Assembly (NCBI RefSeq): GCF_900107455.1
Contig: NZ_FNQB01000004.1
Coordinates: 506,193 to 570,192, forward strand
Length of the DNA: 64,000 nt
Origin: Asanoa ishikariensis
GTDB taxonomy: Bacteria > Actinomycetota > Actinomycetes > Mycobacteriales > Micromonosporaceae
Reading direction: 5' to 3'
Shown piece by piece: positions 1 through 64,000 of this stretch (position 1 is the first letter of the stretch; every line of letters starts with the position of its first letter). Both the position numbers and the translations under genes were made by a program. The notes under the pieces were generated by a model, which was given only the letters and a program-made list of their open reading frames with translations, was not told where the DNA came from and searched no databases.

Positions 1-187
1 CGCACCGGGCATCATCAAGACCCCGATGCACTCGCCCGACTACTACCCGACGTTCGACGCGCTGCACCCGGTCGGCCGGATGGGCGAGACGAGCGACATC
101 GTCGAGGCCGTGCTCTTCCTGGAGTCGGCGCCGTTCGTCACGGGCGAGATCCTGCACGTCGACGGTGGTCAGAACGCCGGTCACTGA
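1..187 (+). CDS. Short-chain dehydrogenase/reductase, C-terminal fragment
   Basis: Only the last 61 codons lie in the window; the reading frame enters at base 2 and stops at TGA 185-187. The visible part runs from a PGIIKTPM segment (the loop after the catalytic helix, PGxxxTPM in classical SDRs) to a C-terminal FVTGEILHVDGGQNAG motif, the typical end of a classical NAD(P)-dependent SDR. The Rossmann glycine motif and the YxxxK catalytic pair are outside the window, so substrate and cofactor cannot be judged. It is followed at once by a strong terminator hairpin and is therefore not co-transcribed with the next gene. Confidence 0.85.
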   Translation, partial: APGIIKTPMHSPDYYPTFDALHPVGRMGETSDIVEAVLFLESAPFVTGEILHVDGGQNAGH

Positions 188-199
188 CCAGGGCTCAAG

Positions 200-229
200 T
201 TGGGGGCGGCGCGTACGCGCCGCCCCCAA
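200..229. terminator. Perfect 30-base palindrome, terminator after the SDR gene
   Basis: Bases 200-229 form a perfect self-complementary GC-rich sequence centred on TA, able to fold into a stem of 13 or more base pairs 12 bases after the SDR stop codon. No T-run follows, which is usual for actinomycete terminators. It separates the SDR from the downstream STAND ATPase gene. Confidence 0.75.
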
Positions 230-313
230 GTCTGGGAAAATTGGATCTCCCGTTGGGAAACTGCGCCGGGTGGAGGTAGTTTCGGCGTTAATCGGGGGAT
301 GTGATGGTTTTTC

Positions 314-2860
314 ATGGCAGGCTGGGGCGACTCCGTGATCCAGACTCCGGATCACCGACTACGCATCTTCATCTCTTCGGCACTCGAGGAACTCGAACCT
401 GAGCGCCTCGCCGTCCGGGACACCATCGCCCGGATGCGCCTGGTGCCGGTGATGTTCGAGCTCGGCGCCCGCCCGGCCGGCGGCTCGGAGATCTACCGCG
501 AGTACATCGACGCGAGCCAGCTCTTCATCGGGATCTACTGGGAGCGGTACGACCACGCCGGCATCGAGAACGAGTACCTGGCGGCCGACCAGCTTCCCAG
601 GTTGATCTACGTCAAGACCCCGGCGCCCGGCCGCGACGCGCGGCTCGCCGCCCTGCTCGACCGGATCCGTGACGACGCCCGGGTCAGCTACCGCCAGTTC
701 CGTGACGCCGACGAGCTGCGCCGGGCCGTGGGCGAGGACATCGCCCTGCTGCTCAGCGAGCGGTTCAACCCGGCCGGCACGGAACCGTCCACCGACGCGC
801 GCGTCCCGCTGCCCCTGCCGGTGGCACCCAACCGGCTGCTCGGCCGCGCAGCCGAGCAGCAGGCCCTGAGCGACCTGCTGACCGACCCTCAGGTGCGGCT
901 GGTGACGCTCACCGGGCCCGGAGGCGTCGGCAAGACCCGGCTGGCGCTGGCCCTCGGGTCGTCACTGCGCGAGAAGTTCCCCGACGGGGTGGCGTTCGCC
1001 GACCTCTCCACCGTCGTCGACCCGGACGCGGTCGGCATGACCATCGGCAACGCGCTCGACCTGCGGACCATGCCCAACCAGTCCGCCATCGAGAACGCGG
1101 TCGCCTACCTGCGGGACCGCTCGGTGCTGCTCATCGTCGACAACATGGAGCACGTCACCCCCGCCGCGACCGACCTCAGCACCATGCTGGACGCGTGCCC
1201 CCGGGTCACGATCCTGGTGACGAGCCGGGTCCCGCTGCGGCTGACCGGCGAGCACGTCTTCGACGTACCCCCGTTGCGCATCCCCGAAGCGACCGACGAC
1301 CCGACCGTGGCGGTCGACCGCGACGGTGCCGCCCAGTTGTTCGTCGAGCGTGCCCGGGCGGTCAACGCCGGCTTCCGGTACGACGCCGACGGGGCCGCCG
1401 CGATCGTCGAGATCGTCCGCCGCCTCGACGGGCTCCCGTTGGCCATAGAGCTCGCCGCCGCCAAGGTCCGGGTGCTGCCCCCGCGGGCCCTGGTCGACCG
1501 GCTCACCCGCCAACTCGGCACGCTGACCGGCGGCGCCCGCGACCTGCCCGCGCGCCAGCGCACCCTGCGGGACACGATCGACTGGAGCTACCAGTTGCTG
1601 CCGCGGGCCGAGCAGGAGATGTTCGCCCGGTTCGGCGTCTTCTCCGGCGGCTTCGACCTGGACGCGGCCCGCGCGGTGGCCGAGATGAAGGACCGGTACG
1701 CCGGCCTGGAGTCGCTCACCGAGTTGATCGAGAGCAGCCTGGTCACCCAGGACAACCGCGGTCCTGAGCCGCGCCTGTCGATGCTCGGGGTCGTCCGCGA
1801 GTTCGCGCTGGACAAGCTCCGCTCGGACTTCGACTGGGAGGACACCCAGGAGCGGCACGCCCGCTACTACCTCGCCTTCGCGGAGGCGACCGCGCCGCCG
1901 GTCGGGCAGACGTCGACCGACCCCGCCTCGGTCGACCTGTTGGAGCACGAGCACGACAACCTTCGTACCGCCATCAACTGGCTCATCGACAAGGAGCACA
2001 TGGTCGAGGCGGTGCGGCTCGGCTGGATGCTCTGGCCGCTCTGGTGGCTGCGCGGGCACATCGACGAGGGGGCCAGGACCGTCCGGCGGATGCTCGAGCA
2101 CGAGGACGCGGCGCCGCGGCGGACGTACGCGCACATGCTGTTCGGCGACGGCGCCATCTCGTTCCTCAGCGGTGACAAGGACCGCGCCCGGGTCCAGCTC
2201 GAGCGGGTCCTGCCGATCCTGCGCGAGGTCGGCGACCAGGATGTCAACGCCCGGGCCGCGGGCATGCTGGGGCAGTTGGCGCTGACCCGGGGCGACTACG
2301 ACGAGGCGCGCGTCCTGCTCGGCGAGACCAAGGAGATCAGCGAGCGGATCGGCGAGCTGTGGATGGCCGCGCTCTACCACACCCGGCTCGGACTGGTGCC
2401 GTTCAACGAGGGCGACTACGCGGCGGCGGCGGAGCAGTTCAACGACGGCCTGCGTACGGCCCGCAAGACCGACGACCACCTCGGCGAGGTCGTGGCGCTC
2501 TACAGCCTCGCCGTGACGGCGACCGCGGCCGACGACCTGGAGACCGCGGCCCAGCACCTCGCGGTGGGGCTGCGTCTGTCGGCCGCCGCGAGCGACGAGG
2601 CGGGCACCGCGCTCTACCTGTCGGCGCTGTCCGACCTCGCGACCCGCAAGGGCGACCTGGCACGGGCGGCGCGGCTGGCGTCCTCCGCCCGCAAGCTGCG
2701 CGCTTTCGCGGGCACCGCGTGGATGCAGGCGTACGTGCTGCCCTGGCCACACCTGGGCGCCGACCTCGACGCGATCGACTACGCCGAGGCCCGCGACCAG
2801 GGCTACACCGACTCCCTGCAGTCCGCCGTGGCCTACGCCCTGAGCGACATCGAACCCTGA
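314..2860 (+). CDS. STAND ATPase: DUF4062-NB-ARC-TPR protein (first paralogue)
   Basis: The protein has 848 aa. Residues 14-150 form a DUF4062-type Rossmann-like domain starting with LRIFISSALEELEPER. A P-loop NTPase of the NB-ARC/STAND class follows: Walker A GPGGVGKT at 201-208, Walker B VLLIVDN at 271-277, the ILVTSR sensor at 300-305, then a GLPLAIELAAAKV motif and a winged-helix-like segment. The C-terminal 300 residues are helical repeats of TPR type. No SARP or other DNA-binding domain is present, unlike AfsR. STAND proteins are signalling switches that oligomerise on ligand binding; here the helical repeats would be the sensor and DUF4062 the output, which is inference. Two close relatives lie at 20772-25996. 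No clear Shine-Dalgarno precedes ATG 314, so the start could be slightly downstream. Confidence 0.85.
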   Translation: MAGWGDSVIQTPDHRLRIFISSALEELEPERLAVRDTIARMRLVPVMFELGARPAGGSEIYREYIDASQLFIGIYWERYDHAGIENEYLAADQLPRLIYVKTPAPGRDARLAALLDRIRDDARVSYRQFRDADELRRAVGEDIALLLSERFNPAGTEPSTDARVPLPLPVAPNRLLGRAAEQQALSDLLTDPQVRLVTLTGPGGVGKTRLALALGSSLREKFPDGVAFADLSTVVDPDAVGMTIGNALDLRTMPNQSAIENAVAYLRDRSVLLIVDNMEHVTPAATDLSTMLDACPRVTILVTSRVPLRLTGEHVFDVPPLRIPEATDDPTVAVDRDGAAQLFVERARAVNAGFRYDADGAAAIVEIVRRLDGLPLAIELAAAKVRVLPPRALVDRLTRQLGTLTGGARDLPARQRTLRDTIDWSYQLLPRAEQEMFARFGVFSGGFDLDAARAVAEMKDRYAGLESLTELIESSLVTQDNRGPEPRLSMLGVVREFALDKLRSDFDWEDTQERHARYYLAFAEATAPPVGQTSTDPASVDLLEHEHDNLRTAINWLIDKEHMVEAVRLGWMLWPLWWLRGHIDEGARTVRRMLEHEDAAPRRTYAHMLFGDGAISFLSGDKDRARVQLERVLPILREVGDQDVNARAAGMLGQLALTRGDYDEARVLLGETKEISERIGELWMAALYHTRLGLVPFNEGDYAAAAEQFNDGLRTARKTDDHLGEVVALYSLAVTATAADDLETAAQHLAVGLRLSAAASDEAGTALYLSALSDLATRKGDLARAARLASSARKLRAFAGTAWMQAYVLPWPHLGADLDAIDYAEARDQGYTDSLQSAVAYALSDIEP

Positions 2861-2925
2861 CGTCCCTTGTGGACAGCGGGTCACTGCGGGTTATGGGGTG
2901 AACAAGCCGATCGGTGCTCGCGACG

Positions 2926-2956
2926 ACGCGAACGCCGGGCGGCTCGGCGTTCGCGT
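2926..2956. terminator. Bidirectional terminator hairpin
   Basis: A perfect 12-bp stem (2926-2937 with 2945-2956) closes a 7-base loop. It lies between the converging ends of the STAND ATPase gene (stop at 2860) and the secreted-protein gene (stop at 2993), so it can serve both. Confidence 0.75.
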
Positions 2957-2992
2957 GTCGTGGTGACTCAGCCGTGGGCTGGGATCAGCGTG

Positions 2993-3391
2993 TCAGCTCC
3001 CGGGGGACGTCGCCGAATCAGCGTTGTTGATGCCGCCGCTGCTGTCGCCGAAGGTGCCCCCGACCTGGGCGCAGCCCATCGTGTAGCGGCCGTAGAGTCC
3101 CGTGATGAGCGCGGTCTGGTTTCCCCAACCGGCGTGGATCGAGCCGACGGTGGCGCGACTGTCAACGTCGTAGACCCAGCAGTCGATGTCTCCCGAGCCG
3201 CCCCACGCGAACATCCGGATAGCGTGGTAGGTGGGATTGGCGCTCAACGTGCCGGTCGTGCAAGTGTTGTCGGCCGGCGTGAGCGTGCACTCCGCGATAG
3301 CCGCGGAGGCGGGGGCTTGCGCCACGAAGAAGCTCGCTGCCAGGCCGAGCAGGGTTGCGCTGACGATGGACATGAGGCGTCGTTGCTTCAT
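2993..3391 (-). CDS. Small secreted protein of unknown function
   Basis: The protein has 132 aa and begins MKQRRLMSIVSATLLGLAAS, a typical Sec signal peptide with a basic start, a hydrophobic core and a likely signal peptidase I site after an ASA motif near residue 30. The mature part of about 100 residues contains four cysteines (in ECTL, TCTT, DCWV and GCAQ contexts), which suggests two disulfide bonds, and is rich in Gly, Thr and Trp. The start is chosen because a GGAGAGGAAA ribosome-binding site lies directly upstream of ATG 3391. I do not recognise a family. Similar small disulfide-bonded exported proteins are common in actinomycetes. The gene stands alone between a shared terminator and the end of the MocR gene. 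Confidence 0.7.
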   Translation of the reverse strand: MKQRRLMSIVSATLLGLAASFFVAQAPASAAIAECTLTPADNTCTTGTLSANPTYHAIRMFAWGGSGDIDCWVYDVDSRATVGSIHAGWGNQTALITGLYGRYTMGCAQVGGTFGDSSGGINNADSATSPGS

Positions 3392-3686
3392 GTGTTTCCT
3401 CTCCCGTTGCGGAGCAGCACCCGCGCGGCCAAACGGCGGTTCGCCTGCGCAGGCACCGGATTGCGCCGCCTGTCGATATTGACCGTACGCCCGCCCGTCC
3501 CGCCCCGCATGTCGAAGGCGCGCCATCTTCGGCGCTTAACCGAGCAATGTGGACGGTGTGGTGGACCATGTGGACTGCTGCGAGATAGATCTGGCCCTGG
3601 CCGCCGCGCTCTACGGCACCGATGACACCCCGGCCGACCGCGACGCTGAGGTTCGCAAGAAGCTGGAGGCCGAGCGCGGGGATTGT

Positions 3687-5081
3687 TCAGGCTCTGTTCA
3701 GGGCGCGGGCCAGGCGGCGGACCGCTTCGTCCATCAGGTCCGGTGGGGCGGCGGCGTAGGTCAGGCGTAGGTGCGGTGCCGGTGGTTCGGCGGCGAACCA
3801 CGGGCGGCCAGGGAAGACGACGACGCCCTCCGCCGCGGCCGCTGAGGCCAGCGCGACATCGTCGGTGCCGTCCGGCAGGCGGGTCCACAGGTGCAGGCCG
3901 CCGCGGGGGACCGGTGGGTCGGCGAGCTGCGGCAGGTGTCGGTGGAGCGCGGCCAGCAGCGCGTCGCGGCGGGCCCGCAGGGCCGTGCGCAGGAAGCGGC
4001 GGTGCCGCGCCCAGGCGGGCGCGCTGACGAACTCGAGGGTGGCCTGCTGGAGCGGGCCGGTGACGAAGAAGTCGTCGAGCAGCCGGGCGGTGCGCAGCCG
4101 CTCGCCGGCCGGGCCGCGGGCGCCGATCGCCGCCACCCGCAGGCCCGGCGCGGCCGACTTGGCCAGTGACCGCACGTAGACGACGTGGCCGTCGGGGTCG
4201 TCGGCGGCCAGTGGTGGTGGCGCCTCGCCGTCGATGGTGAGGTCACGGGCGTAGTCGTCCTCGATCAGGAAGGCACCCGCGTCGCGGACCGCCGCGGCGA
4301 CCTGGGCGCGCCGGTGCGTCGCCAGCGTCGCGCCGTGCGGGTTGGCGTGCAGCGGCTGGCAGTAGAACAGGCGCGCGCCGGTGCGGTCGAACGCGGCCGC
4401 GAGCTGGTCGGGGCGCACGCCGTCGGCGTCGGCCGGCACCGGCACCACCCGCAGCCCGGCCGCCCGGGCCGTGGCCAGCGTGCCCAGGTAGGTCGGTGAC
4501 TCGACGAGCACCGTGTCGCCCGGTGCGGCCAGCGCCCGCAGCGCCGTGGACAGGGCGGCCTGGCCGCCGGGGCAGATCACGAAGTCGTCGGGGCGCAGCC
4601 CGCCGCCGGCCTCGCGGGCGAACCAGGCGCGCAGGTCCGCGTTGCCCTCGGCCGGTCCGCGCTGCCACGACGCGGGCTGCCGGGCGGCGCGGGCCAGCGC
4701 GGCGCCGAGTGCCGCCGCGGGCTGCAGGTCCGGGTCCAGGTAGCCGCCGGAGAGCGGGATCGAGCCGGCGGGCGGCAGCGCCAGCAGCGCCCGCATGGCC
4801 TCCTCGCCCGGGCGGCCGGTGCCCAGCGCGACGGTCTGCCAGGACAGGTCGGGTGTGCGGCGGTCGGCCGGCGCGGCCGCCACGAAGGTGCCCCGGCCGG
4901 GCCGGGTCTCGACGATGCCCTGCGCCACGAGGTGCCGGATCGCCTCGGCGACGGTGACCGGCGAGGCCTGGTGGCGGGCGGTCAGCTCGCGGACCGCGGG
5001 CAGCCGCGTGCCGGGCTCGGCCGCGGCCGCCGCCGCGCGGAGATCTTGGATAACGCGGGCGGCTGCGTTACCGTCATTCAT
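3687..5081 (-). CDS. MocR-type regulator: GntR HTH fused to a PLP aminotransferase fold
   Basis: The protein has 464 aa from ATG 5081. Residues 1-70 are a GntR winged helix (…GTRLPAVRELTARHQASPVT…). The remainder is a fold-type I PLP-dependent aminotransferase-like domain with the expected elements: ICPGGQAALSTALRAL, the VESPTYLG region, the FYCQPLHANPHG motif, the IEDDYARDL aspartate and the SLAKSAAPGLRV motif carrying the PLP lysine. MocR proteins sense PLP or an amino-compound and usually control the divergent gene. Here that is an EamA-type exporter whose ATG overlaps this one within a CATG. Longer in-frame starts up to 5180 would run through the exporter gene and are unlikely. Confidence 0.88.
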   Translation of the reverse strand: MNDGNAAARVIQDLRAAAAAAEPGTRLPAVRELTARHQASPVTVAEAIRHLVAQGIVETRPGRGTFVAAAPADRRTPDLSWQTVALGTGRPGEEAMRALLALPPAGSIPLSGGYLDPDLQPAAALGAALARAARQPASWQRGPAEGNADLRAWFAREAGGGLRPDDFVICPGGQAALSTALRALAAPGDTVLVESPTYLGTLATARAAGLRVVPVPADADGVRPDQLAAAFDRTGARLFYCQPLHANPHGATLATHRRAQVAAAVRDAGAFLIEDDYARDLTIDGEAPPPLAADDPDGHVVYVRSLAKSAAPGLRVAAIGARGPAGERLRTARLLDDFFVTGPLQQATLEFVSAPAWARHRRFLRTALRARRDALLAALHRHLPQLADPPVPRGGLHLWTRLPDGTDDVALASAAAAEGVVVFPGRPWFAAEPPAPHLRLTYAAAPPDLMDEAVRRLARALNRA

Positions 5082-5120
5082 GAGAAGCCAGAGTAACGCT
5101 ACTGCCGCCGGCACGGTAAC
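5065..5120. promoter_or_regulatory. Probable MocR operator: inverted GTTAC repeats over the divergent starts
   Basis: GCGTTAC at 5065-5071 is mirrored by GTAACGC at 5093-5099, and GTTACCGT at 5067-5074 is mirrored by ACGGTAAC at 5113-5120. These half-sites straddle the shared CATG start of both divergent genes, where no ordinary leader can fit. Symmetry and position suggest binding by the adjacent MocR protein; this is inference from sequence only. Confidence 0.45.
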
Positions 5121-6030
5121 GGCCGGGCTGGTGCTCGGCGCGCTGGGCGTGCTGGCCTTCAGCATGTCGCTGCCGGCCACCCGGGTCGCCGTCGAGCGGC
5201 TCGACCCGTGGTTCGTGGCGTTCGGCCGGGCCGTCGGCGCGGCGCTGCTCGCGGCGGCCTACCTGTGGTTCACCCGCGCGCCCCGCCCGAGCCGGGCCCA
5301 GTGGCGGCGCCTCGCGGTGGTCGCGCTCGGTGTCGTCGCGGGCTTCCCGCTGTTCACCTCGCTGGCGCTGCGCGACGAGACCGCCGCGCACGGCGCCGTG
5401 GTGGTCGGGGTGCTTCCGGCCATGACCGCCGTCTTCGCGGTGCTCCGGGCGGGCGAGCGCCCGCCGCGGACGTTCTGGCTCGCCGGCGCCGGTGGCCTGC
5501 TGGCGGTGCTGGTCTTCCTCGCGGTCAGCGGGACCGTACACGGTGGACTGTCGCTGGCCGACCTGTTCCTGCTCGCGGCCGTGGTCCTCTGCGGCCTGGG
5601 CTACGCCGAGGGCGGCGCGCTGGCCCGCGACCTGGGCGGCGCCCGCACCATCTGCTGGGCGCTGCTGGTCGCCCTGCCGGTCACCGTGCCAGTGACCGTT
5701 GTGGCGGCGGTCGCCGCGCCGCCGCGCGCGGACGGTCCCGGCTGGGTCGCGTTCGGCTACCTGACCGTGGTCTCGATGTTCCTGGGCTTCTTCGCCTGGT
5801 ACGCGGGCCTGGCGCGCGGCGGCATCGCCCGGGTCGGCCAGATCCAACTGGTGCAGCCGGTGCTCACCATGGCCTGGTCGGCGCTGCTGCTCAGCGAGTC
5901 GGTCACCGCCGGCGCGATCGCCGCGGCCCTGGCCGTACTGGTCTTCGTGGTGCTCACCCAACGCACCCGCGCCGCCGGCCCCGGACGCCAGGAAGGCGCC
6001 CGGGACCCGCTGGTGCGATCAGGCGGCTAG
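5080..6030 (+). CDS. EamA/DMT-family transporter
   Basis: The protein has 316 aa with about ten hydrophobic segments and two EamA repeats, the usual plan of drug/metabolite transporters that export amino acids or related compounds. ATG 5080 overlaps the ATG of the divergent MocR regulator by three bases, so either both mRNAs are leaderless or this gene starts a little further in, for example at a downstream GTG. The regulator-transporter pairing suggests that the MocR protein controls export of its own effector, but the substrate cannot be read from sequence. The 3' end overlaps the converging siderophore-binding lipoprotein gene by 12 bases. Confidence 0.85.
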   Translation: MRSQSNATAAGTVTAGLVLGALGVLAFSMSLPATRVAVERLDPWFVAFGRAVGAALLAAAYLWFTRAPRPSRAQWRRLAVVALGVVAGFPLFTSLALRDETAAHGAVVVGVLPAMTAVFAVLRAGERPPRTFWLAGAGGLLAVLVFLAVSGTVHGGLSLADLFLLAAVVLCGLGYAEGGALARDLGGARTICWALLVALPVTVPVTVVAAVAAPPRADGPGWVAFGYLTVVSMFLGFFAWYAGLARGGIARVGQIQLVQPVLTMAWSALLLSESVTAGAIAAALAVLVFVVLTQRTRAAGPGRQEGARDPLVRSGG

Positions 6031-6963
6031 GTGGCTCTGGACGTCGTCCAGGATCTTGTTCGCGGCCGTCACGCCGATGCCGGTCATCCAGGTCTCGGCG
6101 GGCACGTCCCAGGACTTGCCGGCCTTGACCGCGCCGAGGTCCTTCCACAGGTTGCCGCCGGTGACCTTGGCCTTCTGGCCTTCGGCGGTCGGGCCCTGTG
6201 CCGTCACGAACATGACGTCGCCGTCGAGGTCGGCGATGCGCTCCGGGCTGACCTTGTCGAACCGCTTGTCGTCCTTGTTCGCGAGCAACTGGCGCTCCGG
6301 GCGGCCCAGGCCGATGTCGCGCAGGACGATGCCGGAGAAGCCGTCCGGGCCGTACACCCGGATCTCGGCCGGCATGAACCGCACGATCGACACGTTGAGG
6401 CTCGCGGCGTTCGGGATCTTCGTGCCCAGTTCCTTGGCCCTGGTCTCGTACGCGGCGAGCAGGTCCTTGGCCTTCTGCTCCTGGCCGAGGGCCTTGCCGT
6501 CGAGCAGGAAGTTCTCCTTCCAGGTGATGCCGACCCGGTCGGTGAACACGGTCGGCGCGATCGCCGACAGCTCGTCGTAGAACTTCTCCTGGCGGAACTT
6601 GCTGCCGAGGATCAGGTCCGGCTGGAGCGCCGCGACGGCCTCCAGGTCCGGCTCGGAGATCTCGCCGACACCCTTCATCGAGGACAGGTCGCCGAGGTAC
6701 GCGGGCGGCTTGTCCAGCTCCGGAAGCTCTGTCGCGCCGACCGGGGTGATGCCGAGGCTGACCGCCGTGTCGATCTTGTCCGTGTCCAGCACGACGACCC
6801 GCTTAGGGTGCAGCGGGACCGTGGTGGTGCCCATCGCGTGGGTGATCTGCTGGGTGGCGGCGTCGTCACTCGCGCCGGCGACCGGGTCGCTGGAGCACGC
6901 GGTGAGGGCCGCCGCGGCCAGCGCCAGGCCGGCGAGCACGGTAGCGGTTCTACGGGTCGACAT
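6019..6963 (-). CDS. Ferric-siderophore ABC transporter, binding lipoprotein
   Basis: The protein has 314 aa, with an N-terminal signal and lipobox LTAC (Cys23), so it is a lipid-anchored extracellular binding protein. The sequence follows the FecB/FepB/BtuF fold: KRVVVLDTDKIDTAVSLGI near the start, EPDLEAVAALQPDLIL in the first lobe, and a C-terminal lobe ending with a long helix. It would capture a ferric siderophore and present it to the two FecCD permeases encoded upstream. It is last in the operon, 17 bases after the ATPase gene. The operon carries an iron box at 10988-11006. Confidence 0.9.
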   Translation of the reverse strand: MSTRRTATVLAGLALAAAALTACSSDPVAGASDDAATQQITHAMGTTTVPLHPKRVVVLDTDKIDTAVSLGITPVGATELPELDKPPAYLGDLSSMKGVGEISEPDLEAVAALQPDLILGSKFRQEKFYDELSAIAPTVFTDRVGITWKENFLLDGKALGQEQKAKDLLAAYETRAKELGTKIPNAASLNVSIVRFMPAEIRVYGPDGFSGIVLRDIGLGRPERQLLANKDDKRFDKVSPERIADLDGDVMFVTAQGPTAEGQKAKVTGGNLWKDLGAVKAGKSWDVPAETWMTGIGVTAANKILDDVQSHLAA

Positions 6964-6980
6964 TGGACGTTCCTAACTCT

Positions 6981-7748
6981 TCAGATGTGGAGGACGAGCG
7001 GTGCGTCGCTCACCGGGCAGGGCACGACCACGGAGTCGAGCCCGAAGACGTCACGGACCAGTTCGACGGTGACCACCTCGCGGGGTGGGCCGGCGGCGAC
7101 CACCGCGCCGTCGCGCATCGCGACGAGATGGTCGGCGTAGCGGGCGGCCTGGTTGAGGTCGTGCAGGACCGCCACGACGGTGCTGCCGCCGTCGCGCATG
7201 CCGCGCAGCAGGTTCAGCACCTCGACCTGGTGCGCCAGGTCGAGGAACGTGGTCGGCTCGTCCAGCAGCAACGTCCCGGTGCGCTGGGCCAGCGCCATGG
7301 CGATCCAGACCCGCTGGCGCTGCCCGCCGGAGAGCTGGTCGACCGGTCGGTCGGCGAGCTCCGCCACGCCGGCCTGGTCCATCGCCGCACGCACCGCGGC
7401 CGTGTCCTCCGGTGACCACTGCTGCCACCAGCGCTGGTGCGGCTGGCGGCCGCGACCGACCAGATCCGACACCGTCACGCCCTCGGGCACCAGCGGGCTC
7501 TGCGGCAGCACACCGAGCCGGCGGGCCACCTCGCGGGTGGGCAGAGTGGTGATGTCGGTGCCGTCCAGAAGCACTGTGCCGTGTCGGGCCGGCAGCAGCC
7601 GCGCGAGGGTGCGCAGCAAAGTCGACTTCCCGCAGGCGTTCGGGCCGACGATCACCGTGAACGCGCCGTCGGGAAGCTCCAGGTCGAGACCTTCGAACAC
7701 GGCCCGGTCGTGGTAGCCGGCGGCGAGGCTCTGAGCGGTCAGCTTCAC
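6981..7748 (-). CDS. Ferric-siderophore ABC transporter, ATPase subunit
   Basis: The protein has 255 aa with Walker A GPNACGKST, signature LSGGQRQR and Walker B TLLLDEPT, in FepC/FecE style. The start is GTG 7748, which overlaps the stop codon of an upstream 25-codon reading frame as GTGA; this suggests translational coupling. It belongs to the iron-uptake operon but is now separated from the permease genes by a TnpB element read on the other strand. Its transcription from the upstream iron-box promoter may be weakened or lost. Confidence 0.92.
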   Translation of the reverse strand: MKLTAQSLAAGYHDRAVFEGLDLELPDGAFTVIVGPNACGKSTLLRTLARLLPARHGTVLLDGTDITTLPTREVARRLGVLPQSPLVPEGVTVSDLVGRGRQPHQRWWQQWSPEDTAAVRAAMDQAGVAELADRPVDQLSGGQRQRVWIAMALAQRTGTLLLDEPTTFLDLAHQVEVLNLLRGMRDGGSTVVAVLHDLNQAARYADHLVAMRDGAVVAAGPPREVVTVELVRDVFGLDSVVVPCPVSDAPLVLHI

Positions 7749-7822
7749 CGAAGGACCGCCACGTCGTTCGGTCCTCCAGCGGCGAGAGGAGCAACGGACG
7801 CGGACGTAGGCGTGTCGAACAC
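7745..7822 (-). CDS. Short 25-aa leader ORF coupled to the ATPase gene
   Basis: GTG 7822 is preceded by a near-ideal AGGGAGGT ribosome-binding site (7827-7834) four bases away. The frame encodes 25 residues (begins MFDTPTSASV, ends DVAVLR), and its TGA overlaps the GTG of the ATPase gene as GTGA. The ATPase start has no good ribosome-binding site of its own, so this leader probably delivers ribosomes to it. It may instead be the remaining 3' end of a permease reading frame altered by the nearby insertion. No family is recognisable. Confidence 0.45.
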   Translation of the reverse strand: MFDTPTSASVAPLAAGGPNDVAVLR

Positions 7823-7855
7823 CCGTACCTCCCTAGTGACCATAAACTTCAATAC

Positions 7856-8929
7856 GTGTTGGTGACGGAAACGCTGAAACTGGCACCGTCGCAAAGTCAG
7901 GCGACAGCACTGGTTGCGACTCTGGAGGCGTGTAACGCTGGCGCGAACCGGGTTGCCGAGGTGGCCTTCATGCATGGGACCGCGAACAAGATCGCCTTGC
8001 ACAAACTGGTCTATGCACGGCTGCGTGCAGACTTTGGGCTGTCGTCGCAAATGGCCGTGCGTGCCGTCGCAAAGGCGTGCGGGGCGTACAAGCGCGATAA
8101 GACCGTCCGCCCGGTGTTCCGTCCGCACGGAGCGATCCAGTACGACCAGCGGATCTTGACGTGGAAGGGCCGCGAAGCAGTATCGATCCTGACTCTCGAA
8201 GGCCGCACAATCGTCCCGGTCGTCTACGAAGGGCGTTGGTTCAAGCGGGCTGGGACCGTGGTGCGGGGTCAAGCTGACCTGATCTACCGCGACGGCATGT
8301 GGTTTGTCGCCGTGGTCATCGACGTCCCTGAGCCACCAAGAGGCGCCAAACCCGATGACTGGTTGGGCGTCGACCTCGGTGTCGTCAACATCGCCACCGA
8401 TTCGGACGGCGCTGCCCACAGCGGCAAGGGAGTCAGAAACGTCCGCCGTCGCAATGCCCGGTTGCGGGCGAAGTTGCAGGCGACCGGCACCAAGTCGGCG
8501 AAGCGGCTGTTGAGGAAGCGCCGTCGCAAAGAGTCCCGGTTCGTCCGCGACGTCAACCACGTTGTATCGAAGAAACTGGTCGGTGTAGCCAAAGACACCG
8601 GACGGGGGATCAAGCTCGAGGACCTGAGTGGAATCCGTCGCCGGATAACGGTTAAGAAGGCTCAGCGCGCCGACCTGCACTCGTGGGCGTTCTACCAGCT
8701 CCGGATGTTTGTGGCTTACAAGGCTGCGATCGCCGGGGTTGTGGTCGCCTTCGTAGATCCGCGTAACACGTCGCGGGAATGCTACGAGTGCGGACACATC
8801 GACAAACGGAACCGCCCCACCCGGGACGACTTCCGCTGCACCGGCTGTGGGCACGCTGGCCCCGCCGACCACAACGCGGCGCGGAACATCTCGCGCCGGG
8901 CTGAAGTCATGCAGCCGAACGCGGCGTGA
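7856..8929 (+). CDS. tnpB: TnpB RNA-guided nuclease (OrfB)
   Basis: The protein has 357 aa with all parts of an intact TnpB: the RuvC aspartate in GVDLGVVNIA (Asp173), the glutamate in IKLEDLSGI (Glu255), the C-terminal aspartate in ADHNAARNIS (Asp338), and a zinc ribbon with Cys309, Cys312, Cys328 and Cys331. TnpB proteins cut DNA guided by an omega RNA made from the element's right end, which favours retention of the element. The start is taken at GTG 7856; the next GTG at 7862 is also possible. The absence of tnpA means it needs a transposase supplied from elsewhere. Confidence 0.9.
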   Translation: MLVTETLKLAPSQSQATALVATLEACNAGANRVAEVAFMHGTANKIALHKLVYARLRADFGLSSQMAVRAVAKACGAYKRDKTVRPVFRPHGAIQYDQRILTWKGREAVSILTLEGRTIVPVVYEGRWFKRAGTVVRGQADLIYRDGMWFVAVVIDVPEPPRGAKPDDWLGVDLGVVNIATDSDGAAHSGKGVRNVRRRNARLRAKLQATGTKSAKRLLRKRRRKESRFVRDVNHVVSKKLVGVAKDTGRGIKLEDLSGIRRRITVKKAQRADLHSWAFYQLRMFVAYKAAIAGVVVAFVDPRNTSRECYECGHIDKRNRPTRDDFRCTGCGHAGPADHNAARNISRRAEVMQPNAA

Positions 8930-8989
8930 CCCTCGCATCCAGCGGGGCGACCGACTGCAAGCCCGTTCCTTAAGAGACGGGTTCATGAC
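8860..8989 (+). ncRNA. Predicted omega RNA (reRNA) of the TnpB element
   Basis: By analogy with studied TnpB elements, the guide RNA scaffold spans the 3' end of tnpB and the non-coding right end, and its guide continues into flanking DNA after the element. The terminal hairpin at 8961-8982 and the TTCATGAC end support this. The 5' limit is a guess. The guide would begin with the flanking sequence TGTTTCC after 8989, which belongs to the permease gene. Confidence 0.4.
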
Positions 8990-9993
8990 TGTTTCCTCCG
9001 GACGAGCAGGAACAACAGGTACGGGCCGCCGATCGCGGCGGTGACCACGCCGGCCGGAAGTTGGGTCGGTGCGAAGACCAGTCGGCCGACCAGGTCGGCC
9101 AGCACCACCAGCAGGGCGCCGGTCAGCCCGGCGGCGACCAGTGGTGGCCGTTCGGTGCGGACCAGCCGGCGGGCCACCTGCGGCGCGACCAGGGCGACGA
9201 AGTCGACGGCGCCTACCTGGGCCGTGACCATCGCGGCGAGCAGCACGCCCGCGGCGGCCAGACCGACCCGGCGGGCGACCGGGCGGGTGCCGAGGCCGCG
9301 GGCCGTGTCGTCGTCGAGCGCGCTGGTGCGCAGCGCCCACCCGGCCCAGAACAGCACCGGCAGCAGCACCACGAGGGTGCCGGTCAGCCAGAGGGTCTCG
9401 GTCCAGCCGCGGCCGGCCAGCGTGCCGACGAGCCAGATGTGTGCGCGTTGCCCGTCGATCGGCTCGGCGGTGAGCATGACGATCTCGGTCAGCGCCCGCA
9501 GCGCGATGGCGACGGCGACGCCGGCGAGCACGAACCGTTGGGCGGCCAGGCCGTGTCGGGCGCCGAGTGCGAGCACGGCGGCGGCCGCGAGCAGCCCGCC
9601 GGCCAGGGCCGACGGCGCGATCACGGCGGCGGCCGCGCCACTGGTCAGTGCGATGGTGGCGGCCAGCCCGGCGCCCTGGGTGATGCCGATGATGTCGGGG
9701 CTGGCCAGGGAGTTGCGGGCGACGCTCTGGATCAGCGCGCCGGCCACGCCGAACAGCACGCCGACCGCGACCGCGAGCACGGCCCGGGGGAGGCGGAGCC
9801 GTTGCACCACGACGTCGTACGGGGTGCCCGCGCCCGACAGCGACCGCAGCACGTCGCCCGGCGCCACGTACGGCTTGCCGAGCGAGACCGCGAGCACCAG
9901 CGCGACGGCCAGCAGCACGAGCAGCACGAGCGAGACGGCCACCGCGCGCCGCCGTACGACCAGCGATGAACGACCGATCCGCAGCACGCTCAT
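8983..9993 (-). CDS. FecCD-family ferric-siderophore permease (second)
   Basis: The protein has 336 aa with about nine to ten transmembrane segments and the FecCD signatures: an RLPR motif after the first segments, GALIQSVARNSLASPDIIGITQGAG, and the late APTQLPAGVVTAAIGGPYLLFLL segment. It pairs with the other permease to form the membrane channel. Its ATG overlaps the upstream permease stop as ATGA. Its stop codon (8983-8985) lies inside the proposed right end of the TnpB element, so the last residues (…VRRKQS) may not be the original C terminus. The change would affect only a few terminal residues and function is probably kept. Confidence 0.9.
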   Translation of the reverse strand: MSVLRIGRSSLVVRRRAVAVSLVLLVLLAVALVLAVSLGKPYVAPGDVLRSLSGAGTPYDVVVQRLRLPRAVLAVAVGVLFGVAGALIQSVARNSLASPDIIGITQGAGLAATIALTSGAAAAVIAPSALAGGLLAAAAVLALGARHGLAAQRFVLAGVAVAIALRALTEIVMLTAEPIDGQRAHIWLVGTLAGRGWTETLWLTGTLVVLLPVLFWAGWALRTSALDDDTARGLGTRPVARRVGLAAAGVLLAAMVTAQVGAVDFVALVAPQVARRLVRTERPPLVAAGLTGALLVVLADLVGRLVFAPTQLPAGVVTAAIGGPYLLFLLVRRKQS

Positions 9994-10979
9994 GCCGACA
10001 CCACCTTGGCCCGGGTCACCAGCACGGCGAGCAGCGGTGCGCCGATCAACGCGGTGACGATGCCCGCGGACACTTCGCCGGGCAGTGCGACGACCCGGCC
10101 GATCACGTCGGCGGTCAGCAGCAGCGCCGGTCCGAGCAGCACCGACGTGGCCAGCACCCAGCGCTGGTCGCTGCCGACCAGGAACCGGGCCAGGTGGGGC
10201 ACCGCGAGGCCGACGAACGCGATCGGGCCTGCCGCCGCGACGCCGGCACCGGTCAGCAGCACCGCGGCGACGCCGCCGCCGATCCGGGTCAGGCCGACCC
10301 GGGTGCCCAGGCCGCGTGCCACGTCGTCGCCGAGCGCGAGCGAGTCCAGGCCGCGGGCCACCACGGCGGCGAGCACCAGGCCGGTCAGCAGGAACGGCAG
10401 CACCTGGAGCGCCACGCCGGAGTCGCGGCCGGTCAGCCCGCCGACCACCCAGAAGCGGAACTCCTCGAAGGTGCGGGTGTCGGCGCTGAGCAGGCCGGCG
10501 GTGATCGCGCCGAGGCTGGCCTCCAGGGCCGCGCCGACGAGGGCGAGGGTCACGGGGGAGGCGCCGTCCCTCGTTCGCGCGGCGACGCCGAAGACCAGCA
10601 GCCCGGCACCGAGGGCGCCGGCGATGCCGAACCAGACGTACCCGGTCAGCGAACCGATGCCGAACAGCGTGATGGCCACGACGACGCCGAGCGAGGCGCC
10701 CGCGCTGATGCCCAGGATCCGGGGTTCGGCGAGGGGGTTCCGGGTCAGCGCCTGGAGCAGCACGCCCGCGGCGGCCAGGGCCGCACCGACGACAAGGCCG
10801 AGCAGTGTCCGTGGCACCCGCAGGTCCCAGACGACGCTGGCCGCCTCACCGCCGTCCGGAGCGACGAGCGCGTGCCAGACGCGCCCGATGCTCAACGGAT
10901 TGCTGCCCACCGCGAGGCTGGCCAGCACGACCAGGACGAGCAGAGCCGCCCCGGCCAGCAGAACCAATCGACGACGCAC
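9990..10979 (-). CDS. FecCD-family ferric-siderophore permease (first)
   Basis: The protein has 329 aa, multi-spanning, with the RVPRTLLGLVVGAALAAAGV and TRNPLAEPRILGISAGAS motifs of FecCD permeases and a typical end (GEVSAGIVTALIGAPLLAVLV). It starts at GTG 10979 with AAGGA upstream and is the first gene of the iron-uptake operon. An IdeR/DmdR-type iron box begins nine bases upstream of the start, so repression under iron-replete conditions is expected. Confidence 0.92.
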   Translation of the reverse strand: MRRRLVLLAGAALLVLVVLASLAVGSNPLSIGRVWHALVAPDGGEAASVVWDLRVPRTLLGLVVGAALAAAGVLLQALTRNPLAEPRILGISAGASLGVVVAITLFGIGSLTGYVWFGIAGALGAGLLVFGVAARTRDGASPVTLALVGAALEASLGAITAGLLSADTRTFEEFRFWVVGGLTGRDSGVALQVLPFLLTGLVLAAVVARGLDSLALGDDVARGLGTRVGLTRIGGGVAAVLLTGAGVAAAGPIAFVGLAVPHLARFLVGSDQRWVLATSVLLGPALLLTADVIGRVVALPGEVSAGIVTALIGAPLLAVLVTRAKVVSA

Positions 10980-10987
10980 TCGAATCC

Positions 10988-11006
10988 TTAGCTAAGCCTG
11001 CCCTAA
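10988..11006 (-). promoter_or_regulatory. Iron box (IdeR/DmdR/DtxR operator)
   Basis: The 19-base site ttagctaagcctgccctaa matches the palindromic DtxR-family consensus TTAGGTTAGGCTAACCTAA at 14 positions, including both outer TTAG/CTAA ends. It lies nine bases upstream of the first siderophore permease start, where bound Fe-IdeR would block transcription or translation start. Confidence 0.75.
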
Positions 11007-11057
11007 CTGCGAAGGGCACTCTAATAGCCGAATTCACGTCGTGTCACAGGCCGTGAT

Positions 11058-13301
11058 CTAGCGCACGTCGAAGATCCCCACGAAGCCGGGCCACGCCGAC
11101 GCCCGGCAGTAGACCGGGATCAGGTCGATCGGGGTGTCCCGCCGGTGCTCCCGGCCGCCGGCGAGGCGAACGCCCGACCACACGTCGACCCAGTCTCCGG
11201 CCGGCAGATAGGTGGTCCACGACGTCGTGGACGGCTCGGTGACGGGGTTGACCAGCAGGTCGGCGCCGAGCATCCATTGCCGCGGCCGGCTCCAGACCCG
11301 TGCGTCGGCCGGCTCGTCGAAGAACAGCGGGCGCATCAACGGCCGGTCGGTGGCGATCGTCGTGGCCGCCTCCCGCGCGAGGTACGCCACCAGCCGTTCG
11401 CGGAGGTGGGCCAGCCGCCGGAAGACCGGCACGACCCGCTCGTCACCGCTCGTCTCCGCGACGTGCCAGGGCGTGCGGTCACGCAGCGGAAGCTGGTGGT
11501 GGTTGAACTCCGAGTGGTACTGCATGATCGGCATGAAGGTCGACGCTGCCGCGGCGCGCAGGTAGAGCTCGGCGTCGGGCACCGGCCCGGAGAAGCCCGC
11601 GAGGTCCCAGCCCCAGTAGACGATGCCGCAGGCGGCCGCGGTCACCCCGGCCGTGACGGAGTTGCGGAACGCCTCCCAGGTCGAGTCCTCGTCACCGGCC
11701 CAGAACACGCCGTGCGCCTGTGAGCCGGTGAACCCGCTGCGGGAGAACGTGACCGGCGCCTTGCCGTGCGCGCGCAGCAGGTCACCGAACGCCCGGGCGT
11801 AGTGCACGGGATAGCGGTTGTTGCCCTCGTCGCCGCGGCTGCCGTCGCCGTAGCGCAGGTCGTGTCCCCAGGCGTGCTCGCCGCCGTCGGTCTTGAACCC
11901 GTCGACGTCCCAGTCCCGCACGAGGTAGGCGCGCTTGGCCGTCCACCATTCGCGGGTGGCGGCCGTGGACAGGTCGGGCAGCAGCGACTTCGGGAACCAC
12001 CAACCCCGGTTGTGGTACGGAGTGCCGTCGGCTTCCGACACGGCGTGCCCACCGGCGACCAGCGCGGCACCCTCGGCCAACACCTGCTCGTGCAGCCCCG
12101 GCTCGGAGTCCGCGGTCTTCAACAGCGGGATCTGCCACAGCAGCACCTTGATGTGGCGGTCGTGGAGCTCCGCGACCATGCCCTTCGGGTCCGGCCAGGC
12201 GCCGTCGGCCGGATAGCTGAAGTCGCCGTCCTTGAACGGGGACCCGTCGGGGCGCGGCGCGTAGGCGGCGTCCCGGGGGATCATGATGCCTTCCTCGTCG
12301 CTCCACGCCTCGATGACCACCGCGCCGACCGGGATGTCGAGGTCGCGGTGCTGGTCCATCCGGTCGAGGACGGTCCGCTGGGTGTTCCACTCGTTGCCGG
12401 AGGCCCAGAGCCGGAAGACCCAGTCGGGCAGCTCCTCGGCCCGGCCCACCTCGTCCAGGAACGCGCCGAGCACCTCGGTCGGGGTGCCTTCGTAGACGCC
12501 GAGGTCGACCCGCTCATTCGGGGTCCCGCCGAGCGCGACCTCCACGACCAGCCGGTCGGGGGTGGTGGCGCCGACGTCGTACCAGGTGCGCCGGCTGGTC
12601 CGGACGTGGAAGCCCCAGCCGGTGCCGTCGGTGCCGACCACGTGCGCGAACGGCATCGGCAGGTACGTGCGGCCGTGCGCGCCCTGCGCCTTGTACTGCT
12701 CGAAGACCACCGCGTCGAGCCGCCGCCCGGCCTGGTCGAGGTGGTCGAAGCGCTCGCCGAAGCCGACGACGTGGTCACCCGGGCGCAGCGTGAGTGCGAA
12801 GCGGGCGCGGTGGACCCCGTCAGTGGAGACCAGCCACTCGACGGAGCCGGGGACGACGCGGTCGTCGCCGCCGGTAAGCGCGACGTCGAGACCGGCCGGC
12901 GCCTCGGTGGTCCAGGCGGCCGGCGCGACCCCGAACCAACTGGTCGATTGGGTCCGGCCGTCGGCGGTAGCCGCGACGAACCGATAGGAGGCGACCTCGG
13001 CAACGGGCGGAGACTCGACGGCCCAGCCGCCTTCGCCGCCCAACGCGGAAGCCTGCGCGCCGGCGAGGTGGCCCTCACCACCGGCCAGGGCGGCCGCGTC
13101 GGCGGAGCTGCCGGCGTGCGGAGCGAGCGGAAGCTCGACCAGCCCGTCGCGAACCCGCCATTCGCAAACCACGGCGGTGACGTCGGAATCCGCCCACACG
13201 CCGAGCAGCACCCGCTGCCCGGTCAGCGGTAGCACCGGAACGCGCTGGTCCAACGACGTGGCGTACGGGTGCTCGATCCCATGTGGACGGTGCCGGATCA
13301 T
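11058..13301 (-). CDS. Glycoside hydrolase family 31 (alpha-glucosidase/alpha-xylosidase type)
   Basis: The protein has 747 aa. The catalytic barrel shows the GH31 nucleophile region WDVDGFKTDGGEHAWG and the acid/base region VFWAGDEDSTWEAFRNSV, with SRSGFTGS before it and VYWGWDLAGFSG after it. An N-terminal beta-sandwich precedes and C-terminal beta domains follow. There is no signal peptide, so it acts inside the cell on oligosaccharides brought in by the adjacent ABC importer. The start ATG 13301 overlaps the GH15 stop as ATGA. GH31 includes alpha-glucosidases, alpha-xylosidases, sulfoquinovosidases and transglycosylases; I cannot choose among them with confidence, although the company of GH15 favours alpha-glucosides. 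Confidence 0.9.
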   Translation of the reverse strand: MIRHRPHGIEHPYATSLDQRVPVLPLTGQRVLLGVWADSDVTAVVCEWRVRDGLVELPLAPHAGSSADAAALAGGEGHLAGAQASALGGEGGWAVESPPVAEVASYRFVAATADGRTQSTSWFGVAPAAWTTEAPAGLDVALTGGDDRVVPGSVEWLVSTDGVHRARFALTLRPGDHVVGFGERFDHLDQAGRRLDAVVFEQYKAQGAHGRTYLPMPFAHVVGTDGTGWGFHVRTSRRTWYDVGATTPDRLVVEVALGGTPNERVDLGVYEGTPTEVLGAFLDEVGRAEELPDWVFRLWASGNEWNTQRTVLDRMDQHRDLDIPVGAVVIEAWSDEEGIMIPRDAAYAPRPDGSPFKDGDFSYPADGAWPDPKGMVAELHDRHIKVLLWQIPLLKTADSEPGLHEQVLAEGAALVAGGHAVSEADGTPYHNRGWWFPKSLLPDLSTAATREWWTAKRAYLVRDWDVDGFKTDGGEHAWGHDLRYGDGSRGDEGNNRYPVHYARAFGDLLRAHGKAPVTFSRSGFTGSQAHGVFWAGDEDSTWEAFRNSVTAGVTAAACGIVYWGWDLAGFSGPVPDAELYLRAAAASTFMPIMQYHSEFNHHQLPLRDRTPWHVAETSGDERVVPVFRRLAHLRERLVAYLAREAATTIATDRPLMRPLFFDEPADARVWSRPRQWMLGADLLVNPVTEPSTTSWTTYLPAGDWVDVWSGVRLAGGREHRRDTPIDLIPVYCRASAWPGFVGIFDVR

Positions 13302-14386
13302 GCGAGCACTCCCAGCTCGTCGGCGAGAATCAGGTACATGCCGTGCGACCACAGCAGCGGCGTCGCGACCGGCCCCCAGCGATCGAGCCACTCCGGCCGG
13401 CTCGCGGGGTGCAGCAGGTGATGGGGGACCTGCTCGGGCAGCTCTCCGTCGGCGGTGGCCTGGTCGGCGATCCAGCTCAGGTGGCGCCTGGCGCCGGCCG
13501 GGTCCCCGGCGCGCGCCAGGTTCCAGCCGAGCAGCGCGGACAGCAGCAGCCATTGGCCGCCGCCGTAGAACACGTCGGCGGTGAAGCGGTGCACGCCGCC
13601 GTCGGCGTCGAGGTCGGCGGCGACCTTCGCGAGCGTCGCGGCGGCCACCGGGGATCCGGCGTCGACCAGCCCGAACGGGACGACGCAGGCCGGCAGTGAG
13701 CCGTCGACAGCGGGGGAGCCCAGCCACTTCACCAGGTGGCCGTCGCGGGTCCCCTCGGTCAGCACCAGTTGGCGGGCGGCGTCCGCGGCGGCGGCGGCCG
13801 CGGAGGCGCGGCTACCGTCGAGGACAGACAGAGCCGCGCGGAGCCCGCCGTGGATCGCACCGAGGGTCGAGACGTGCCGGTGCTCGACGTGCTCCTCCCA
13901 CCAGTCGTAGCAGGGCCGGTCCCAGAACGCGGTGAGGAAGTCGACGGCCACCTCGATGCCGGGCAGCCAGCGGGCCGGGTCGAGCCCGTGTCGCCGCGCG
14001 TGGGTGACCACCGACCACAGCCAGGTGCCGTAGCCGTCGGTCTGGAAGTTCCACCACGGGTCCGCGCCGTCGTGCCCGTCGAACGTGAATCGGGTCGGCG
14101 GCATCTGCTCGACCGGTGCCGCGGCGCCGGCCGACCGCAACCGGTCGACCTGCGCCCGGCGGTCGGCCAGCACGCGGCTGACCCAGTCGTGGAACCTGTT
14201 GGCCGAGGCGACGTCACCGAACCGGGAGACGCCTTCGGCGGTGAAACCACCGTCGCGCAGCCAGGCATAGCCGCGGTACGCCGAGAAGGTCGGCGCGGCC
14301 GGGTAGGCGCCGCCAGGATGCTGGTGTGCGGTGATGACGGCGTGGCTGCGGGCGGCCAGCGCCTGGTACTGCGCGACGGTGGTCAT
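13298..14386 (-). CDS. Glycoside hydrolase family 15-like glucan hydrolase
   Basis: The protein has 362 aa and resembles the (alpha/alpha)6-barrel catalytic domain of GH15. The proposed general acid is in YDWWEEHVEHRH and the general base in DGELPEQV, followed by PLLWSHGMY, as in glucoamylase-type enzymes. Bacterial GH15 proteins usually carry an additional N-terminal beta-sandwich and exceed 600 aa; this one has only the barrel. It lacks a signal peptide and is therefore intracellular. It would release glucose from the non-reducing ends of imported alpha-glucan fragments, alongside the GH31 enzyme with which it is coupled. The start is ATG 14386; a GGAAC-like site lies upstream. Confidence 0.8.
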   Translation of the reverse strand: MTTVAQYQALAARSHAVITAHQHPGGAYPAAPTFSAYRGYAWLRDGGFTAEGVSRFGDVASANRFHDWVSRVLADRRAQVDRLRSAGAAAPVEQMPPTRFTFDGHDGADPWWNFQTDGYGTWLWSVVTHARRHGLDPARWLPGIEVAVDFLTAFWDRPCYDWWEEHVEHRHVSTLGAIHGGLRAALSVLDGSRASAAAAAADAARQLVLTEGTRDGHLVKWLGSPAVDGSLPACVVPFGLVDAGSPVAAATLAKVAADLDADGGVHRFTADVFYGGGQWLLLSALLGWNLARAGDPAGARRHLSWIADQATADGELPEQVPHHLLHPASRPEWLDRWGPVATPLLWSHGMYLILADELGVLA

Positions 14387-14409
14387 CCGGGTTCCTTGAA
14401 TCAGAAGGA

Positions 14410-15666
14410 TCAGGAGAGGAGCTTGTCGACGGCCTTTTGGGCGTCGGCGAGCGCGGTGGCGACATCCTTGCGGCCGGCCGCGGCGGCCGACAGCTCCTTC
14501 GTGACGGCGTCCTGCATCTCCTGCTGGCGCTCGATGACCGGCGGCAGCACGGTGGCGTCGAGCGAGTCGAAGACGGCCTGCCGGTTGGCGGGCTTGCCGG
14601 CGGTCAGGTAGCTGGCCACCTTGTCGGTGTCGGCGACCGGCGGCAGCTCCCAGCTCGTGGCGAGCCGGGCCTTGACCATGTCGTCGGACGAGGTGAGGAA
14701 GGTGACCCACTTCTGGGCGGCCGCCTGGTTCTTGCTCGCGGCCGAGACGACGGCACCGTTGGTGAACATCGCGGACGCCTTCGTGGTGTCACCGGGCTCG
14801 ACGGCGATGTCCCAGTCGAACTTCGCGTCGGCCAGGCCGGAGAACATCCAGATGCCGCTGTGCCACATGGCCAGCTTGCCGTCCTTGAACAGCTTGGAGT
14901 CGAAGTCGGGCGTACCCGCGCCCTGAGCCTCGGTCGGCATCGTCTTGCCGGCCTTGGCGACCAGGAACTCGGCGGCCTTGCGGCCCGCGTCGGAGTTGAA
15001 CGTCGAGGACTTCTTGTCGGGTGCGAGGAACTCGCCGCCGGCCTGGGCGAGCGCCTTGTAGAACTCGAAGAACGAGATCGGCTGGTAGTCGCCCCAGACG
15101 CCCTTGCCCTTGTTGGTCAGCTTGGTCGCCGCCGCCTGCTCGTCGGCCCAGGTCCAGCTCGCCGTCGGCGGTGCGACACCGGCGGCCTTGAACAGGTCCT
15201 TGTTGTAGAACAGCACGACGTTGGAGAACGACGCCGGCAGGCCGTACTGCTTGCCGTCGGCCTTGAACGCCTCGAGCAGGGACGCCTTGTACGGTGCGGC
15301 GTCTACGTCCTTGAGCTCGGCCAGCGAGCCGTTGGCGGTGTAGGTCACGAAGTTCTCGTAGTTGAGCTCGAACGCGTCGCCGGCGGTGCCACCGGCGACA
15401 GCGGTCTGGAGCTTGGTGAAGTAGTCGGCGTACGGCAGCGTCTCGATCTGGACCGTGATGTCGGGGTTGGCCGTCTGGAACGCGGCCTTGATCGCGTCGA
15501 GGTCCTTCTCGTGCCCGTCGTTGGCGGAGAAGTTCATGTAGCGGACGGTGGTCTTGCCGGCGACCGGCTCGTCCGCCCGCGTGGCCGATCCCTGCGAGCA
15601 GGCGGCCAGCGCCAGCACCAGTCCGGCGATCACGGGCACGGCCGCGCGTCTGACGAAACTCCTCAT
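14410..15666 (-). CDS. Sugar ABC transporter, binding lipoprotein (family 1)
   Basis: The protein has 418 aa with a signal sequence and lipobox LAAC (Cys22). The fold is that of MalE-like extracellular solute-binding proteins: TTVRYMNFSANDGHEKDLDA, then YADYFTKLQTAVAGGTAGDAF, and a QYGLPASFSNVVLFYNKDLF segment. It captures oligosaccharide for the two permeases encoded just upstream. The start ATG 15666 has GGAAAGGAA before it. No dedicated ATPase gene lies in the operon; a shared MsiK-like ATPase encoded elsewhere is the usual actinomycete solution. Confidence 0.93.
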   Translation of the reverse strand: MRSFVRRAAVPVIAGLVLALAACSQGSATRADEPVAGKTTVRYMNFSANDGHEKDLDAIKAAFQTANPDITVQIETLPYADYFTKLQTAVAGGTAGDAFELNYENFVTYTANGSLAELKDVDAAPYKASLLEAFKADGKQYGLPASFSNVVLFYNKDLFKAAGVAPPTASWTWADEQAAATKLTNKGKGVWGDYQPISFFEFYKALAQAGGEFLAPDKKSSTFNSDAGRKAAEFLVAKAGKTMPTEAQGAGTPDFDSKLFKDGKLAMWHSGIWMFSGLADAKFDWDIAVEPGDTTKASAMFTNGAVVSAASKNQAAAQKWVTFLTSSDDMVKARLATSWELPPVADTDKVASYLTAGKPANRQAVFDSLDATVLPPVIERQQEMQDAVTKELSAAAAGRKDVATALADAQKAVDKLLS

Positions 15667-15698
15667 GTCGACGTTCCTTTCCAGCGGGGGGTGTGGGG

Positions 15699-16511
15699 TT
15701 ACTTGATGCCGGTGTGTGCGATCCCGGCGATGATGTGGCGCTGCGCGAACAGGTAGACGACGGCGATCGGCAGGATCGAGAAGACCGAGCCGGCCATCAC
15801 CACGTCCCAGTCGGTGGTGAACTGGCCCTGGAGGGTGGACAGGCCCAGCGGCAGCGTCATGAACTCGGGTGAGCGGATCACGACCAGGGGCCACAGGAAC
15901 GAGTTCCAGCTCCCCATGAACGCGAAGACCGCGACGGTGGCCAGCGCCGGACGGATCAGCGGCAGCACGATGGTGGTGAAGATGCGCAGGTGGCCGGCGC
16001 CGTCGATGGTGGCCGCCTCGTCGAGGTCGCGGGGCAGCGACTCGACCGCCTGCCGGAGCAGGAAGACGCCGAACGCGGACGCGATCGACGGCGCGAGCAG
16101 TGAAAGGTACGTGTCCTGCAAGTTGAGCGTCTTCATCTCGATGAACAGCGGCACGACCAGCACCTGCATCGGCACCATCAGGGTGGCGAGGTAGAGGCCG
16201 AAGACGAGGCCCTTGCCGCGGAAGGCGAGCCGGGCGAACCCGTACGCCGCCATCGAACCGGTGACGAGCTGGAACAGGGTGCTGGCGGCGGCGATCCAGA
16301 ACGAGTTGAGCGCGATGCGCCACATCGGCAGGGCATCGAGCAGCTCGCGGTACGCGGCCAGGGTCGGGTCCTTGACGACGAGCGTGGGCCCGCCGGCCAG
16401 GCTGCCGTTCGGGGTGATCGAGGTGATCACCGTCCAGAGGAACGGGACGAGCATGACGGCCGCGCCGGCGACGACCGCGGTCCAGCGCAGGACGGTTCGG
16501 AAGTTAGGCAT
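15699..16511 (-). CDS. Sugar ABC transporter permease (MalG/UgpE type)
   Basis: The protein has 270 aa with six membrane spans and the EAA loop DLDEAATIDGAGHLRIFTTI that contacts the ATPase. It is the second inner-membrane subunit of the oligosaccharide importer. It overlaps the preceding permease gene by eight bases, so the two are translated together. Confidence 0.93.
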   Translation of the reverse strand: MPNFRTVLRWTAVVAGAAVMLVPFLWTVITSITPNGSLAGGPTLVVKDPTLAAYRELLDALPMWRIALNSFWIAAASTLFQLVTGSMAAYGFARLAFRGKGLVFGLYLATLMVPMQVLVVPLFIEMKTLNLQDTYLSLLAPSIASAFGVFLLRQAVESLPRDLDEAATIDGAGHLRIFTTIVLPLIRPALATVAVFAFMGSWNSFLWPLVVIRSPEFMTLPLGLSTLQGQFTTDWDVVMAGSVFSILPIAVVYLFAQRHIIAGIAHTGIK

Positions 16512-17382
16512 AGTGCACCCACCGGCGCTGGCCGCGCACCTGGACCGCGGTGATGAGCAGGATGACGGCGAACAGGATCCAGGACAGCGCGCTGGCCTCG
16601 CCGGCCCGGCCGTACCGGAAGGTGAGGTCGTAGATCTGGCCGACGACGACCTGGCTGGAGCCGGAGGGGCCCCCGCCGGTCATCACGTAGACCTGGTCGA
16701 AGACCTGGAAGCCGTTGATGAGCGAGATGACGACGACGAAGAACGTCGACGGTGACAGCAGCGGCAGGGTGACGCGCCAGAAGCGCTGCCACGCGCTCGC
16801 GCCGTCGGTGCGGGCGGCCTCCAGGACGTCCTGCGGGATCGCCTGGAGCCCGGCGAGCATGATGACCATGACGAAGCCGAGGTCCTTCCAGGCCGAGGCG
16901 AGAATGACGGCGGGCAGCGCCCAGGCGGGGTCCGTCCACCAGCCGGGCTGGGGTGCCCCGAGCGCGCCGAGCAGCGAGTTGACCAGCCCGCTGGACGGGT
17001 TGAGCAGCCACTTCCAGACGAGGGCGACGACCACCCAGCTCGTCACGACGGGCAGGAAGTACGCGGCGCGGAAGAAGGCACGGCCGGGCATCCGTTGGTT
17101 GAGCAGCAGGGCGAGGCCGAGCCCGCCGGCGAACACCAATGGCAGGTAGCCGGCGCAGTAGAGCAGCGTGTGTGCGAACACGTCGCGGGTCGCGGGGTCG
17201 CGAAGCAGCTCGGTGTAGTTGTCCAGCCCCACCCACTCCATCGGTGAGATGAGGTTCCAGCGGTGGAGGCTGACCCAGGCCGACGAGACCATGGGTACGG
17301 CGGTGAACAGCACGAGCGGGATCGCGCTGGGCAGGAGGAAGAACAGCACCCAGCCCCTGTTGCGCCAGCCGCGGCGGTTCAT
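16504..17382 (-). CDS. Sugar ABC transporter permease (MalF/UgpA type)
   Basis: The protein has 292 aa from ATG 17382, with six membrane spans and the EAA loop [20 protein letters not shown]. The ATG overlaps the stop of the ROK regulator gene as ATGA, and this fixes the start. It forms a heterodimer with the next permease. Confidence 0.93.
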
Positions 17383-18590
17383 CGGGCCGCCTCCGGGCCG
17401 GTCTGGAGCCGGGCGCGGACGAGCTCGCCCTGCGCACCCGCGGCGACCGCGTCGAACGGGGATGCCAACACCAGCGAGGCCGCGCCGACCGCCCACTGGT
17501 CCTCGGTCCACGAGTCGACCAGGCATCGGATGCCGCGCCGGGCGGGCATGAGCTGCCGCCGGAACGCTTCCTCGAAACCGGTCTCCCAGAACGCCCAGTC
17601 GCGGATGCCCTCACCCATCAGCACCACCAGCTCGGGGTCGACCGTGTGCACCACCCCGGCGAGCGTGCGCCCGAGCAGCCGGCCGGCGTCGTGGTAGATC
17701 TCCAGCGCCGCCGGCTGACCGGCGCGGGCGGCCTTGGCGAGGGTGGCGATCGTGCCGCGCGGCCCGATGGCACCGGCCCGGACGGCGGCGGCGACCAGCC
17801 CCGGCTCGCCGATGTAGGCCTCCAGGCAGCCGGTGTTGCCGCAGCCGCAGGTCGGTCCGTCGGCGGAGACCGGGATGTGCCCGATCTCGCCGGCGCCGCC
17901 GTGCGCTCCCCGGCTCACGGAGCCCTGGTAGACCATCCCGCAGCCGATGCCGAGGCCGATCGTGACCACCATGAACGAGGTGTGCTCGCGTCCGTGTCCG
18001 TAGACGATCTGGGCTGCCGCGAGCGTGTTGACGTCGTTGTCGACGAGGACCGGCACCCCGAGCGCGTCGCGCAGGCGCCGCCCGACCGGAACCTGGCTCC
18101 AGCCGAGCGTCGGCGCGTCGACCATGCCGGACGCCTGGGCGTCGACCGCCCCGGGCAGCCCGACGCCGACGCCGAGCAGGTGGCCGTCGTGCGCGGTGAC
18201 GACGTCCCGCAGGATGCCGCTGAGCGCTTCGAGTGCGGCCGGCCGCGCCGGGTCGAAGGGCTCGGACCGCGACGAGCGGACGGTGCCGTCGAGGTCGACG
18301 GTGACGACCGCGACGTGGTCGGCGGTCACCTTGGCGCCGATCGCGCCGCCCGCGGTGCGGACCAGGCCGAGCAGGGTCGCCGGACGGCCACCGTTGCTGG
18401 GCACCGAACGCAGCTCGGTGACGAGCTGGCGCTGGAGCAGCTCCTTGGTGGTCTGGGTGACGGTGGCGGGGCTGACCCCGAGCACGCGGGCGATGTCGGC
18501 GCGGGACGAGGCGCCCCGGGTGCCCAGCACGCCGAGCACGGCGGCGCGGACGAGGTCGCCGCGTGGAGAGACCTGCCCGGACCGCGCCAT
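17379..18590 (-). CDS. ROK-family transcriptional regulator
   Basis: The protein has 403 aa. A MarR-like winged helix occupies residues 10-75 (…[18 protein letters not shown]…), followed by a ROK sugar-kinase-like domain with the zinc-binding ROK signature [10 protein letters not shown]…[12 protein letters not shown] and GLGIGCG. ROK repressors release DNA when their sugar ligand binds. As the first gene of the importer-hydrolase operon it probably controls itself and the five downstream genes. A perfect palindrome lies 22 bases upstream of its ATG. Confidence 0.92.
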
Positions 18591-18612
18591 GCCGACACAC
18601 CCTTTGTTTGGA

Positions 18613-18624
18613 CCTAAATTTAGG
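18613..18624. promoter_or_regulatory. Palindromic operator candidate upstream of the ROK operon
   Basis: CCTAAATTTAGG is a perfect 12-base palindrome and notably AT-rich in this GC-rich DNA. It lies 22 bases before the ROK gene start, next to a TTTGTTTGG stretch. The position suits autoregulation by ROK; which bases are contacted is inference. Confidence 0.55.
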
Positions 18625-18772
18625 ACGCAATCTAGAGCGGCGTGGATCAGCCCGTCAAGACCCGGTCAGGCAGTGTCTCGACCAAACGGGCATAAACCTG
18701 CGAAAACCACTAAAAACGTGCGATGCCTCGCTAACCTCCGGAATGAAGCGCCGCGAAGCCTGAGGAGTCGCG

Positions 18773-19999
18773 ATGACCGACAAAGCCGTTCCGGCGGCGG
18801 AGCTCTACACCGATGAGTTCGCCGCCGACCCGTATCCCGCGTTCGCCAAGCTGCGCACCGACAGTCCAGTGTGTCCGGTCACTTCGCCGCGGTTCGACTC
18901 GTTCCTGATCACCAGGTTCGAGGACGCCAAGGCGGCGTTGAACGACCCGCGGCTGTCCAAGGACCTCTACGGTCCGGGCGACCACTACCTGCGCATCTTC
19001 GGGCCGAACTCGGCGGGCCTGAACAAGAACATGCTCAACTCGGATCCGCCGGAGCACAGCCGCCTGCGCCAGGTCACCGGTCGGGCGTTCGCGCCGCGCC
19101 GGATCGAGGCGCTGAGGCCGCGCGTCGCCGAGATCGTCTCGGGCCTGCTGGACAAGGTCGAGCCGCAGGGCAAGGCCGACCTGATGCGCGACTTCGCCAT
19201 CCCGTTGCCGATGCTGGTGGTCTCCGAGCTGCTCGGAATCCCGCGCACCGACAACGACAACGTGCTCGAGTGGACCCAGGTGATCCGCGAGTCCGGGTCG
19301 TCCGGCCGGCCACCTGCGGAGGAGAAGGCGCGGGTGCAGGAGGCGCAGGCCTGGCTGCACGGCTATCTGCAGGACCTCGTGACGGCCAAGCGCGCCGAGC
19401 CGGGCGACGACATGGTCAGCATGCTGATCAGCGCCTGTGACGAGGAGGGCGTGCTCTCCGAGCGGGAACTGGTCAGCACCGCGTTCCTGCTGCTGTTCGC
19501 CGGGCACCAGACCACCGCGGACTTCATCGGCAACGCGATGGTGGCGCTGCTGACCAACCCCGAGCAGCTCGCGCTGTTGCGGAAGACGCCCGAGCTGCTG
19601 CCGCACGCGATCGAGGAGCTGCTGCGCTTCGACGGGCCGCTGCCGGTGGCCAGTCCGCGGGTCGCCACCGAGGACCTCGAGTACCAGGGCGTGCGTATCC
19701 CTGAAGGCTCGATCGTCGGTGTGGTCATCAACTCCGCGAACCATGACTCGGCGCAGTTCGAGGACGGGGACCGCCTCGACCTGACCCGGGAACGCGGGCC
19801 GCATCTGGGTTTCGGCCACGGGGTGCACTACTGCCTCGGCGTCTCGCTCGCCCGCATGGAGGCGCAGATCGGCATCGGCGCGCTGCTGCGCCGGCTGCCC
19901 GGTCTCGCCCTGAGCGTGCCGGTCGACAAGCTGCGCCGGCTGCCGGCCGCGTCACCGTTCCGCGGGCTGATCGAGCTGCCGGTCCATTTCACCGCCTGA
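18773..19999 (+). CDS. Cytochrome P450
   Basis: The protein has 408 aa, a bacterial soluble class I P450. It shows the I-helix oxygen-binding motif AGHQTT, the ExxR of the K helix in EELLR, and the heme loop FGHGVHYCLG with the axial cysteine near residue 355. GAGGAG precedes the ATG. No ferredoxin gene is nearby, so electrons must come from a shared partner. It is the outermost gene on this side of the polyketide locus, 33 bases ahead of the tandem cyclase in the same direction, and probably hydroxylates the polyketide; position on the product is unknown. Confidence 0.9.
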   Translation: MTDKAVPAAELYTDEFAADPYPAFAKLRTDSPVCPVTSPRFDSFLITRFEDAKAALNDPRLSKDLYGPGDHYLRIFGPNSAGLNKNMLNSDPPEHSRLRQVTGRAFAPRRIEALRPRVAEIVSGLLDKVEPQGKADLMRDFAIPLPMLVVSELLGIPRTDNDNVLEWTQVIRESGSSGRPPAEEKARVQEAQAWLHGYLQDLVTAKRAEPGDDMVSMLISACDEEGVLSERELVSTAFLLLFAGHQTTADFIGNAMVALLTNPEQLALLRKTPELLPHAIEELLRFDGPLPVASPRVATEDLEYQGVRIPEGSIVGVVINSANHDSAQFEDGDRLDLTRERGPHLGFGHGVHYCLGVSLARMEAQIGIGALLRRLPGLALSVPVDKLRRLPAASPFRGLIELPVHFTA

Positions 20000-20032
20000 C
20001 GTCTGTATGTCCAATCCTCGTGAGGAGCTGCC

Positions 20033-20701
20033 GTGGTATTCCGCACTGTGATCGTCTGCCGCATCGTTCCGGGCAGTGAGCAGAAGGTCGCCGACGTGTT
20101 CGGCCACTACGACAAGGTGACCCGGCCGCAGGACGTCGGTGTGACCGGTCGCATCCTGTTGTCGCTGAAGGACCTCTACATCCACGTCGTCGAGCGCCCG
20201 CAGGACCCGGCGATCACCGGCAACAACCGCGGCCTGCCGGCGTTCAAGGAGATCGCCGAGCAGATCGCGCCGTACGTCACGCCGTACCCGCGCAACTGGG
20301 AGAACCCGTCCCACTCGGTGGCCAAGGAGTTCTACAGCTGGACCGCACCGGGGAAGACGGCCTCGGCCGGCGCCAACCCGCTGCTGATCGTCCAGCGGAT
20401 CAAGCCAGGCTCGGAGTCCGAGGTGGCGCGGATCTTCCGCGAGTCCGACGAGACCCCGCTGCCGACCCAGATGGGTGTCACGGGCCGGTGGCTCTACTCG
20501 ATCGACGACGTGTACGTGCATGTGATGGAGCGCACGGACGAGGCGGTCAAGGAGGGCCTGGGCTCCAACCACCACGCCCCGGCGTTCACGAAGATCATCG
20601 AGGACCTGGCGCCGTACGTGGCTCCGTACGACCCGGAGACCTGGCGTGGTCCGCAGGACTCGATGGCCAAGCCGTTCTACAGCTGGCGGGCCAGCGACTG
20701 A
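20033..20701 (+). CDS. Tandem-domain TcmI-type polyketide cyclase
   Basis: The protein has 222 aa and consists of two copies of the TcmI/WhiE-ORFVII polyketide cyclase fold, residues about 1-105 and 118-222. The repeats share RTVIVCRI/LLIVQRI starts, SLKDLYIHVVE/SIDDVYVHVME middles, and FYSW ends. Usual family members have one domain of about 110 aa and act as dimers, so this gene encodes a covalent dimer. The start is GTG 20033 with GAGGAG upstream. It would fold a late ring of the aromatic polyketide. A single-domain relative is encoded at 25978-26298 on the other strand. Confidence 0.88.
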   Translation: MVFRTVIVCRIVPGSEQKVADVFGHYDKVTRPQDVGVTGRILLSLKDLYIHVVERPQDPAITGNNRGLPAFKEIAEQIAPYVTPYPRNWENPSHSVAKEFYSWTAPGKTASAGANPLLIVQRIKPGSESEVARIFRESDETPLPTQMGVTGRWLYSIDDVYVHVMERTDEAVKEGLGSNHHAPAFTKIIEDLAPYVAPYDPETWRGPQDSMAKPFYSWRASD

Positions 20702-20716
20702 TCGGCGGCGCGTGGT

Positions 20717-20752
20717 GGCGGGGGTGTGGGCAGGTGTGCCCGCACCCCCGCC
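20717..20752. terminator. Strong hairpin terminator after the tandem cyclase
   Basis: The arms 20717-20732 and 20737-20752 make a 16-bp stem with one G-T pair and a 4-base loop. It insulates the STAND pair from the P450-cyclase unit. Confidence 0.8.
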
Positions 20753-20758
20753 GCGCGT

Positions 20759-20772
20759 TATAAATGGCCTAA
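20759..20772 (+). promoter_or_regulatory. Probable leaderless promoter of the STAND pair
   Basis: A TATAAAT element (20759-20765) ends six bases before ATG 20772, with no Shine-Dalgarno in between. This spacing would place the transcription start on the ATG, as in leaderless actinobacterial genes. No convincing -35 box is seen because the preceding bases belong to the terminator stem. Confidence 0.4.
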
Positions 20773-23366
20773 TGACAGACGTTCGGGCTGATGTGACCGG
20801 GGGCACGTCCGACCGGGTCATCCTGACACCGGACCAGCGGGTCCGGGTGTTCGTCAGCTCGACGCTCACGGAGCTGGCGGCCGAGCGGGAGGCGGTCCGG
20901 GAGGCCGTGGAGCGGCTGCACCTGTTGACGGTGATGTTCGAGGCAGGCGCCCGCCCGCACGCCCCGCGTGACGTCTACCGCTCGTATCTCGCGCAGAGCC
21001 AGATCTTCGTCGGCATCTACGACGAGAGCTACGGCTGGGTCGGGCCCGACTCGGCGATCTCCGGGCTGGCGGACGAGTACCGCCTGGCGCGGGGATTGCC
21101 CCGGCTGGTCTACGTGAAGGAACCGGCGCCGGCGCGGGACCCGCGACTGGCCGACCTGCTGGCGGACGTCGAGGCCGACATCAACGTCGTCCGCCGCCGG
21201 TTCCGGTCACCCGACGAGCTGCGGGGCCTCGTCGAGCGCGACCTCGCGGCGCTGCTCTCGCAGCGGTTCCACCAGACCCGGCAGGCGCGGGCCGGCGAAC
21301 CGGGGGAGGTCCTGCATGTCCCGTTGGCCCGCACCCCTTTGGTGGGACGCGAGCACGAGCTCGACCTGCTGAGCTCCCGGCTGACCCAGGACCGCGTGCA
21401 GTTGCTGACGCTGGCCGGTCCGGGTGGGGTGGGCAAGACGCGACTGGCGACGGCGCTGGCCGAGCGCGTCGCGTCCGGCTATCCCGACGGCGTGCGGTTC
21501 GTCGACCTCGCGACCGCCGGCAGCGTCGACAACGTCGGCGACGTGTTCGCCCGCGCGCTGCGGCTGCGTACCTCCGACGGCGTGGGTTCGTTCGACGACG
21601 TCGAGTCGTTCCTGCGCTCCAAGCGGATGCTGCTCGTCGTCGACAACTTCGAACACGTCGCAGGTGCCGCGCCGGGGCTGGCCGCGCTGCTGCGCGCGGC
21701 GCCCGGCGTGACCGCGGTGGTGACCAGCAGGGCTCCGCTGCGGCTGTCCGACGAGCGGGTGTACCGCGTGCCGCCGTTGCGCTCGGCGCCCAAGTCGACC
21801 CGCTTCGACGTGGCCACGCTCACCCAGCGGTTCAGCGCCGTGCGCCTCTTCGTCGACCGCGCCCGCGCCGCCGACCGGCGGTTCGCGTTGACGGACGACA
21901 ACGTCGAAGCGGTGCTGGAGATCACCCGTCGGCTCGGCGGCGTCCCGTTGGCCATCGAGCTGGCCGCGGCCCGGGTCCCTCTGCTGCCGCCCATGGCGAT
22001 CGCCGCGCTGCTGGACGACCAGCTCAGCCTGCTGACCGGCGGCCAGCGCGACCTGCCGGCCCGGCAGCGGACGGTGCGCGACACGTTGGCCTGGAGCTAC
22101 CGGCTGCTGCCGCCGGACGCACAGAAGCTGTTCGCCCGGACCGGGGTGTTCACAGGCGGGTTCGACCTCGCGGCGATCGAGGCGGTGTGCGCGGACGAGT
22201 CGTTCGACGTCTTCGCGGCACTGGAGTCACTTGTGGACGCCGCACTCGTCGAGCCGGACGACCATGACCGCTTCCGGATGGTCGACAGCGTCCGTTTGTA
22301 CGCGCTGGAGCGGCTCGGGGCCGACGACGACGTGACCGCGGCACGCGACCGGCACGCGGCCCACTTCCTGGATGCCGCCCTGCGCGCGGCGCCGTACCTG
22401 AACACCGTCGACTCACCCGTCTGGCTGGACCGGCTCGACCGGGAGCACGCCAACCTCGGCGCGGCGACCGAGTGGTTCCTGGACTCCGGCCGGCCCGCCG
22501 ACGCGCTTCGGATCGGCTGGGCGATCTGGCCGCTGTGGTGGCAGCGCGGGTACGTCGACGAGGCCGCGCGTGTCGTCAGCCGGATCCTCGACGGTGCCGA
22601 CCAGCTCTCGCCGAAGCTGCACGGCCGGGCGCTGGTGGCCTCAGGTGCGATGGCGCTCGTGTCGGGCCAGGACGCCCAGGCGCGCATCGACTTCGAGCGG
22701 GCGCGCGAGCTGGCCCGGGTGGCCGACGATCCCGTCACCGAGGCCCGCGCGCTTGGCCCGCTCGGCTCCTTCGCGAGCCGTGACGGTGACCACGAGCGGG
22801 CCGGCCGGCTGCTCCGTGAGGCGTACGAACTGGCGCTCAGCGGTGACGAGCAATGGCTGATCAGCCTCTTCCACAGCCGGATCGGGATGATCGCGTTCCG
22901 GCAGGGCGACCGGGCGGCCGCCGGTCGCCACCTCGATGACGCGGTGCGGGTCTCCGCGCAGGGCGGGGACGAGCTCGGCATGGTGGTCGCCCGCTACACG
23001 TCCGCCGCCGTGCGGTCGGCGGACGGCGACGGTGCGGGCGCCCACGACAGCCTCCTGGCCGGCCTGCGGTTGGCCGCGCGCAGCGGCGACCAGGCCAGTG
23101 TGGGGCTGTTCCTCGCGGCGTTCGCGGACCTGGCGGGCGCGGACGGCCGGCTGGTCCGGGCCGTACGGCTGGCCGCCGCCGCGGGGAGTTTCCAGACACC
23201 GTCGAGCAAGCTGTGGATGCGGGCGTACGTGCCACCCTGGCCTGTCGCCGGTCCGGACCTCGCGACGATGCGGGCCGGGCTCGGCGACGACCGCTTCGAC
23301 CGCGCCTGGCGTGAGGGCGAGCGACTCGGGCTGCGCGGCGCCATCGACGAGGCGGCCCAGGAGTGA
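20772..23366 (+). CDS. STAND ATPase: DUF4062-NB-ARC-TPR protein (second paralogue)
   Basis: The protein has 864 aa. DUF4062 is at about 22-165 (VRVFVSSTLTELAAERE start, RPHAPRDVYRSYLAQSQIFV). The NB-ARC NTPase follows, with Walker A GPGGVGKT at 216-223, a MLLVVDNFEHV Walker B, VVTSRAPLRL sensor and GGVPLAIELAAARV motif. TPR-like helical repeats fill the C-terminal third. The start is ATG 20772; earlier in-frame starts would run through the terminator hairpin. It is coupled by GTGA to the next gene, a close paralogue, so the two probably form one hetero-complex or a switch with two inputs. A regulatory or defence role is equally conceivable; no enzyme role in polyketide assembly is suggested. 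Confidence 0.85.
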   Translation: MTDVRADVTGGTSDRVILTPDQRVRVFVSSTLTELAAEREAVREAVERLHLLTVMFEAGARPHAPRDVYRSYLAQSQIFVGIYDESYGWVGPDSAISGLADEYRLARGLPRLVYVKEPAPARDPRLADLLADVEADINVVRRRFRSPDELRGLVERDLAALLSQRFHQTRQARAGEPGEVLHVPLARTPLVGREHELDLLSSRLTQDRVQLLTLAGPGGVGKTRLATALAERVASGYPDGVRFVDLATAGSVDNVGDVFARALRLRTSDGVGSFDDVESFLRSKRMLLVVDNFEHVAGAAPGLAALLRAAPGVTAVVTSRAPLRLSDERVYRVPPLRSAPKSTRFDVATLTQRFSAVRLFVDRARAADRRFALTDDNVEAVLEITRRLGGVPLAIELAAARVPLLPPMAIAALLDDQLSLLTGGQRDLPARQRTVRDTLAWSYRLLPPDAQKLFARTGVFTGGFDLAAIEAVCADESFDVFAALESLVDAALVEPDDHDRFRMVDSVRLYALERLGADDDVTAARDRHAAHFLDAALRAAPYLNTVDSPVWLDRLDREHANLGAATEWFLDSGRPADALRIGWAIWPLWWQRGYVDEAARVVSRILDGADQLSPKLHGRALVASGAMALVSGQDAQARIDFERARELARVADDPVTEARALGPLGSFASRDGDHERAGRLLREAYELALSGDEQWLISLFHSRIGMIAFRQGDRAAAGRHLDDAVRVSAQGGDELGMVVARYTSAAVRSADGDGAGAHDSLLAGLRLAARSGDQASVGLFLAAFADLAGADGRLVRAVRLAAAAGSFQTPSSKLWMRAYVPPWPVAGPDLATMRAGLGDDRFDRAWREGERLGLRGAIDEAAQE

Positions 23367-25996
23367 CGTCCGACCTGATCCTGACTCCGGACCAGCGGGT
23401 GCGCGTGTTCGTCAGCTCGACACTCACGGAGCTCGCGGCCGAGCGGCAGGCGGTCAGCGATGCCGTGGTCGGGCTCCACCTGGTGCCGGTCATGTTCGAG
23501 TCCGGCGCCCGCCCCCACGCACCCAGCGACGTCTACCGGTCCTACCTCGCCCAGAGCCAGGTCTTCGTCGGCGTCTACGACGAGAGCTACGGCTGGATCG
23601 GCCCCGACTCGACGATCTCCGGCCTGGCGGAGGAGTACGGCCTGGCGCGCGACCTGCCCCGGCTGATCTACGTGAAGGAACCGGCACCGGGCCGCGACGC
23701 GCGCCTGGCGGACCTGCTGGCGCGGATGGACCGGGACGCCGCCGTCTCCTACCGCTCGTTCCGCTCACCGGACGAGCTGCGCGGTCATGTCGAACGGGAT
23801 CTCGCCGCGTTGCTCTCCCTGCACTTCGACCAGGCCCGCCGGACGCCGCGGGACTCGGACACCGGTGCCGGCGACGGGATTCCGGTGGCCCGCACCCCGT
23901 TGGTGGGTCGGGAGCACGAGCTCGACGTGCTGGCCGCCCTGCTGACCGACGAGCGTGTGCCGTTGCTGACCCTGGCCGGTCCGGGCGGCGTCGGGAAGAC
24001 GAGGTTGGCCGGCGCCCTCGCCGCACGCGTCGCGGCGGGATATCCCGACGGCGTCCGCTACGTCGATCTGTCCGCGGTCACCGGTGGCGACGCGGCCGGT
24101 GAGGCGTTCGCCCGAGCCCTGCGACTGCGTACCTCCGGCGGTGTGGCCGCGTTCGCCGACGTCGTGTCGTTCCTGCGCTCCAAGCGGCTCTTGCTGGTCG
24201 TCGACAACTTCGAGCAGATCGTCGACCTGGCGCCACGCCTCACGACGCTGTTGCGCGCGGCGCCGGGCGTGTCCGTGGTGGTGACCAGCCGGGTCCCGCT
24301 GCGGCTGAGTGTCGAACGGGTGTTCCGGGTGCCCCCGCTGCGTTCCGCGCCGGACTCCGCCCGCCACGACCTGGCCATGATCACCCAGCGGTTCAGCGCC
24401 GTCCGGCTCTTCGTGGACCGCGCCCGGGCGGCCGACCGGCGGTTCGCCCTGACCGACGACAACGCCGCCGCGGTGCTGGAGATCACCCGCCGGCTCGGCG
24501 GCATACCGTTGGCCATCGAGCTGGCGGCCGCGCGGGTCCCGCTGCTGCCGCCCGCGGCCATCGCCGCCCTCCTCGACGACCAGCTCAGCCTGTTGACCAG
24601 CGGCCGGCGTGACCTGCCGGAGCGGCAACGGACCGTGCGGGACACGCTGGCCTGGAGCCACCGGCTGCTGCCGCACGACGCGCAGCGGCTGTTGGCCCGG
24701 ACCGGGGTGTTCGCCGGTGGGTTCGACCTCGCCGCGATCGAGGCGGTGTGCGTCTGCGACGAGGAACCGATGGACACTTTCGGTGCCCTGGAATCCCTTG
24801 TGGACGCCGCATTGGTCGAGCCGGACGGCGACGACCGCTTCCGGCTGGCCGAGAGCGTGCGTGACTTCGCCCGGGAGCGGCTCGCCGAGGTCGGCGAATG
24901 GGACGTGACGCACGACCGGCACGCGGCGTACTTCCGCGACCTGGCTCTGCGCGCCGAGCCTCATCTCAACACCGCCGACTCGCCGGAGTGGCTGAGTCGG
25001 ATCGAGCGCGACCACCGCAACCTCGACGCCGCGCTGGACCGGCTCCTTGACACCGGCCGGCCGGTCGAGGCGGTCGAGGTGTGCTGGGGCCTCTGGCTGT
25101 TCTGGTGGCGGCGCGGCCACATCGACGAAGGCGTGCGCTACCTGCGACGTGTCCTGGCGGACCCGGACGTGCTGCCGCCGGCTGTGCGCGGCCGCGCGCT
25201 GGTCGTCGCCGCCGCCATGGCCTACGTCTCCGGCCAGGACGACGAGGCCCGCACCACCTTCGAACAGGCGCGGGAGCTGGCCCGGGCGGCGGGTGACGAC
25301 GTCGCCGAGGCCCACGCGCTCGGCCCGCTCGGCACCTACGCGGCCCGCGCCGGCGACATCGACCGCGGGCGCGAACTGCTGGGCCAGGCGTATGAGCTCG
25401 CGGTGCGCGGCAACCGGCTCTGGCTGGTCAGTCTCTTCCACTGCCGGCTCGGCATGATCGCCTTCCGGTCGGGCGACGCGGCGGGTGCCGTGCGGCATCT
25501 CGACGAGGCCAAACGGGTCGCGGCGGAGGTCGACGACGAGCTCGGGCTGGTCGTCGCCCACTACTCGGCCGCGGTGGTGCGGGTCGCGACGGGCGACCTG
25601 GCCGGCGCTCACGCCAACCTCGTGGCGGGCCTGCGGTCCGCCTCGAAGAGCGGCGACCTGGCCTGCGCCGGGTGGATTCTCGTCGCGCTGTCAGACGTGG
25701 CCGCCGCCCGAGGCCGGTTGGTCCGGTCCGTGCGGCTGGCCGCCGCGGCCGCCACGTTCCGGACGCCGTCGGGCAAGCTGTGGATGCGGGCGTACGTGCC
25801 GCCGTGGCCGACCGCCGGCGCCGACCTCGCGGAGCTCCGGGTGCGCCTGGGCGACGAGCGGTACGAGCGGAGCCGGCGTGAGGGCGAACGGCTCGGGCTC
25901 GCGGGCGCGGTCGAGGAGGCGGCGCGGGACGACGAAGCGGGCGCCCCCGAAGGGACGCCCGCCCAGGTCGACGAACCTCAGCCGCGCCAGTGGTAG
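23363..25996 (+). CDS. STAND ATPase: DUF4062-NB-ARC-TPR protein (third paralogue)
   Basis: The protein has 877 aa with the same architecture: DUF4062 at about 8-155, Walker A GPGGVGKT at 206-213, LLLVVDNFEQI Walker B, VVTSRVPLRL sensor, GGIPLAIELAAARV and C-terminal TPR-like repeats. Long stretches are nearly identical to the preceding gene, which indicates tandem duplication. GTG 23363 overlaps the previous stop as GTGA. Its 3' end overlaps the converging cyclase gene by 19 bases, so the pair is tightly wedged inside the polyketide locus. Confidence 0.85.
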   Translation: MTSDLILTPDQRVRVFVSSTLTELAAERQAVSDAVVGLHLVPVMFESGARPHAPSDVYRSYLAQSQVFVGVYDESYGWIGPDSTISGLAEEYGLARDLPRLIYVKEPAPGRDARLADLLARMDRDAAVSYRSFRSPDELRGHVERDLAALLSLHFDQARRTPRDSDTGAGDGIPVARTPLVGREHELDVLAALLTDERVPLLTLAGPGGVGKTRLAGALAARVAAGYPDGVRYVDLSAVTGGDAAGEAFARALRLRTSGGVAAFADVVSFLRSKRLLLVVDNFEQIVDLAPRLTTLLRAAPGVSVVVTSRVPLRLSVERVFRVPPLRSAPDSARHDLAMITQRFSAVRLFVDRARAADRRFALTDDNAAAVLEITRRLGGIPLAIELAAARVPLLPPAAIAALLDDQLSLLTSGRRDLPERQRTVRDTLAWSHRLLPHDAQRLLARTGVFAGGFDLAAIEAVCVCDEEPMDTFGALESLVDAALVEPDGDDRFRLAESVRDFARERLAEVGEWDVTHDRHAAYFRDLALRAEPHLNTADSPEWLSRIERDHRNLDAALDRLLDTGRPVEAVEVCWGLWLFWWRRGHIDEGVRYLRRVLADPDVLPPAVRGRALVVAAAMAYVSGQDDEARTTFEQARELARAAGDDVAEAHALGPLGTYAARAGDIDRGRELLGQAYELAVRGNRLWLVSLFHCRLGMIAFRSGDAAGAVRHLDEAKRVAAEVDDELGLVVAHYSAAVVRVATGDLAGAHANLVAGLRSASKSGDLACAGWILVALSDVAAARGRLVRSVRLAAAAATFRTPSGKLWMRAYVPPWPTAGADLAELRVRLGDERYERSRREGERLGLAGAVEEAARDDEAGAPEGTPAQVDEPQPRQW

Positions 25997-26298
25997 AACT
26001 CCCGGGCCACCGCGTCCTGCGGTGACTTCCAGGTCTGCGGGTCGTACGGCTTGATGTAGGCCCGCAGGTCGTCGCTGATCTGCTTGAACCCGGCCATGCC
26101 GGGGCCCTTGCGCAGCGCCTCGGTCGGGTCCTCGGCGAACTCGATGACGTGCAGGTAGAGGTCGTTGAGCGAGTAGAGCGAGCGGGCCCTCACCCCCAGG
26201 TCGTGCGGGAGTGAGGTGGCGTCGGACGCCGCGAAGATCTGGGCCACCGACTGCTGGGAGTCGGGCTGGATCTTGGCAACGATCACGGTGCGGTTCAT
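25978..26298 (-). CDS. TcmI/WhiE-ORFVII-type polyketide cyclase
   Basis: The protein has 106 aa, one TcmI-type domain (NRTVIVAKIQPDSQQSVAQI start, SLNDLYLHVIE, AREFYHW end). Members close a late ring of aromatic polyketides. It is the last gene of the long leftward PKS operon; its ATG overlaps the monooxygenase stop as ATGA, and GGGAGGAAA precedes it. Confidence 0.9.
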   Translation of the reverse strand: MNRTVIVAKIQPDSQQSVAQIFAASDATSLPHDLGVRARSLYSLNDLYLHVIEFAEDPTEALRKGPGMAGFKQISDDLRAYIKPYDPQTWKSPQDAVAREFYHWRG

Positions 26299-28676
26299 GC
26301 GTTTCCTCCCTGATGGAATGAGTCGGTGCCACCTAGTGCGAAGATCCCTGCCAGGTGTGCGTCGAGCGCCTCGGCCGCGACCGGCGAGGTGCGGAACCCG
26401 ACGTGGCCGTCGGGGCGGATCAGGTAGGCGCCGGTGCCGCGCAGGCCGTACGCGGCGCGGAAGGTGCCCGACGCGTCCCGCAGCACCGGCACGTCCAGGC
26501 CGGCCGGCACGTCGGCGTCCGGGCTGGCCAGGACGTAGATGTTGACGAACCCGCGGACCTTCTCGGCCAGCTTGTCGAAGCCGGCGTACTCGTCCTGCGG
26601 CGTCGCGCCGTCCGCGTGCACCAGCAGAGTGTGCGCGGTGCCGCGGGTCAGCTCGAACAGCCGCGTCGGGTGACCGACCCCGAAGCGCCGCAGGTCGTGC
26701 GCGTCGGGCGCCCGGTCACCTGGCTGCGGACCGCCGTCGAACGCGTCGCCGTGTGCGCCGACCAGCGGGCTGCCGGCGTAGCTCAGCGTCATCTGCATCT
26801 CGAGCAGGAACTGCTCCCGCTCGTCGTCCATGTCCATCTCGTCGGTGAACGCGATCTTCACCGCGCGATCGACGATCGCCTTGCCGGCGGGCCGGCGCTC
26901 GGCCTCGTAGCTGTCCAGCAGCGCGGGCGCGGCGTCGCCGCCACACGCCAGGGCCAGCTTCCACCCGAGGTTCCAGGCGTCCTGGATGCCGGTGTTCATG
27001 CCCTGGCCGCCGGCCGGCGGGTGCAGGTGCGCGGCGTCGCCGACGACGAAGGCCCGGCCTTGACGGTAGCGGTCGACGATGCCGTGCTTGATCCGGAAGA
27101 TCGACGACCAGCGCAGGTTGCTCGCGGTCGTGGGCTCCGGGGCGAGCTCGTCCAGGACGACCTGGATGTCCGCCAGCGACGGCGGGTCGTACTCCGCCTG
27201 GAAGCCCGGCGGGATGGGGTTCGAGCCGATCTCGGCCTGCAGGCGCGGCGGGGCCAGGGTGGCCACCCGGTAGCGGTTGCGGCCCTTGAGCGGCACGCAG
27301 ACCAGCATGCCCTTCATCTCGTCGTCCTCGACGTGGATGAAGCGCAACAGGTGGCCCTCCGGCATCGACCAGTCCAGGTCGACGTCGCCCAGCATGAAGA
27401 GCTGGGGGAACATGCCCATGCCGCCCTCGAAGGTCAGGCCCAGCTTCTGCCGCACGGTGCTGTGTGCGCCGTCGGCGCCGACCAGATACTGCGCCCGCAC
27501 GGTCTCCGCGCGGCCGTCGGCCCCGACGAGATAGGCGGTCACCCCGTCGGCGTCCTGGGTGAACTCCTTGAGCTCGGTGCCCCGCTCGACCCGGACTCCG
27601 TGGCCGGCCAGGCACTTGGTCAGGATGTTCTCGGTCTCGTACTGCGGCAGGCCGACGTGCGCGTACGGCAGGTCGGGCAGGTCCCAGTCGACCTGGTGCG
27701 TCTGCCGGCCGTTGACGAACACGGTCTGGCCGTGCAGCCAGATGCCCGCGTCCATCGCCTCCCGGACGATGCCGAGGTTCTCCCAGATCTCCATCGTGCG
27801 GCACTGCACGCCGATCGCCTTGTCGGCGGTGCCGGCCGCGTCGGGCCGTTTCTCGACGAGCCGGCACGGCACGCCGCGCCGGGCCAGCTCGATCGCCGCG
27901 GTCAGGCCGGCCGGGCCCGCACCCACGACGAGCACGTCGGTTGAACTGTCCACCGTAGACCTCTCTGCGCTGGGTGCGGCCGGCTTCGCCGCGACGGGCT
28001 CGACCCGGGCGACCGGCTGCGGCCGCGGTGCCGCCTGGACGACGCCACCACCGGGCTGCGGGCTCTCCTGCGGCCGAGCCACGATGTGGTACGTGGCCCG
28101 CTCGAAGTTCTCGCAGATGTACTGGATCAGCGGAGCGGTCTGATCCAGGTGCGACTGGTCGTCGGTCCACGCCTCGAAGGACGCTTCGTCGAGCCACTCG
28201 GCGAAGATGTGGTACGTCCCGGTGCCGGGCTCGCGCAGCAGCTCCTCACGGACGTGCCCGGGCGTGCCGCGCATCCGTTCGGCGACCTTGCGGTAGGCCT
28301 TCTCGTACGCGGCCTCCTCGCCCTGCGGCACGGTGACGGTGACCCGCACCCGGATCCCCGGACCCCGGCCGACCACGGTCGACAGCACCTCGTACGTGTT
28401 CTTCTCGCCCGACTCGCGCAGGTCCCGCAGCGCGGCGGTGAGCTGCTCGCGCGCGGCGCTCGGCCCGAACGCGTCGAGCGCCTCCTGGTCACGCCAGTCG
28501 CTGACGATCAGGAACGTCTGCGGATCGTCGGCGTCCCGGATCAGCTCCTGACGCAGACTGCCCTGCGTCCGGCTGATCTCCTCGGCGGCGACCCGCCAGG
28601 CGGCCTCGAAGGCCTCGACGCAGCCCTCTCTGGCCCGCATCCTCAGGATCGTCCGAACTGGACCCTCATCCGGCAT
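26295..28676 (-). CDS. ABM-ABM-FAD monooxygenase fusion
   Basis: The protein has 793 aa with three parts. Residues about 1-105 and 107-205 are two antibiotic-biosynthesis-monooxygenase (ABM) domains, each beginning with a beta strand and carrying REELL/RQELI and DW/EW motifs. After a proline- and alanine-rich linker, residues from about 245 are a class A FAD aromatic hydroxylase: GAGPAGLTAAIELARRG for FAD, the GADGAHS motif, FVVGDAAHLHPPAGGQG near residue 540, and a C-terminal thioredoxin-like domain. In whiE clusters these activities are separate genes (ORFI and ORFVIII). A fused enzyme could pass the substrate from cofactor-free quinone formation to flavin hydroxylation. It overlaps the CLF gene by 11 bases. 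Confidence 0.88.
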   Translation of the reverse strand: MPDEGPVRTILRMRAREGCVEAFEAAWRVAAEEISRTQGSLRQELIRDADDPQTFLIVSDWRDQEALDAFGPSAAREQLTAALRDLRESGEKNTYEVLSTVVGRGPGIRVRVTVTVPQGEEAAYEKAYRKVAERMRGTPGHVREELLREPGTGTYHIFAEWLDEASFEAWTDDQSHLDQTAPLIQYICENFERATYHIVARPQESPQPGGGVVQAAPRPQPVARVEPVAAKPAAPSAERSTVDSSTDVLVVGAGPAGLTAAIELARRGVPCRLVEKRPDAAGTADKAIGVQCRTMEIWENLGIVREAMDAGIWLHGQTVFVNGRQTHQVDWDLPDLPYAHVGLPQYETENILTKCLAGHGVRVERGTELKEFTQDADGVTAYLVGADGRAETVRAQYLVGADGAHSTVRQKLGLTFEGGMGMFPQLFMLGDVDLDWSMPEGHLLRFIHVEDDEMKGMLVCVPLKGRNRYRVATLAPPRLQAEIGSNPIPPGFQAEYDPPSLADIQVVLDELAPEPTTASNLRWSSIFRIKHGIVDRYRQGRAFVVGDAAHLHPPAGGQGMNTGIQDAWNLGWKLALACGGDAAPALLDSYEAERRPAGKAIVDRAVKIAFTDEMDMDDEREQFLLEMQMTLSYAGSPLVGAHGDAFDGGPQPGDRAPDAHDLRRFGVGHPTRLFELTRGTAHTLLVHADGATPQDEYAGFDKLAEKVRGFVNIYVLASPDADVPAGLDVPVLRDASGTFRAAYGLRGTGAYLIRPDGHVGFRTSPVAAEALDAHLAGIFALGGTDSFHQGGNA

Positions 28677-29861
28677 CGCGCAGACCTTCCTCCCGATAGC
28701 GCTTGAGCACGATGGAGCTGTTGAAACCGCCGAAGCCGCGGGCGTTGACGAGCACCACGTCGGCGGCGAGCTGGCGCGGCTCGCGCACCAGGTCGAGGTC
28801 GTGACCCGGGCGGGCGAGGTTGCCGACCGCCGGCACGATCCCGTCGCGCAGCGCCAGCAGCGCGGTCGCCACGGTCAGCGCGCCGCCGCCCGAGCAGAGC
28901 CGCCCGATGTGACCCTGTGGCGCGGTGACCGGCACCGGCCGGCCGAACACCTCGCGGATCGCCTGCGCTTCCAGGGCGTCGAGCGCGGGTGTGGCGGCAC
29001 CGTCGGCGAACACGAACCCGACGTCGTCCGGCGAGACGTCGGCGTCGGCGAGCGCCTTGCGCATGGCCCGGACGAGCTGCGCGCAGTCGGGCGCGGGCCG
29101 CTCCGGGTGGTGTGCGTCGTGGGTCGCGGCGTACCCGGCGAGCTCGCCGTAGATCTGCTGCGCGCCACGTTCCGCTGCCGCCGCGGCGTCCTCGACGATC
29201 AGCACCGCGCCGCCCTCACCGGGCACGTGGCCGTCCGCGTCGGCGTCGAACGGCCGGTAGCCGGTCGCCGACAGCCGTTCGCTCGTGCTTTGGCAGACCA
29301 GCGCGTACGGGGACAGCGGCGCCTCGGTGCCGCCGGCGATGACGGCCGGTGTGCCGCGCCGGATCACCCGGCGCGCGGCGCCGAGGCTGTCCAGCCCGCC
29401 CGCGCCCTCGGACACCAGCACCTGGTTGGGACCCTTGGTCCCGTGCAGGATCGAGGTCTGCCCGACGCTGGCGGCGTAGAACCAGGCGATCGACTGGTAC
29501 GCGGTGACGGCCCGGCGCCCCTTGCTCCACAGCGCCTGGATCTCCCGCTGCCCGAACTCGTTGCCGCCGGAGCCGCTGGCCAGCACGACCGAGGTGGCGT
29601 ACGGGTCGTGCGCCGCCGGGTCGTACTTGGCGTCGTCGAGCGCCTGCCGCGTCGCCGCCAGCGACATCCAGGTCCACCGGTCGGTCTGGATGATCAGCCG
29701 TGGGTCGACGGAGCCCTCGGCGGCGAAGCCCGGCACCTGGCCGACCAACCTGCCGTCGAGCTCGCGCACGTGCTGTTCACCGGCCAATGTGGAGCGCCAG
29801 TGGTCCTCGGTGGTCAGACCGCTCGGCGCCACGACGCCGATTCCCGTGATGACGGCCCGCT

Positions 29862-29865
<4 letters not shown>
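28666..29865 (-). CDS. Chain-length factor (ketosynthase beta)
   Basis: The protein has 399 aa, a type II PKS KS-beta/CLF. The thiolase fold is complete, but the position of the catalytic cysteine reads [10 protein letters not shown], so the cysteine is absent, as in all CLFs. The glutamine usual in this place (EQAGGLD) is replaced by glycine (Gly154). The CLF pairs with KS-alpha and sets chain length. GTG 29865 is chosen because it overlaps the KS stop as GTGA and GGAGG lies eight bases before it; GTG 29874 is an alternative. Confidence 0.92.
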
Positions 29866-32326
<2,461 letters not shown>

Positions 32327-32330
<4 letters not shown>

Positions 32331-33694
32331 GATTCCTCCCGTGTCTGCGGATCGGTGAGCCGGCCGACGAGCGACGTGTCGTGGGTTCCGGCGACGAACA
32401 GCTCGTGCTTCAGTGCGGTCAGCAGGAAGTCGCGGTTGGTCCGCACCCCCGGGCCTTCGACGGAGAGCTCCGCGAGCGCCCGCCGCATCCGGGCGATCGC
32501 CTGGGGCCGGTCCGGGGCCCAGACGCAGATCTTGGCGAGCAGCGGGTCGTACGCGGCGGAGATGCGCCCGCCGGCCTCCGCGGCCGTGTCGACGCGGACG
32601 AACGGGCCGCCCGGCAGCGTCAGCTCGGTCAGCCGCCCTGGCGTCGGCATGAAGTCGCGATCCGGGTCCTCGGCGTTGATGCGGCACTCGATGGCCCACC
32701 CGCGCGCCGTGAGCTCCTCCTGCGACACGTCGAGCGGCTCGCCCGCCGCGATCCGTAGCTGCTCGCGGACCAGGTCGACGCCGTGGGTCAGCTCCGTCAC
32801 CGGGTGTTCGACCTGGATCCGGCAGTTGACCTCCATGAAGTAGAACCGGTGCTGGTCGTCGACGAGGAACTCGACGGTGCCGGCACCGACGTACCCGGCG
32901 GCGAGCAGGCCCCGCACGGCGGCGTGGCCCATCTGCTCGACCAGCCCGCGCGGCAGGCCCGGGGCGGGGGCCTCCTCGATGATCTTCTGGCGGCGGCGCT
33001 GCACGGAGCAGTCACGCTGGCCGAGGTGCAGCCCGTTGCCGTGGCTGTCGCAGAGCACCTGCACCTCGATGTGCCGGGCGGCCGGCAGGTAACGCTCGAC
33101 GTAGACGCGGTCGTCGCCGAACAGCGACTGGGCGGTGCTGCGGATCTCCCGGTACTGCCTCGGCAGGTCGTCGGGCTCGGTGACGACCTGCATGCCCCGC
33201 CCACCACCGCCCGCGACCGCCTTGACGATGACGGGATAGCCGATGTCGGCGGCCACCTTCGCGACGGCCTCGGCGTCGCTGACCGGTTCGATCGTTCCCG
33301 GCAGCAGCGGCAGGCCGGCGTCGGCCATCGCGGCACGGGCCGTGGACTTGTCGCCGAGCCGGTCGATCACGGCCGGGGGAGGGCCGACGAAGATGAGCCC
33401 TTCGGCCTCGCACGCCTCGGCGAAGTCGGCCTGCTCGGAGAGGAAGCCGTAGCCGGGGTGGACCGCCTCGGCGCCGGTCTGCCGGGCCGCCTCCATGATC
33501 GCGGGCAGGTAGAGGTAGCTGTGCCGGGCGGGACCGGGGCCGATGCACACGGCCTGGTCCGCGAAGCGTACGACGGGGCTGTCCCGGTCCTCGGTGGAGT
33601 AGACGGCGGCCACCCGCAGGCCAAGCTCGCGGCACGTGCGGGCGACGCGCAGGGCGATCTCGCCGCGGTTGGCGATGAGCACGGTGTCGAACAC
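32327..33694 (-). CDS. accC: Biotin carboxylase subunit of acetyl-CoA carboxylase
   Basis: The protein has 455 aa, full length for AccC, with LIANRGEIALRVARTCRELG at the start, the ATP-grasp loop AGGGGRGMQVV, MEVNCRIQVEHPVTE and the REQLRIAAG motif. It carboxylates biotin on the AccB protein encoded next. The start is GTG 33694. The cluster-borne enzyme would raise malonyl-CoA supply for the PKS. Confidence 0.93.
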
Positions 33695-33703
33695 GGCGAC
33701 CTC

Positions 33704-34213
33704 CTAACCGGCCTGGGGATCGATGGTCAGGAGCCGTTCGCCGAACTCGACCGCCGCGCCGTCCGCGACGTGCAGCGCCACGATCCGGCCCTCGGCGTCG
33801 GACTCGACCGGGATCATCAGCTTCATCGCCTCGACGATGCCGACCTGCTGGCCCCGGCGAACCTGGTCCCCTTCGGCCACGAAGGGCGTGGCACCGGGCT
33901 CCGGCGCCCGGTAGAAGGTGCCGACGATCGGCGCGCACACCCCGACGCCGGGCGGCAGAGCGGGCTCGTCGGCCGGGACTTCTACCGGCACGACGGCGGT
34001 GGTGGTGGCCGGTGCGGGGGCGGCGGGTCCGGCCGCCGCCTCCTGGACGGTCCACTCCATCTCGACGACCACGTCGCCGGCCCGGATCCGCAGCGCGCGG
34101 GGCCGGTGGCCCAGGTCGGCGAGGAGCGACTGGGCGCTGCGGCGGACCTCGTCCAACGCCTCCGCGAGCGGGGCCGGACTGTCGGTCGGCGCTGGTTCGA
34201 TCAAGGACGTCAC
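33704..34213 (-). CDS. accB: Biotin carboxyl carrier protein
   Basis: The protein has 169 aa: a divergent N-terminal region, an Ala/Pro linker at about 58-80, and a biotinyl domain with EAMKLM (biotin lysine Lys131). The linker and the [10 protein letters not shown] motif are as in bacterial AccB. GTG 34213 overlaps the AccDA stop as GTGA. Confidence 0.93.
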
Positions 34214-35907
34214 TGTGCTCCTCCAGGGTGCGAGAGTGCGGCGGCGCTCTGCGGGGCGTAACCGGGACCGGCGCCGAACCGGCGGAACCGCGCGCGCCGC
34301 TCGGCGACCAGGCGCCCGGGGTCGCGCGAGGCGAGGTCACTGAGCTCGGCCCGGATCGCGGCCCGGACCAGCGCCGCGGCGGCGGCCTGGTCGGCCTCGG
34401 CGCCGCCCGCAGGTTCCGGCACCACGCCGTCGACGACGCCGAGGGAGAGCAGGGAGCGGGCGTCGACCCGCAGCGCGCGGGCGGCGGTGGGCGCGGCGGA
34501 GGAGTCCTTCCAGAGGATGGCGGCGCAACCCTCCGGGCTGATCACCGTGTAGATCGCGTTCTCCATGATCAGGACCCGGTCGGCGACCGCGATGGCGAGC
34601 GCGCCGCCGCTGCAGCCCTCGCCGGTGACCACCGTGACCAGCGGGACCGGCAGGGCGCCCATCAGGCGCAACGTCTCCGCGATCACGGTGGCCTGCCCCT
34701 GCAGCTCGGCGTCCACCCCCGGGTACGCGCCGGGCGTGTCCACGAGCGTCACCACCGGCAGCCCCCACTTGGCGGCCAGCCGCATCAGCCGGGCGGCCTT
34801 GCGGTAGCCGGCCGGGTTGGGCATCCCGAAGTTGTGCGCGGCCAGGTCGGCGGGAGTGTGCCCCTTCTCGTGGCCGATCACGACGACGGAGTCGCGGCCG
34901 ATCCGGCCCACCCCGCCGATGATCGCCGGGCAGTCGCCGCCGACCCGGTCGCCGTGCAGCTCCTCGAAGTCGTCGAGGATCAGGCGGAAGTAGTCCGATG
35001 TGGTCGGTCGGCCGATGTGCCGGGCGCGACGCACCGCGTCCCAGGCGTCCTGTTCGGCGACCTGGTCGGGCTCGCGGATCACCACCTGCTCGACCGGGCA
35101 GACGTTGGCGGCGGTGTCTCGCCGGCCACCGACCGACAGGATCCGGCCCAGCCGCTCGCGCAGCGCCGACCGCGGCGACACCAGGTCGACGAAGCCGCGC
35201 TCCAGCAGGAACTCGGCCGTCTGGAACCCCGGCGGCAGCTCCTGCTTGATGGTCTGCGCGATCACCCGGGGGCCGGCGAAGCCGAACCGCGCGCCGGGCT
35301 CGGCGATGACGATGTCGCCGAGCATCGCGTACGACGCCGCCACGCCACCGTAGGTCGGGTCGGTGATCACGCAGACGGTGATCAGGCCGGCCTCGTCGAG
35401 CTGCTGCATGGCCTGCGCGGTCTTGGCCATCTGCATCAGCCCGACCACGCCCTCCTGCATCCGCACACCGCCGGACGCGGTCACCGTGATCAGGGGCAGG
35501 CGCTCGGCGAGCGCGGTCTCGGCGGCCCGCGTGATGAGCTCGCCGACCGCGCCGCTGAGGCTGCCGCCCATGAACCGGAAGTCCATCGCGGCGACGATCG
35601 CCGGTGTGTCGCCGATGGACAGCCGGGCGCAGAGCACCGCCTCCGGCATGCCGGTGGCCGCGCGGGCCTGCGCCAGGCGGTCGGCGTACGGCACGCCGTC
35701 GGTGAAGCCCAGCGGGTCCGCGGACGCGACCTCACAGTCCAGCGGGCGCAGCGAGTCCCGGTCGGCGAGCAGGTCGAGCCACTCCTGCGCGGTCAGCGGG
35801 AAACAGCCGCCGCACTGTGGGCAGACGCCGTGGTTGCGGGCCAACCGCTTGGCGTAGACGACGGCCCGGCAGTGCCGGCACAGCGCCCAGTCCGGTCGCG
35901 CGCTCAT
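34210..35907 (-). CDS. accDA: Acetyl-CoA carboxylase carboxyltransferase, fused beta-alpha subunits
   Basis: The protein has 565 aa. The N-terminal half is AccD-like with a zinc ribbon (CRHC…CPQCGGC, about residues 10-36), and the C-terminal half is AccA-like ([50 protein letters not shown]). E. coli has separate genes; fused forms occur in actinomycete polyketide clusters. It transfers carboxyl groups from biotin to acetyl-CoA to make malonyl-CoA. ATG 35907 overlaps the ligase-like stop as ATGA. Confidence 0.93.
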
Positions 35908-37082
35908 CCGGTCACCCCCGTGTCGACCAGGAACAAGGTGCCCTCGTCATCGAGATAGCCGACGTCGCCGGTGTGCAGCCAGCCGTCCGCGTCGGCGATG
36001 GCGGTGGCCACCTGCGGTCCGCGAACACGGACGAGGCCGGGCTTTCCCGGCGGGGCGGGGCGCCGCCCGTCGAGGTCGAGGACGCAACAGTCGGTGCTAT
36101 CCACCGGGTGCCCCACCGAGCCCGCCGTCTGGCGGTCGAGCCGGTCGCAGTGGGTCAGCGGGCCGCCGGCCGGGCCGTACCACTGCACCAGCGGTGCGCC
36201 GACGCGCAGGGCGAGCCGGCTGGCGGCGGACGGGGCGAGCGTGGCACCACTGGACAGCACGGCCCGCACCGTCGGCGTGCGCGGGTGCGTCGACCGGGGG
36301 TCGGCGGCCAGCCGGGCCAGCGGTGCGGGCAGTCCGCAGTAGTGGGTCGCCGCCTCCCGCGCGGCCAACGTGACGCCGCCCGCCGGGTCCGGGTCCGCGC
36401 AGAGCACCTGGGTCGCGGCCGCGTGTACCGCCGCGTTCAGGTACACCTGCTCGTACGTGGGGAGCTGGTTGACCACAGTCGAGCCGGGGCCGAAACCGTA
36501 GGCCTGGGCCGCCTGGGCGGCGCCGACCGTGAGGTTGCGGTGGGTCAGCGGGACGATCGCGCCGTCGGCGGCGCGCCGCAGGCAGGCGACCGTGTCGGGG
36601 TCCGCGGGCGGCAGCGGGCGGGCGCGCGCCGCGTGCTTGCGGACGAGGGCGGCCACGGTCTGGGCGCGGTGGTGGCCCGGCTGGTCCAGGTAGGCCACGT
36701 CCAGTTCGTCGCGCTCCACCCGGATCCGGCGAAGCTGGTCGGCCATGCCGGCGGTGGCCACGAGAAGCGCGATGCCGGCCCGCCCGACCAGGTCGTCGAG
36801 CGCGTCCTCGGTCAGGGCGGGATCCACGACCGCGCACACGTGTCCGGCGCGCACGGCGCCGAAGTAGGCGATCGGGAAGGCGGGGTGCAGGGCGGCCGTG
36901 ACGCCCACGACGGTGGTGGGCCGCAGGCCGCGCAGGGCCGCGGCGAACCCGTCCACGGCAGCGTCGAGCTCGCGGTAGGTCAGCGCCCGGGTGCCGTACC
37001 GGATGGCGGCCTGCTCGGGTGCGATCGTCGCCGCCCGCCGCAACAGCCCATCCAGCGACTGAGTGGACTCAGTTTCGGACAC
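35904..37082 (-). CDS. Degenerate acyl-CoA ligase-like protein (adenylation fold, truncated)
   Basis: The protein has 392 aa and is related to AMP-forming acyl-CoA ligases over the large N-terminal domain: [18 protein letters not shown] start, LTHRNLT, WYGPAGG and the [10 protein letters not shown] core aspartate region. Two essential parts are missing. The ATP-binding loop that usually reads TSGTTGxPKG is here [11 protein letters not shown]. The chain stops directly after LFLVDTG, so the C-terminal lid with the catalytic lysine (about 100 residues) is absent. It is the first gene of the PKS operon and is coupled to AccDA. Adenylation activity is unlikely; a binding or scaffold role is a guess. 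GTG 37082 has AAGGAG upstream. Confidence 0.8.
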
Positions 37083-37267
37083 GGAGGGCTCCTTCGGGCC
37101 GGCTGTCTTACGGCCCTCCGACGGTCGCAGTTGTCCACTTGAGCCCGCCTGGAATGTCGCTGGAGGCGAAAAAGCCTCTGTCGCAATCGTACGATCAGAC
37201 CGAAAAGGTTACTCATGTCGTCTAAGAGCTTTAAGGTTCTTCACAGCGACGGTCATACGGGGGCGCG
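37083..37267. promoter_or_regulatory. Divergent promoter region between the PKS operon and the SARP gene
   Basis: These 185 bases must hold the promoters for the leftward PKS operon and the rightward regulator. The sequence nearest the SARP gene is unusually AT-rich, with two AAGGTT copies at 37205 and 37233. Their 28-base spacing does not fit the 11- or 22-base spacing typical of SARP heptamer repeats, so no operator is assigned. Confidence 0.5.
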
Positions 37268-38068
37268 ATGAAGTACCACGTTCTTGGTCCGCTGCTGGTG
37301 AGGGCCACACCTGCCGGCCCGCCGGATCAGCTCACCGCACCGAAGCCACGCAAGGTGCTGGCCCTGCTCCTGCTGCACGCGAACCTGGTCGTGCCGGTCG
37401 AGACACTGATCGTCGAGCTGTGGGGCGACGAGCCGCCGGCCAGCGCGCAGACCACGCTCCAGACCTACATCCTCAAGACCCGCCGGATGCTGGTGACCGC
37501 CCTGTCCGTCGGCCCCGACCAGCTCGCCAGCGAGATCCTGGTGACCACGTCCGGTGGCTACCGGCTCAACGTCGGCCCCGGCGAGCTGGACCTGCACGAG
37601 TACGAGCGGCTGGCCGCCGCCGGCCGGGCCGCGCTCGGCCAGGGCGACGACGTCGAGGGAGCGCGGCTGCTCGCCGAGGCGCTCGGCCTCTGGAAGGGCG
37701 GAGCGCTGGTCGACGTGCGGCTCGGCCCGGTCCTCCAGGCGGAGGTGCAGCGCCTGGAAGAGCGCCGGCTGAGCCTCTGGCGCCAGCGGATCGAGGCGGA
37801 CCTGCGGCTCGACCGACACCAGGCGGTGCTCGGCGACCTGGGTTGGCTGGCCTCCCGGCACCCGCTCAACGAGGACCTCCAGGCGCAGTACATGGTCGCG
37901 CTCTACCGGGCGGGCCGGCGCACCGACGCGCTGGAGGCCTTCCACCGCCTGCGCGGCACGCTCCAGGACGACCTGGGCCTCGAACCGTCACAGCGGGTCC
38001 AGCGCCTCCAGCACGCCATCCTGACCGCCGACCCGGCCCTGGACCACCACGCCTACGCGGCGATCTAG
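37268..38068 (+). CDS. SARP-family pathway activator
   Basis: The protein has 266 aa, matching DnrI/RedD-length SARPs: an OmpR-type winged helix at 1-100 (PKPRKVLALLLLHANLVVPVETLIVELWG) and the bacterial transcriptional activation domain at 105-255 (SLWRQRIEADLRLDRHQ, HPLNEDLQAQYMVALYRAGRR). It is read away from the PKS operon across a shared 185-base region and probably activates it. There is no ATPase domain. Its TAG overlaps the converging gene's stop within CTAG. Confidence 0.93.
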   Translation: MKYHVLGPLLVRATPAGPPDQLTAPKPRKVLALLLLHANLVVPVETLIVELWGDEPPASAQTTLQTYILKTRRMLVTALSVGPDQLASEILVTTSGGYRLNVGPGELDLHEYERLAAAGRAALGQGDDVEGARLLAEALGLWKGGALVDVRLGPVLQAEVQRLEERRLSLWRQRIEADLRLDRHQAVLGDLGWLASRHPLNEDLQAQYMVALYRAGRRTDALEAFHRLRGTLQDDLGLEPSQRVQRLQHAILTADPALDHHAYAAI

Positions 38069-38493
38069 CCCACTGGTTCCGCGAGGCGGCGGCGGAGCAG
38101 GACGTCGAGCGGGATCGACTCGCCGTCGCGGCCGCCGCGCCCGATGACCAGTGGGGCCGGCTGGGGCTCGAGGGTCACTCCGGTCAGTCGCGCCCGGGTG
38201 GAGTTCGGCACGTTGAGCAGGTAGAACCGGCCCCCGGTGTCGACGCCCAGGCTCCGATGCCGGTCGAGGTACCAGCCGTGCAGCCCCGTGCGGTAGCGGG
38301 CGCTGCCGCGATGGGCGGCCGCGGTCAAAGCCACCGGCGCGATCCCGCGCCCGGCCGCGTCGCGGACGAACTCCCCGATCAGCTCGGCGGCCCGCTCCGC
38401 CTCGCGCGCCCGCCGGTCCGCCTGCGCGCGGGCATGGGCGTCGAGCGCGCGCTGGCGCTGTGCGGCCCAGTCAAGATCCGCCTCCGTAGTCAC
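38065..38493 (-). CDS. Conserved hypothetical protein
   Basis: The protein has 142 aa. The first 50 residues are a charged Ala/Arg/Glu-rich helix that may form a coiled coil, followed by a compact beta-rich part (SARYRTGLHGWYLDRHRSLG, GRFYLLNVPN, PLVIGRGGRDGES). No signal peptide or membrane segment is present. I know no function. It ends tail to tail with the SARP gene and its start faces the P-loop gene at 38571. Confidence 0.65.
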   Translation of the reverse strand: MTTEADLDWAAQRQRALDAHARAQADRRAREAERAAELIGEFVRDAAGRGIAPVALTAAAHRGSARYRTGLHGWYLDRHRSLGVDTGGRFYLLNVPNSTRARLTGVTLEPQPAPLVIGRGGRDGESIPLDVLLRRRLAEPVG

Positions 38494-38570
38494 GAGAGCG
38501 GAATCTACCGCCGATGGGGGGCGGCGGCATATCGGTCGACCCGGTCCGGGGCGCTGACCATAATCAGTCG

Positions 38571-39656
38571 ATGGGTATGCCGGTGCTGTGGCTCTACGGG
38601 CCTCCTGGCGTCGGGAAGACCACGGTGGGCTGGGAGCTGTTCAACGAGCTCCCCGAGCCGGTCGGCTTCGTCGACATCGACCAGCTCGGGATGTGCTACG
38701 CGGCGGCCACGTCGCACGAGTGGGCGCCCGAGCCCGCGTCGGACCCGGGGCGGCACCTGATGAAGGCGCGCAACCTCGACGCGGTGGTGGCGAACTTCGT
38801 CGCGGCCGGGGCGCGGTGCGTCGTCGTGCCGGGCGTGGTCGACGCCGCGCGTGGTGCGCTGCCGCTGTCGAACGGCACGGTGGTCCCGTGCCGGCTGCGT
38901 GCCGAACCGGCCGAGCTGCGGCGGCGACTGGCCGCACGCCGGAGACCGATGGACCGGGTCGACGAGACACTGGCGTACGCCGCGGAACTTGATCGCCTGC
39001 CCGGACCCTGCGTCGACACCACCGGTCTCGATGTCGCCGAGGTCGTGCGCCTGGTGTGCGCGCACCTGCCGGCTCCGGAACCGGCCGCCGCTTCCTGGCC
39101 GCCACCCGTGGGCGGCCCGGGGGAGCTCCTGCTGCTGTGCGGGCCGACCGCGGTCGGCACCTCGACCGTCGGGTGGCGGATCTATCAGGAGCTGATGCGG
39201 GCCGGGGTGCGGACGGCGTTCGCGGACCTGCGGCAGATCGGGTTCGTCCGGCCGTCGTCCGATGGCAACCATGGCCTCAAGGCGGCCAACCTCGCCGCGA
39301 TGTGGCAGACCTACCGCGAGCGGGGCGCCCGCCGGATGGTCGTGGCCGGCCACGTCGAGGAGGTCGCGCCCTACCGGGCCGCGCTGCCCGAAGCGACCGT
39401 CACGGTGTGCCGGCTGCGCGCCTCACCGGACGAGCTCGCGTCGCGGATCATGGCGCGCGGCCGGGGCGAGGGAGCGACCTGGGGTCTGGCCGGTGACGAG
39501 CTGACCGGCAAACCCGCGGCGCTCCTGCGCGACGTGCCGGCCCGAGCGGCCGCCGAGGCCGCGGCCCTGGACCGGTCGGGCATCGGCGACCTGTGCGTCG
39601 ACACCGACCACCGCACGGTCGCGGACGTCGCCGAGGAGATCCGCGCGGGCTGGTGA
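38571..39656 (+). CDS. Tandem P-loop kinase-like protein
   Basis: The protein has 361 aa with two adenylate/shikimate-kinase-like halves. The first (1-165) has Walker A GPPGVGKTT and FVDIDQLGM; the second (about 183-361) has GPTAVGTST, in which the catalytic lysine is replaced by threonine. Both halves keep CRLRAEPAEL/CRLRASPDEL and a C-terminal DTTGLDVAEVV/DTDHRTVADVA motif. The second half probably binds but does not hydrolyse nucleotide. ATG 38571 is chosen over ATG-less upstream frame. It overlaps the prepilin peptidase gene as GTGA, so it may be tied to the pilus operon. Confidence 0.75.
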   Translation: MGMPVLWLYGPPGVGKTTVGWELFNELPEPVGFVDIDQLGMCYAAATSHEWAPEPASDPGRHLMKARNLDAVVANFVAAGARCVVVPGVVDAARGALPLSNGTVVPCRLRAEPAELRRRLAARRRPMDRVDETLAYAAELDRLPGPCVDTTGLDVAEVVRLVCAHLPAPEPAAASWPPPVGGPGELLLLCGPTAVGTSTVGWRIYQELMRAGVRTAFADLRQIGFVRPSSDGNHGLKAANLAAMWQTYRERGARRMVVAGHVEEVAPYRAALPEATVTVCRLRASPDELASRIMARGRGEGATWGLAGDELTGKPAALLRDVPARAAAEAAALDRSGIGDLCVDTDHRTVADVAEEIRAGW

Positions 39657-40438
39657 CCCTGGGTTTCGCGGTCGTCGATGACTACGATGCGCCCGTGTCG
39701 CTGCCGTTGGTGCTCGTCGCCGGGACGCTCGGTGCGTGCTGGGGCGCGGTGCTGCCCGGGTTGATCGCCCGGTTCGCGGTGGTCTGGCCAGAAGAACAGC
39801 CGCAGGCGCCGGCCTGGCGGCGGAGCTGTCCGCACTGCGGTGCCGACCGGCCGCGCTGGTGGCGGGCGGCGGGTCGGTGCCCGGCCTGCGGCCGCGCGCC
39901 GGTGCCGGGCCGCTGGCTGTTGGTGCCCGTGACGGCCCTGGTCTGCGCGGTGCCGGCCGCTGCCGTCGGGCCGACCGCCGTGCTGCCGGCCGTCCTGCTG
40001 CTCGGGGCGCTCGCGGTGCCGCTGGCCGCCGTCGACCTGTTGGTGCTGCGGCTGCCCGACCCGCTGGTCGGCCTGTTGTTCGGCGGCGGACTGGCCCTGC
40101 TCGGCCTGGCGGCGGTGCTCGACGGCGCCGGTCACGGCCTGTTGCGGGCGTTGGCCGCCGCCGCTGCCTGCGGGGCCGGCTACGGCCTGGTCGCCCTGGT
40201 CCTTCGTGGGCAGATCGGCTTCGGCGACGTCAAGCTGGGCGCCGCGCTCGGCCTCTACCTGGGGTGGTTCGGCTGGCCGGCGGTGGTCGCCGGGGTTGTG
40301 TTCGCGCCCGTGGTCAACCTGCCGCTGGTGATCGGTCTGCTGGTCAGCGGCCGGACCGATCGTCGCTCGGCGGCGCCGTTCGGCCCGGCGATGCTGGCGG
40401 CGGCGCTGTCAGTTGTCACGTTGGTCGCCCTCCGGTAG
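39653..40438 (+). CDS. Prepilin peptidase, A24 family (TadV-like)
   Basis: The protein has 261 aa with about seven hydrophobic segments. The two catalytic aspartates of A24 peptidases are present: one in AAVDLLVLRLPD, the other in GFGDVKLG. An N-terminal loop carries two CxxC pairs (CPHC, CPAC), as in type IV prepilin peptidases of the longer kind. It would cleave the Flp pilin and TadE-type pseudopilins encoded downstream. GTG 39653 overlaps the previous stop; GTG 39695 is an alternative start closer to the first membrane segment. Confidence 0.85.
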   Translation: MTLGFAVVDDYDAPVSLPLVLVAGTLGACWGAVLPGLIARFAVVWPEEQPQAPAWRRSCPHCGADRPRWWRAAGRCPACGRAPVPGRWLLVPVTALVCAVPAAAVGPTAVLPAVLLLGALAVPLAAVDLLVLRLPDPLVGLLFGGGLALLGLAAVLDGAGHGLLRALAAAAACGAGYGLVALVLRGQIGFGDVKLGAALGLYLGWFGWPAVVAGVVFAPVVNLPLVIGLLVSGRTDRRSAAPFGPAMLAAALSVVTLVALR

Positions 40439-40607
40439 CCGACCGGTCACACTTCCCCTCGTTCGATCGTGTCGTGGCCGTGTAGCCACCCTCAGCGATC
40501 ATCCAGTCCGGATATCGACCGGCGACTGAATGACAGTGATCTCTTCCCGAATGAGACTCATGTGCGTTCCCCACCCGTGTCCCCGACACTTCTTGGAGTC
40601 CTGTCTC

Positions 40608-40811
40608 ATGATCGAGAAGATCAAGCGGTTCGCCGAGCGCCGCAATCGTGATCGTGGCGCGAGCGCGACCGAGTACGCGTTGATCCTGGGTTTTATCGTC
40701 ACGGCGCTGATCGTGGTGCTCGCCGTCTTCGGCCCGTCCATCGCGCGGACGTTCGACAAGGCGTGCAAGGGCGTCGCACCCACCGACACGTGCCGCGTCG
40801 CGACCCCGTAG
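40608..40811 (+). CDS. Flp-family pilin
   Basis: The protein has 67 aa. After a charged leader, the sequence RGASATEYALILGFIVTALI shows the A24 cleavage region, the Glu5-Tyr pair of Flp pilins and a single hydrophobic helix. The tail has two cysteines (ACKG, DTCR). ATG 40608 has GGAG upstream. It is the major pilus subunit. The 169 bases before it, after the peptidase gene, hold no other gene and probably its own promoter, fitting the high expression a pilin needs. Confidence 0.9.
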   Translation: MIEKIKRFAERRNRDRGASATEYALILGFIVTALIVVLAVFGPSIARTFDKACKGVAPTDTCRVATP

Positions 40812-41245
40812 GCCCAGGTCAGGCCTCGGCCGGCCGCCCACGGGCGGGCACCGTCGGTTCCCTGACCGACCGCGGTGCGGCGGCCGTCGAGGCGGCCCTC
40901 GTCTTCCCGATTCTGTTGTTGCTGATATTCGGGATCGTCGACTTCGGACGGATGCTCAACGCCCAGATGAATGCCACGGAAGCCGCTCAACAGGGCGCCC
41001 GGATCGCCTCGTTCGGCGACCGGCCCCACGCCCGTATTCGCGAGATCGCCGGCGCCGATGCCCGCGTCGCGGCCGTCGTCTGCCCGATCTCCGGCGGCGG
41101 CGGCGGTGGAAGGACGGCGGAGGTGACCGTCACCTACCCGTTCACGTTCGTGACGCCGATGGGCGCGATCGCGAGCGTGCTCGGCGCCGACGGACCGGAC
41201 GGCACCATCGAGCTGACCGGCCGCGGAGTCATGCCGTGCTCGTGA
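40790..41245 (+). CDS. TadE-family pseudopilin
   Basis: From GTG 40790 the protein has 151 aa. The TadE signature DRGAAAVEAALVFPILLLLI with Glu in the mature helix is followed by IVDFGRMLNAQMNATEAAQQGARIA and a beta-rich exported domain. The start is uncertain: no ATG or GTG lies between the pilin stop and the motif, so translation must begin inside the pilin gene (GTG 40763 or 40790) or at a CTG. It is thought to prime or cap the pilus. Confidence 0.8.
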   Translation: MPRRDPVGPGQASAGRPRAGTVGSLTDRGAAAVEAALVFPILLLLIFGIVDFGRMLNAQMNATEAAQQGARIASFGDRPHARIREIAGADARVAAVVCPISGGGGGGRTAEVTVTYPFTFVTPMGAIASVLGADGPDGTIELTGRGVMPCS

Positions 41246-42261
41246 GACGCCCACGCGACCGGGGTGCCGTCGGCGCCATCGTCGCCGTGCTCTTCGGCAC
41301 CGGTGTCGCGTTGGGCATGTGCGCGCTGGTCATCGACATCGGACTGATCTACGTCGAGCGCAAGCAGCTACAGACCGGCGCCGACGCGGCCGCCGTCGAG
41401 GTGGCCCGGGTCTGCGCGACCAGCGCCGTCGCCTGCGGCGCACCGGGCACCGTCGCCACCGCGGCCGCGTACGCCCGGGAGAACGTGGCCGACGGCGAGG
41501 CGACCGCGTCGGTGTGCGGCCGCGGTGGCGGGCTGAGCGCGTGCCCGACACCGAGCGCCTGCGCCCGCCCCGCGCCCGAGACCGGCGTCTACGCCGAGGT
41601 GCGCACCAGCATCCTGCGGCCGGACGGCTCGACGCTGCTGCCGCCGGTGTTCGCGCAGGCGGTGGTCGACGACTACGACGGTGCGGCGGTCACCGCCTGC
41701 GCCCGCGTCACCTGGGGACCGCCGCGGGCGGCGCGGACCCTCGCGCTGACCGTCTCCGCCTGTGACTGGGCCGCGATGACCGGCCGTGGGCGCGCCTTTC
41801 CGACCGGGGAGCGGACCGTCCGTCTCTATCCGGAGACGGACCCGGCGGCCTGTGGCCGGGGCGGCGCCGGCAGTGCGGGCGCGGGCGGCTTCCGCTGGGT
41901 GGCCGGCGCCGACGCGACGTGCCGCACGCCCGTGTCGACCACCACGGCGTTCCGGGTCACCGAGCTGCCCGCCGGCTGCCGGGACGTCCTGGAGGCGTTG
42001 ACGCCCGGGCAGGCCGTGGCCGTGCCGATCTTCACCGCCGTCACCGACGCCGGTGACGGCGGGTTCGCGTACACCGTCCTGGGCGTCGCGGCCTTCGTGG
42101 TCACCGGCTGGCGGCTGCCCGGCTCGCGCTCGCCGCGGACGCCGGCCGGCTGCGGCGCGGGCGACTGCGTGTCCGGGTATTTCACGCGGGCGCAGGTGCC
42201 CGGCGGGGGAACGGTCGGCGGACCGAACCTCGGCGCACAGATCACCGCACTCATCGGTTGA
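41236..42261 (+). CDS. TadG-like pilus assembly protein
   Basis: The protein has 341 aa. An N-terminal membrane helix (DRGAVGAIVAVLFGTGVALG) with the TadG-like ERKQLQTGADAAAVEVARVC motif precedes a large exported domain with many cysteines (about ten), which suggests disulfide stabilisation outside the cell. GTG 41236 or 41242 are possible starts; the latter overlaps the TadE stop as GTGA. No von Willebrand domain is evident here; such a domain is instead fused to TadB downstream. Confidence 0.82.
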   Translation: MLVRRPRDRGAVGAIVAVLFGTGVALGMCALVIDIGLIYVERKQLQTGADAAAVEVARVCATSAVACGAPGTVATAAAYARENVADGEATASVCGRGGGLSACPTPSACARPAPETGVYAEVRTSILRPDGSTLLPPVFAQAVVDDYDGAAVTACARVTWGPPRAARTLALTVSACDWAAMTGRGRAFPTGERTVRLYPETDPAACGRGGAGSAGAGGFRWVAGADATCRTPVSTTTAFRVTELPAGCRDVLEALTPGQAVAVPIFTAVTDAGDGGFAYTVLGVAAFVVTGWRLPGSRSPRTPAGCGAGDCVSGYFTRAQVPGGGTVGGPNLGAQITALIG

Positions 42262-42280
42262 CCGAGGGGAAAGACCACTG

Positions 42281-43066
42281 ATGAACCGACGCATCATCGC
42301 GGTGCTCGCCGCCGTCGTCCTGGCCGCGGCCGGGGCCGGCGCCGTGCTGCTGTACGTCCGGTCGGCGGACTCCCGTGCCGTCGCCGGCAAACAGGCGCGC
42401 ACCGTGCTGATCGCCGAGAAACAGATCCCGGCCGGCACCAACGGCCGTGCGCTGCGGGCCGGTGGCTATCTGAGACAGACCCGGATGCCGATCGAGACGT
42501 TGCCCGAGGACACCCTGACCGCGGTCGAGCCGGACCTGGACGCGCTGGTCACCACGGCCACCGTCCAGCGTGGACAGCTCGTGCTGCGGACCATGTTCGG
42601 CACAGCGGTCGACCGCTCCGGAATGGCCATCCCCGACGGCAAGCTCGCGATCTCCGCCAAGGTCAAGTCGGCCGTGTTCGGCCCCGGCTCCGTACAGGCC
42701 GGCACCCGGGTCGCGATCTTCTACACGTACACGCCCCTGGAGGCAGACAAGATCGACGACGTGTCCGGCAGCGGGCTCGAGCGCGGCCGCACCACCAACA
42801 GCGTCACCCGCGTGCTGATGACCGACATCGAGGTGATCTCCGTCGGCGTCGCGGCGGAGGACGCCGTCGGTGACGCGCCGCTGCCGGCCACCGCCAGCAC
42901 CGGCGACGTCGCGATGACCTTCGCACTCGACCAGCGGCAGGCCGAGATCCTGGCGCACGCCACGGCCCTGGGCGGACTGCTCAACGTCGGCCTGCTCGGC
43001 GACTCCTCCGACGTCAGCCCCGACCGCGGGGTCGACAACGGGACCCTCTTCGGGAAGGCGGGATGA
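42281..43066 (+). CDS. RcpC/CpaB-type pilus assembly protein
   Basis: The protein has 261 aa with an N-terminal membrane anchor and an SAF-like region (ARTVLIAEKQIPAGTNGRAL), followed by GDVAMTFALDQRQAEILAHA, which is typical of CpaB/RcpC. In diderms it helps the secretin; in this monoderm lineage it probably lines the pilus path across the wall. ATG 42281 has GAGGGG upstream. Confidence 0.87.
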   Translation: MNRRIIAVLAAVVLAAAGAGAVLLYVRSADSRAVAGKQARTVLIAEKQIPAGTNGRALRAGGYLRQTRMPIETLPEDTLTAVEPDLDALVTTATVQRGQLVLRTMFGTAVDRSGMAIPDGKLAISAKVKSAVFGPGSVQAGTRVAIFYTYTPLEADKIDDVSGSGLERGRTTNSVTRVLMTDIEVISVGVAAEDAVGDAPLPATASTGDVAMTFALDQRQAEILAHATALGGLLNVGLLGDSSDVSPDRGVDNGTLFGKAG

Positions 43067-43067
43067 G

Positions 43068-44219
43068 ATGACCATCCTCTTCGAACCGAACCGGCAGTGG
43101 TCGGCGCACCTGGCGGCGTTGCTCGGCGCGAGCGTGCACACCGTCGGCGAGGTCGCCGACCTGCGACGCCTGCTGGTCGACGGGGCCACGGAGCCGCTGG
43201 TCGTCGTCGGCCCGGGCGCGCCCGCCTCGGTCGCGCTGGAGGTCGCCGCGCAGCAGCGGCTGGTGCGCCCGGCCCTCGGGGTGGTCCTGCTCCGGGAACG
43301 CCTGGACCTGGAGACGATGTCGCAGGCGCTGCGGGCCGGCGTGCGGGAGGCCGTCGACGCCCACGACTCCACCGCCGTGCGGACCGCGTGCACCCGGTCG
43401 CTCGAGGTGTCCCGGCAGTTGACCGGCGCTCCGGCGGCCACGCCGCAGGGGGAGGCGAAGATCGTCACCGTCTTCTCCGCCAAGGGCGGCTGCGGCAAGT
43501 CCACCCTGGCCACCAACCTCGCCGTGAGCCTGGCCGAGGGCGGGCGGCGGCGGGTCTGCCTGGTCGACCTCGACCTCGCGTTCGGCGACGTCGGGATCAT
43601 GCTCCAGCTCTCGCCCGACCGGGGCATCGCCGACGCCGTCGCCTCGCGGGAGCGGATCGACGCGGGATTGATCCGTGCCCTGCTGACGTCGTACGCGCCG
43701 GGGGTGGACGTGCTGCTCGCACCGGTCGGGCCGACCGAGGCCGAGCGGATCGACCGGGATCTCGTGGTCGCGGTGCTGGCGGCGGTCCGCACGATGGCCG
43801 ACTACGTGGTCATCGACACGCCGGCGCACTTCACCGAGGGTGTCCTGGCCGCGCTCGACGTCACCGACGTCCACGTCCTCGTCGCGACGCCCGACGTGCC
43901 GGCGCTGAAGAACCTGCGGATCGCGATGGACATGCTCGACCTGCTCGGGCTCGCCAAGGACAACCGGCTGATCGTGCTCAACCGCAGCGATGCCAAGGTG
44001 GGGCTCTCCGGCGCCGACATCGAACGCGTGCTCCAGGCCCGCACGACCGCACAGATCCCGTCCAGCCGGGACGTGCCGATCTCGATCAACCGCGGCACGC
44101 CGATCGTGGTCGAGAAACCCGGCCATCCGGTCAGCAAGGCGATCCGTGACCTGGCAGCCGGCCAGATCGCCCAGCGTGCGGGCGCCCGTGGCCGCCGGTG
44201 GCACCGGGCCGGCCGATGA
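43068..44219 (+). CDS. TadZ/CpaE-type ATPase
   Basis: The protein has 383 aa. Residues 1-125 form a receiver-like localisation domain. The MinD/ParA-type ATPase follows with deviant Walker A FSAKGGCGKST, the DLDLAFGDVGIML motif and VIDTPAHFTEGVLAALD. TadZ proteins place the pilus machine at a cell site. ATG 43068 lies one base after the previous stop. Confidence 0.92.
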   Translation: MTILFEPNRQWSAHLAALLGASVHTVGEVADLRRLLVDGATEPLVVVGPGAPASVALEVAAQQRLVRPALGVVLLRERLDLETMSQALRAGVREAVDAHDSTAVRTACTRSLEVSRQLTGAPAATPQGEAKIVTVFSAKGGCGKSTLATNLAVSLAEGGRRRVCLVDLDLAFGDVGIMLQLSPDRGIADAVASRERIDAGLIRALLTSYAPGVDVLLAPVGPTEAERIDRDLVVAVLAAVRTMADYVVIDTPAHFTEGVLAALDVTDVHVLVATPDVPALKNLRIAMDMLDLLGLAKDNRLIVLNRSDAKVGLSGADIERVLQARTTAQIPSSRDVPISINRGTPIVVEKPGHPVSKAIRDLAAGQIAQRAGARGRRWHRAGR

Positions 44220-45565
44220 GCCTGACGGATCGACTCTCCCAGCGGCACTACGCCGGTGGCGACAGCGGCGCGTGGCCGACCCGGGCGGGCGTGGGCTCGG
44301 CGGCTGCTCTGCGCGTGCGGGTGCACCGTGAGCTGCTGGCCATCCTCGGACCGCAGCTCTACGACCAGCGCACCGGCGACCAGGCGTTGGAGCAGAAGGT
44401 CCGGGAGACCATCAACGACGTGCTGGCCCGGGACGACTCGCCCTTGGCGGTCGCCGACCCGGCCCGGGTCGCCGCCGAGCTGATCGACGAGATCCTCGGC
44501 CACGGCCCCGTCGAACCGCTGCTGCGCGACCCGGACATCACCGAGATCATGGTGAACGGTCCGAACCGGATCTTCGTCGAGCGGTTCGGGCAGATCCATC
44601 AGGTCGACGCCACGTTCGTCGACGAGGACCACCTCCGCCGGGTCATCGACCGGATCGTCTGGCGGGTGGGCCGGCGGGTCGACGAGGCGAGCCCGATGGT
44701 CGACGCCCGCCTGCCCGACGGCAGCCGGGTCAACGTCGTGCTGCCGCCGATCGCCCTGGACGGCTCGATGCTGACCATCCGCAAGTTCGCCCGCGAGGCG
44801 TTCACGGTGGACGACCTGATCGGCTTCGGCACTGTCACCCAGGAGGTGGCCCAGCTTCTGTACGCCTGCGTGCGCGGCCGCCTGGACATCGTGATCAGCG
44901 GCGGCACGGGGTCCGGCAAGACGACGACCCTCAACGTGCTGTCCGGCTTCATCCCACCCAACGAGCGGATCGTCACCATCGAGGACGCCGCCGAGCTCCA
45001 GCTCCGCCAGGACCACGTGCTGCGCCTGGAGGCCCGCCCGCCCAACATCGAGGGCCGGGGCGAGATCACCATCCGGGACCTCGTGCGCAACTCGCTGCGG
45101 ATGCGGCCGGACCGGATCGTGATCGGCGAGGTTCGCGACGGCGCCGCGCTCGACCTGCTCCAGGCGATGAACACCGGCCACAACGGTTCGCTGACCACGG
45201 TGCACGCCAACGCGCCGCGGGACTCGATCGCCCGGCTCGAGACGATGGCCATGATGGCGGGCCTGGACCTGCCGGTGCGGGCGATCCGCGAGCAGCTCGC
45301 CTCCGCCGTCGACCTGATCCTGCACCAGGACCGTCTGCGGGACGGCTCGCGCCGGGTCACCCACGTCTCCGAGGTGATCGGCATGGAGGGCGAGGTCGTC
45401 ACGTTGCAGGACCTGTTCGTCTTCGACCACCGGGCCGGCCTCGACGAGCACGGCCGGCATCGCGGGACGCTGCGCTGGACCGGCCTGCGGCCCAAGTTCC
45501 TGGACACCCTCGCGGACAGCGGAATCCCGCTGCCGGCGGGGCTTTTCGAGAGCCCACCGTGGTGA
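44216..45565 (+). CDS. TadA/CpaF-type pilus assembly ATPase
   Basis: The protein has 449 aa, a type II/IV secretion ATPase with Walker A SGGTGSGKTTTLN, the Asp box TIEDAAELQL, Walker B RIVIGEVRDGAALD and the His box TTVHANAPRD. It powers pilin assembly. ATG 44216 overlaps the TadZ stop as ATGA. Confidence 0.95.
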   Translation: MSLTDRLSQRHYAGGDSGAWPTRAGVGSAAALRVRVHRELLAILGPQLYDQRTGDQALEQKVRETINDVLARDDSPLAVADPARVAAELIDEILGHGPVEPLLRDPDITEIMVNGPNRIFVERFGQIHQVDATFVDEDHLRRVIDRIVWRVGRRVDEASPMVDARLPDGSRVNVVLPPIALDGSMLTIRKFAREAFTVDDLIGFGTVTQEVAQLLYACVRGRLDIVISGGTGSGKTTTLNVLSGFIPPNERIVTIEDAAELQLRQDHVLRLEARPPNIEGRGEITIRDLVRNSLRMRPDRIVIGEVRDGAALDLLQAMNTGHNGSLTTVHANAPRDSIARLETMAMMAGLDLPVRAIREQLASAVDLILHQDRLRDGSRRVTHVSEVIGMEGEVVTLQDLFVFDHRAGLDEHGRHRGTLRWTGLRPKFLDTLADSGIPLPAGLFESPPW

Positions 45566-47406
45566 CCCGGCGGGTGCTGGCCGCGGTCGCCGCCGGGCTC
45601 GCGGTGAGCCTGCTGACCGGCCCTGCGGCATACGCGGACGGTGCCCTGGCCGTCTCGGTAGCCGACGTGCGCCCGGGACAGGTGCGGCTCGTGGCAGCGC
45701 TACCGGGCGGGCGGTCCCCGGCCGTCACGGTCTCCCGCGACGGCTACGCGCTGCCCGCCACCGTCCGGGCCGGCGTCGCGGCCGGTGCCGCGCCGGCCCG
45801 GACCCTGACCGTCGTGGTCGACGCCGGTCCGGAAACTCTGGGCGCCGCCCGATCCGCGGTGGCCGCGCTCGCCGGCAGCGTTCCGGACGACGTCGCGCTT
45901 GGGCTCGTCGCCGCGACCGACCCGGCCGTCGTGACGGTGTCGCCGACCCGGGACCGGGCCGCCTTCCGGGCCGGCCTCGACCGCCTGCGGGCCGAGGCCG
46001 GCCCCGGTCCGCTGACCGCGCTGCGCACCGCGGCGGCACTGGCACCCAAGGCCGGCGAGCGACGGCTGCTACTGGTCGACGCCGAGGCCGCGACCGGTGC
46101 GTCCGATCCCGGCGCCGCGAACGCCCTCACCCGGGCCGGCCAGCGCCTCGACGTGGTCACCCTCGGCGCGGCCGGCGCCGGCCTGCGCGAGCTCGCCGCC
46201 GCCACCGGTGGCGATGCCCGGTCCGCGACCGCCGGCACACTGGCCGCCACGCTCCGGTCGGCCGCCACGCTGCCGGCGCTGTTCACCATCACCGTGGCGG
46301 TGCCCGCCGAGCTCGCCGGTGCCGCGGCGTCGCTGCGGGTCAGCACCGGCACCGGCGCCGCCCGGCGCACCGCCGACGTCAAGGTCCGGTTCGGCCCGGC
46401 CCCCGCCCCCACGGACGTCGAAGCCGCAGCCGACGGCGGCCCTCGTCTGCTGATGCCCCGGCTGGGCACCGGCGTGCTCGGCGTCCTGGTCTTCGCCGTG
46501 CTGCTGGTGGCGCTGCTGCTCGTGGTCTTCGGCGCGGGCGGCACCCGCCGGCAGCGCCGCCTCGACCAGGTCCAACGCTTCCGCCTGGCCGGCCAGGGCG
46601 GCGGCGTGCCGGTCATGTCCGCCGCCGGCTTCGCCGGCACCGTGTCGAACCTGTCCGGCCGGGTGGGCCGGACGACCGGCCAGGCGCAGAAGCCCGACGA
46701 CGCCCGTCCGGTGCTGGGGCAGGGTTGGAAGCTCCGGCTGGCCGCCGTGGCCGTCGGCGTCGCCGTGCTCGGACCCCTGGCCGGTGCGCTGGGCATCGTG
46801 CTGGGCGGCCTGCTCGGCGCGCTGTTGACGGCGCTCTATCCCCGGATCCGCGAGCGCCGTCGCCGGCAGTCGTTCGCCGACCAGTTGCCCGACGCCCTCG
46901 CGCTGATCGTGAGCTCGCTGCGCTCGGGATTCTCGCTGACCCAGTCGCTGGACGCGGTCGTGCGCGACGCCCCACCCGGGCCGCTGGCGGTCGAGCTCGG
47001 CCGCGCGATGGCCGAGGTGCGGCTGGGCGCCGACCTGGCGGACTCGCTGGACCGGGCCGCCGAGCGGGCCGGCAACCAGGACCTGGCCTGGGCGGTCATC
47101 GCGATCCGGATCCAGCACGAGACCGGCGGCAACCTCGCGGAGACGCTGGAGACCACGGTGGACACGATCCGGGAGCGGGCCCGGCTGCGCCGGCACGTGC
47201 GGGCGTTGTCGGCCGAGGGGCGGCTCTCCGCGTACCTCCTGCTGGGTCTGCCCGTCGCGATCGGCGCCTGGATGTTCCTGGTCAGCCGGGACTACCTGAG
47301 CGTGCTCTGGACCACGACAGCGGGCCTGGTCATGCTCGTGGCGGCGGGTCTGCTGATGGTGCTGGGCGCGTTCTGGATGTCCCGCTGGCTGAAGGTCGAG
47401 GTCTGA
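45562..47406 (+). CDS. TadB platform protein with an N-terminal exported VWA-like domain
   Basis: The protein has about 614 aa. A signal peptide (…LLTGPAAYAD, residues 1-27) is followed by a domain of about 250 residues that resembles a von Willebrand A fold (TLTVVVDAGPETLGAARSAV, LLLVDAEAATGAS, RLDVVTLGAAGAGLRELA). Then come a membrane segment near 305-330 and a normal TadB/T2SSF domain (SFADQLPDALALIVSSLRSG, ETGGNLAETLETT). Typical TadB has only about 300 residues. The fusion puts a possible adhesion or sensing module outside the cell. GTG 45562 overlaps the ATPase stop; GTG 45559 is possible. Confidence 0.88.
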   Translation: MTRRVLAAVAAGLAVSLLTGPAAYADGALAVSVADVRPGQVRLVAALPGGRSPAVTVSRDGYALPATVRAGVAAGAAPARTLTVVVDAGPETLGAARSAVAALAGSVPDDVALGLVAATDPAVVTVSPTRDRAAFRAGLDRLRAEAGPGPLTALRTAAALAPKAGERRLLLVDAEAATGASDPGAANALTRAGQRLDVVTLGAAGAGLRELAAATGGDARSATAGTLAATLRSAATLPALFTITVAVPAELAGAAASLRVSTGTGAARRTADVKVRFGPAPAPTDVEAAADGGPRLLMPRLGTGVLGVLVFAVLLVALLLVVFGAGGTRRQRRLDQVQRFRLAGQGGGVPVMSAAGFAGTVSNLSGRVGRTTGQAQKPDDARPVLGQGWKLRLAAVAVGVAVLGPLAGALGIVLGGLLGALLTALYPRIRERRRRQSFADQLPDALALIVSSLRSGFSLTQSLDAVVRDAPPGPLAVELGRAMAEVRLGADLADSLDRAAERAGNQDLAWAVIAIRIQHETGGNLAETLETTVDTIRERARLRRHVRALSAEGRLSAYLLLGLPVAIGAWMFLVSRDYLSVLWTTTAGLVMLVAAGLLMVLGAFWMSRWLKVEV

Positions 47407-47408
47407 GG

Positions 47409-48311
47409 ATGCTGCTGGTCATCGGGTTGGTCGCGGTCACCGTGGGGCTGGCCGTCGCCGGGATGGCGCTGGCCGGCGGGCGCCCGCAGGAGGCCGTCAC
47501 CCGCACCGTCGAAACGGCCGACCGGGGCTACCGGGTGCCCGGCGTGCAGGTGGCGCGCCCGGCCCGAGGTGCCGGGGCCTTGCCACCCATGGCGTACGCG
47601 GTCGGTCATGCGCTGGGCCGCGGTGGCGTGTCAGCCTGGCTGTCCCGCCGGCTCGACCAGGCCGGCAACCCGAGCTGGCTCAACGTGCCCAAGGTGATCG
47701 CCTACCAGGGTCTGCTGGTGGTCGTGGGTGCCGCCGCCGGGCTGGCGCTCGCCGTGCTCGCCGCGCCGCCGCTGGGTTGGCCGGTCTGGACGGTGCTGGG
47801 CGCCGCGGCCGGCTACGCCGCGCCGGCCCTGCTCGTGCTGCATCTCGCGCAGGAACGACAGGACTCCGTCCGGCGTACGCTGCCCGACGTCCTGGACACC
47901 CTGGTCGTGACCGTCGAGGCCGGGCTCGGTTTCGAGGCCGCGCTGGCCCAGGTGGTGCGCAACGGGCGTGGGCCGATGGTCGGCGAGTTCGCCCGGGTCC
48001 TGCACGAGATGCAGATCGGCCGGGGGAGGGTCGACGCGCTGCGGGAGATGGCGGCCCGCACCACCGTGACCGAGCTGAGGGCGTTCGCGTCGGCAGTCGT
48101 GCAGGCGACGACGCTGGGCATCCCGATGGGTCAGGTGCTGCGCCAGCAGTCCGCCGAGATGCGGATGCGTCGCCGGCAGCGGGCGGAGGAGGCGGCCCAG
48201 AAGGTCCCGGTGAAGATCCTGTTCCCGATGGTGTTCTGCATCTTCCCGGCATTGTTCGTGGTCGTGATCGGGCCGGCCGCGATCAAGATCCTGCGGGCGT
48301 TCGGTGGCTGA
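47409..48311 (+). CDS. TadC platform protein
   Basis: The protein has 300 aa with a T2SSF domain (LPDVLDTLVVTVEAGLGFEAAL, QQSAEMRMRRRQRAEEAAQK, VPVKILFPMVFCIFPALFVV). It pairs with TadB as the membrane platform. It begins two bases after the TadB stop and is the last gene of the Tad operon. Confidence 0.93.
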   Translation: MLLVIGLVAVTVGLAVAGMALAGGRPQEAVTRTVETADRGYRVPGVQVARPARGAGALPPMAYAVGHALGRGGVSAWLSRRLDQAGNPSWLNVPKVIAYQGLLVVVGAAAGLALAVLAAPPLGWPVWTVLGAAAGYAAPALLVLHLAQERQDSVRRTLPDVLDTLVVTVEAGLGFEAALAQVVRNGRGPMVGEFARVLHEMQIGRGRVDALREMAARTTVTELRAFASAVVQATTLGIPMGQVLRQQSAEMRMRRRQRAEEAAQKVPVKILFPMVFCIFPALFVVVIGPAAIKILRAFGG

Positions 48312-48324
48312 AGTGTCGGTCCCG

Positions 48325-48909
48325 TCAGCCAGCCTGGGGCAGGTCGCCGCCCCCGGCGGTCTTGGCGCGCACCCGGGCGACGTACGTACGCACGGTCGAC
48401 TCGCCCACGCCCAGCTCATCGGCCACGCCGGCGGGAGTCAGGCCGGCGCGGAGCAGGTCGTACACCTCGCGCTCGCGGCGGCTCAGCCCGGTCGTGAGGT
48501 GGTGGCGGAGCGCCGCGTTCAGAGTGTGCGCGGAATAGCTGCCGCCACCGGACAGGCAGGCGCGGATGGCCGCCGCGACCTCGACGGCGCCGGCTTCGCG
48601 CGACACGTATGCGGCGACGCCGGCCGCGAGCGCGCGTTCGAACAGCCGCTGCGTGGCCGCGCCGACGACCAGCACCGGCAGGAGGGGCCGGGTGGCGTGC
48701 AGGCGTTGGGCCAGCGCGATCCCGTCGCCGTCCGGCAGGCGGAGATCAACGGTGACAAGGTCCGGTGCGAGGGACTCGACCACCCGCTGCGCCTCGATCG
48801 CCGAGGTCGTGCGGCCGGTCAGCTCGGTGTTGGCGACAGCGGCCACCGCGCGGCTGATCATCATGTGTGTTGCCGCGTTGGCGTGGATGGCGAAGACAGT
48901 CGTCGCCAC
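48325..48909 (-). CDS. LuxR-family regulator with a pseudo-receiver domain
   Basis: The protein has 194 aa: a receiver-like domain (1-125) and a GerE/LuxR helix-turn-helix (140-190, LSRREREVYDLLRAGLTPAGVADELGV). Asp55 in VTVDLRLPDG matches the phosphorylation site. The acidic pair at the first strand is replaced by Ile-His (FAIHANAA), and the usual late lysine reads VSREAG. Metal-dependent phosphorylation is therefore unlikely. No histidine kinase is adjacent. It converges on the Tad operon and diverges from the kinase-LuxR gene, so either may be its target. Confidence 0.85.
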   Translation of the reverse strand: MATTVFAIHANAATHMMISRAVAAVANTELTGRTTSAIEAQRVVESLAPDLVTVDLRLPDGDGIALAQRLHATRPLLPVLVVGAATQRLFERALAAGVAAYVSREAGAVEVAAAIRACLSGGGSYSAHTLNAALRHHLTTGLSRREREVYDLLRAGLTPAGVADELGVGESTVRTYVARVRAKTAGGGDLPQAG

Positions 48910-49050
48910 TGCACCACTCCGATCCGCTCGGTTCCTTCCTTTGCCCCGTGTGAAGTCCTGCCGACGGTACTTGACACGCCTATGGATCCACCTAGGACCG
49001 GCTTAGCCAGCGGTTAGGTCTTGCTTAAATCGGAGGGAGGATTCGACACA

Positions 49051-51147
<2,097 letters not shown>

Positions 51148-51172
51148 GCGGACGGCCGCCGAGCGGTTCGAG

Positions 51173-51379
51173 GTGCCGGTCCGCTGCCGCGACGGGCACG
51201 TGTTCACCACCGTCTGGGTGCCGGGCATCTCGTTCAAGGCCATCCGCCTCGGTCCCGTGCGTTTCCAGTGGTGCCCGGTGGGCGAGCACCGCACGTTCGT
51301 CACCCTTGTGCCGTGGTCGCGCCTGCGCCCGGAGGAACGCTGGATGGCGGCCCACAATCACGACTCCCGCATGCCCTGA
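51173..51379 (+). CDS. Small conserved actinomycete protein
   Basis: The protein has 68 aa, beginning MPVRCRDGHVFTTVWVPG and containing CPVGEHRTFVTLVPW. The paired CRDGH and CPVGEH motifs could hold a metal, although only two cysteines are present. Similar short proteins recur in streptomycetes and relatives; their function is not known to me. It begins 26 bases after the kinase gene and may be co-transcribed with it. Confidence 0.6.
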   Translation: MPVRCRDGHVFTTVWVPGISFKAIRLGPVRFQWCPVGEHRTFVTLVPWSRLRPEERWMAAHNHDSRMP

Positions 51380-51420
51380 TTCCGCCCCGACGCGCCGGGA
51401 TCGGTGCGAGCCTGGGGATC

Positions 51421-52260
51421 ATGGCACCACTTGTGTACGAGACCTACGTCGCTCCTGGGAAACCCGTGGTTTCTGATGATCTGCCCGCCGGTGAGACGGC
51501 GGAGATGTGGTCTCCGACCAGCGCGACCCTGATCCACGGCGAGCGGGACGCGGTGCTCGTCGACGCGCTGCTGACCGACCGCGAGGGGTACGACCTGGCC
51601 GACTGGGTCGAGGAGTCGGGCAAGGACCTGACCACCATCTACGTCACACACGGCCACGGCGACCACTTCTTCGGTGCCGCCGCGGTGCTGGAGCGGTTCC
51701 CGGACGCCCGGCTGGTGGCCACCTCGCAGGTGGTCGACGTGATGGAGGAGCAGGTTGAGCCGGACCTGCTCGACGGGTTCTGGCGGACCCGGTTCCCGGA
51801 CCAGATCGGCGACCCGGTGGTGGCCGAGCCGCTCGACGGCGACACCATCGAACTCGAGGGCGAGGAGTTGCACGCCGTCGCGCTCGGGCACAGCGACACC
51901 GACCACACCACCGCGCTGCACGCGCCGTCGATCGGGCTGGTCGTGGCCGGCGACAGCGTCTACAACGGCGTGCATCTCTACCTGGCCGAGGCGGGCCGGG
52001 ACGGCCTGGACGGCTGGTTCGACGCCCTGGACAAGGTGGCCGGTCTGCGGCCGCGCGCGGTGGTGGCCGGGCACAAGCGCGCCGACGCCGACGACCGCCC
52101 GACCGACGTCGACGCGACCCGCGACTACCTGCGCGACTGGGACGAGGCGGTGCGCCGCAGCGCCAATGCACAGGCGCTCTACGACACGATGATCGAACGC
52201 TACCCGGACCGGATCAATCGGGCCGTGGTCTGGCACTCGGCCGAAGCCGCCAAGCCTTAA
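51421..52260 (+). CDS. Metallo-beta-lactamase-fold hydrolase
   Basis: The protein has 279 aa with the dinuclear metal motif THGHGDHFFG, a later His in LGHSDTDHTT, the bridging Asp in VAGDSVYNG and AGHKRADAD near the end. The substrate is unknown; glyoxalase-II-like or lactonase-like enzymes share this layout. ATG 51421 is chosen because upstream in-frame codons overlap the preceding small gene. Its stop overlaps the IclR stop tail to tail (TTAA). Confidence 0.85.
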   Translation: MAPLVYETYVAPGKPVVSDDLPAGETAEMWSPTSATLIHGERDAVLVDALLTDREGYDLADWVEESGKDLTTIYVTHGHGDHFFGAAAVLERFPDARLVATSQVVDVMEEQVEPDLLDGFWRTRFPDQIGDPVVAEPLDGDTIELEGEELHAVALGHSDTDHTTALHAPSIGLVVAGDSVYNGVHLYLAEAGRDGLDGWFDALDKVAGLRPRAVVAGHKRADADDRPTDVDATRDYLRDWDEAVRRSANAQALYDTMIERYPDRINRAVVWHSAEAAKP

Positions 52261-53039
52261 CCGCCCAGTCGCGCGGACAGGGCGTGGGTCTCGGCCAGCA
52301 GGATCCGGGCCAGTTCGTCGACGCGGGTGCGGATCCGTTCGACCGGGCCGCAGACGCTGATCACCGCGACCGGCCGGCCCTCGTGGTCGAACACCGGCGC
52401 CGCGACCGATGCCGCGCCGGCCTGGCGCTCGCCGAACGACGCCGCGTAGCCGCGTTCGCGGATGACCCGGAGCTCGTCGCGCAGGAAGGTGGGGTCGACC
52501 ACCGTGTGGTCGGTCAGCGCGGGCAGCGGGCCCGACCCTAGATAGGCGTCGCGCTGCTCGTCAGGCAGGAAGGCCAGGAACGCCTTGGACGAGCTGCCGG
52601 CGTGCAGCGGGAACGGCTCGCCGACCCGGACCTCCATCTTGACGTCTCGGGCCGGCGTCACCTGGTCGAGGTAGACGCGGCTGTCCCGGACCCTGATGGA
52701 CAGCGTCGAGGTCTCGTCGGTGGCGGCGCTGAGCCGGCGCATCGGTTCGCGGGCCAGGTCGCGCACGTCGACCCGGTCGAGGAACGCGCGGCCGAGGGCC
52801 AGCGACGCCGGGCCGAGCCCGTAGCGGCGGCTGGTCTCGTCGGCGACCACGAGCTGGCGGCTGCACAGCGTGGTCAGGATGCGGTGCACGACCGCCTTCG
52901 ACAGGCCGAGCCGCCGGCCGATCTCGGTGACGCCGAGGCTCGGCTCGGGTGCGCGGGCGAACAGCAGGAGCACGTCGAGGGCGCGTTCGAGGCCGTTGAC
53001 GGTGCGCGGGTCCGTCGCGTCGGCGGTGGTGGTCGTCAC
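52257..53039 (-). CDS. IclR-family transcriptional regulator
   Basis: The protein has 260 aa: an N-terminal winged helix (RALDVLLLFARAPEPSLGVTEI, SKAVVHRILTTL) and an IclR effector domain (FPLHAGSSSKAFLAFLP, AAPVFDHEGRPVAVISVCG). GTG 53039 gives the usual family length; an earlier ATG at 53096 would add an unlikely basic tail. IclR proteins often control catabolism of aromatic or sugar acids. The nearby pectate lyase makes galacturonate metabolism a possible link, but this is a guess. Confidence 0.9.
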   Translation of the reverse strand: MTTTTADATDPRTVNGLERALDVLLLFARAPEPSLGVTEIGRRLGLSKAVVHRILTTLCSRQLVVADETSRRYGLGPASLALGRAFLDRVDVRDLAREPMRRLSAATDETSTLSIRVRDSRVYLDQVTPARDVKMEVRVGEPFPLHAGSSSKAFLAFLPDEQRDAYLGSGPLPALTDHTVVDPTFLRDELRVIRERGYAASFGERQAGAASVAAPVFDHEGRPVAVISVCGPVERIRTRVDELARILLAETHALSARLGG

Positions 53040-53105
53040 ACCGTGGAAACTAGCGCACGCCGGCGCGGCGGCGGTTCGGCCGCCGCGCCGGGTCATTGTG
53101 CCTGG

Positions 53106-54530
53106 TTAGACAGAGATCCGGCCGGCGCCGGCTCCTGCCGTGACGCTCGACTTGACGCCGCTGGCGCTGTCGAGCTGGTACGAGTAGGGGACGCCGGAGA
53201 CACTTCCGCCACCGCTCTCCGGGGTGCCGGAGCCGGTGAAGTAGTTGTTGCGCTGGAGGATCGCGCCGTCGTCCGAGTCCGCGTACCCGACGAGCGTGGG
53301 CTCGTCGACGCCCTCGAAGTAGTTGCCCTCGACCAGCACGCCGGCGCCCATGGTGGACGCGACGCCGTACTCGTTGTTGTTGTAGTAGTTGTTGTAGACG
53401 TGCACCGGGTTGCCGAACCGCACCCGCGGGTGCCGCGTGCCGGAGCCGTCGAACCAGTTGTGGTGGTACGTCACCCGTAGGTGGCCACGGTCCTCACCGG
53501 CGTTGTCGTCGCTGTGTCCGAGCAGCATGGACTTGTCGTGGCCGTACACCCGGTTCCAGGAGATGGTCACGTAGTCGCTGGCCCGTTTGACGTCGACGGC
53601 GCCGTCGTACCCGTTGGTGAAGCTGTTGTGGTCGACCCAGACTCGCGTCGAGTACTGGACGTTGATCGCGTCGTCGTCCCAGTCCCGGAACGAGATGTTG
53701 CGGATGATCACGTTGCTGGCGTTGGACACGTTGAGCCCGCAGCCGGCGATCGTCGCACCCGAGTTGCCGAGGATCGTCTTGTTCGACCCGACGGTGATCA
53801 TCCCGGAGCAGGAGATCGTGCCGGAGACCCGGACGACCCGGGCGGTGCTGCCCGATACGGCGCTGGACAGGGCCGACGAGCTCGTCACCGTGGTCGCGGA
53901 GGCGCTGCCGCCGCCGCTGGTGCCGCCGCCCTGGGTGGCCCAGCCGACCAGGCCGGTCTGCGGGGTGCCGCCACCGCCGCCTCCGCCGCTGCCGACCAGG
54001 GCCAGTTGCCACTGCTGGTTCCAGCCGCCGAGGTCCGCGTACTGGGAGATGATGCCGCCATCGGCCGTCGACCATTCCCAGATGTCGAGCGCCTTGCCGC
54101 TGTGCCGGTTGAGCAGTTTCACGAAGCCGCTGTCGGTGTCCCGGACGGCGAAGTGCTGCCGGGTCGTGCCGTTGTCGGAGTTCGCGACGAGTGGCGTGCC
54201 GTCGTTGGCGTTCGGCAGCTCCAGGAACTTGCCGCTGTGCCGGGAGCGCAGCTTGTAGTAGCCGCTGCCGGCGTCGACGAACTGCCATTGCTGTGCGTTG
54301 TTGTTGTTGCGGGCCCACTGCACGATCGGTGCGCCGTCGGCCGTGTTGAAGTTGTAGAGATCGATGGCCTTGCCGCTGTGTCGGGAGACGATCACGTAGT
54401 AGGCACCGGTGTCGATGGTGGCCGCTTGCGCGGGTGCGGCCACCACCTGCGTGACCGCGACGGCCGCGAGCAGGCCCAAGGCGCCTGCCAGCAGCGCGCG
54501 TACGCGGCGCGCGGGAGCGGAATGTCGCAT
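53106..54530 (-). CDS. Secreted pectate lyase with N-terminal ricin-type lectin domain
   Basis: The protein has 474 aa. A long signal peptide (cleavage after AQA, near residue 37) is followed by a beta-trefoil CBM13/ricin lectin domain with three repeats of SRHSGKAIDLYN/SRHSGKFLEL/NRHSGKALDIW and QQWQ. After a glycine-rich linker comes a PL1 pectate lyase: VWVDHNSFTNGYDGAVDVKR, ISWNRVYGHDKSML and GTRHPRVRFG with the catalytic arginine. It cleaves polygalacturonate by beta-elimination outside the cell, and the lectin holds it on plant cell-wall polymers. A LacI-type operator lies upstream. Confidence 0.93.
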   Translation of the reverse strand: MRHSAPARRVRALLAGALGLLAAVAVTQVVAAPAQAATIDTGAYYVIVSRHSGKAIDLYNFNTADGAPIVQWARNNNNAQQWQFVDAGSGYYKLRSRHSGKFLELPNANDGTPLVANSDNGTTRQHFAVRDTDSGFVKLLNRHSGKALDIWEWSTADGGIISQYADLGGWNQQWQLALVGSGGGGGGGTPQTGLVGWATQGGGTSGGGSASATTVTSSSALSSAVSGSTARVVRVSGTISCSGMITVGSNKTILGNSGATIAGCGLNVSNASNVIIRNISFRDWDDDAINVQYSTRVWVDHNSFTNGYDGAVDVKRASDYVTISWNRVYGHDKSMLLGHSDDNAGEDRGHLRVTYHHNWFDGSGTRHPRVRFGNPVHVYNNYYNNNEYGVASTMGAGVLVEGNYFEGVDEPTLVGYADSDDGAILQRNNYFTGSGTPESGGGSVSGVPYSYQLDSASGVKSSVTAGAGAGRISV

Positions 54531-54613
54531 GGGGAAATGACCTCCATTGCCGATTCAGCCGGCGGGGCTGGTCGCCGGCATGCTGAGTTAGCCATAGGGC
54601 CGAGTTTGCTTTA

Positions 54614-54636
54614 GGTAAGCGCTTTCCCGAGGGAAA
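54614..54636. promoter_or_regulatory. LacI-family operator candidate upstream of pectate lyase
   Basis: GGTAAGCGCTTTCC (54614-54627) is nearly palindromic around AAGCGCTT, the core of many LacI-family sites. It overlaps a second inverted repeat, TTTCCC-GA-GGGAAA (54623-54636). The site is about 85 bases upstream of the lyase ATG, suitable for carbon-source control. The rest of the 254-base gap (54531-54784) shows no gene. Confidence 0.5.
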
Positions 54637-54784
54637 ACTAGGCGTTTACAACCATGCTCGTCAATGCTTTGACATGTGCAGGAAGTTTGCAATGCGTTTG
54701 GCTGAGGCCGCCGTCGTGTCCGGGTGCGATGATGTTGCGGTTTGCTGACTTCCGCGCCCGACTTCGACGACACGGAGCCTGAGC

Positions 54785-55585
54785 ATGAGCGAAAAGCCGG
54801 ACACGATCGTCCTGATCCACGGATTCTGGGTCACACCCCGCAGCTGGGAAGACTGGAAAGCGCATTACGAGGCCAAGGGCTTCACCGTCCTCACACCGGC
54901 CTACCCCGGCTTCGAGGTCGAGGTCGAGGCGCTCAACGCCGACCCGTCGCCGATCGCCTCCCTGACCGCACCGCAGGTCATCGAACACCTGTCCGCCGTG
55001 GTCGGCGCGCTGCCGAAGCCGCCGATCCTGATGGGCCACTCGGCGGGCGGCGCGTTCACCCAGGTGCTGCTCGACCGCGGCTACGGCGCGTCGGCCGTGG
55101 TGCTCAACTCGGCGCCGACCGAGGGCGTCAACGTCATCCCGCTCTCGCAGATCAAGTCGACGTTCCCGGTGCTGAAGAACCCGGCCAACCGGCATCGCGC
55201 GGTGGGCTTCGACTTCGACCAGTGGAACTACGCGTTCACCAACACCTTCCCCGAGGACAGGGCACGGGCGCTCTACGAGCGCTACGCGATCCCGGCCTCG
55301 GGCGGCATCCTCTGGAACAGCGTGCTGGCCAACCTGATGCCCGGCCCGCAGGACATCGCGGTCAACTACCACAACGCTGATCGCGCGCCCCTGCTGTTCA
55401 TCTCGGGCTCCGAGGACCACATCATGCCGCCCAGCGTGCAGAAGTCGAACGCCGCGCACTACAAGGGCGGCACGACGACCGAGGTGAAGCTGTACGAGGG
55501 CAAGGCGCACCTGCTGCCTTCCCAGGACGGCTGGCAGGAGATCGCCGACTACGCCCTGGACTGGGCGCTCGAGCACGCCAAGTGA
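54785..55585 (+). CDS. Alpha/beta hydrolase
   Basis: The protein has 266 aa with nucleophile elbow GHSAGG (Ser in ILMGHSAGGAF), an oxyanion HGFW loop near the start, the acid in SGSEDHIMPPS and the histidine in EGKAHLLP. No signal peptide is present. Substrate unknown; related proteins are annotated as esterases or lactonases. It is coupled by GTGA to a metallo-beta-lactamase-fold gene. GGAG precedes the ATG. Confidence 0.87.
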   Translation: MSEKPDTIVLIHGFWVTPRSWEDWKAHYEAKGFTVLTPAYPGFEVEVEALNADPSPIASLTAPQVIEHLSAVVGALPKPPILMGHSAGGAFTQVLLDRGYGASAVVLNSAPTEGVNVIPLSQIKSTFPVLKNPANRHRAVGFDFDQWNYAFTNTFPEDRARALYERYAIPASGGILWNSVLANLMPGPQDIAVNYHNADRAPLLFISGSEDHIMPPSVQKSNAAHYKGGTTTEVKLYEGKAHLLPSQDGWQEIADYALDWALEHAK

Positions 55586-56373
55586 GTGATGTTCGGCTGA
55601 CGCACGTCGGCGGCCCGACCACCCTGGTCGAGGTCGCCGGCTGGCGGCTGCTCACCGACCCGACCTTCGACCCACCGGGCCGGCGGTACGGTTTCGGTCT
55701 GGGCACGTCGTCGCGCAAGCTGACCGGCCCGGCGGTCGAGGTCGACGCGCTCGGCCCGATCGACGCGGTGCTGCTCACCCACGACCACCACGCCGACAAC
55801 CTCGACGACGCCGGGCGTTCGCTGCTGTCCCTGGTGGACGACATCGTCACGACGGAGTCCGGGGCACGCCGGCTCGGCGGGCGGGCACAGGGGCTGCGTC
55901 CGTGGCAGAGCCTCACCCTGTCCCGGCCCGGGCGGCCCAGCATCGAGGTCACCGCGACGCCCTGCCGACATGGCCCGCCGCTGAGCGGCCCACTGGTCGG
56001 CGACGTGATCGGCTTCGCCCTGGCGTGGGAGGGTCAGCGGCACGGCGCGCTCTGGTTCACCGGCGACACAGTGCTCTACGGCGGCGTGCGCGAGGTCGCC
56101 GGCCGCGTCCCGGTCGGCACCGCCGTGCTGCACCTCGGCGGCGTGCGCTTCCCGATCACCGGTCCGCTGCGCTACTCGCTGACCGCCCGCCGGGCGGTCA
56201 AGCTGTGCGAGCTAGTCCGCCCACACACCACGATCCCGGTGCACTACGAGGGCTGGAGCCACTTCCAGGAGCCGCGACCGGCGATCGAGCGGGCCTTCTC
56301 CTCCGCGCCGGCGGAGGTTCGCGACAGCGTCCGCTGGCTTCCGATCGGCGCCCCGACGGACATCGACGTCTGA
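55582..56373 (+). CDS. Metallo-beta-lactamase-fold protein (UlaG-like)
   Basis: The protein has 263 aa with LTHDHHADNLD as metal site, WFTGDTVLYGG carrying the bridging Asp and IPVHYEGWSHF at the end. It resembles UlaG-type lactonases and N-acyl-phosphatidylethanolamine phospholipase D relatives. GTG 55582 overlaps the hydrolase stop as GTGA. The two hydrolases and the following QsdR-like regulator may together break down lactone-type compounds, which is inference. Confidence 0.85.
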   Translation: MSDVRLTHVGGPTTLVEVAGWRLLTDPTFDPPGRRYGFGLGTSSRKLTGPAVEVDALGPIDAVLLTHDHHADNLDDAGRSLLSLVDDIVTTESGARRLGGRAQGLRPWQSLTLSRPGRPSIEVTATPCRHGPPLSGPLVGDVIGFALAWEGQRHGALWFTGDTVLYGGVREVAGRVPVGTAVLHLGGVRFPITGPLRYSLTARRAVKLCELVRPHTTIPVHYEGWSHFQEPRPAIERAFSSAPAEVRDSVRWLPIGAPTDIDV

Positions 56374-56398
56374 CACTTCCGGGGTTATCGTCACCCGC

Positions 56399-56947
56399 AT
56401 GCGGGTGGTCAGCCAGGAACGGGTCGTGCGCGGCGGCTGCGCGTTCTTCCTGCGGCACGGCACATTGGACATGGACGGTCTGGCCGGCAGCCTGTCGGTC
56501 AGCCGCGCCACGCTCTACCGGGTGGTGCACGGCCGTGACCCGCTGCTCGGCGAGGTGCTGTGGCGGCTCGCCGAACGGATGCTGGCCCGCGCCCACGCCG
56601 AGACGACCAGCCCCGGCCTCGACGGCGTCCTGGAGACCACCCGCCGGTTCGCCGACCAGGTCCGGCAGGCCGAGCCGTTCCTGGCCTTCCTGCACGCGGA
56701 GCCCGCGACGGCCGCCCGGGTGCTGTTCACGCCGGCCGGGGGAGTGCACGCCAGGGTGGTCGCGGCGCAGCGCGGCATCCTCGCCGCCGCGACCGACCCC
56801 GCCTGGTCACCCGGTGACCTCGACGGTGCCGCCTACCTCTACGTCCGGATCATCGAGTCCGCCCTGTACGCCGAGCTGCTCGGCGGTCACCGGGCCGACC
56901 CCGGCACCACCGAACGGGCTGCCCGGGCGGTGCTCGAGGCCTGCTGA
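56399..56947 (+). CDS. TetR-family regulator, QsdR-like
   Basis: The protein has 182 aa with a short helix-turn-helix region (MDGLAGSLSVSRATLYRVVHGRD) and an all-helical effector domain (FADQVRQAEPFLAFLHAEP). QsdR was described as the regulator next to a lactonase gene for quorum-signal breakdown in Rhodococcus; here too the gene follows a metallo-beta-lactamase-fold protein. It starts 25 bases after that gene and is probably in the same operon. Confidence 0.8.
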   Translation: MRVVSQERVVRGGCAFFLRHGTLDMDGLAGSLSVSRATLYRVVHGRDPLLGEVLWRLAERMLARAHAETTSPGLDGVLETTRRFADQVRQAEPFLAFLHAEPATAARVLFTPAGGVHARVVAAQRGILAAATDPAWSPGDLDGAAYLYVRIIESALYAELLGGHRADPGTTERAARAVLEAC

Positions 56948-57043
56948 GACGGCCATCTCAGCTTCCGCGCGACCGGTAGCAGCTCGCATCGACGAACACT
57001 TATGGTGCGGCGCAGGACCGACGTCGTGAAGGAGCTCGCCGAC

Positions 57044-58405
57044 ATGACCCGTCTCTGGAGCCGCGCCGCGCTGACCGCCGGCCTGCTCGCCTCCGTCCTG
57101 TCCGCGACACCGGCACAGGCCGGCCCCGCACCCGTCGCCCGCCCCACCGTGCAGGGACCGATTCCCGGCACCGTGCCGGGCGACCGCCTCGCCGCGAACC
57201 TCGCCGATACGTACCCCTTCTTCTCGACACCCTTCGACCTGGCCCGGCACGGCTACGTGGAGGAGGAGTTCTATCTCTCCGGGGTCGCCGACGGATGGGA
57301 CACCCTCGGCAACCAGGTGGCCACCGACGTGCCGTACCGGACGCGGCTGGTGGTCCGCCGGCCGGCGAACGCCCGGGCGTTCAGCGGCACGGTGCTGGTC
57401 GAGTGGCAGAACGTCACCGCCGGCTACGACCTCGACGCGCTGTGGAACGCCGAGGCGACCACGCGCGCCGGACACGCCTGGGTCGGCGTCTCCGCGCAAC
57501 GGGTCGGCGTCGACCAGCTCCGAGGCTGGAGCCCGACCCGCTACGGCGCGCTGGACGTCACCGGCGCGGGCAGGTTCCTGACCGACGAGCTGTCGTACGA
57601 CATCTTCGCCCAGGCCGGCAAGGCGATCGCGGACCCGCGCGGCGTCTCCCCGCTGGGCCGCCTGAAGGCCCGCACGGTGCTCGCCATCGGCGCATCCCAG
57701 TCGGCGTCCCGCATGACCGTCTACTACGACAAGGTGCTGCCCCAGGTGCGGCCGGTGTACGCCGGCTACGGCTTCATCGTCGGCTCGGCACCGACCCGCG
57801 TCGGTCCGGAGCCGGTATTCCAGGTGCTGTCCGAGACCGACGTACGCACGCCGGTGCGCCCGGCCGACACGAACCAGTTCCGCCGGTGGGAGGTTGCCGG
57901 CGGTGCGCACAGCGGCTACAACGGCCAGGTCTACCGGGCACCGATTCAAGTTCGGGACCTCGGCGCGGCGCCGGTCTACACGTGCGCACGGCCGCCGTTC
58001 AGCCAGGTGCCGGTGCAGCACGTGACCGCGGCGGCGTACGCACACCTGGAGCGCTGGGTGCGCCGCGGCACCCCACCGCCGACCGCGACACCGATCGAGT
58101 TCAACGCGGACGGCACCAAGGCCCGGGACGAGCTGGGCCTGGCCCGTGGCGGCATCCGAATGTCCCAAGTGGACGTTCCGATCGCGCTGAACACCGGGGA
58201 CAACGCCGGTGAGTCGTTCTGTTTCTTGTTCGGCACGCACCAGCCGTTCGACGACGCCACACTGGACGGTCTCTACCGCACGCACCTGGGTTACGTCGCT
58301 CGCGTGGTAGCCACCGACGTCCACAACGTCGTAGCCGGCTACCTCCAGCCCGCGGACGCGGCGGACAACCTGCGCGTGGCGCTCCGGTCCGGCGTCGGCC
58401 ACTGA
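57044..58405 (+). CDS. Secreted alpha/beta hydrolase of the Abhydrolase_10 type
   Basis: The protein has 453 aa from ATG 57044, preceded by AAGGAG. A signal peptide ends near APA-QAG (residue 27). The nucleophile is likely the serine in AIGASQSASRMT; VEWQNVTAGYDLDALW and VAGGAHSGYNGQVY are typical of this family of putative esterases. The GTG/ATG at 57002 would extend the signal sequence and lacks a ribosome-binding site. The substrate is unknown. A strong terminator follows immediately. Confidence 0.85.
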   Translation: MTRLWSRAALTAGLLASVLSATPAQAGPAPVARPTVQGPIPGTVPGDRLAANLADTYPFFSTPFDLARHGYVEEEFYLSGVADGWDTLGNQVATDVPYRTRLVVRRPANARAFSGTVLVEWQNVTAGYDLDALWNAEATTRAGHAWVGVSAQRVGVDQLRGWSPTRYGALDVTGAGRFLTDELSYDIFAQAGKAIADPRGVSPLGRLKARTVLAIGASQSASRMTVYYDKVLPQVRPVYAGYGFIVGSAPTRVGPEPVFQVLSETDVRTPVRPADTNQFRRWEVAGGAHSGYNGQVYRAPIQVRDLGAAPVYTCARPPFSQVPVQHVTAAAYAHLERWVRRGTPPPTATPIEFNADGTKARDELGLARGGIRMSQVDVPIALNTGDNAGESFCFLFGTHQPFDDATLDGLYRTHLGYVARVVATDVHNVVAGYLQPADAADNLRVALRSGVGH

Positions 58406-58410
58406 GGGGA

Positions 58411-58448
58411 AGCCCGCCGGACCCGACCCGACGGGGGTCCGGCGGGCT
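58411..58448. terminator. Bidirectional terminator, perfect 14-bp stem
   Basis: Arms at 58411-58424 and 58435-58448 are fully complementary with a 10-base loop. The hairpin lies between the converging hydrolase (stop 58405) and aminotransferase (stop 58453) genes and can end both transcripts. Confidence 0.88.
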
Positions 58449-58452
58449 GCCC

Positions 58453-59685
58453 TCAGGCGGCTTTCGCCACTGCCTCGACGAGGCGGTCGACGTCGTCGGT
58501 CGTGGTGCCCGCGCCGACGCTGGCGCGTAACGCGGTCGCGGGCATCGGCAACCCGGTGCGGCGGCCCGCTTCGGACAGTAGGTGGCGGCTGAACGGGTGT
58601 GCGCAGAACAGGCCCTCGCGTACGCCGATGCCGTGCTCCACGCTCAGCCAGGTGGCTAGGTCGCCGCTGTCGTGTCCCGAGACGGCGAACGACACGATGC
58701 CCACGCGGTCGGACCCGGACGGGAACGACCGCAGCACCGCGACGCCCGGGATGCGCGCCAAGCGTCTTTCGAGGCGGGTGGAGAGCCGGGCCTCGTGGTC
58801 CTGCCAGCCAACCCGGTCGCAGGACGTCAGCGCGGCACAGACCGCGCCCAGGGCCACGGCCCCGAACACGTTCGGCGTGCCCGCTTCGTGCCTGGCCGGC
58901 CCGTCCGTCCACGTCACCGTCGCCGCGTCGTCCGCCACCCCGCTGGTCGCACCGCCGCCGGCCAGATAGGGCGGTGCCTGGTCGAGCCAGTCGGCCCGGC
59001 CGGCGAGCACACCGCAGCCGAACGGTGCGTAGAGCTTGTGCCCGGAGACGGCCACGTAGTCCGCGTCCCACGACGAGAGGTCGACGGGTCGGTGCGGCGC
59101 GAGCTGCGCCGCGTCGACCGCCACCCGTGCGCCGAAACGGTGTGCCTGCTCGACCAGTTCGGCGATCGGCCACACCTCGCCGGTCACGTTGCTGGCGGCG
59201 GTCACCGCCACGAGCAGCGGCCGGGCCGCCCCGTCGCGAGCCCTGATGGCGCGCAGGGCATCCGCGAGCGACGCGACCGCCGACGCCGGCGAGGCCGGTA
59301 TCGGCAGCCGGTGCACCGAAGGCCAGGGCAGCAGGCCGGCGTGGTGCTCGCCCAGGAACGTCACCGTCAGCGTGCCCGGCGGCAGGGCGTGGGCGAGCAG
59401 GTTCATCGCGTCGGTGGTGTTCCGGGTGAACACCACCTCGTCGTCGGGACGGGTTCCGAGGAAGTCGCCGATCGTCTGCCGGGAACGCTCGTACGCCAGC
59501 GAGGTCTTCTGCGACAGGGCGCCGGCCCCCCGGTGGACGCTCCCGTACCAGGGCAGCAGGTCCTCCACCGCATCGAGCGCGACGCGCGCCACGGGCGCGG
59601 TCGCCGCGTAGTCGAGGTTGGCGAAGGGCAGCTTCCGCCCGTCAGGGAGCGCCACCTGGGGCGGCAGGGCAGCGAGAGTGATCAC
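58453..59685 (-). CDS. Class V aminotransferase, cysteine-desulfurase-like
   Basis: The protein has 410 aa, a PLP fold-type I enzyme with NLDYAATAPV at the start, TRNTTDAMNLLAHAL, VDAAQLAPHRPVDL and the PLP-lysine motif VAVSGHKLYAPFG. The C terminus (REGLFCAHPFSRHLL) carries the cysteine in the place used by desulfurases. It is probably a selenocysteine-lyase/cysteine-desulfurase relative. GTG 59685 has AGGAAGG upstream. A SAM-IV riboswitch in the leader indicates that the gene is shut off when S-adenosylmethionine is plentiful, hence a role in sulfur amino acid supply. Confidence 0.88.
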   Translation of the reverse strand: MITLAALPPQVALPDGRKLPFANLDYAATAPVARVALDAVEDLLPWYGSVHRGAGALSQKTSLAYERSRQTIGDFLGTRPDDEVVFTRNTTDAMNLLAHALPPGTLTVTFLGEHHAGLLPWPSVHRLPIPASPASAVASLADALRAIRARDGAARPLLVAVTAASNVTGEVWPIAELVEQAHRFGARVAVDAAQLAPHRPVDLSSWDADYVAVSGHKLYAPFGCGVLAGRADWLDQAPPYLAGGGATSGVADDAATVTWTDGPARHEAGTPNVFGAVALGAVCAALTSCDRVGWQDHEARLSTRLERRLARIPGVAVLRSFPSGSDRVGIVSFAVSGHDSGDLATWLSVEHGIGVREGLFCAHPFSRHLLSEAGRRTGLPMPATALRASVGAGTTTDDVDRLVEAVAKAA

Positions 59686-59731
59686 GAGGGCCTTCCTGTG
59701 TTCGCGCTTGCCGAACACCGGGCGGCGTCGG

Positions 59732-59815
59732 CCAGGTCCTCATCCGGGGCACCCCATCGCGAAGAAGGGTTGCCGGTCAGCAAGCCGGGGCTACGCGCTG
59801 ACACTCATGACCTGG
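59732..59815 (-). ncRNA. SAM-IV riboswitch
   Basis: Read on the minus strand, the leader has closing stem CCAGGTC (59809-59815) with GACCTGG (59732-59738), the ATGAGTGTCAGCGC start, the conserved AGCCCCGGCTTGCTGACCGG and CAACCCT segment, and GGTGCCCCGGATGAGGACC before closing. This order matches the SAM-IV class known from actinobacteria. Between it and the start codon a 7-bp stem (59712-59718 with 59698-59704) abuts the ribosome-binding site, a likely expression platform. Binding of SAM would reduce expression of the aminotransferase. Confidence 0.85.
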
Positions 59816-59830
59816 CGCCACGATACCTGG

Positions 59831-60601
59831 TCAGGCATCCCGCCGGCGGAAGAGGGTGACGGCGGCGGCCAGGACGGCCGCCACGAAGACCGCGAAGACG
59901 CCCGCCGACGGCCATCGGGTGAACAGGCCGACCTCCGAGGCCAGCCCGCCGGACGCCTCGCCCGCCGCGCTCACCAGTTGCAGGCCGGCGGTGAAGGGAA
60001 GGAACCTCACCACCGGGTGCAGCCAGTCCAACGCCGGCACGTACGACAGCCGGAAGATGAGCTGTTCGACGATCATCGGCGTCACCAGGAGGACCACCAG
60101 GGCTCCCGGCACTCCGCGCAGGAGCTGCCCGAAAGCGACCCCCAGCACCGCCCAGAGCACCGCCAGCAGCACGTAGCCGATCACGGTCGCGTCCGTCAGC
60201 GATGGCGTATCCGCCCAGAACGGCACCGTGACGGCGACGTTGAGCAGCACCGACACCGCCGTGACGACCAGGGCCGTCGCGCCGACGACGAGCACCTTCG
60301 CGGTGAACAGCCGGGCCCGTTGCGGCACCGTGGTCAGCGTCGGCTGGATCGTGCCGTAGCGGTACTCGTGGCCCGACGCGAACACCCCGACCACCGCCAG
60401 CAGGACCACCGCCATCGGCACCGGCGCGTTCGCACCGCCGCCGGTCACCGCGGCCGCCACCACCTCGAGAGACGGCGAGTCGTCCAGGGAGGCGACCAGG
60501 AGTGCGATCGCGACGTTGAGCACCAGCGCCGAACCGATCAGCCAACACGTGGAACGCAGGGTACGCAGCCGCACCCACTCGAAGCGCAGCGCGTCAGCCA
60601 C
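59831..60601 (-). CDS. ABC-2-type transporter permease
   Basis: The protein has 256 aa with six hydrophobic segments and the GHEYRYGTIQPTLTTVPQRA loop characteristic of ABC-2 permeases linked to BcrA/DrrA-type ATPases. It starts at GTG 60601, eight bases inside the ATPase gene. Substrate unknown; peptide or drug export and envelope-stress functions are common in such systems. Confidence 0.87.
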   Translation of the reverse strand: MADALRFEWVRLRTLRSTCWLIGSALVLNVAIALLVASLDDSPSLEVVAAAVTGGGANAPVPMAVVLLAVVGVFASGHEYRYGTIQPTLTTVPQRARLFTAKVLVVGATALVVTAVSVLLNVAVTVPFWADTPSLTDATVIGYVLLAVLWAVLGVAFGQLLRGVPGALVVLLVTPMIVEQLIFRLSYVPALDWLHPVVRFLPFTAGLQLVSAAGEASGGLASEVGLFTRWPSAGVFAVFVAAVLAAAVTLFRRRDA

Positions 60602-61505
60602 GGGGCACCGCCACGTACTCCTCGGCGTCGCCGGTAGCGGTCATGAACGCCGCCTCCAGCGAAGCGGTCGTCGTGGCTAGCTCGTGCAGCCGGACACCGT
60701 TGTCGAACGCGACATCGCCGATCGTCACCGCGTCGGCGCCCGCGACCCGCAGCGCGTCGTCGCCGGCCGGCTCCACGCTCACCCCGTCAAGGGCGCGCAG
60801 CGCGTCGGCCAGCGCCGAGGCCTGCGGGCTGCGCACCAGCACCGTCGACCGGGTGAACTCGCTCACGAAGCCCTCGACCTTGCCCTGATAGATCATCCGG
60901 CCGCGGCCCACGACCACGAGCTCGTCGGCCATCAGCGACATCTCGGAGAGCAGGTGGCTGGAGACGAACACCGTGCGGCCCTCGGCCGCCAACGCCCGCA
61001 GCACGTCGCGCAGCCAGTGGATGCCGTGCGGGTCCAGGCCGTTGGCCGGCTCGTCGAGGATCAACGTGCCCGGGTCGCCGAGCAGCGCCTGGGCCAGGCC
61101 GAGCCGCTGCGCCATGCCGAGCGAGAAGCCCTTGGGCTTACGGCGGGCGACGTCGGCGATGCCGACGAACTCGAGCACCTCGTCCACCCGCGACGCCGGG
61201 ATGCCGCTGCCCGCGGCCAGCATGCGCAGATGGTTCCGCGCGGTCCGGGTCGGGTGGACGGCCCGCGCCTCCAGCACCGCGCCGATCTCCCGCAGCGGCT
61301 GCCTAAGCGTGTCGAACCGCCGGCCGTCGAACAGGGTCTCGCCGGCGCCGCGGTCGAGGTCGAGCATCAGTCGCATGGTCGTCGACTTGCCGGCGCCGTT
61401 GGGGCCGAGGAAGCCGGTGACCATGCCAGGGCGGACCTCGAACGAGAGGTCGTCGACGGCGACCTTCGCGCCGTACCGCTTGCCCAGGTGGGTTGCCAGG
61501 ATCAT
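60594..61505 (-). CDS. ABC transporter ATPase (DrrA/BcrA type)
   Basis: The protein has 303 aa with Walker A GPNGAGKSTT, signature FSLGMAQRLGLAQAL, Walker B LILDEPANGLD and a C-terminal extension typical of exporters of this kind. ATG 61505 is chosen because the longer frame runs through the divergent kinase gene's start. It faces the histidine kinase gene across 55 bases, so the two-component system probably controls it. Confidence 0.92.
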   Translation of the reverse strand: MILATHLGKRYGAKVAVDDLSFEVRPGMVTGFLGPNGAGKSTTMRLMLDLDRGAGETLFDGRRFDTLRQPLREIGAVLEARAVHPTRTARNHLRMLAAGSGIPASRVDEVLEFVGIADVARRKPKGFSLGMAQRLGLAQALLGDPGTLILDEPANGLDPHGIHWLRDVLRALAAEGRTVFVSSHLLSEMSLMADELVVVGRGRMIYQGKVEGFVSEFTRSTVLVRSPQASALADALRALDGVSVEPAGDDALRVAGADAVTIGDVAFDNGVRLHELATTTASLEAAFMTATGDAEEYVAVPRG

Positions 61506-61560
61506 GCGTGCAGGATCGCCCGGGGTTGCTGTGTTTCCGCTGAGAGCCCACAGTGGTGGC

Positions 61561-62634
61561 GTGAGACGTGCCCTGGCCGCGCTGACCGTCGCGGCGTTCG
61601 TCACCCTCCTGGTCGACGTCGTCGCCGCACACCGGTCGGCGGTGTCGCTCGGGCCGGCCGTCGCGTTCGTGCTCGCCGCGACGCTCGGCTTCGGACACGT
61701 CGAGAGAAGCACCAGAACCTGGCCGCGGTACGCGTACATCGTGGCGCTCCTCCTGCTCGGGGGTGCCGTCTTCGCCAGCTCCGGTGGCTATGTCGGCGCC
61801 ACCCTGCTGCTGGTCGTGCTGGTGAGCCAGACCACGCTGCTGCTGCCCCTGCCGGCGGTGGCCGTGGTGGTCGCGCTGGTGCCGTTCTTCCATGCCGGCA
61901 TGGCCTTCGCCGAGGGCCTGCGCGAGGGTCTGGGCCTGCTCGCGGCCGCCGTGTTCGCGGCGGTGCTGACCAAACTGCTGCTCCGCGAACAGGCGGCCCG
62001 GCAACAGCTTCGGGAGTACGCCGTGCAAGTGGAGGAGCTCGCCGCCGTGCGGGAGCGCAACCGGATGGCCCGCGACATCCACGACGGGCTCGGGCACGCG
62101 CTGACCGTGGTCCAGATGCAGATCAAGGCGGCCCGCGCGGTGCTGGCGGTCCAACCCGAGCGGGCCGACGAGGTGTTGGCCAAGGCGCAGGACCAGGCCG
62201 AGGAGGCGCTGCGTGAGGTGCGCCGTTCGGTGGGCGCGCTGCGCGAGCGCCAGCCGGCGGTCCCGTTGCCGGAGGCGTTGAAGGCGCTGGCCGCGGAGAC
62301 GTCGGCGGCCGGCGTGCCGACCGAGTTGGAGGTCACCGGCCCGGTGCGCCCGCTGCCGGACGAGGCCGAGGAGTCGCTGTTCCGGGCCGCGCAGGAGGGG
62401 CTGACCAACGTGCGCAAGCACGCCCGGGCGGGGCGGGCCGCGGTGATCCTCGACTACTCCCGGCCGGCGGAGGTGCGGGTCGAGGTGCGTGACGACGGTG
62501 CCGGCACGGCGGCCGGGAGCGACGGCTTCGGCCTGCTCGGTCTCCGCGAGCGGGCCGCGCACGTGGGTGGCCGGATGAGCCTGGAGTCCGTGCCGGGCAA
62601 GGGTTCGACGCTGCGGGTCGAGGTGCCCGGGTGA
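61561..62634 (+). CDS. Sensor histidine kinase, NarL-type (HisKA_3)
   Basis: The protein has 357 aa with about five to six membrane segments in the first 140 residues and little extracellular sequence, then the H-box ERNRMARDIHDGLGHALTV with the phospho-accepting histidine, and an HATPase domain (FRAAQEGLTNVRKHARAGR, GFGLLGLRERA). The sensing is probably within the membrane. GTG 61561 is the first plausible start after the divergent ATPase gene. Confidence 0.92.
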   Translation: MRRALAALTVAAFVTLLVDVVAAHRSAVSLGPAVAFVLAATLGFGHVERSTRTWPRYAYIVALLLLGGAVFASSGGYVGATLLLVVLVSQTTLLLPLPAVAVVVALVPFFHAGMAFAEGLREGLGLLAAAVFAAVLTKLLLREQAARQQLREYAVQVEELAAVRERNRMARDIHDGLGHALTVVQMQIKAARAVLAVQPERADEVLAKAQDQAEEALREVRRSVGALRERQPAVPLPEALKALAAETSAAGVPTELEVTGPVRPLPDEAEESLFRAAQEGLTNVRKHARAGRAAVILDYSRPAEVRVEVRDDGAGTAAGSDGFGLLGLRERAAHVGGRMSLESVPGKGSTLRVEVPG

Positions 62635-63269
62635 CCGTCCGGGTGCTGCTCGTCGACGACCAGGCGCTGTTCCGGGAGGCGCTGGCGATGCTGCTCGGCG
62701 TGCACCCGGACATCGAGGTGGTGGGAGAGGCCGGCGACGGTGCCGAGGCGCTGACCAAGGCCGGCACGGTCGCACCCGACGTGGTGCTGATGGACCTGCG
62801 GATGCCGGTGCTGGACGGGGTCGCGGCCACCAGGCGCCTGCGGACCGAGCATCCCGGCGTACGGGTGATCGCGCTGACCACCTTCGACGACGACGATGAC
62901 GTGTTCGCCGCCCTGCGCGCCGGGGCGCTCGGCTACCTGCTCAAGGACGTCTCGTCGGCCCGGCTGGCCGAGGCGGTGCTGGCCGCCGCCCGAGGCGAGT
63001 CGGTGCTCCAGCCGTCGGTCGCGGCCAAGCTGGTGGCCCGGATCGCCGCGGAGCCCACCGACCCGGCCCCTTTGACGGTCGCGTTGTCGGAGCGGGAGCT
63101 CGAAGTGGTCCGGCTGCTCGCGGGCGGACGCAGCAACCGGGAGATCGCCGCCGCGCTCTTCCTGGCCGAGGGCACGGTCAAGAACCACGTCACCAACGTG
63201 CTCGGCAAGCTCGACGCCCGCGACCGCACCCAGGCCGCCTTGCGCGCCCGCGAGCTCGGCCTGCTCTGA
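62631..63269 (+). CDS. NarL/LuxR-type response regulator
   Basis: The protein has 212 aa. The receiver has the acidic pair Asp9-Asp10, phospho-acceptor Asp55 (VVLMDLRMPVLDG) and the lysine in YLLKD. A GerE helix-turn-helix ends the protein (LSERELEVVRLLAGGRSNREIAAAL). GTG 62631 overlaps the kinase stop as GTGA. It is a standard partner of the kinase. The divergent ABC exporter and the next membrane protein are likely targets. Confidence 0.94.
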   Translation: MTVRVLLVDDQALFREALAMLLGVHPDIEVVGEAGDGAEALTKAGTVAPDVVLMDLRMPVLDGVAATRRLRTEHPGVRVIALTTFDDDDDVFAALRAGALGYLLKDVSSARLAEAVLAAARGESVLQPSVAAKLVARIAAEPTDPAPLTVALSERELEVVRLLAGGRSNREIAAALFLAEGTVKNHVTNVLGKLDARDRTQAALRARELGLL

Positions 63270-63294
63270 GGTCACGTGACCCCGGTCGTGACCA
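63270..63294. promoter_or_regulatory. Palindrome GGTCACGTGACC with a following half-repeat
   Basis: A perfect 12-base palindrome (63270-63281) begins directly after the response regulator stop and is followed by GGTCGTGACC. It lies 45-70 bases before the small membrane protein gene and may be the binding site of a dimeric regulator, possibly the response regulator just encoded. Confidence 0.4.
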
Positions 63295-63338
63295 TCGGCA
63301 CCTGCGCACGGCGGTGGTGCGCCGGGAGGATCGTCCAC

Positions 63339-63740
63339 ATGACGACATCGACGCACAGCAACCGCCGAGGCCACCTCCGCTTCGCCCTCCACTACCTCGA
63401 GATGGTCGTCTCGATGCTGGTCGGCATGTTCGCCCTGGGTCCACTGTGGTCCATGGCGCTGCCCGGCCTGGCCGACCACCCCGCCGCTGACGCGCTCGTG
63501 ATGGCCACCAACATGTCCATCGGCATGGCGGCCTGGATGGCGATCCGCCGGCATTCCTGGCCGAGGATCGCGGAGATGGTCGCCGCGATGTACGCGCCCT
63601 TCGTCGTGCTGCTGGTGCCCTACTGGCTCGGCGCGCTCTCCGGACACGGCCTGATGATGGGCGGCCATGTGCTGATGTTCGTGACCATGCTCGCCGCGAT
63701 GCTCTGGCGTCGCGCCGACTACTACCACCACGCCCACTGA
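63339..63740 (+). CDS. Small integral membrane protein of unknown function
   Basis: The protein has 133 aa with four hydrophobic segments, rich in methionine and glycine (MVVSMLVGMFALGPL, MATNMSIGMAAWMAI, GLMMGGHVLMFVTM), ending in a histidine-rich tail (DYYHHAH). ATG 63339 has GGGAGG upstream. The methionine and histidine clusters could bind metal, but this is speculation. It follows the response regulator gene and may be part of its regulon. Confidence 0.75.
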   Translation: MTTSTHSNRRGHLRFALHYLEMVVSMLVGMFALGPLWSMALPGLADHPAADALVMATNMSIGMAAWMAIRRHSWPRIAEMVAAMYAPFVVLLVPYWLGALSGHGLMMGGHVLMFVTMLAAMLWRRADYYHHAH

Positions 63741-63746
63741 CGCGGA

Positions 63747-64000
63747 CTACGGCCGGCAGACCCGGCGGACGAGGTCGCGCCAACCCTTCGCGAGCGTGTC
63801 GGTGATCTGGGCTGTGGCGTGGTCGACCTCGGTCGTCGACAGGTAGCGCAGCAGTGGGTCGTCCAGCGCCGCGGTGAGCTGCAGGGTGAGCAGGCCCAGA
63901 TCGGCCGGGCCCAGGTCGATCAGGCCCAGCAGCATCCGGATGTGGGTGTGGGACAGCGACGTTGGCAGGCTGCCGCCGGGCTGCGGCTGGCGGCCGGCGA
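63747..64000 (-). CDS. Unidentified protein, C-terminal part, cut by the window end
   Basis: The frame is open from the window edge to the stop at 63747 (84 codons). The visible end is helical and acidic to neutral (MLLGLIDLGPADLGLLTLQL, DHATAQITDTLAKGWRDLV). It may be the effector end of a transcriptional regulator, but there is not enough to name it. It converges on the small membrane protein gene, with 6 bases between stops. Confidence 0.55.
   Translation of the reverse strand, partial: AGRQPQPGGSLPTSLSHTHIRMLLGLIDLGPADLGLLTLQLTAALDDPLLRYLSTTEVDHATAQITDTLAKGWRDLVRRVCRP

Follow-up and report, generated by a model that had tools for sequence, protein, structure and literature searches.

A truncated acyl-CoA ligase at the head of an Asanoa aromatic-polyketide operon is probably a retained pseudoenzyme

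The window analysed here is a stretch of 64,000 nucleotides from Asanoa ishikariensis, and it carries a minus-strand aromatic-polyketide operon that opens with a gene for a truncated acyl-CoA ligase, which we refer to as the pseudo-ligase, and ends with a gene for a TcmI-type cyclase, in agreement with a prior reading made from the letters alone (the sequence-only reading) that this gene leads a PKS operon. A SARP regulator gene lies divergently upstream. The features are as follows, with the evidence for each in brackets.

35904..37082, minus strand: pseudo-acyl-CoA ligase, 392 aa, N-terminal ANL domain only (ORF reading, Pfam, alignment)
34210..35907, minus strand: fused beta/alpha acetyl-CoA carboxylase carboxyltransferase (Pfam, NCBIfam)
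33704..34213, minus strand: biotin carboxyl carrier protein (BCCP), EAMKLM present (Pfam, residue reading)
32327..33694, minus strand: biotin carboxylase (Pfam, NCBIfam)
32073..32330, minus strand: acyl carrier protein (ACP), LDSL present (ATG at 32330 picked from the translation)
31121..32095, minus strand: TcmN-type polyketide cyclase fused to a cupin (Pfam)
29862..31141, minus strand: ketosynthase (KS) alpha, Cys in STGCTSG, start approximate (Pfam, residue reading)
28666..29874, minus strand: chain-length factor (CLF) (Pfam, residue reading)
26295..28676, minus strand: ABM-FAD monooxygenase (Pfam)
25978..26298, minus strand: TcmI-type cyclase, PF04673 (Pfam)
37268..38068, plus strand: SARP regulator, divergent to the operon (Pfam, NCBIfam)
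20033..20701, plus strand: PF04673 cyclase in two stretches, probably in the cluster (Pfam)
18773..19999, plus strand: cytochrome P450, possibly in the cluster (Pfam)

The key residues are thus intact in the ketosynthase, ACP and BCCP of this operon. The monooxygenase at 26295-28676 (minus strand) has two ABM stretches within one FAD monooxygenase protein, and the cyclase at 20033..20701 also gives a weak SchA/CurD match that falls under the Pfam cut-off. Between the cluster cyclase genes (20646-25996, plus strand) there are two adjoining large STAND-type NTPases with DUF4062 and TPR repeats, for which PADLOC gives only marginal matches (E 3e-4 and 1e-3); at loci L031 and L032, too, the operon is adjoined by a match to one of the pair. 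Outside the polyketide operon, FecCD-type uptake genes (two permeases, a binding protein and an ATPase; 6019-14710, minus strand) adjoin GH31 and GH15 glycosidases.

The pseudo-ligase is encoded by an open reading frame on the minus strand (37082-35904) that is intact, as the sequence-only reading had stated, and that encodes 392 residues between a GTG at 37082 and a TGA at 35906-35904. At E 1e-3 its sole Pfam match is AMP-binding (PF00501; E 4.4e-42), and the score of 144.7 bits against a cut-off of 29.9 places it in the ANL superfamily; the other five Asanoa orthologues score 118-162 bits. The C-terminal lid, PF13193, does not come up for the 392-residue protein at the same threshold, and is found in none of the six Asanoa proteins scanned compared with all three of the distinct intact relatives scanned. 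The ligase stop codon and the start codon of the carboxyltransferase gene (34210-35907) share an ATGA, and the same overlap is present at the equivalent position in all six Asanoa orthologues. The two genes may thus be translationally coupled, as the sequence-only reading had it. An AlphaFold2 model built from a four-sequence alignment has a pLDDT of only 36.7 and a pTM of 0.26, and a structure-based analysis of the pocket was therefore set aside.

To dissect the losses within the protein we aligned it with 24 full-length relatives from outside Asanoa (L007-L030; a further three entries, L031-L033, repeat three of the six Asanoa sequences), from which five positions stand out.

36546..36581, minus strand: scar of the A3 P-loop (about residues 168-179), TSGTTGxPK missing (alignment, 24 intact relatives)
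36432..36467, minus strand: altered A4 acyl-pocket motif (residues 206-217), HPMH changed to EQVY (alignment)
36150..36185, minus strand: altered A5 motif (residues 300-311), which replaces GYGLAETSPLTH (alignment)
35958..35972, minus strand: retained A7 motif TGDVG (residues 371-375) (alignment, motif count)
35904..35933, minus strand: truncation point, FLVDTGVTG-stop, before the A8 hinge, the lid and the A10 Lys, with the ATGA overlap (alignment)

When searched as patterns, motifs A3, A4, A5, A7 and A10 are all found in 24/24 relatives, and A7 alone is found in the Asanoa proteins, in 6/6. The P-loop (S/T)GTTGxPK is absent from all six Asanoa proteins and present in every relative, with a remnant in genome G072. 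Where the relatives run on as FLVDRLKDVFK into the lid and the lysine motif, the window protein stops at FLVDTGVTG, so that its chain ends ten residues past GYLDDEGT. The sequence-only reading had described the protein as lacking both the TSGTTG-type ATP loop and the complete lid with its catalytic lysine, and both descriptions hold against the 24 intact relatives. Two further changes were absent from it: at A4 the relatives have PTYHPMHLN and the window PTYEQVYLN, with E211, V213 and Y214 of this region fixed in all six Asanoa proteins, and at A5 GYGLAE is represented by WYGPAG(G). The glutamate of the A5 YGxxE motif, which positions ATP/Mg, is lost in 5/6 Asanoa proteins and alignable in G072, and the A7 ribose Asp (TGD) is kept in an invariant column. 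G072 (L004/L037) is the deepest Asanoa branch and has SGSPPRLVP at the loop and WYGTAEAPMTH at A5, where survival of the glutamate depends on gap placement; its sequence reads as an intermediate state, with part of the P-loop (SGSPPR) left and an A5 Glu that can still be aligned, which suggests that loss continued after the genus split.

The consequences of such changes can be gauged from mutational data. As given in excerpts of PMC8388817, mutations of the P-loop residues Thr161 and Gly163 have 2,000- and 1,000-fold effects, those of A4 His207 and A5 Glu306 have 500- and 50-fold effects, and the A10 lysine is the key catalytic residue. Given the combined motif losses, adenylation by the Asanoa protein is very unlikely. 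It is also quite improbable that the protein remains catalytic in some other manner, either with a remodelled pocket (E211, Y214, C249, W301) that runs an ATP-independent reaction such as acyl transfer or hydrolysis, or with a helper that supplies the lid. The fixation of the replacements in all six proteins and the kept A7 Asp would suit such an activity, but no known catalytic arrangement is recognised, no PF13193 match occurs among the 27 window proteins scanned, and with the P-loop gone as well ATP chemistry would not return even if another protein provided the lid, so that a lid provided in this way is not favoured.

The check put forward in the sequence-only reading was a search for orthologues with matching losses, full-length active orthologues in sister strains being taken there as a sign of a decaying gene. 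Each of the six Asanoa genomes examined contains a single ligase match (E<=1e-30), adjoined by the carboxyltransferase gene, and in each it is the truncated form, with a nearly identical end. The main losses recur in 6/6 and that of the A5 Glu in 5/6, and no full-length orthologue is present in these six genomes; recurrence of the main losses in all six genomes indicates that they are more than chance. The presence of full-length relatives in other genera points to the truncated form being derived. A role as regulator of an intact paralogue was considered and is not favoured in view of the single match per genome. In G052 there are further carboxyltransferase-like (63%) and CLF-like (56%) genes on another contig (G052:C14:73596-74438 and 107376-108572), possibly a second type II PKS.

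We then asked how far the amino acid sequence has been held. In a neutral simulation, in which fourfold-site changes in the other cluster genes stood for the neutral process, the ligase of the window is predicted to share on average 26-52% identity with its five Asanoa orthologues, with the highest replicate at 31-60%; the observed identities are 73-93% and exceed every neutral replicate for each of the five pairs. The simulation was run with nine genes and 1000 replicates, and since its KS-alpha rows start too early in two taxa it was rerun with KS-alpha left out and 500 replicates, with equal outcome. Fourfold divergence of the ligase itself (0.20-0.40) is higher than in the other cluster genes (0.15-0.33), which means that the real neutral identity may lie a little below the simulated one. 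The ligase frame has no stops in any of the six genomes, which is weak evidence of selection because 274-361 of the 500 neutral replicates are likewise stop-free. Estimates of dN/dS by NG86, a method that inflates the ratio in GC-rich genes so that values are compared within the cluster and backed by the simulation, are 0.148 for the closest pair (the window and A. hainanensis) and 0.316 for the pair A. iriomotensis/A. siamensis. Over all 15 pairs the ligase median is again 0.316, above that of each of the other nine cluster genes compared, SARP coming next at 0.285; the KS-alpha value was set aside, its sequence being too long in two taxa.

The pattern of retained positions is uneven. Among 85 columns that are identical in at least 23 of the 24 intact relatives, 54 are kept by every Asanoa protein, 20 have been lost from every one and 11 differ between them. 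The columns lost from every protein are concentrated in the motifs (10/24, against 10/61 elsewhere; Fisher p=0.02, with motif spans of our own choosing and the A5 Glu column scored as lost under that alignment). Nine otherwise conserved columns have one shared alternative residue in all six Asanoa proteins, E211, V213, Y214, A244, C249, L298 and W301 among them. Conservation peaks inside the protein, with 24/28 positions invariant at residues 225-252 and 21/28 at 57-84, and the last block has 14/28. This distribution bears on whether the reading frame is simply a translational leader, its 3' end carrying start signals for the carboxyltransferase gene and its protein a by-product. The position of the gene as first in the operon and the ATGA overlap in 6/6 genomes are in keeping with such a function, but it would account for the 3' end alone, where conservation is not at its highest, and the equivalent operons of four other genera (described below) have no ligase and a carboxyltransferase gene with an upstream region of its own; we regard this explanation as highly unlikely.

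A more serious contender, if still an unlikely one, is that the gene is simply decaying, the ligase being useless beside its polyketide core and on its way out. The three kinds of lesion, the top-ranking median dN/dS, the fuller motifs of the deepest Asanoa branch and the four genera without the gene, in which loss may already be complete, would all be expected of decay. They are set against identity far above the neutral simulation, dN/dS of 0.15 and 0.32 in two close pairs, nine columns that share one replacement in all six proteins and, for what little stop absence conveys, a frame intact throughout. Neither frame disruption nor neutral amino acid divergence, as would characterise a decaying pseudogene, is seen. 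Judged from these alignments, the remaining N-domain is under purifying selection, and the gene appears to be a kept pseudo-ligase, not a neutrally decaying one; at the sequence level, loss of catalytic motifs is combined with purifying selection on the protein, as in a pseudoenzyme. The conserved, non-catalytic ligase envisaged in the sequence-only reading is thereby supported, both by the truncated form in all six genomes and by the selection upon it.

As to ancestry, the six Asanoa forms constitute one clade (100/100) that is joined to intact ligases of another genus, g17 (100/99), on a stem of 0.65 changes per column compared with 0.087 for g17, and with shorter crown branches; the long branches of this tree, L027 and the outgroup, whose joins may be artefactual, lie outside the Asanoa/g17 group. 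Five g17 loci have the order SARP, full-length ligase, carboxyltransferase, BCCP and biotin carboxylase. The g17 ligases have a C-terminal ABM part in L007-L014 (eight genomes) and none in L015-L017 (three genomes), and in the latter the gene following the unfused ligase starts MVTF, as the ABM part does; the two sets form a natural fusion/split series like that of ChdL-ChdOIII and OxyH/OxyG. At L041 an ACP-like match is positioned between ligase and carboxyltransferase. One g17 cluster also holds a FAD monooxygenase and a PF04199 cyclase, PF04199 being the family of the MtmY-like cyclase that, with a SnoaL-like protein, is a partner of the MtmL/OxyH/SsfL2/ChdL ligases, and no PF04199 or SnoaL-like partner is present among the 27 window proteins scanned. 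A Streptomyces plasmid encodes an ABM-fused relative with 49% identity to L007, whose annotated neighbours are an aromatase/cyclase, NTF2-family and cyclase-family proteins, a FAD monooxygenase and SDR oxidoreductases, in a cluster that also has a minimal PKS, methyltransferases and deoxysugar enzymes; two further relatives, also on plasmids, belong to another type of cluster, which has aromatase, SDR and minimal PKS genes. Among 394 genomes of the class, with three candidates scored per genome, there are eight other matches above 560 bits, with open frames of 629-834 aa, and the loop is present in all eight, in two cases as a TTGTT variant; a second origin of the truncation was not seen outside Asanoa in that sample. 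Since the gene context of the intact relatives resembles that of MtmL, OxyH, SsfL2 and ChdL, the gene most likely descends from an adenylating cyclase ligase of this type in a SARP-ligase-carboxylase block.

The nearest operons were sought among 149 of 300 genomes with a chain-length factor match at E 1e-100. Outside Asanoa the nearest are in G062, G042, G019 and G009 (CLF 69-74%), one genome for each of four genera, and all four operons are syntenic from SARP through the carboxylase to the TcmI-type cyclase and are without the ligase, such that SARP and carboxyltransferase matches are 263-300 bases apart and the 20-kb stretches examined contain nothing that matches the ligase at E 1e-3. A full-length member of the ligase family does occur in G062, at a distance of about 159 kb and next to a different KS/CLF pair (L027/L050). 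That four genera run the operon without a ligase indicates that the gene is dispensable for this pathway type. In the KS/CLF tree, Asanoa and the four ligase-free genera form one group (100/93), the placing of which with G104 and G021 is weak (27.8/58) and leaves the place of g17 open. The carboxylase tree groups Asanoa, the four genera and g17 apart from G104, G021 and G073 (100/100), with support of 7.1/42 for the order among them. Identities to the window differ between the two parts of the operon: chain-length factors of g17 are at 48-50%, compared with 58% for G104 and 55% for G021, and carboxyltransferases of g17 are at 72-74%, compared with 59% and 55-60%, a pattern consistent with replacement of the PKS core next to a SARP-carboxylase block that these lineages have in common. 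Two histories remain, in one of which the ligase of the block was lost in four genera and reduced in Asanoa, and in the other Asanoa alone acquired a ligase-bearing block and then reduced its ligase; the carboxylase tree gives good support to neither g17 nor the four genera as the closer kin of the Asanoa block.

We propose, with a probability of about 0.6, that the protein is a pseudoenzyme derived from an adenylating cyclase ligase and kept in Asanoa as a non-catalytic accessory, as a chaperone or scaffold. The ancestral ligase would have sat in the SARP-ligase-carboxylase block, and beside a TcmN/TcmI-type polyketide core ATP-dependent activation of a carboxyl group may no longer have been needed, making the ligase redundant. 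Its acyl-binding N-domain would have been retained without catalysis, most likely to bind a partner enzyme (the carboxylase or the PKS), the ACP, or an acyl or polyketide chain, and the accessory could then tune flux or fidelity in the manner of chain-length factors and of ABM proteins such as ForS. Because four genera do without the protein, its role must be either specific to the Asanoa pathway or quantitative. A more specific and distinctly tentative version is that the remodelled pocket (H to E211, H to Y214, Y to C249, G to W301) belongs to an Asanoa-specific chaperone that presents the polyketide, or the arm of its ACP, to the TcmI/TcmN-type cyclases, or else links the dedicated acetyl-CoA carboxylase with the PKS for local delivery of malonyl-CoA. 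The sequence-only reading had suggested a scaffold, a CoA-thioester sensor or a starter-unit binder, all of which are conjectural as roles for this protein. Binding of a starter unit is the least attractive in view of the intact relatives, whose gene context is that of late fourth-ring cyclases, and of the four genera with an equivalent operon and no ligase, which indicate that the gene cannot be needed for that chemistry in general; supply of an acyl-CoA starter by the protein acting as a ligase was rejected, the ATP machinery being gone.

In the open-licence literature we found no paper on an inactive or truncated acyl-CoA ligase or pseudoenzyme in a type II PKS, and among the matches listed for pentangular clusters, Asanoa, spore pigments and pseudoenzymes the gene is unreported. 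A single gene slot is seen here in three states, as an intact enzyme (g17), a conserved pseudoenzyme (six Asanoa genomes) and an absence (one genome in each of four genera), and so provides a natural comparison for asking when a biosynthetic enzyme that has become redundant is retained in a non-catalytic capacity.

Two FadD13 chains, 3t5b and 5zrn (396 and 398 residues), are N-terminal domains of ANL enzymes and have a domain boundary similar to that of the 392-residue protein; they are laboratory constructs, and keep the P-loop. Among the acyl-CoA ligases that close the fourth ring in aureolic acids and tetracyclines, excerpts of the respective papers describe MtmL as required for the fourth ring of mithramycin (PMC7247220), SsfL2 as closing a fourth ring by ATP-dependent Claisen condensation (PMC5321127), and ChdL-ChdOIII of chelocardin as a 643-aa ligase-oxygenase fusion, OxyH and OxyG being separate, translationally coupled genes (PMC7749508). 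The intact relatives share the ligase-plus-ABM layout of MtmL, OxyH, SsfL2 and ChdL-ChdOIII, with the ABM part either fused or encoded by the next gene as in OxyH/OxyG, and the cluster of the Streptomyces plasmid relative resembles the mithramycin and chelocardin gene sets, as compared by gene context alone. The Asanoa protein differs from MtmL, OxyH, SsfL2 and ChdL in being without P-loop, lid and catalytic lysine, which ATP-dependent adenylation of a tricyclic acid would need. As a putative non-catalytic partner in a type II PKS it resembles the ABM protein ForS of formicamycin, for which a role as a chaperone-like fidelity factor was proposed after deletion analysis, according to excerpts of PMC6689052; the families are unrelated, and the ForS role comes from deletion whereas that in Asanoa is predicted from sequence. 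The chain-length factor (KS-beta) offers a second likeness, in a different family, as an enzyme homologue without its catalytic residue encoded in the same operon, and in the window it has SEGAG (read by eye) where the ketosynthase has STGCTSG. The chain-length factor is an obligate partner of KS-alpha, whereas related operons do without the pseudo-ligase. The pseudo-ligase joins chain-length factors and ABM proteins as a candidate for a non-catalytic part of type II polyketide synthases.
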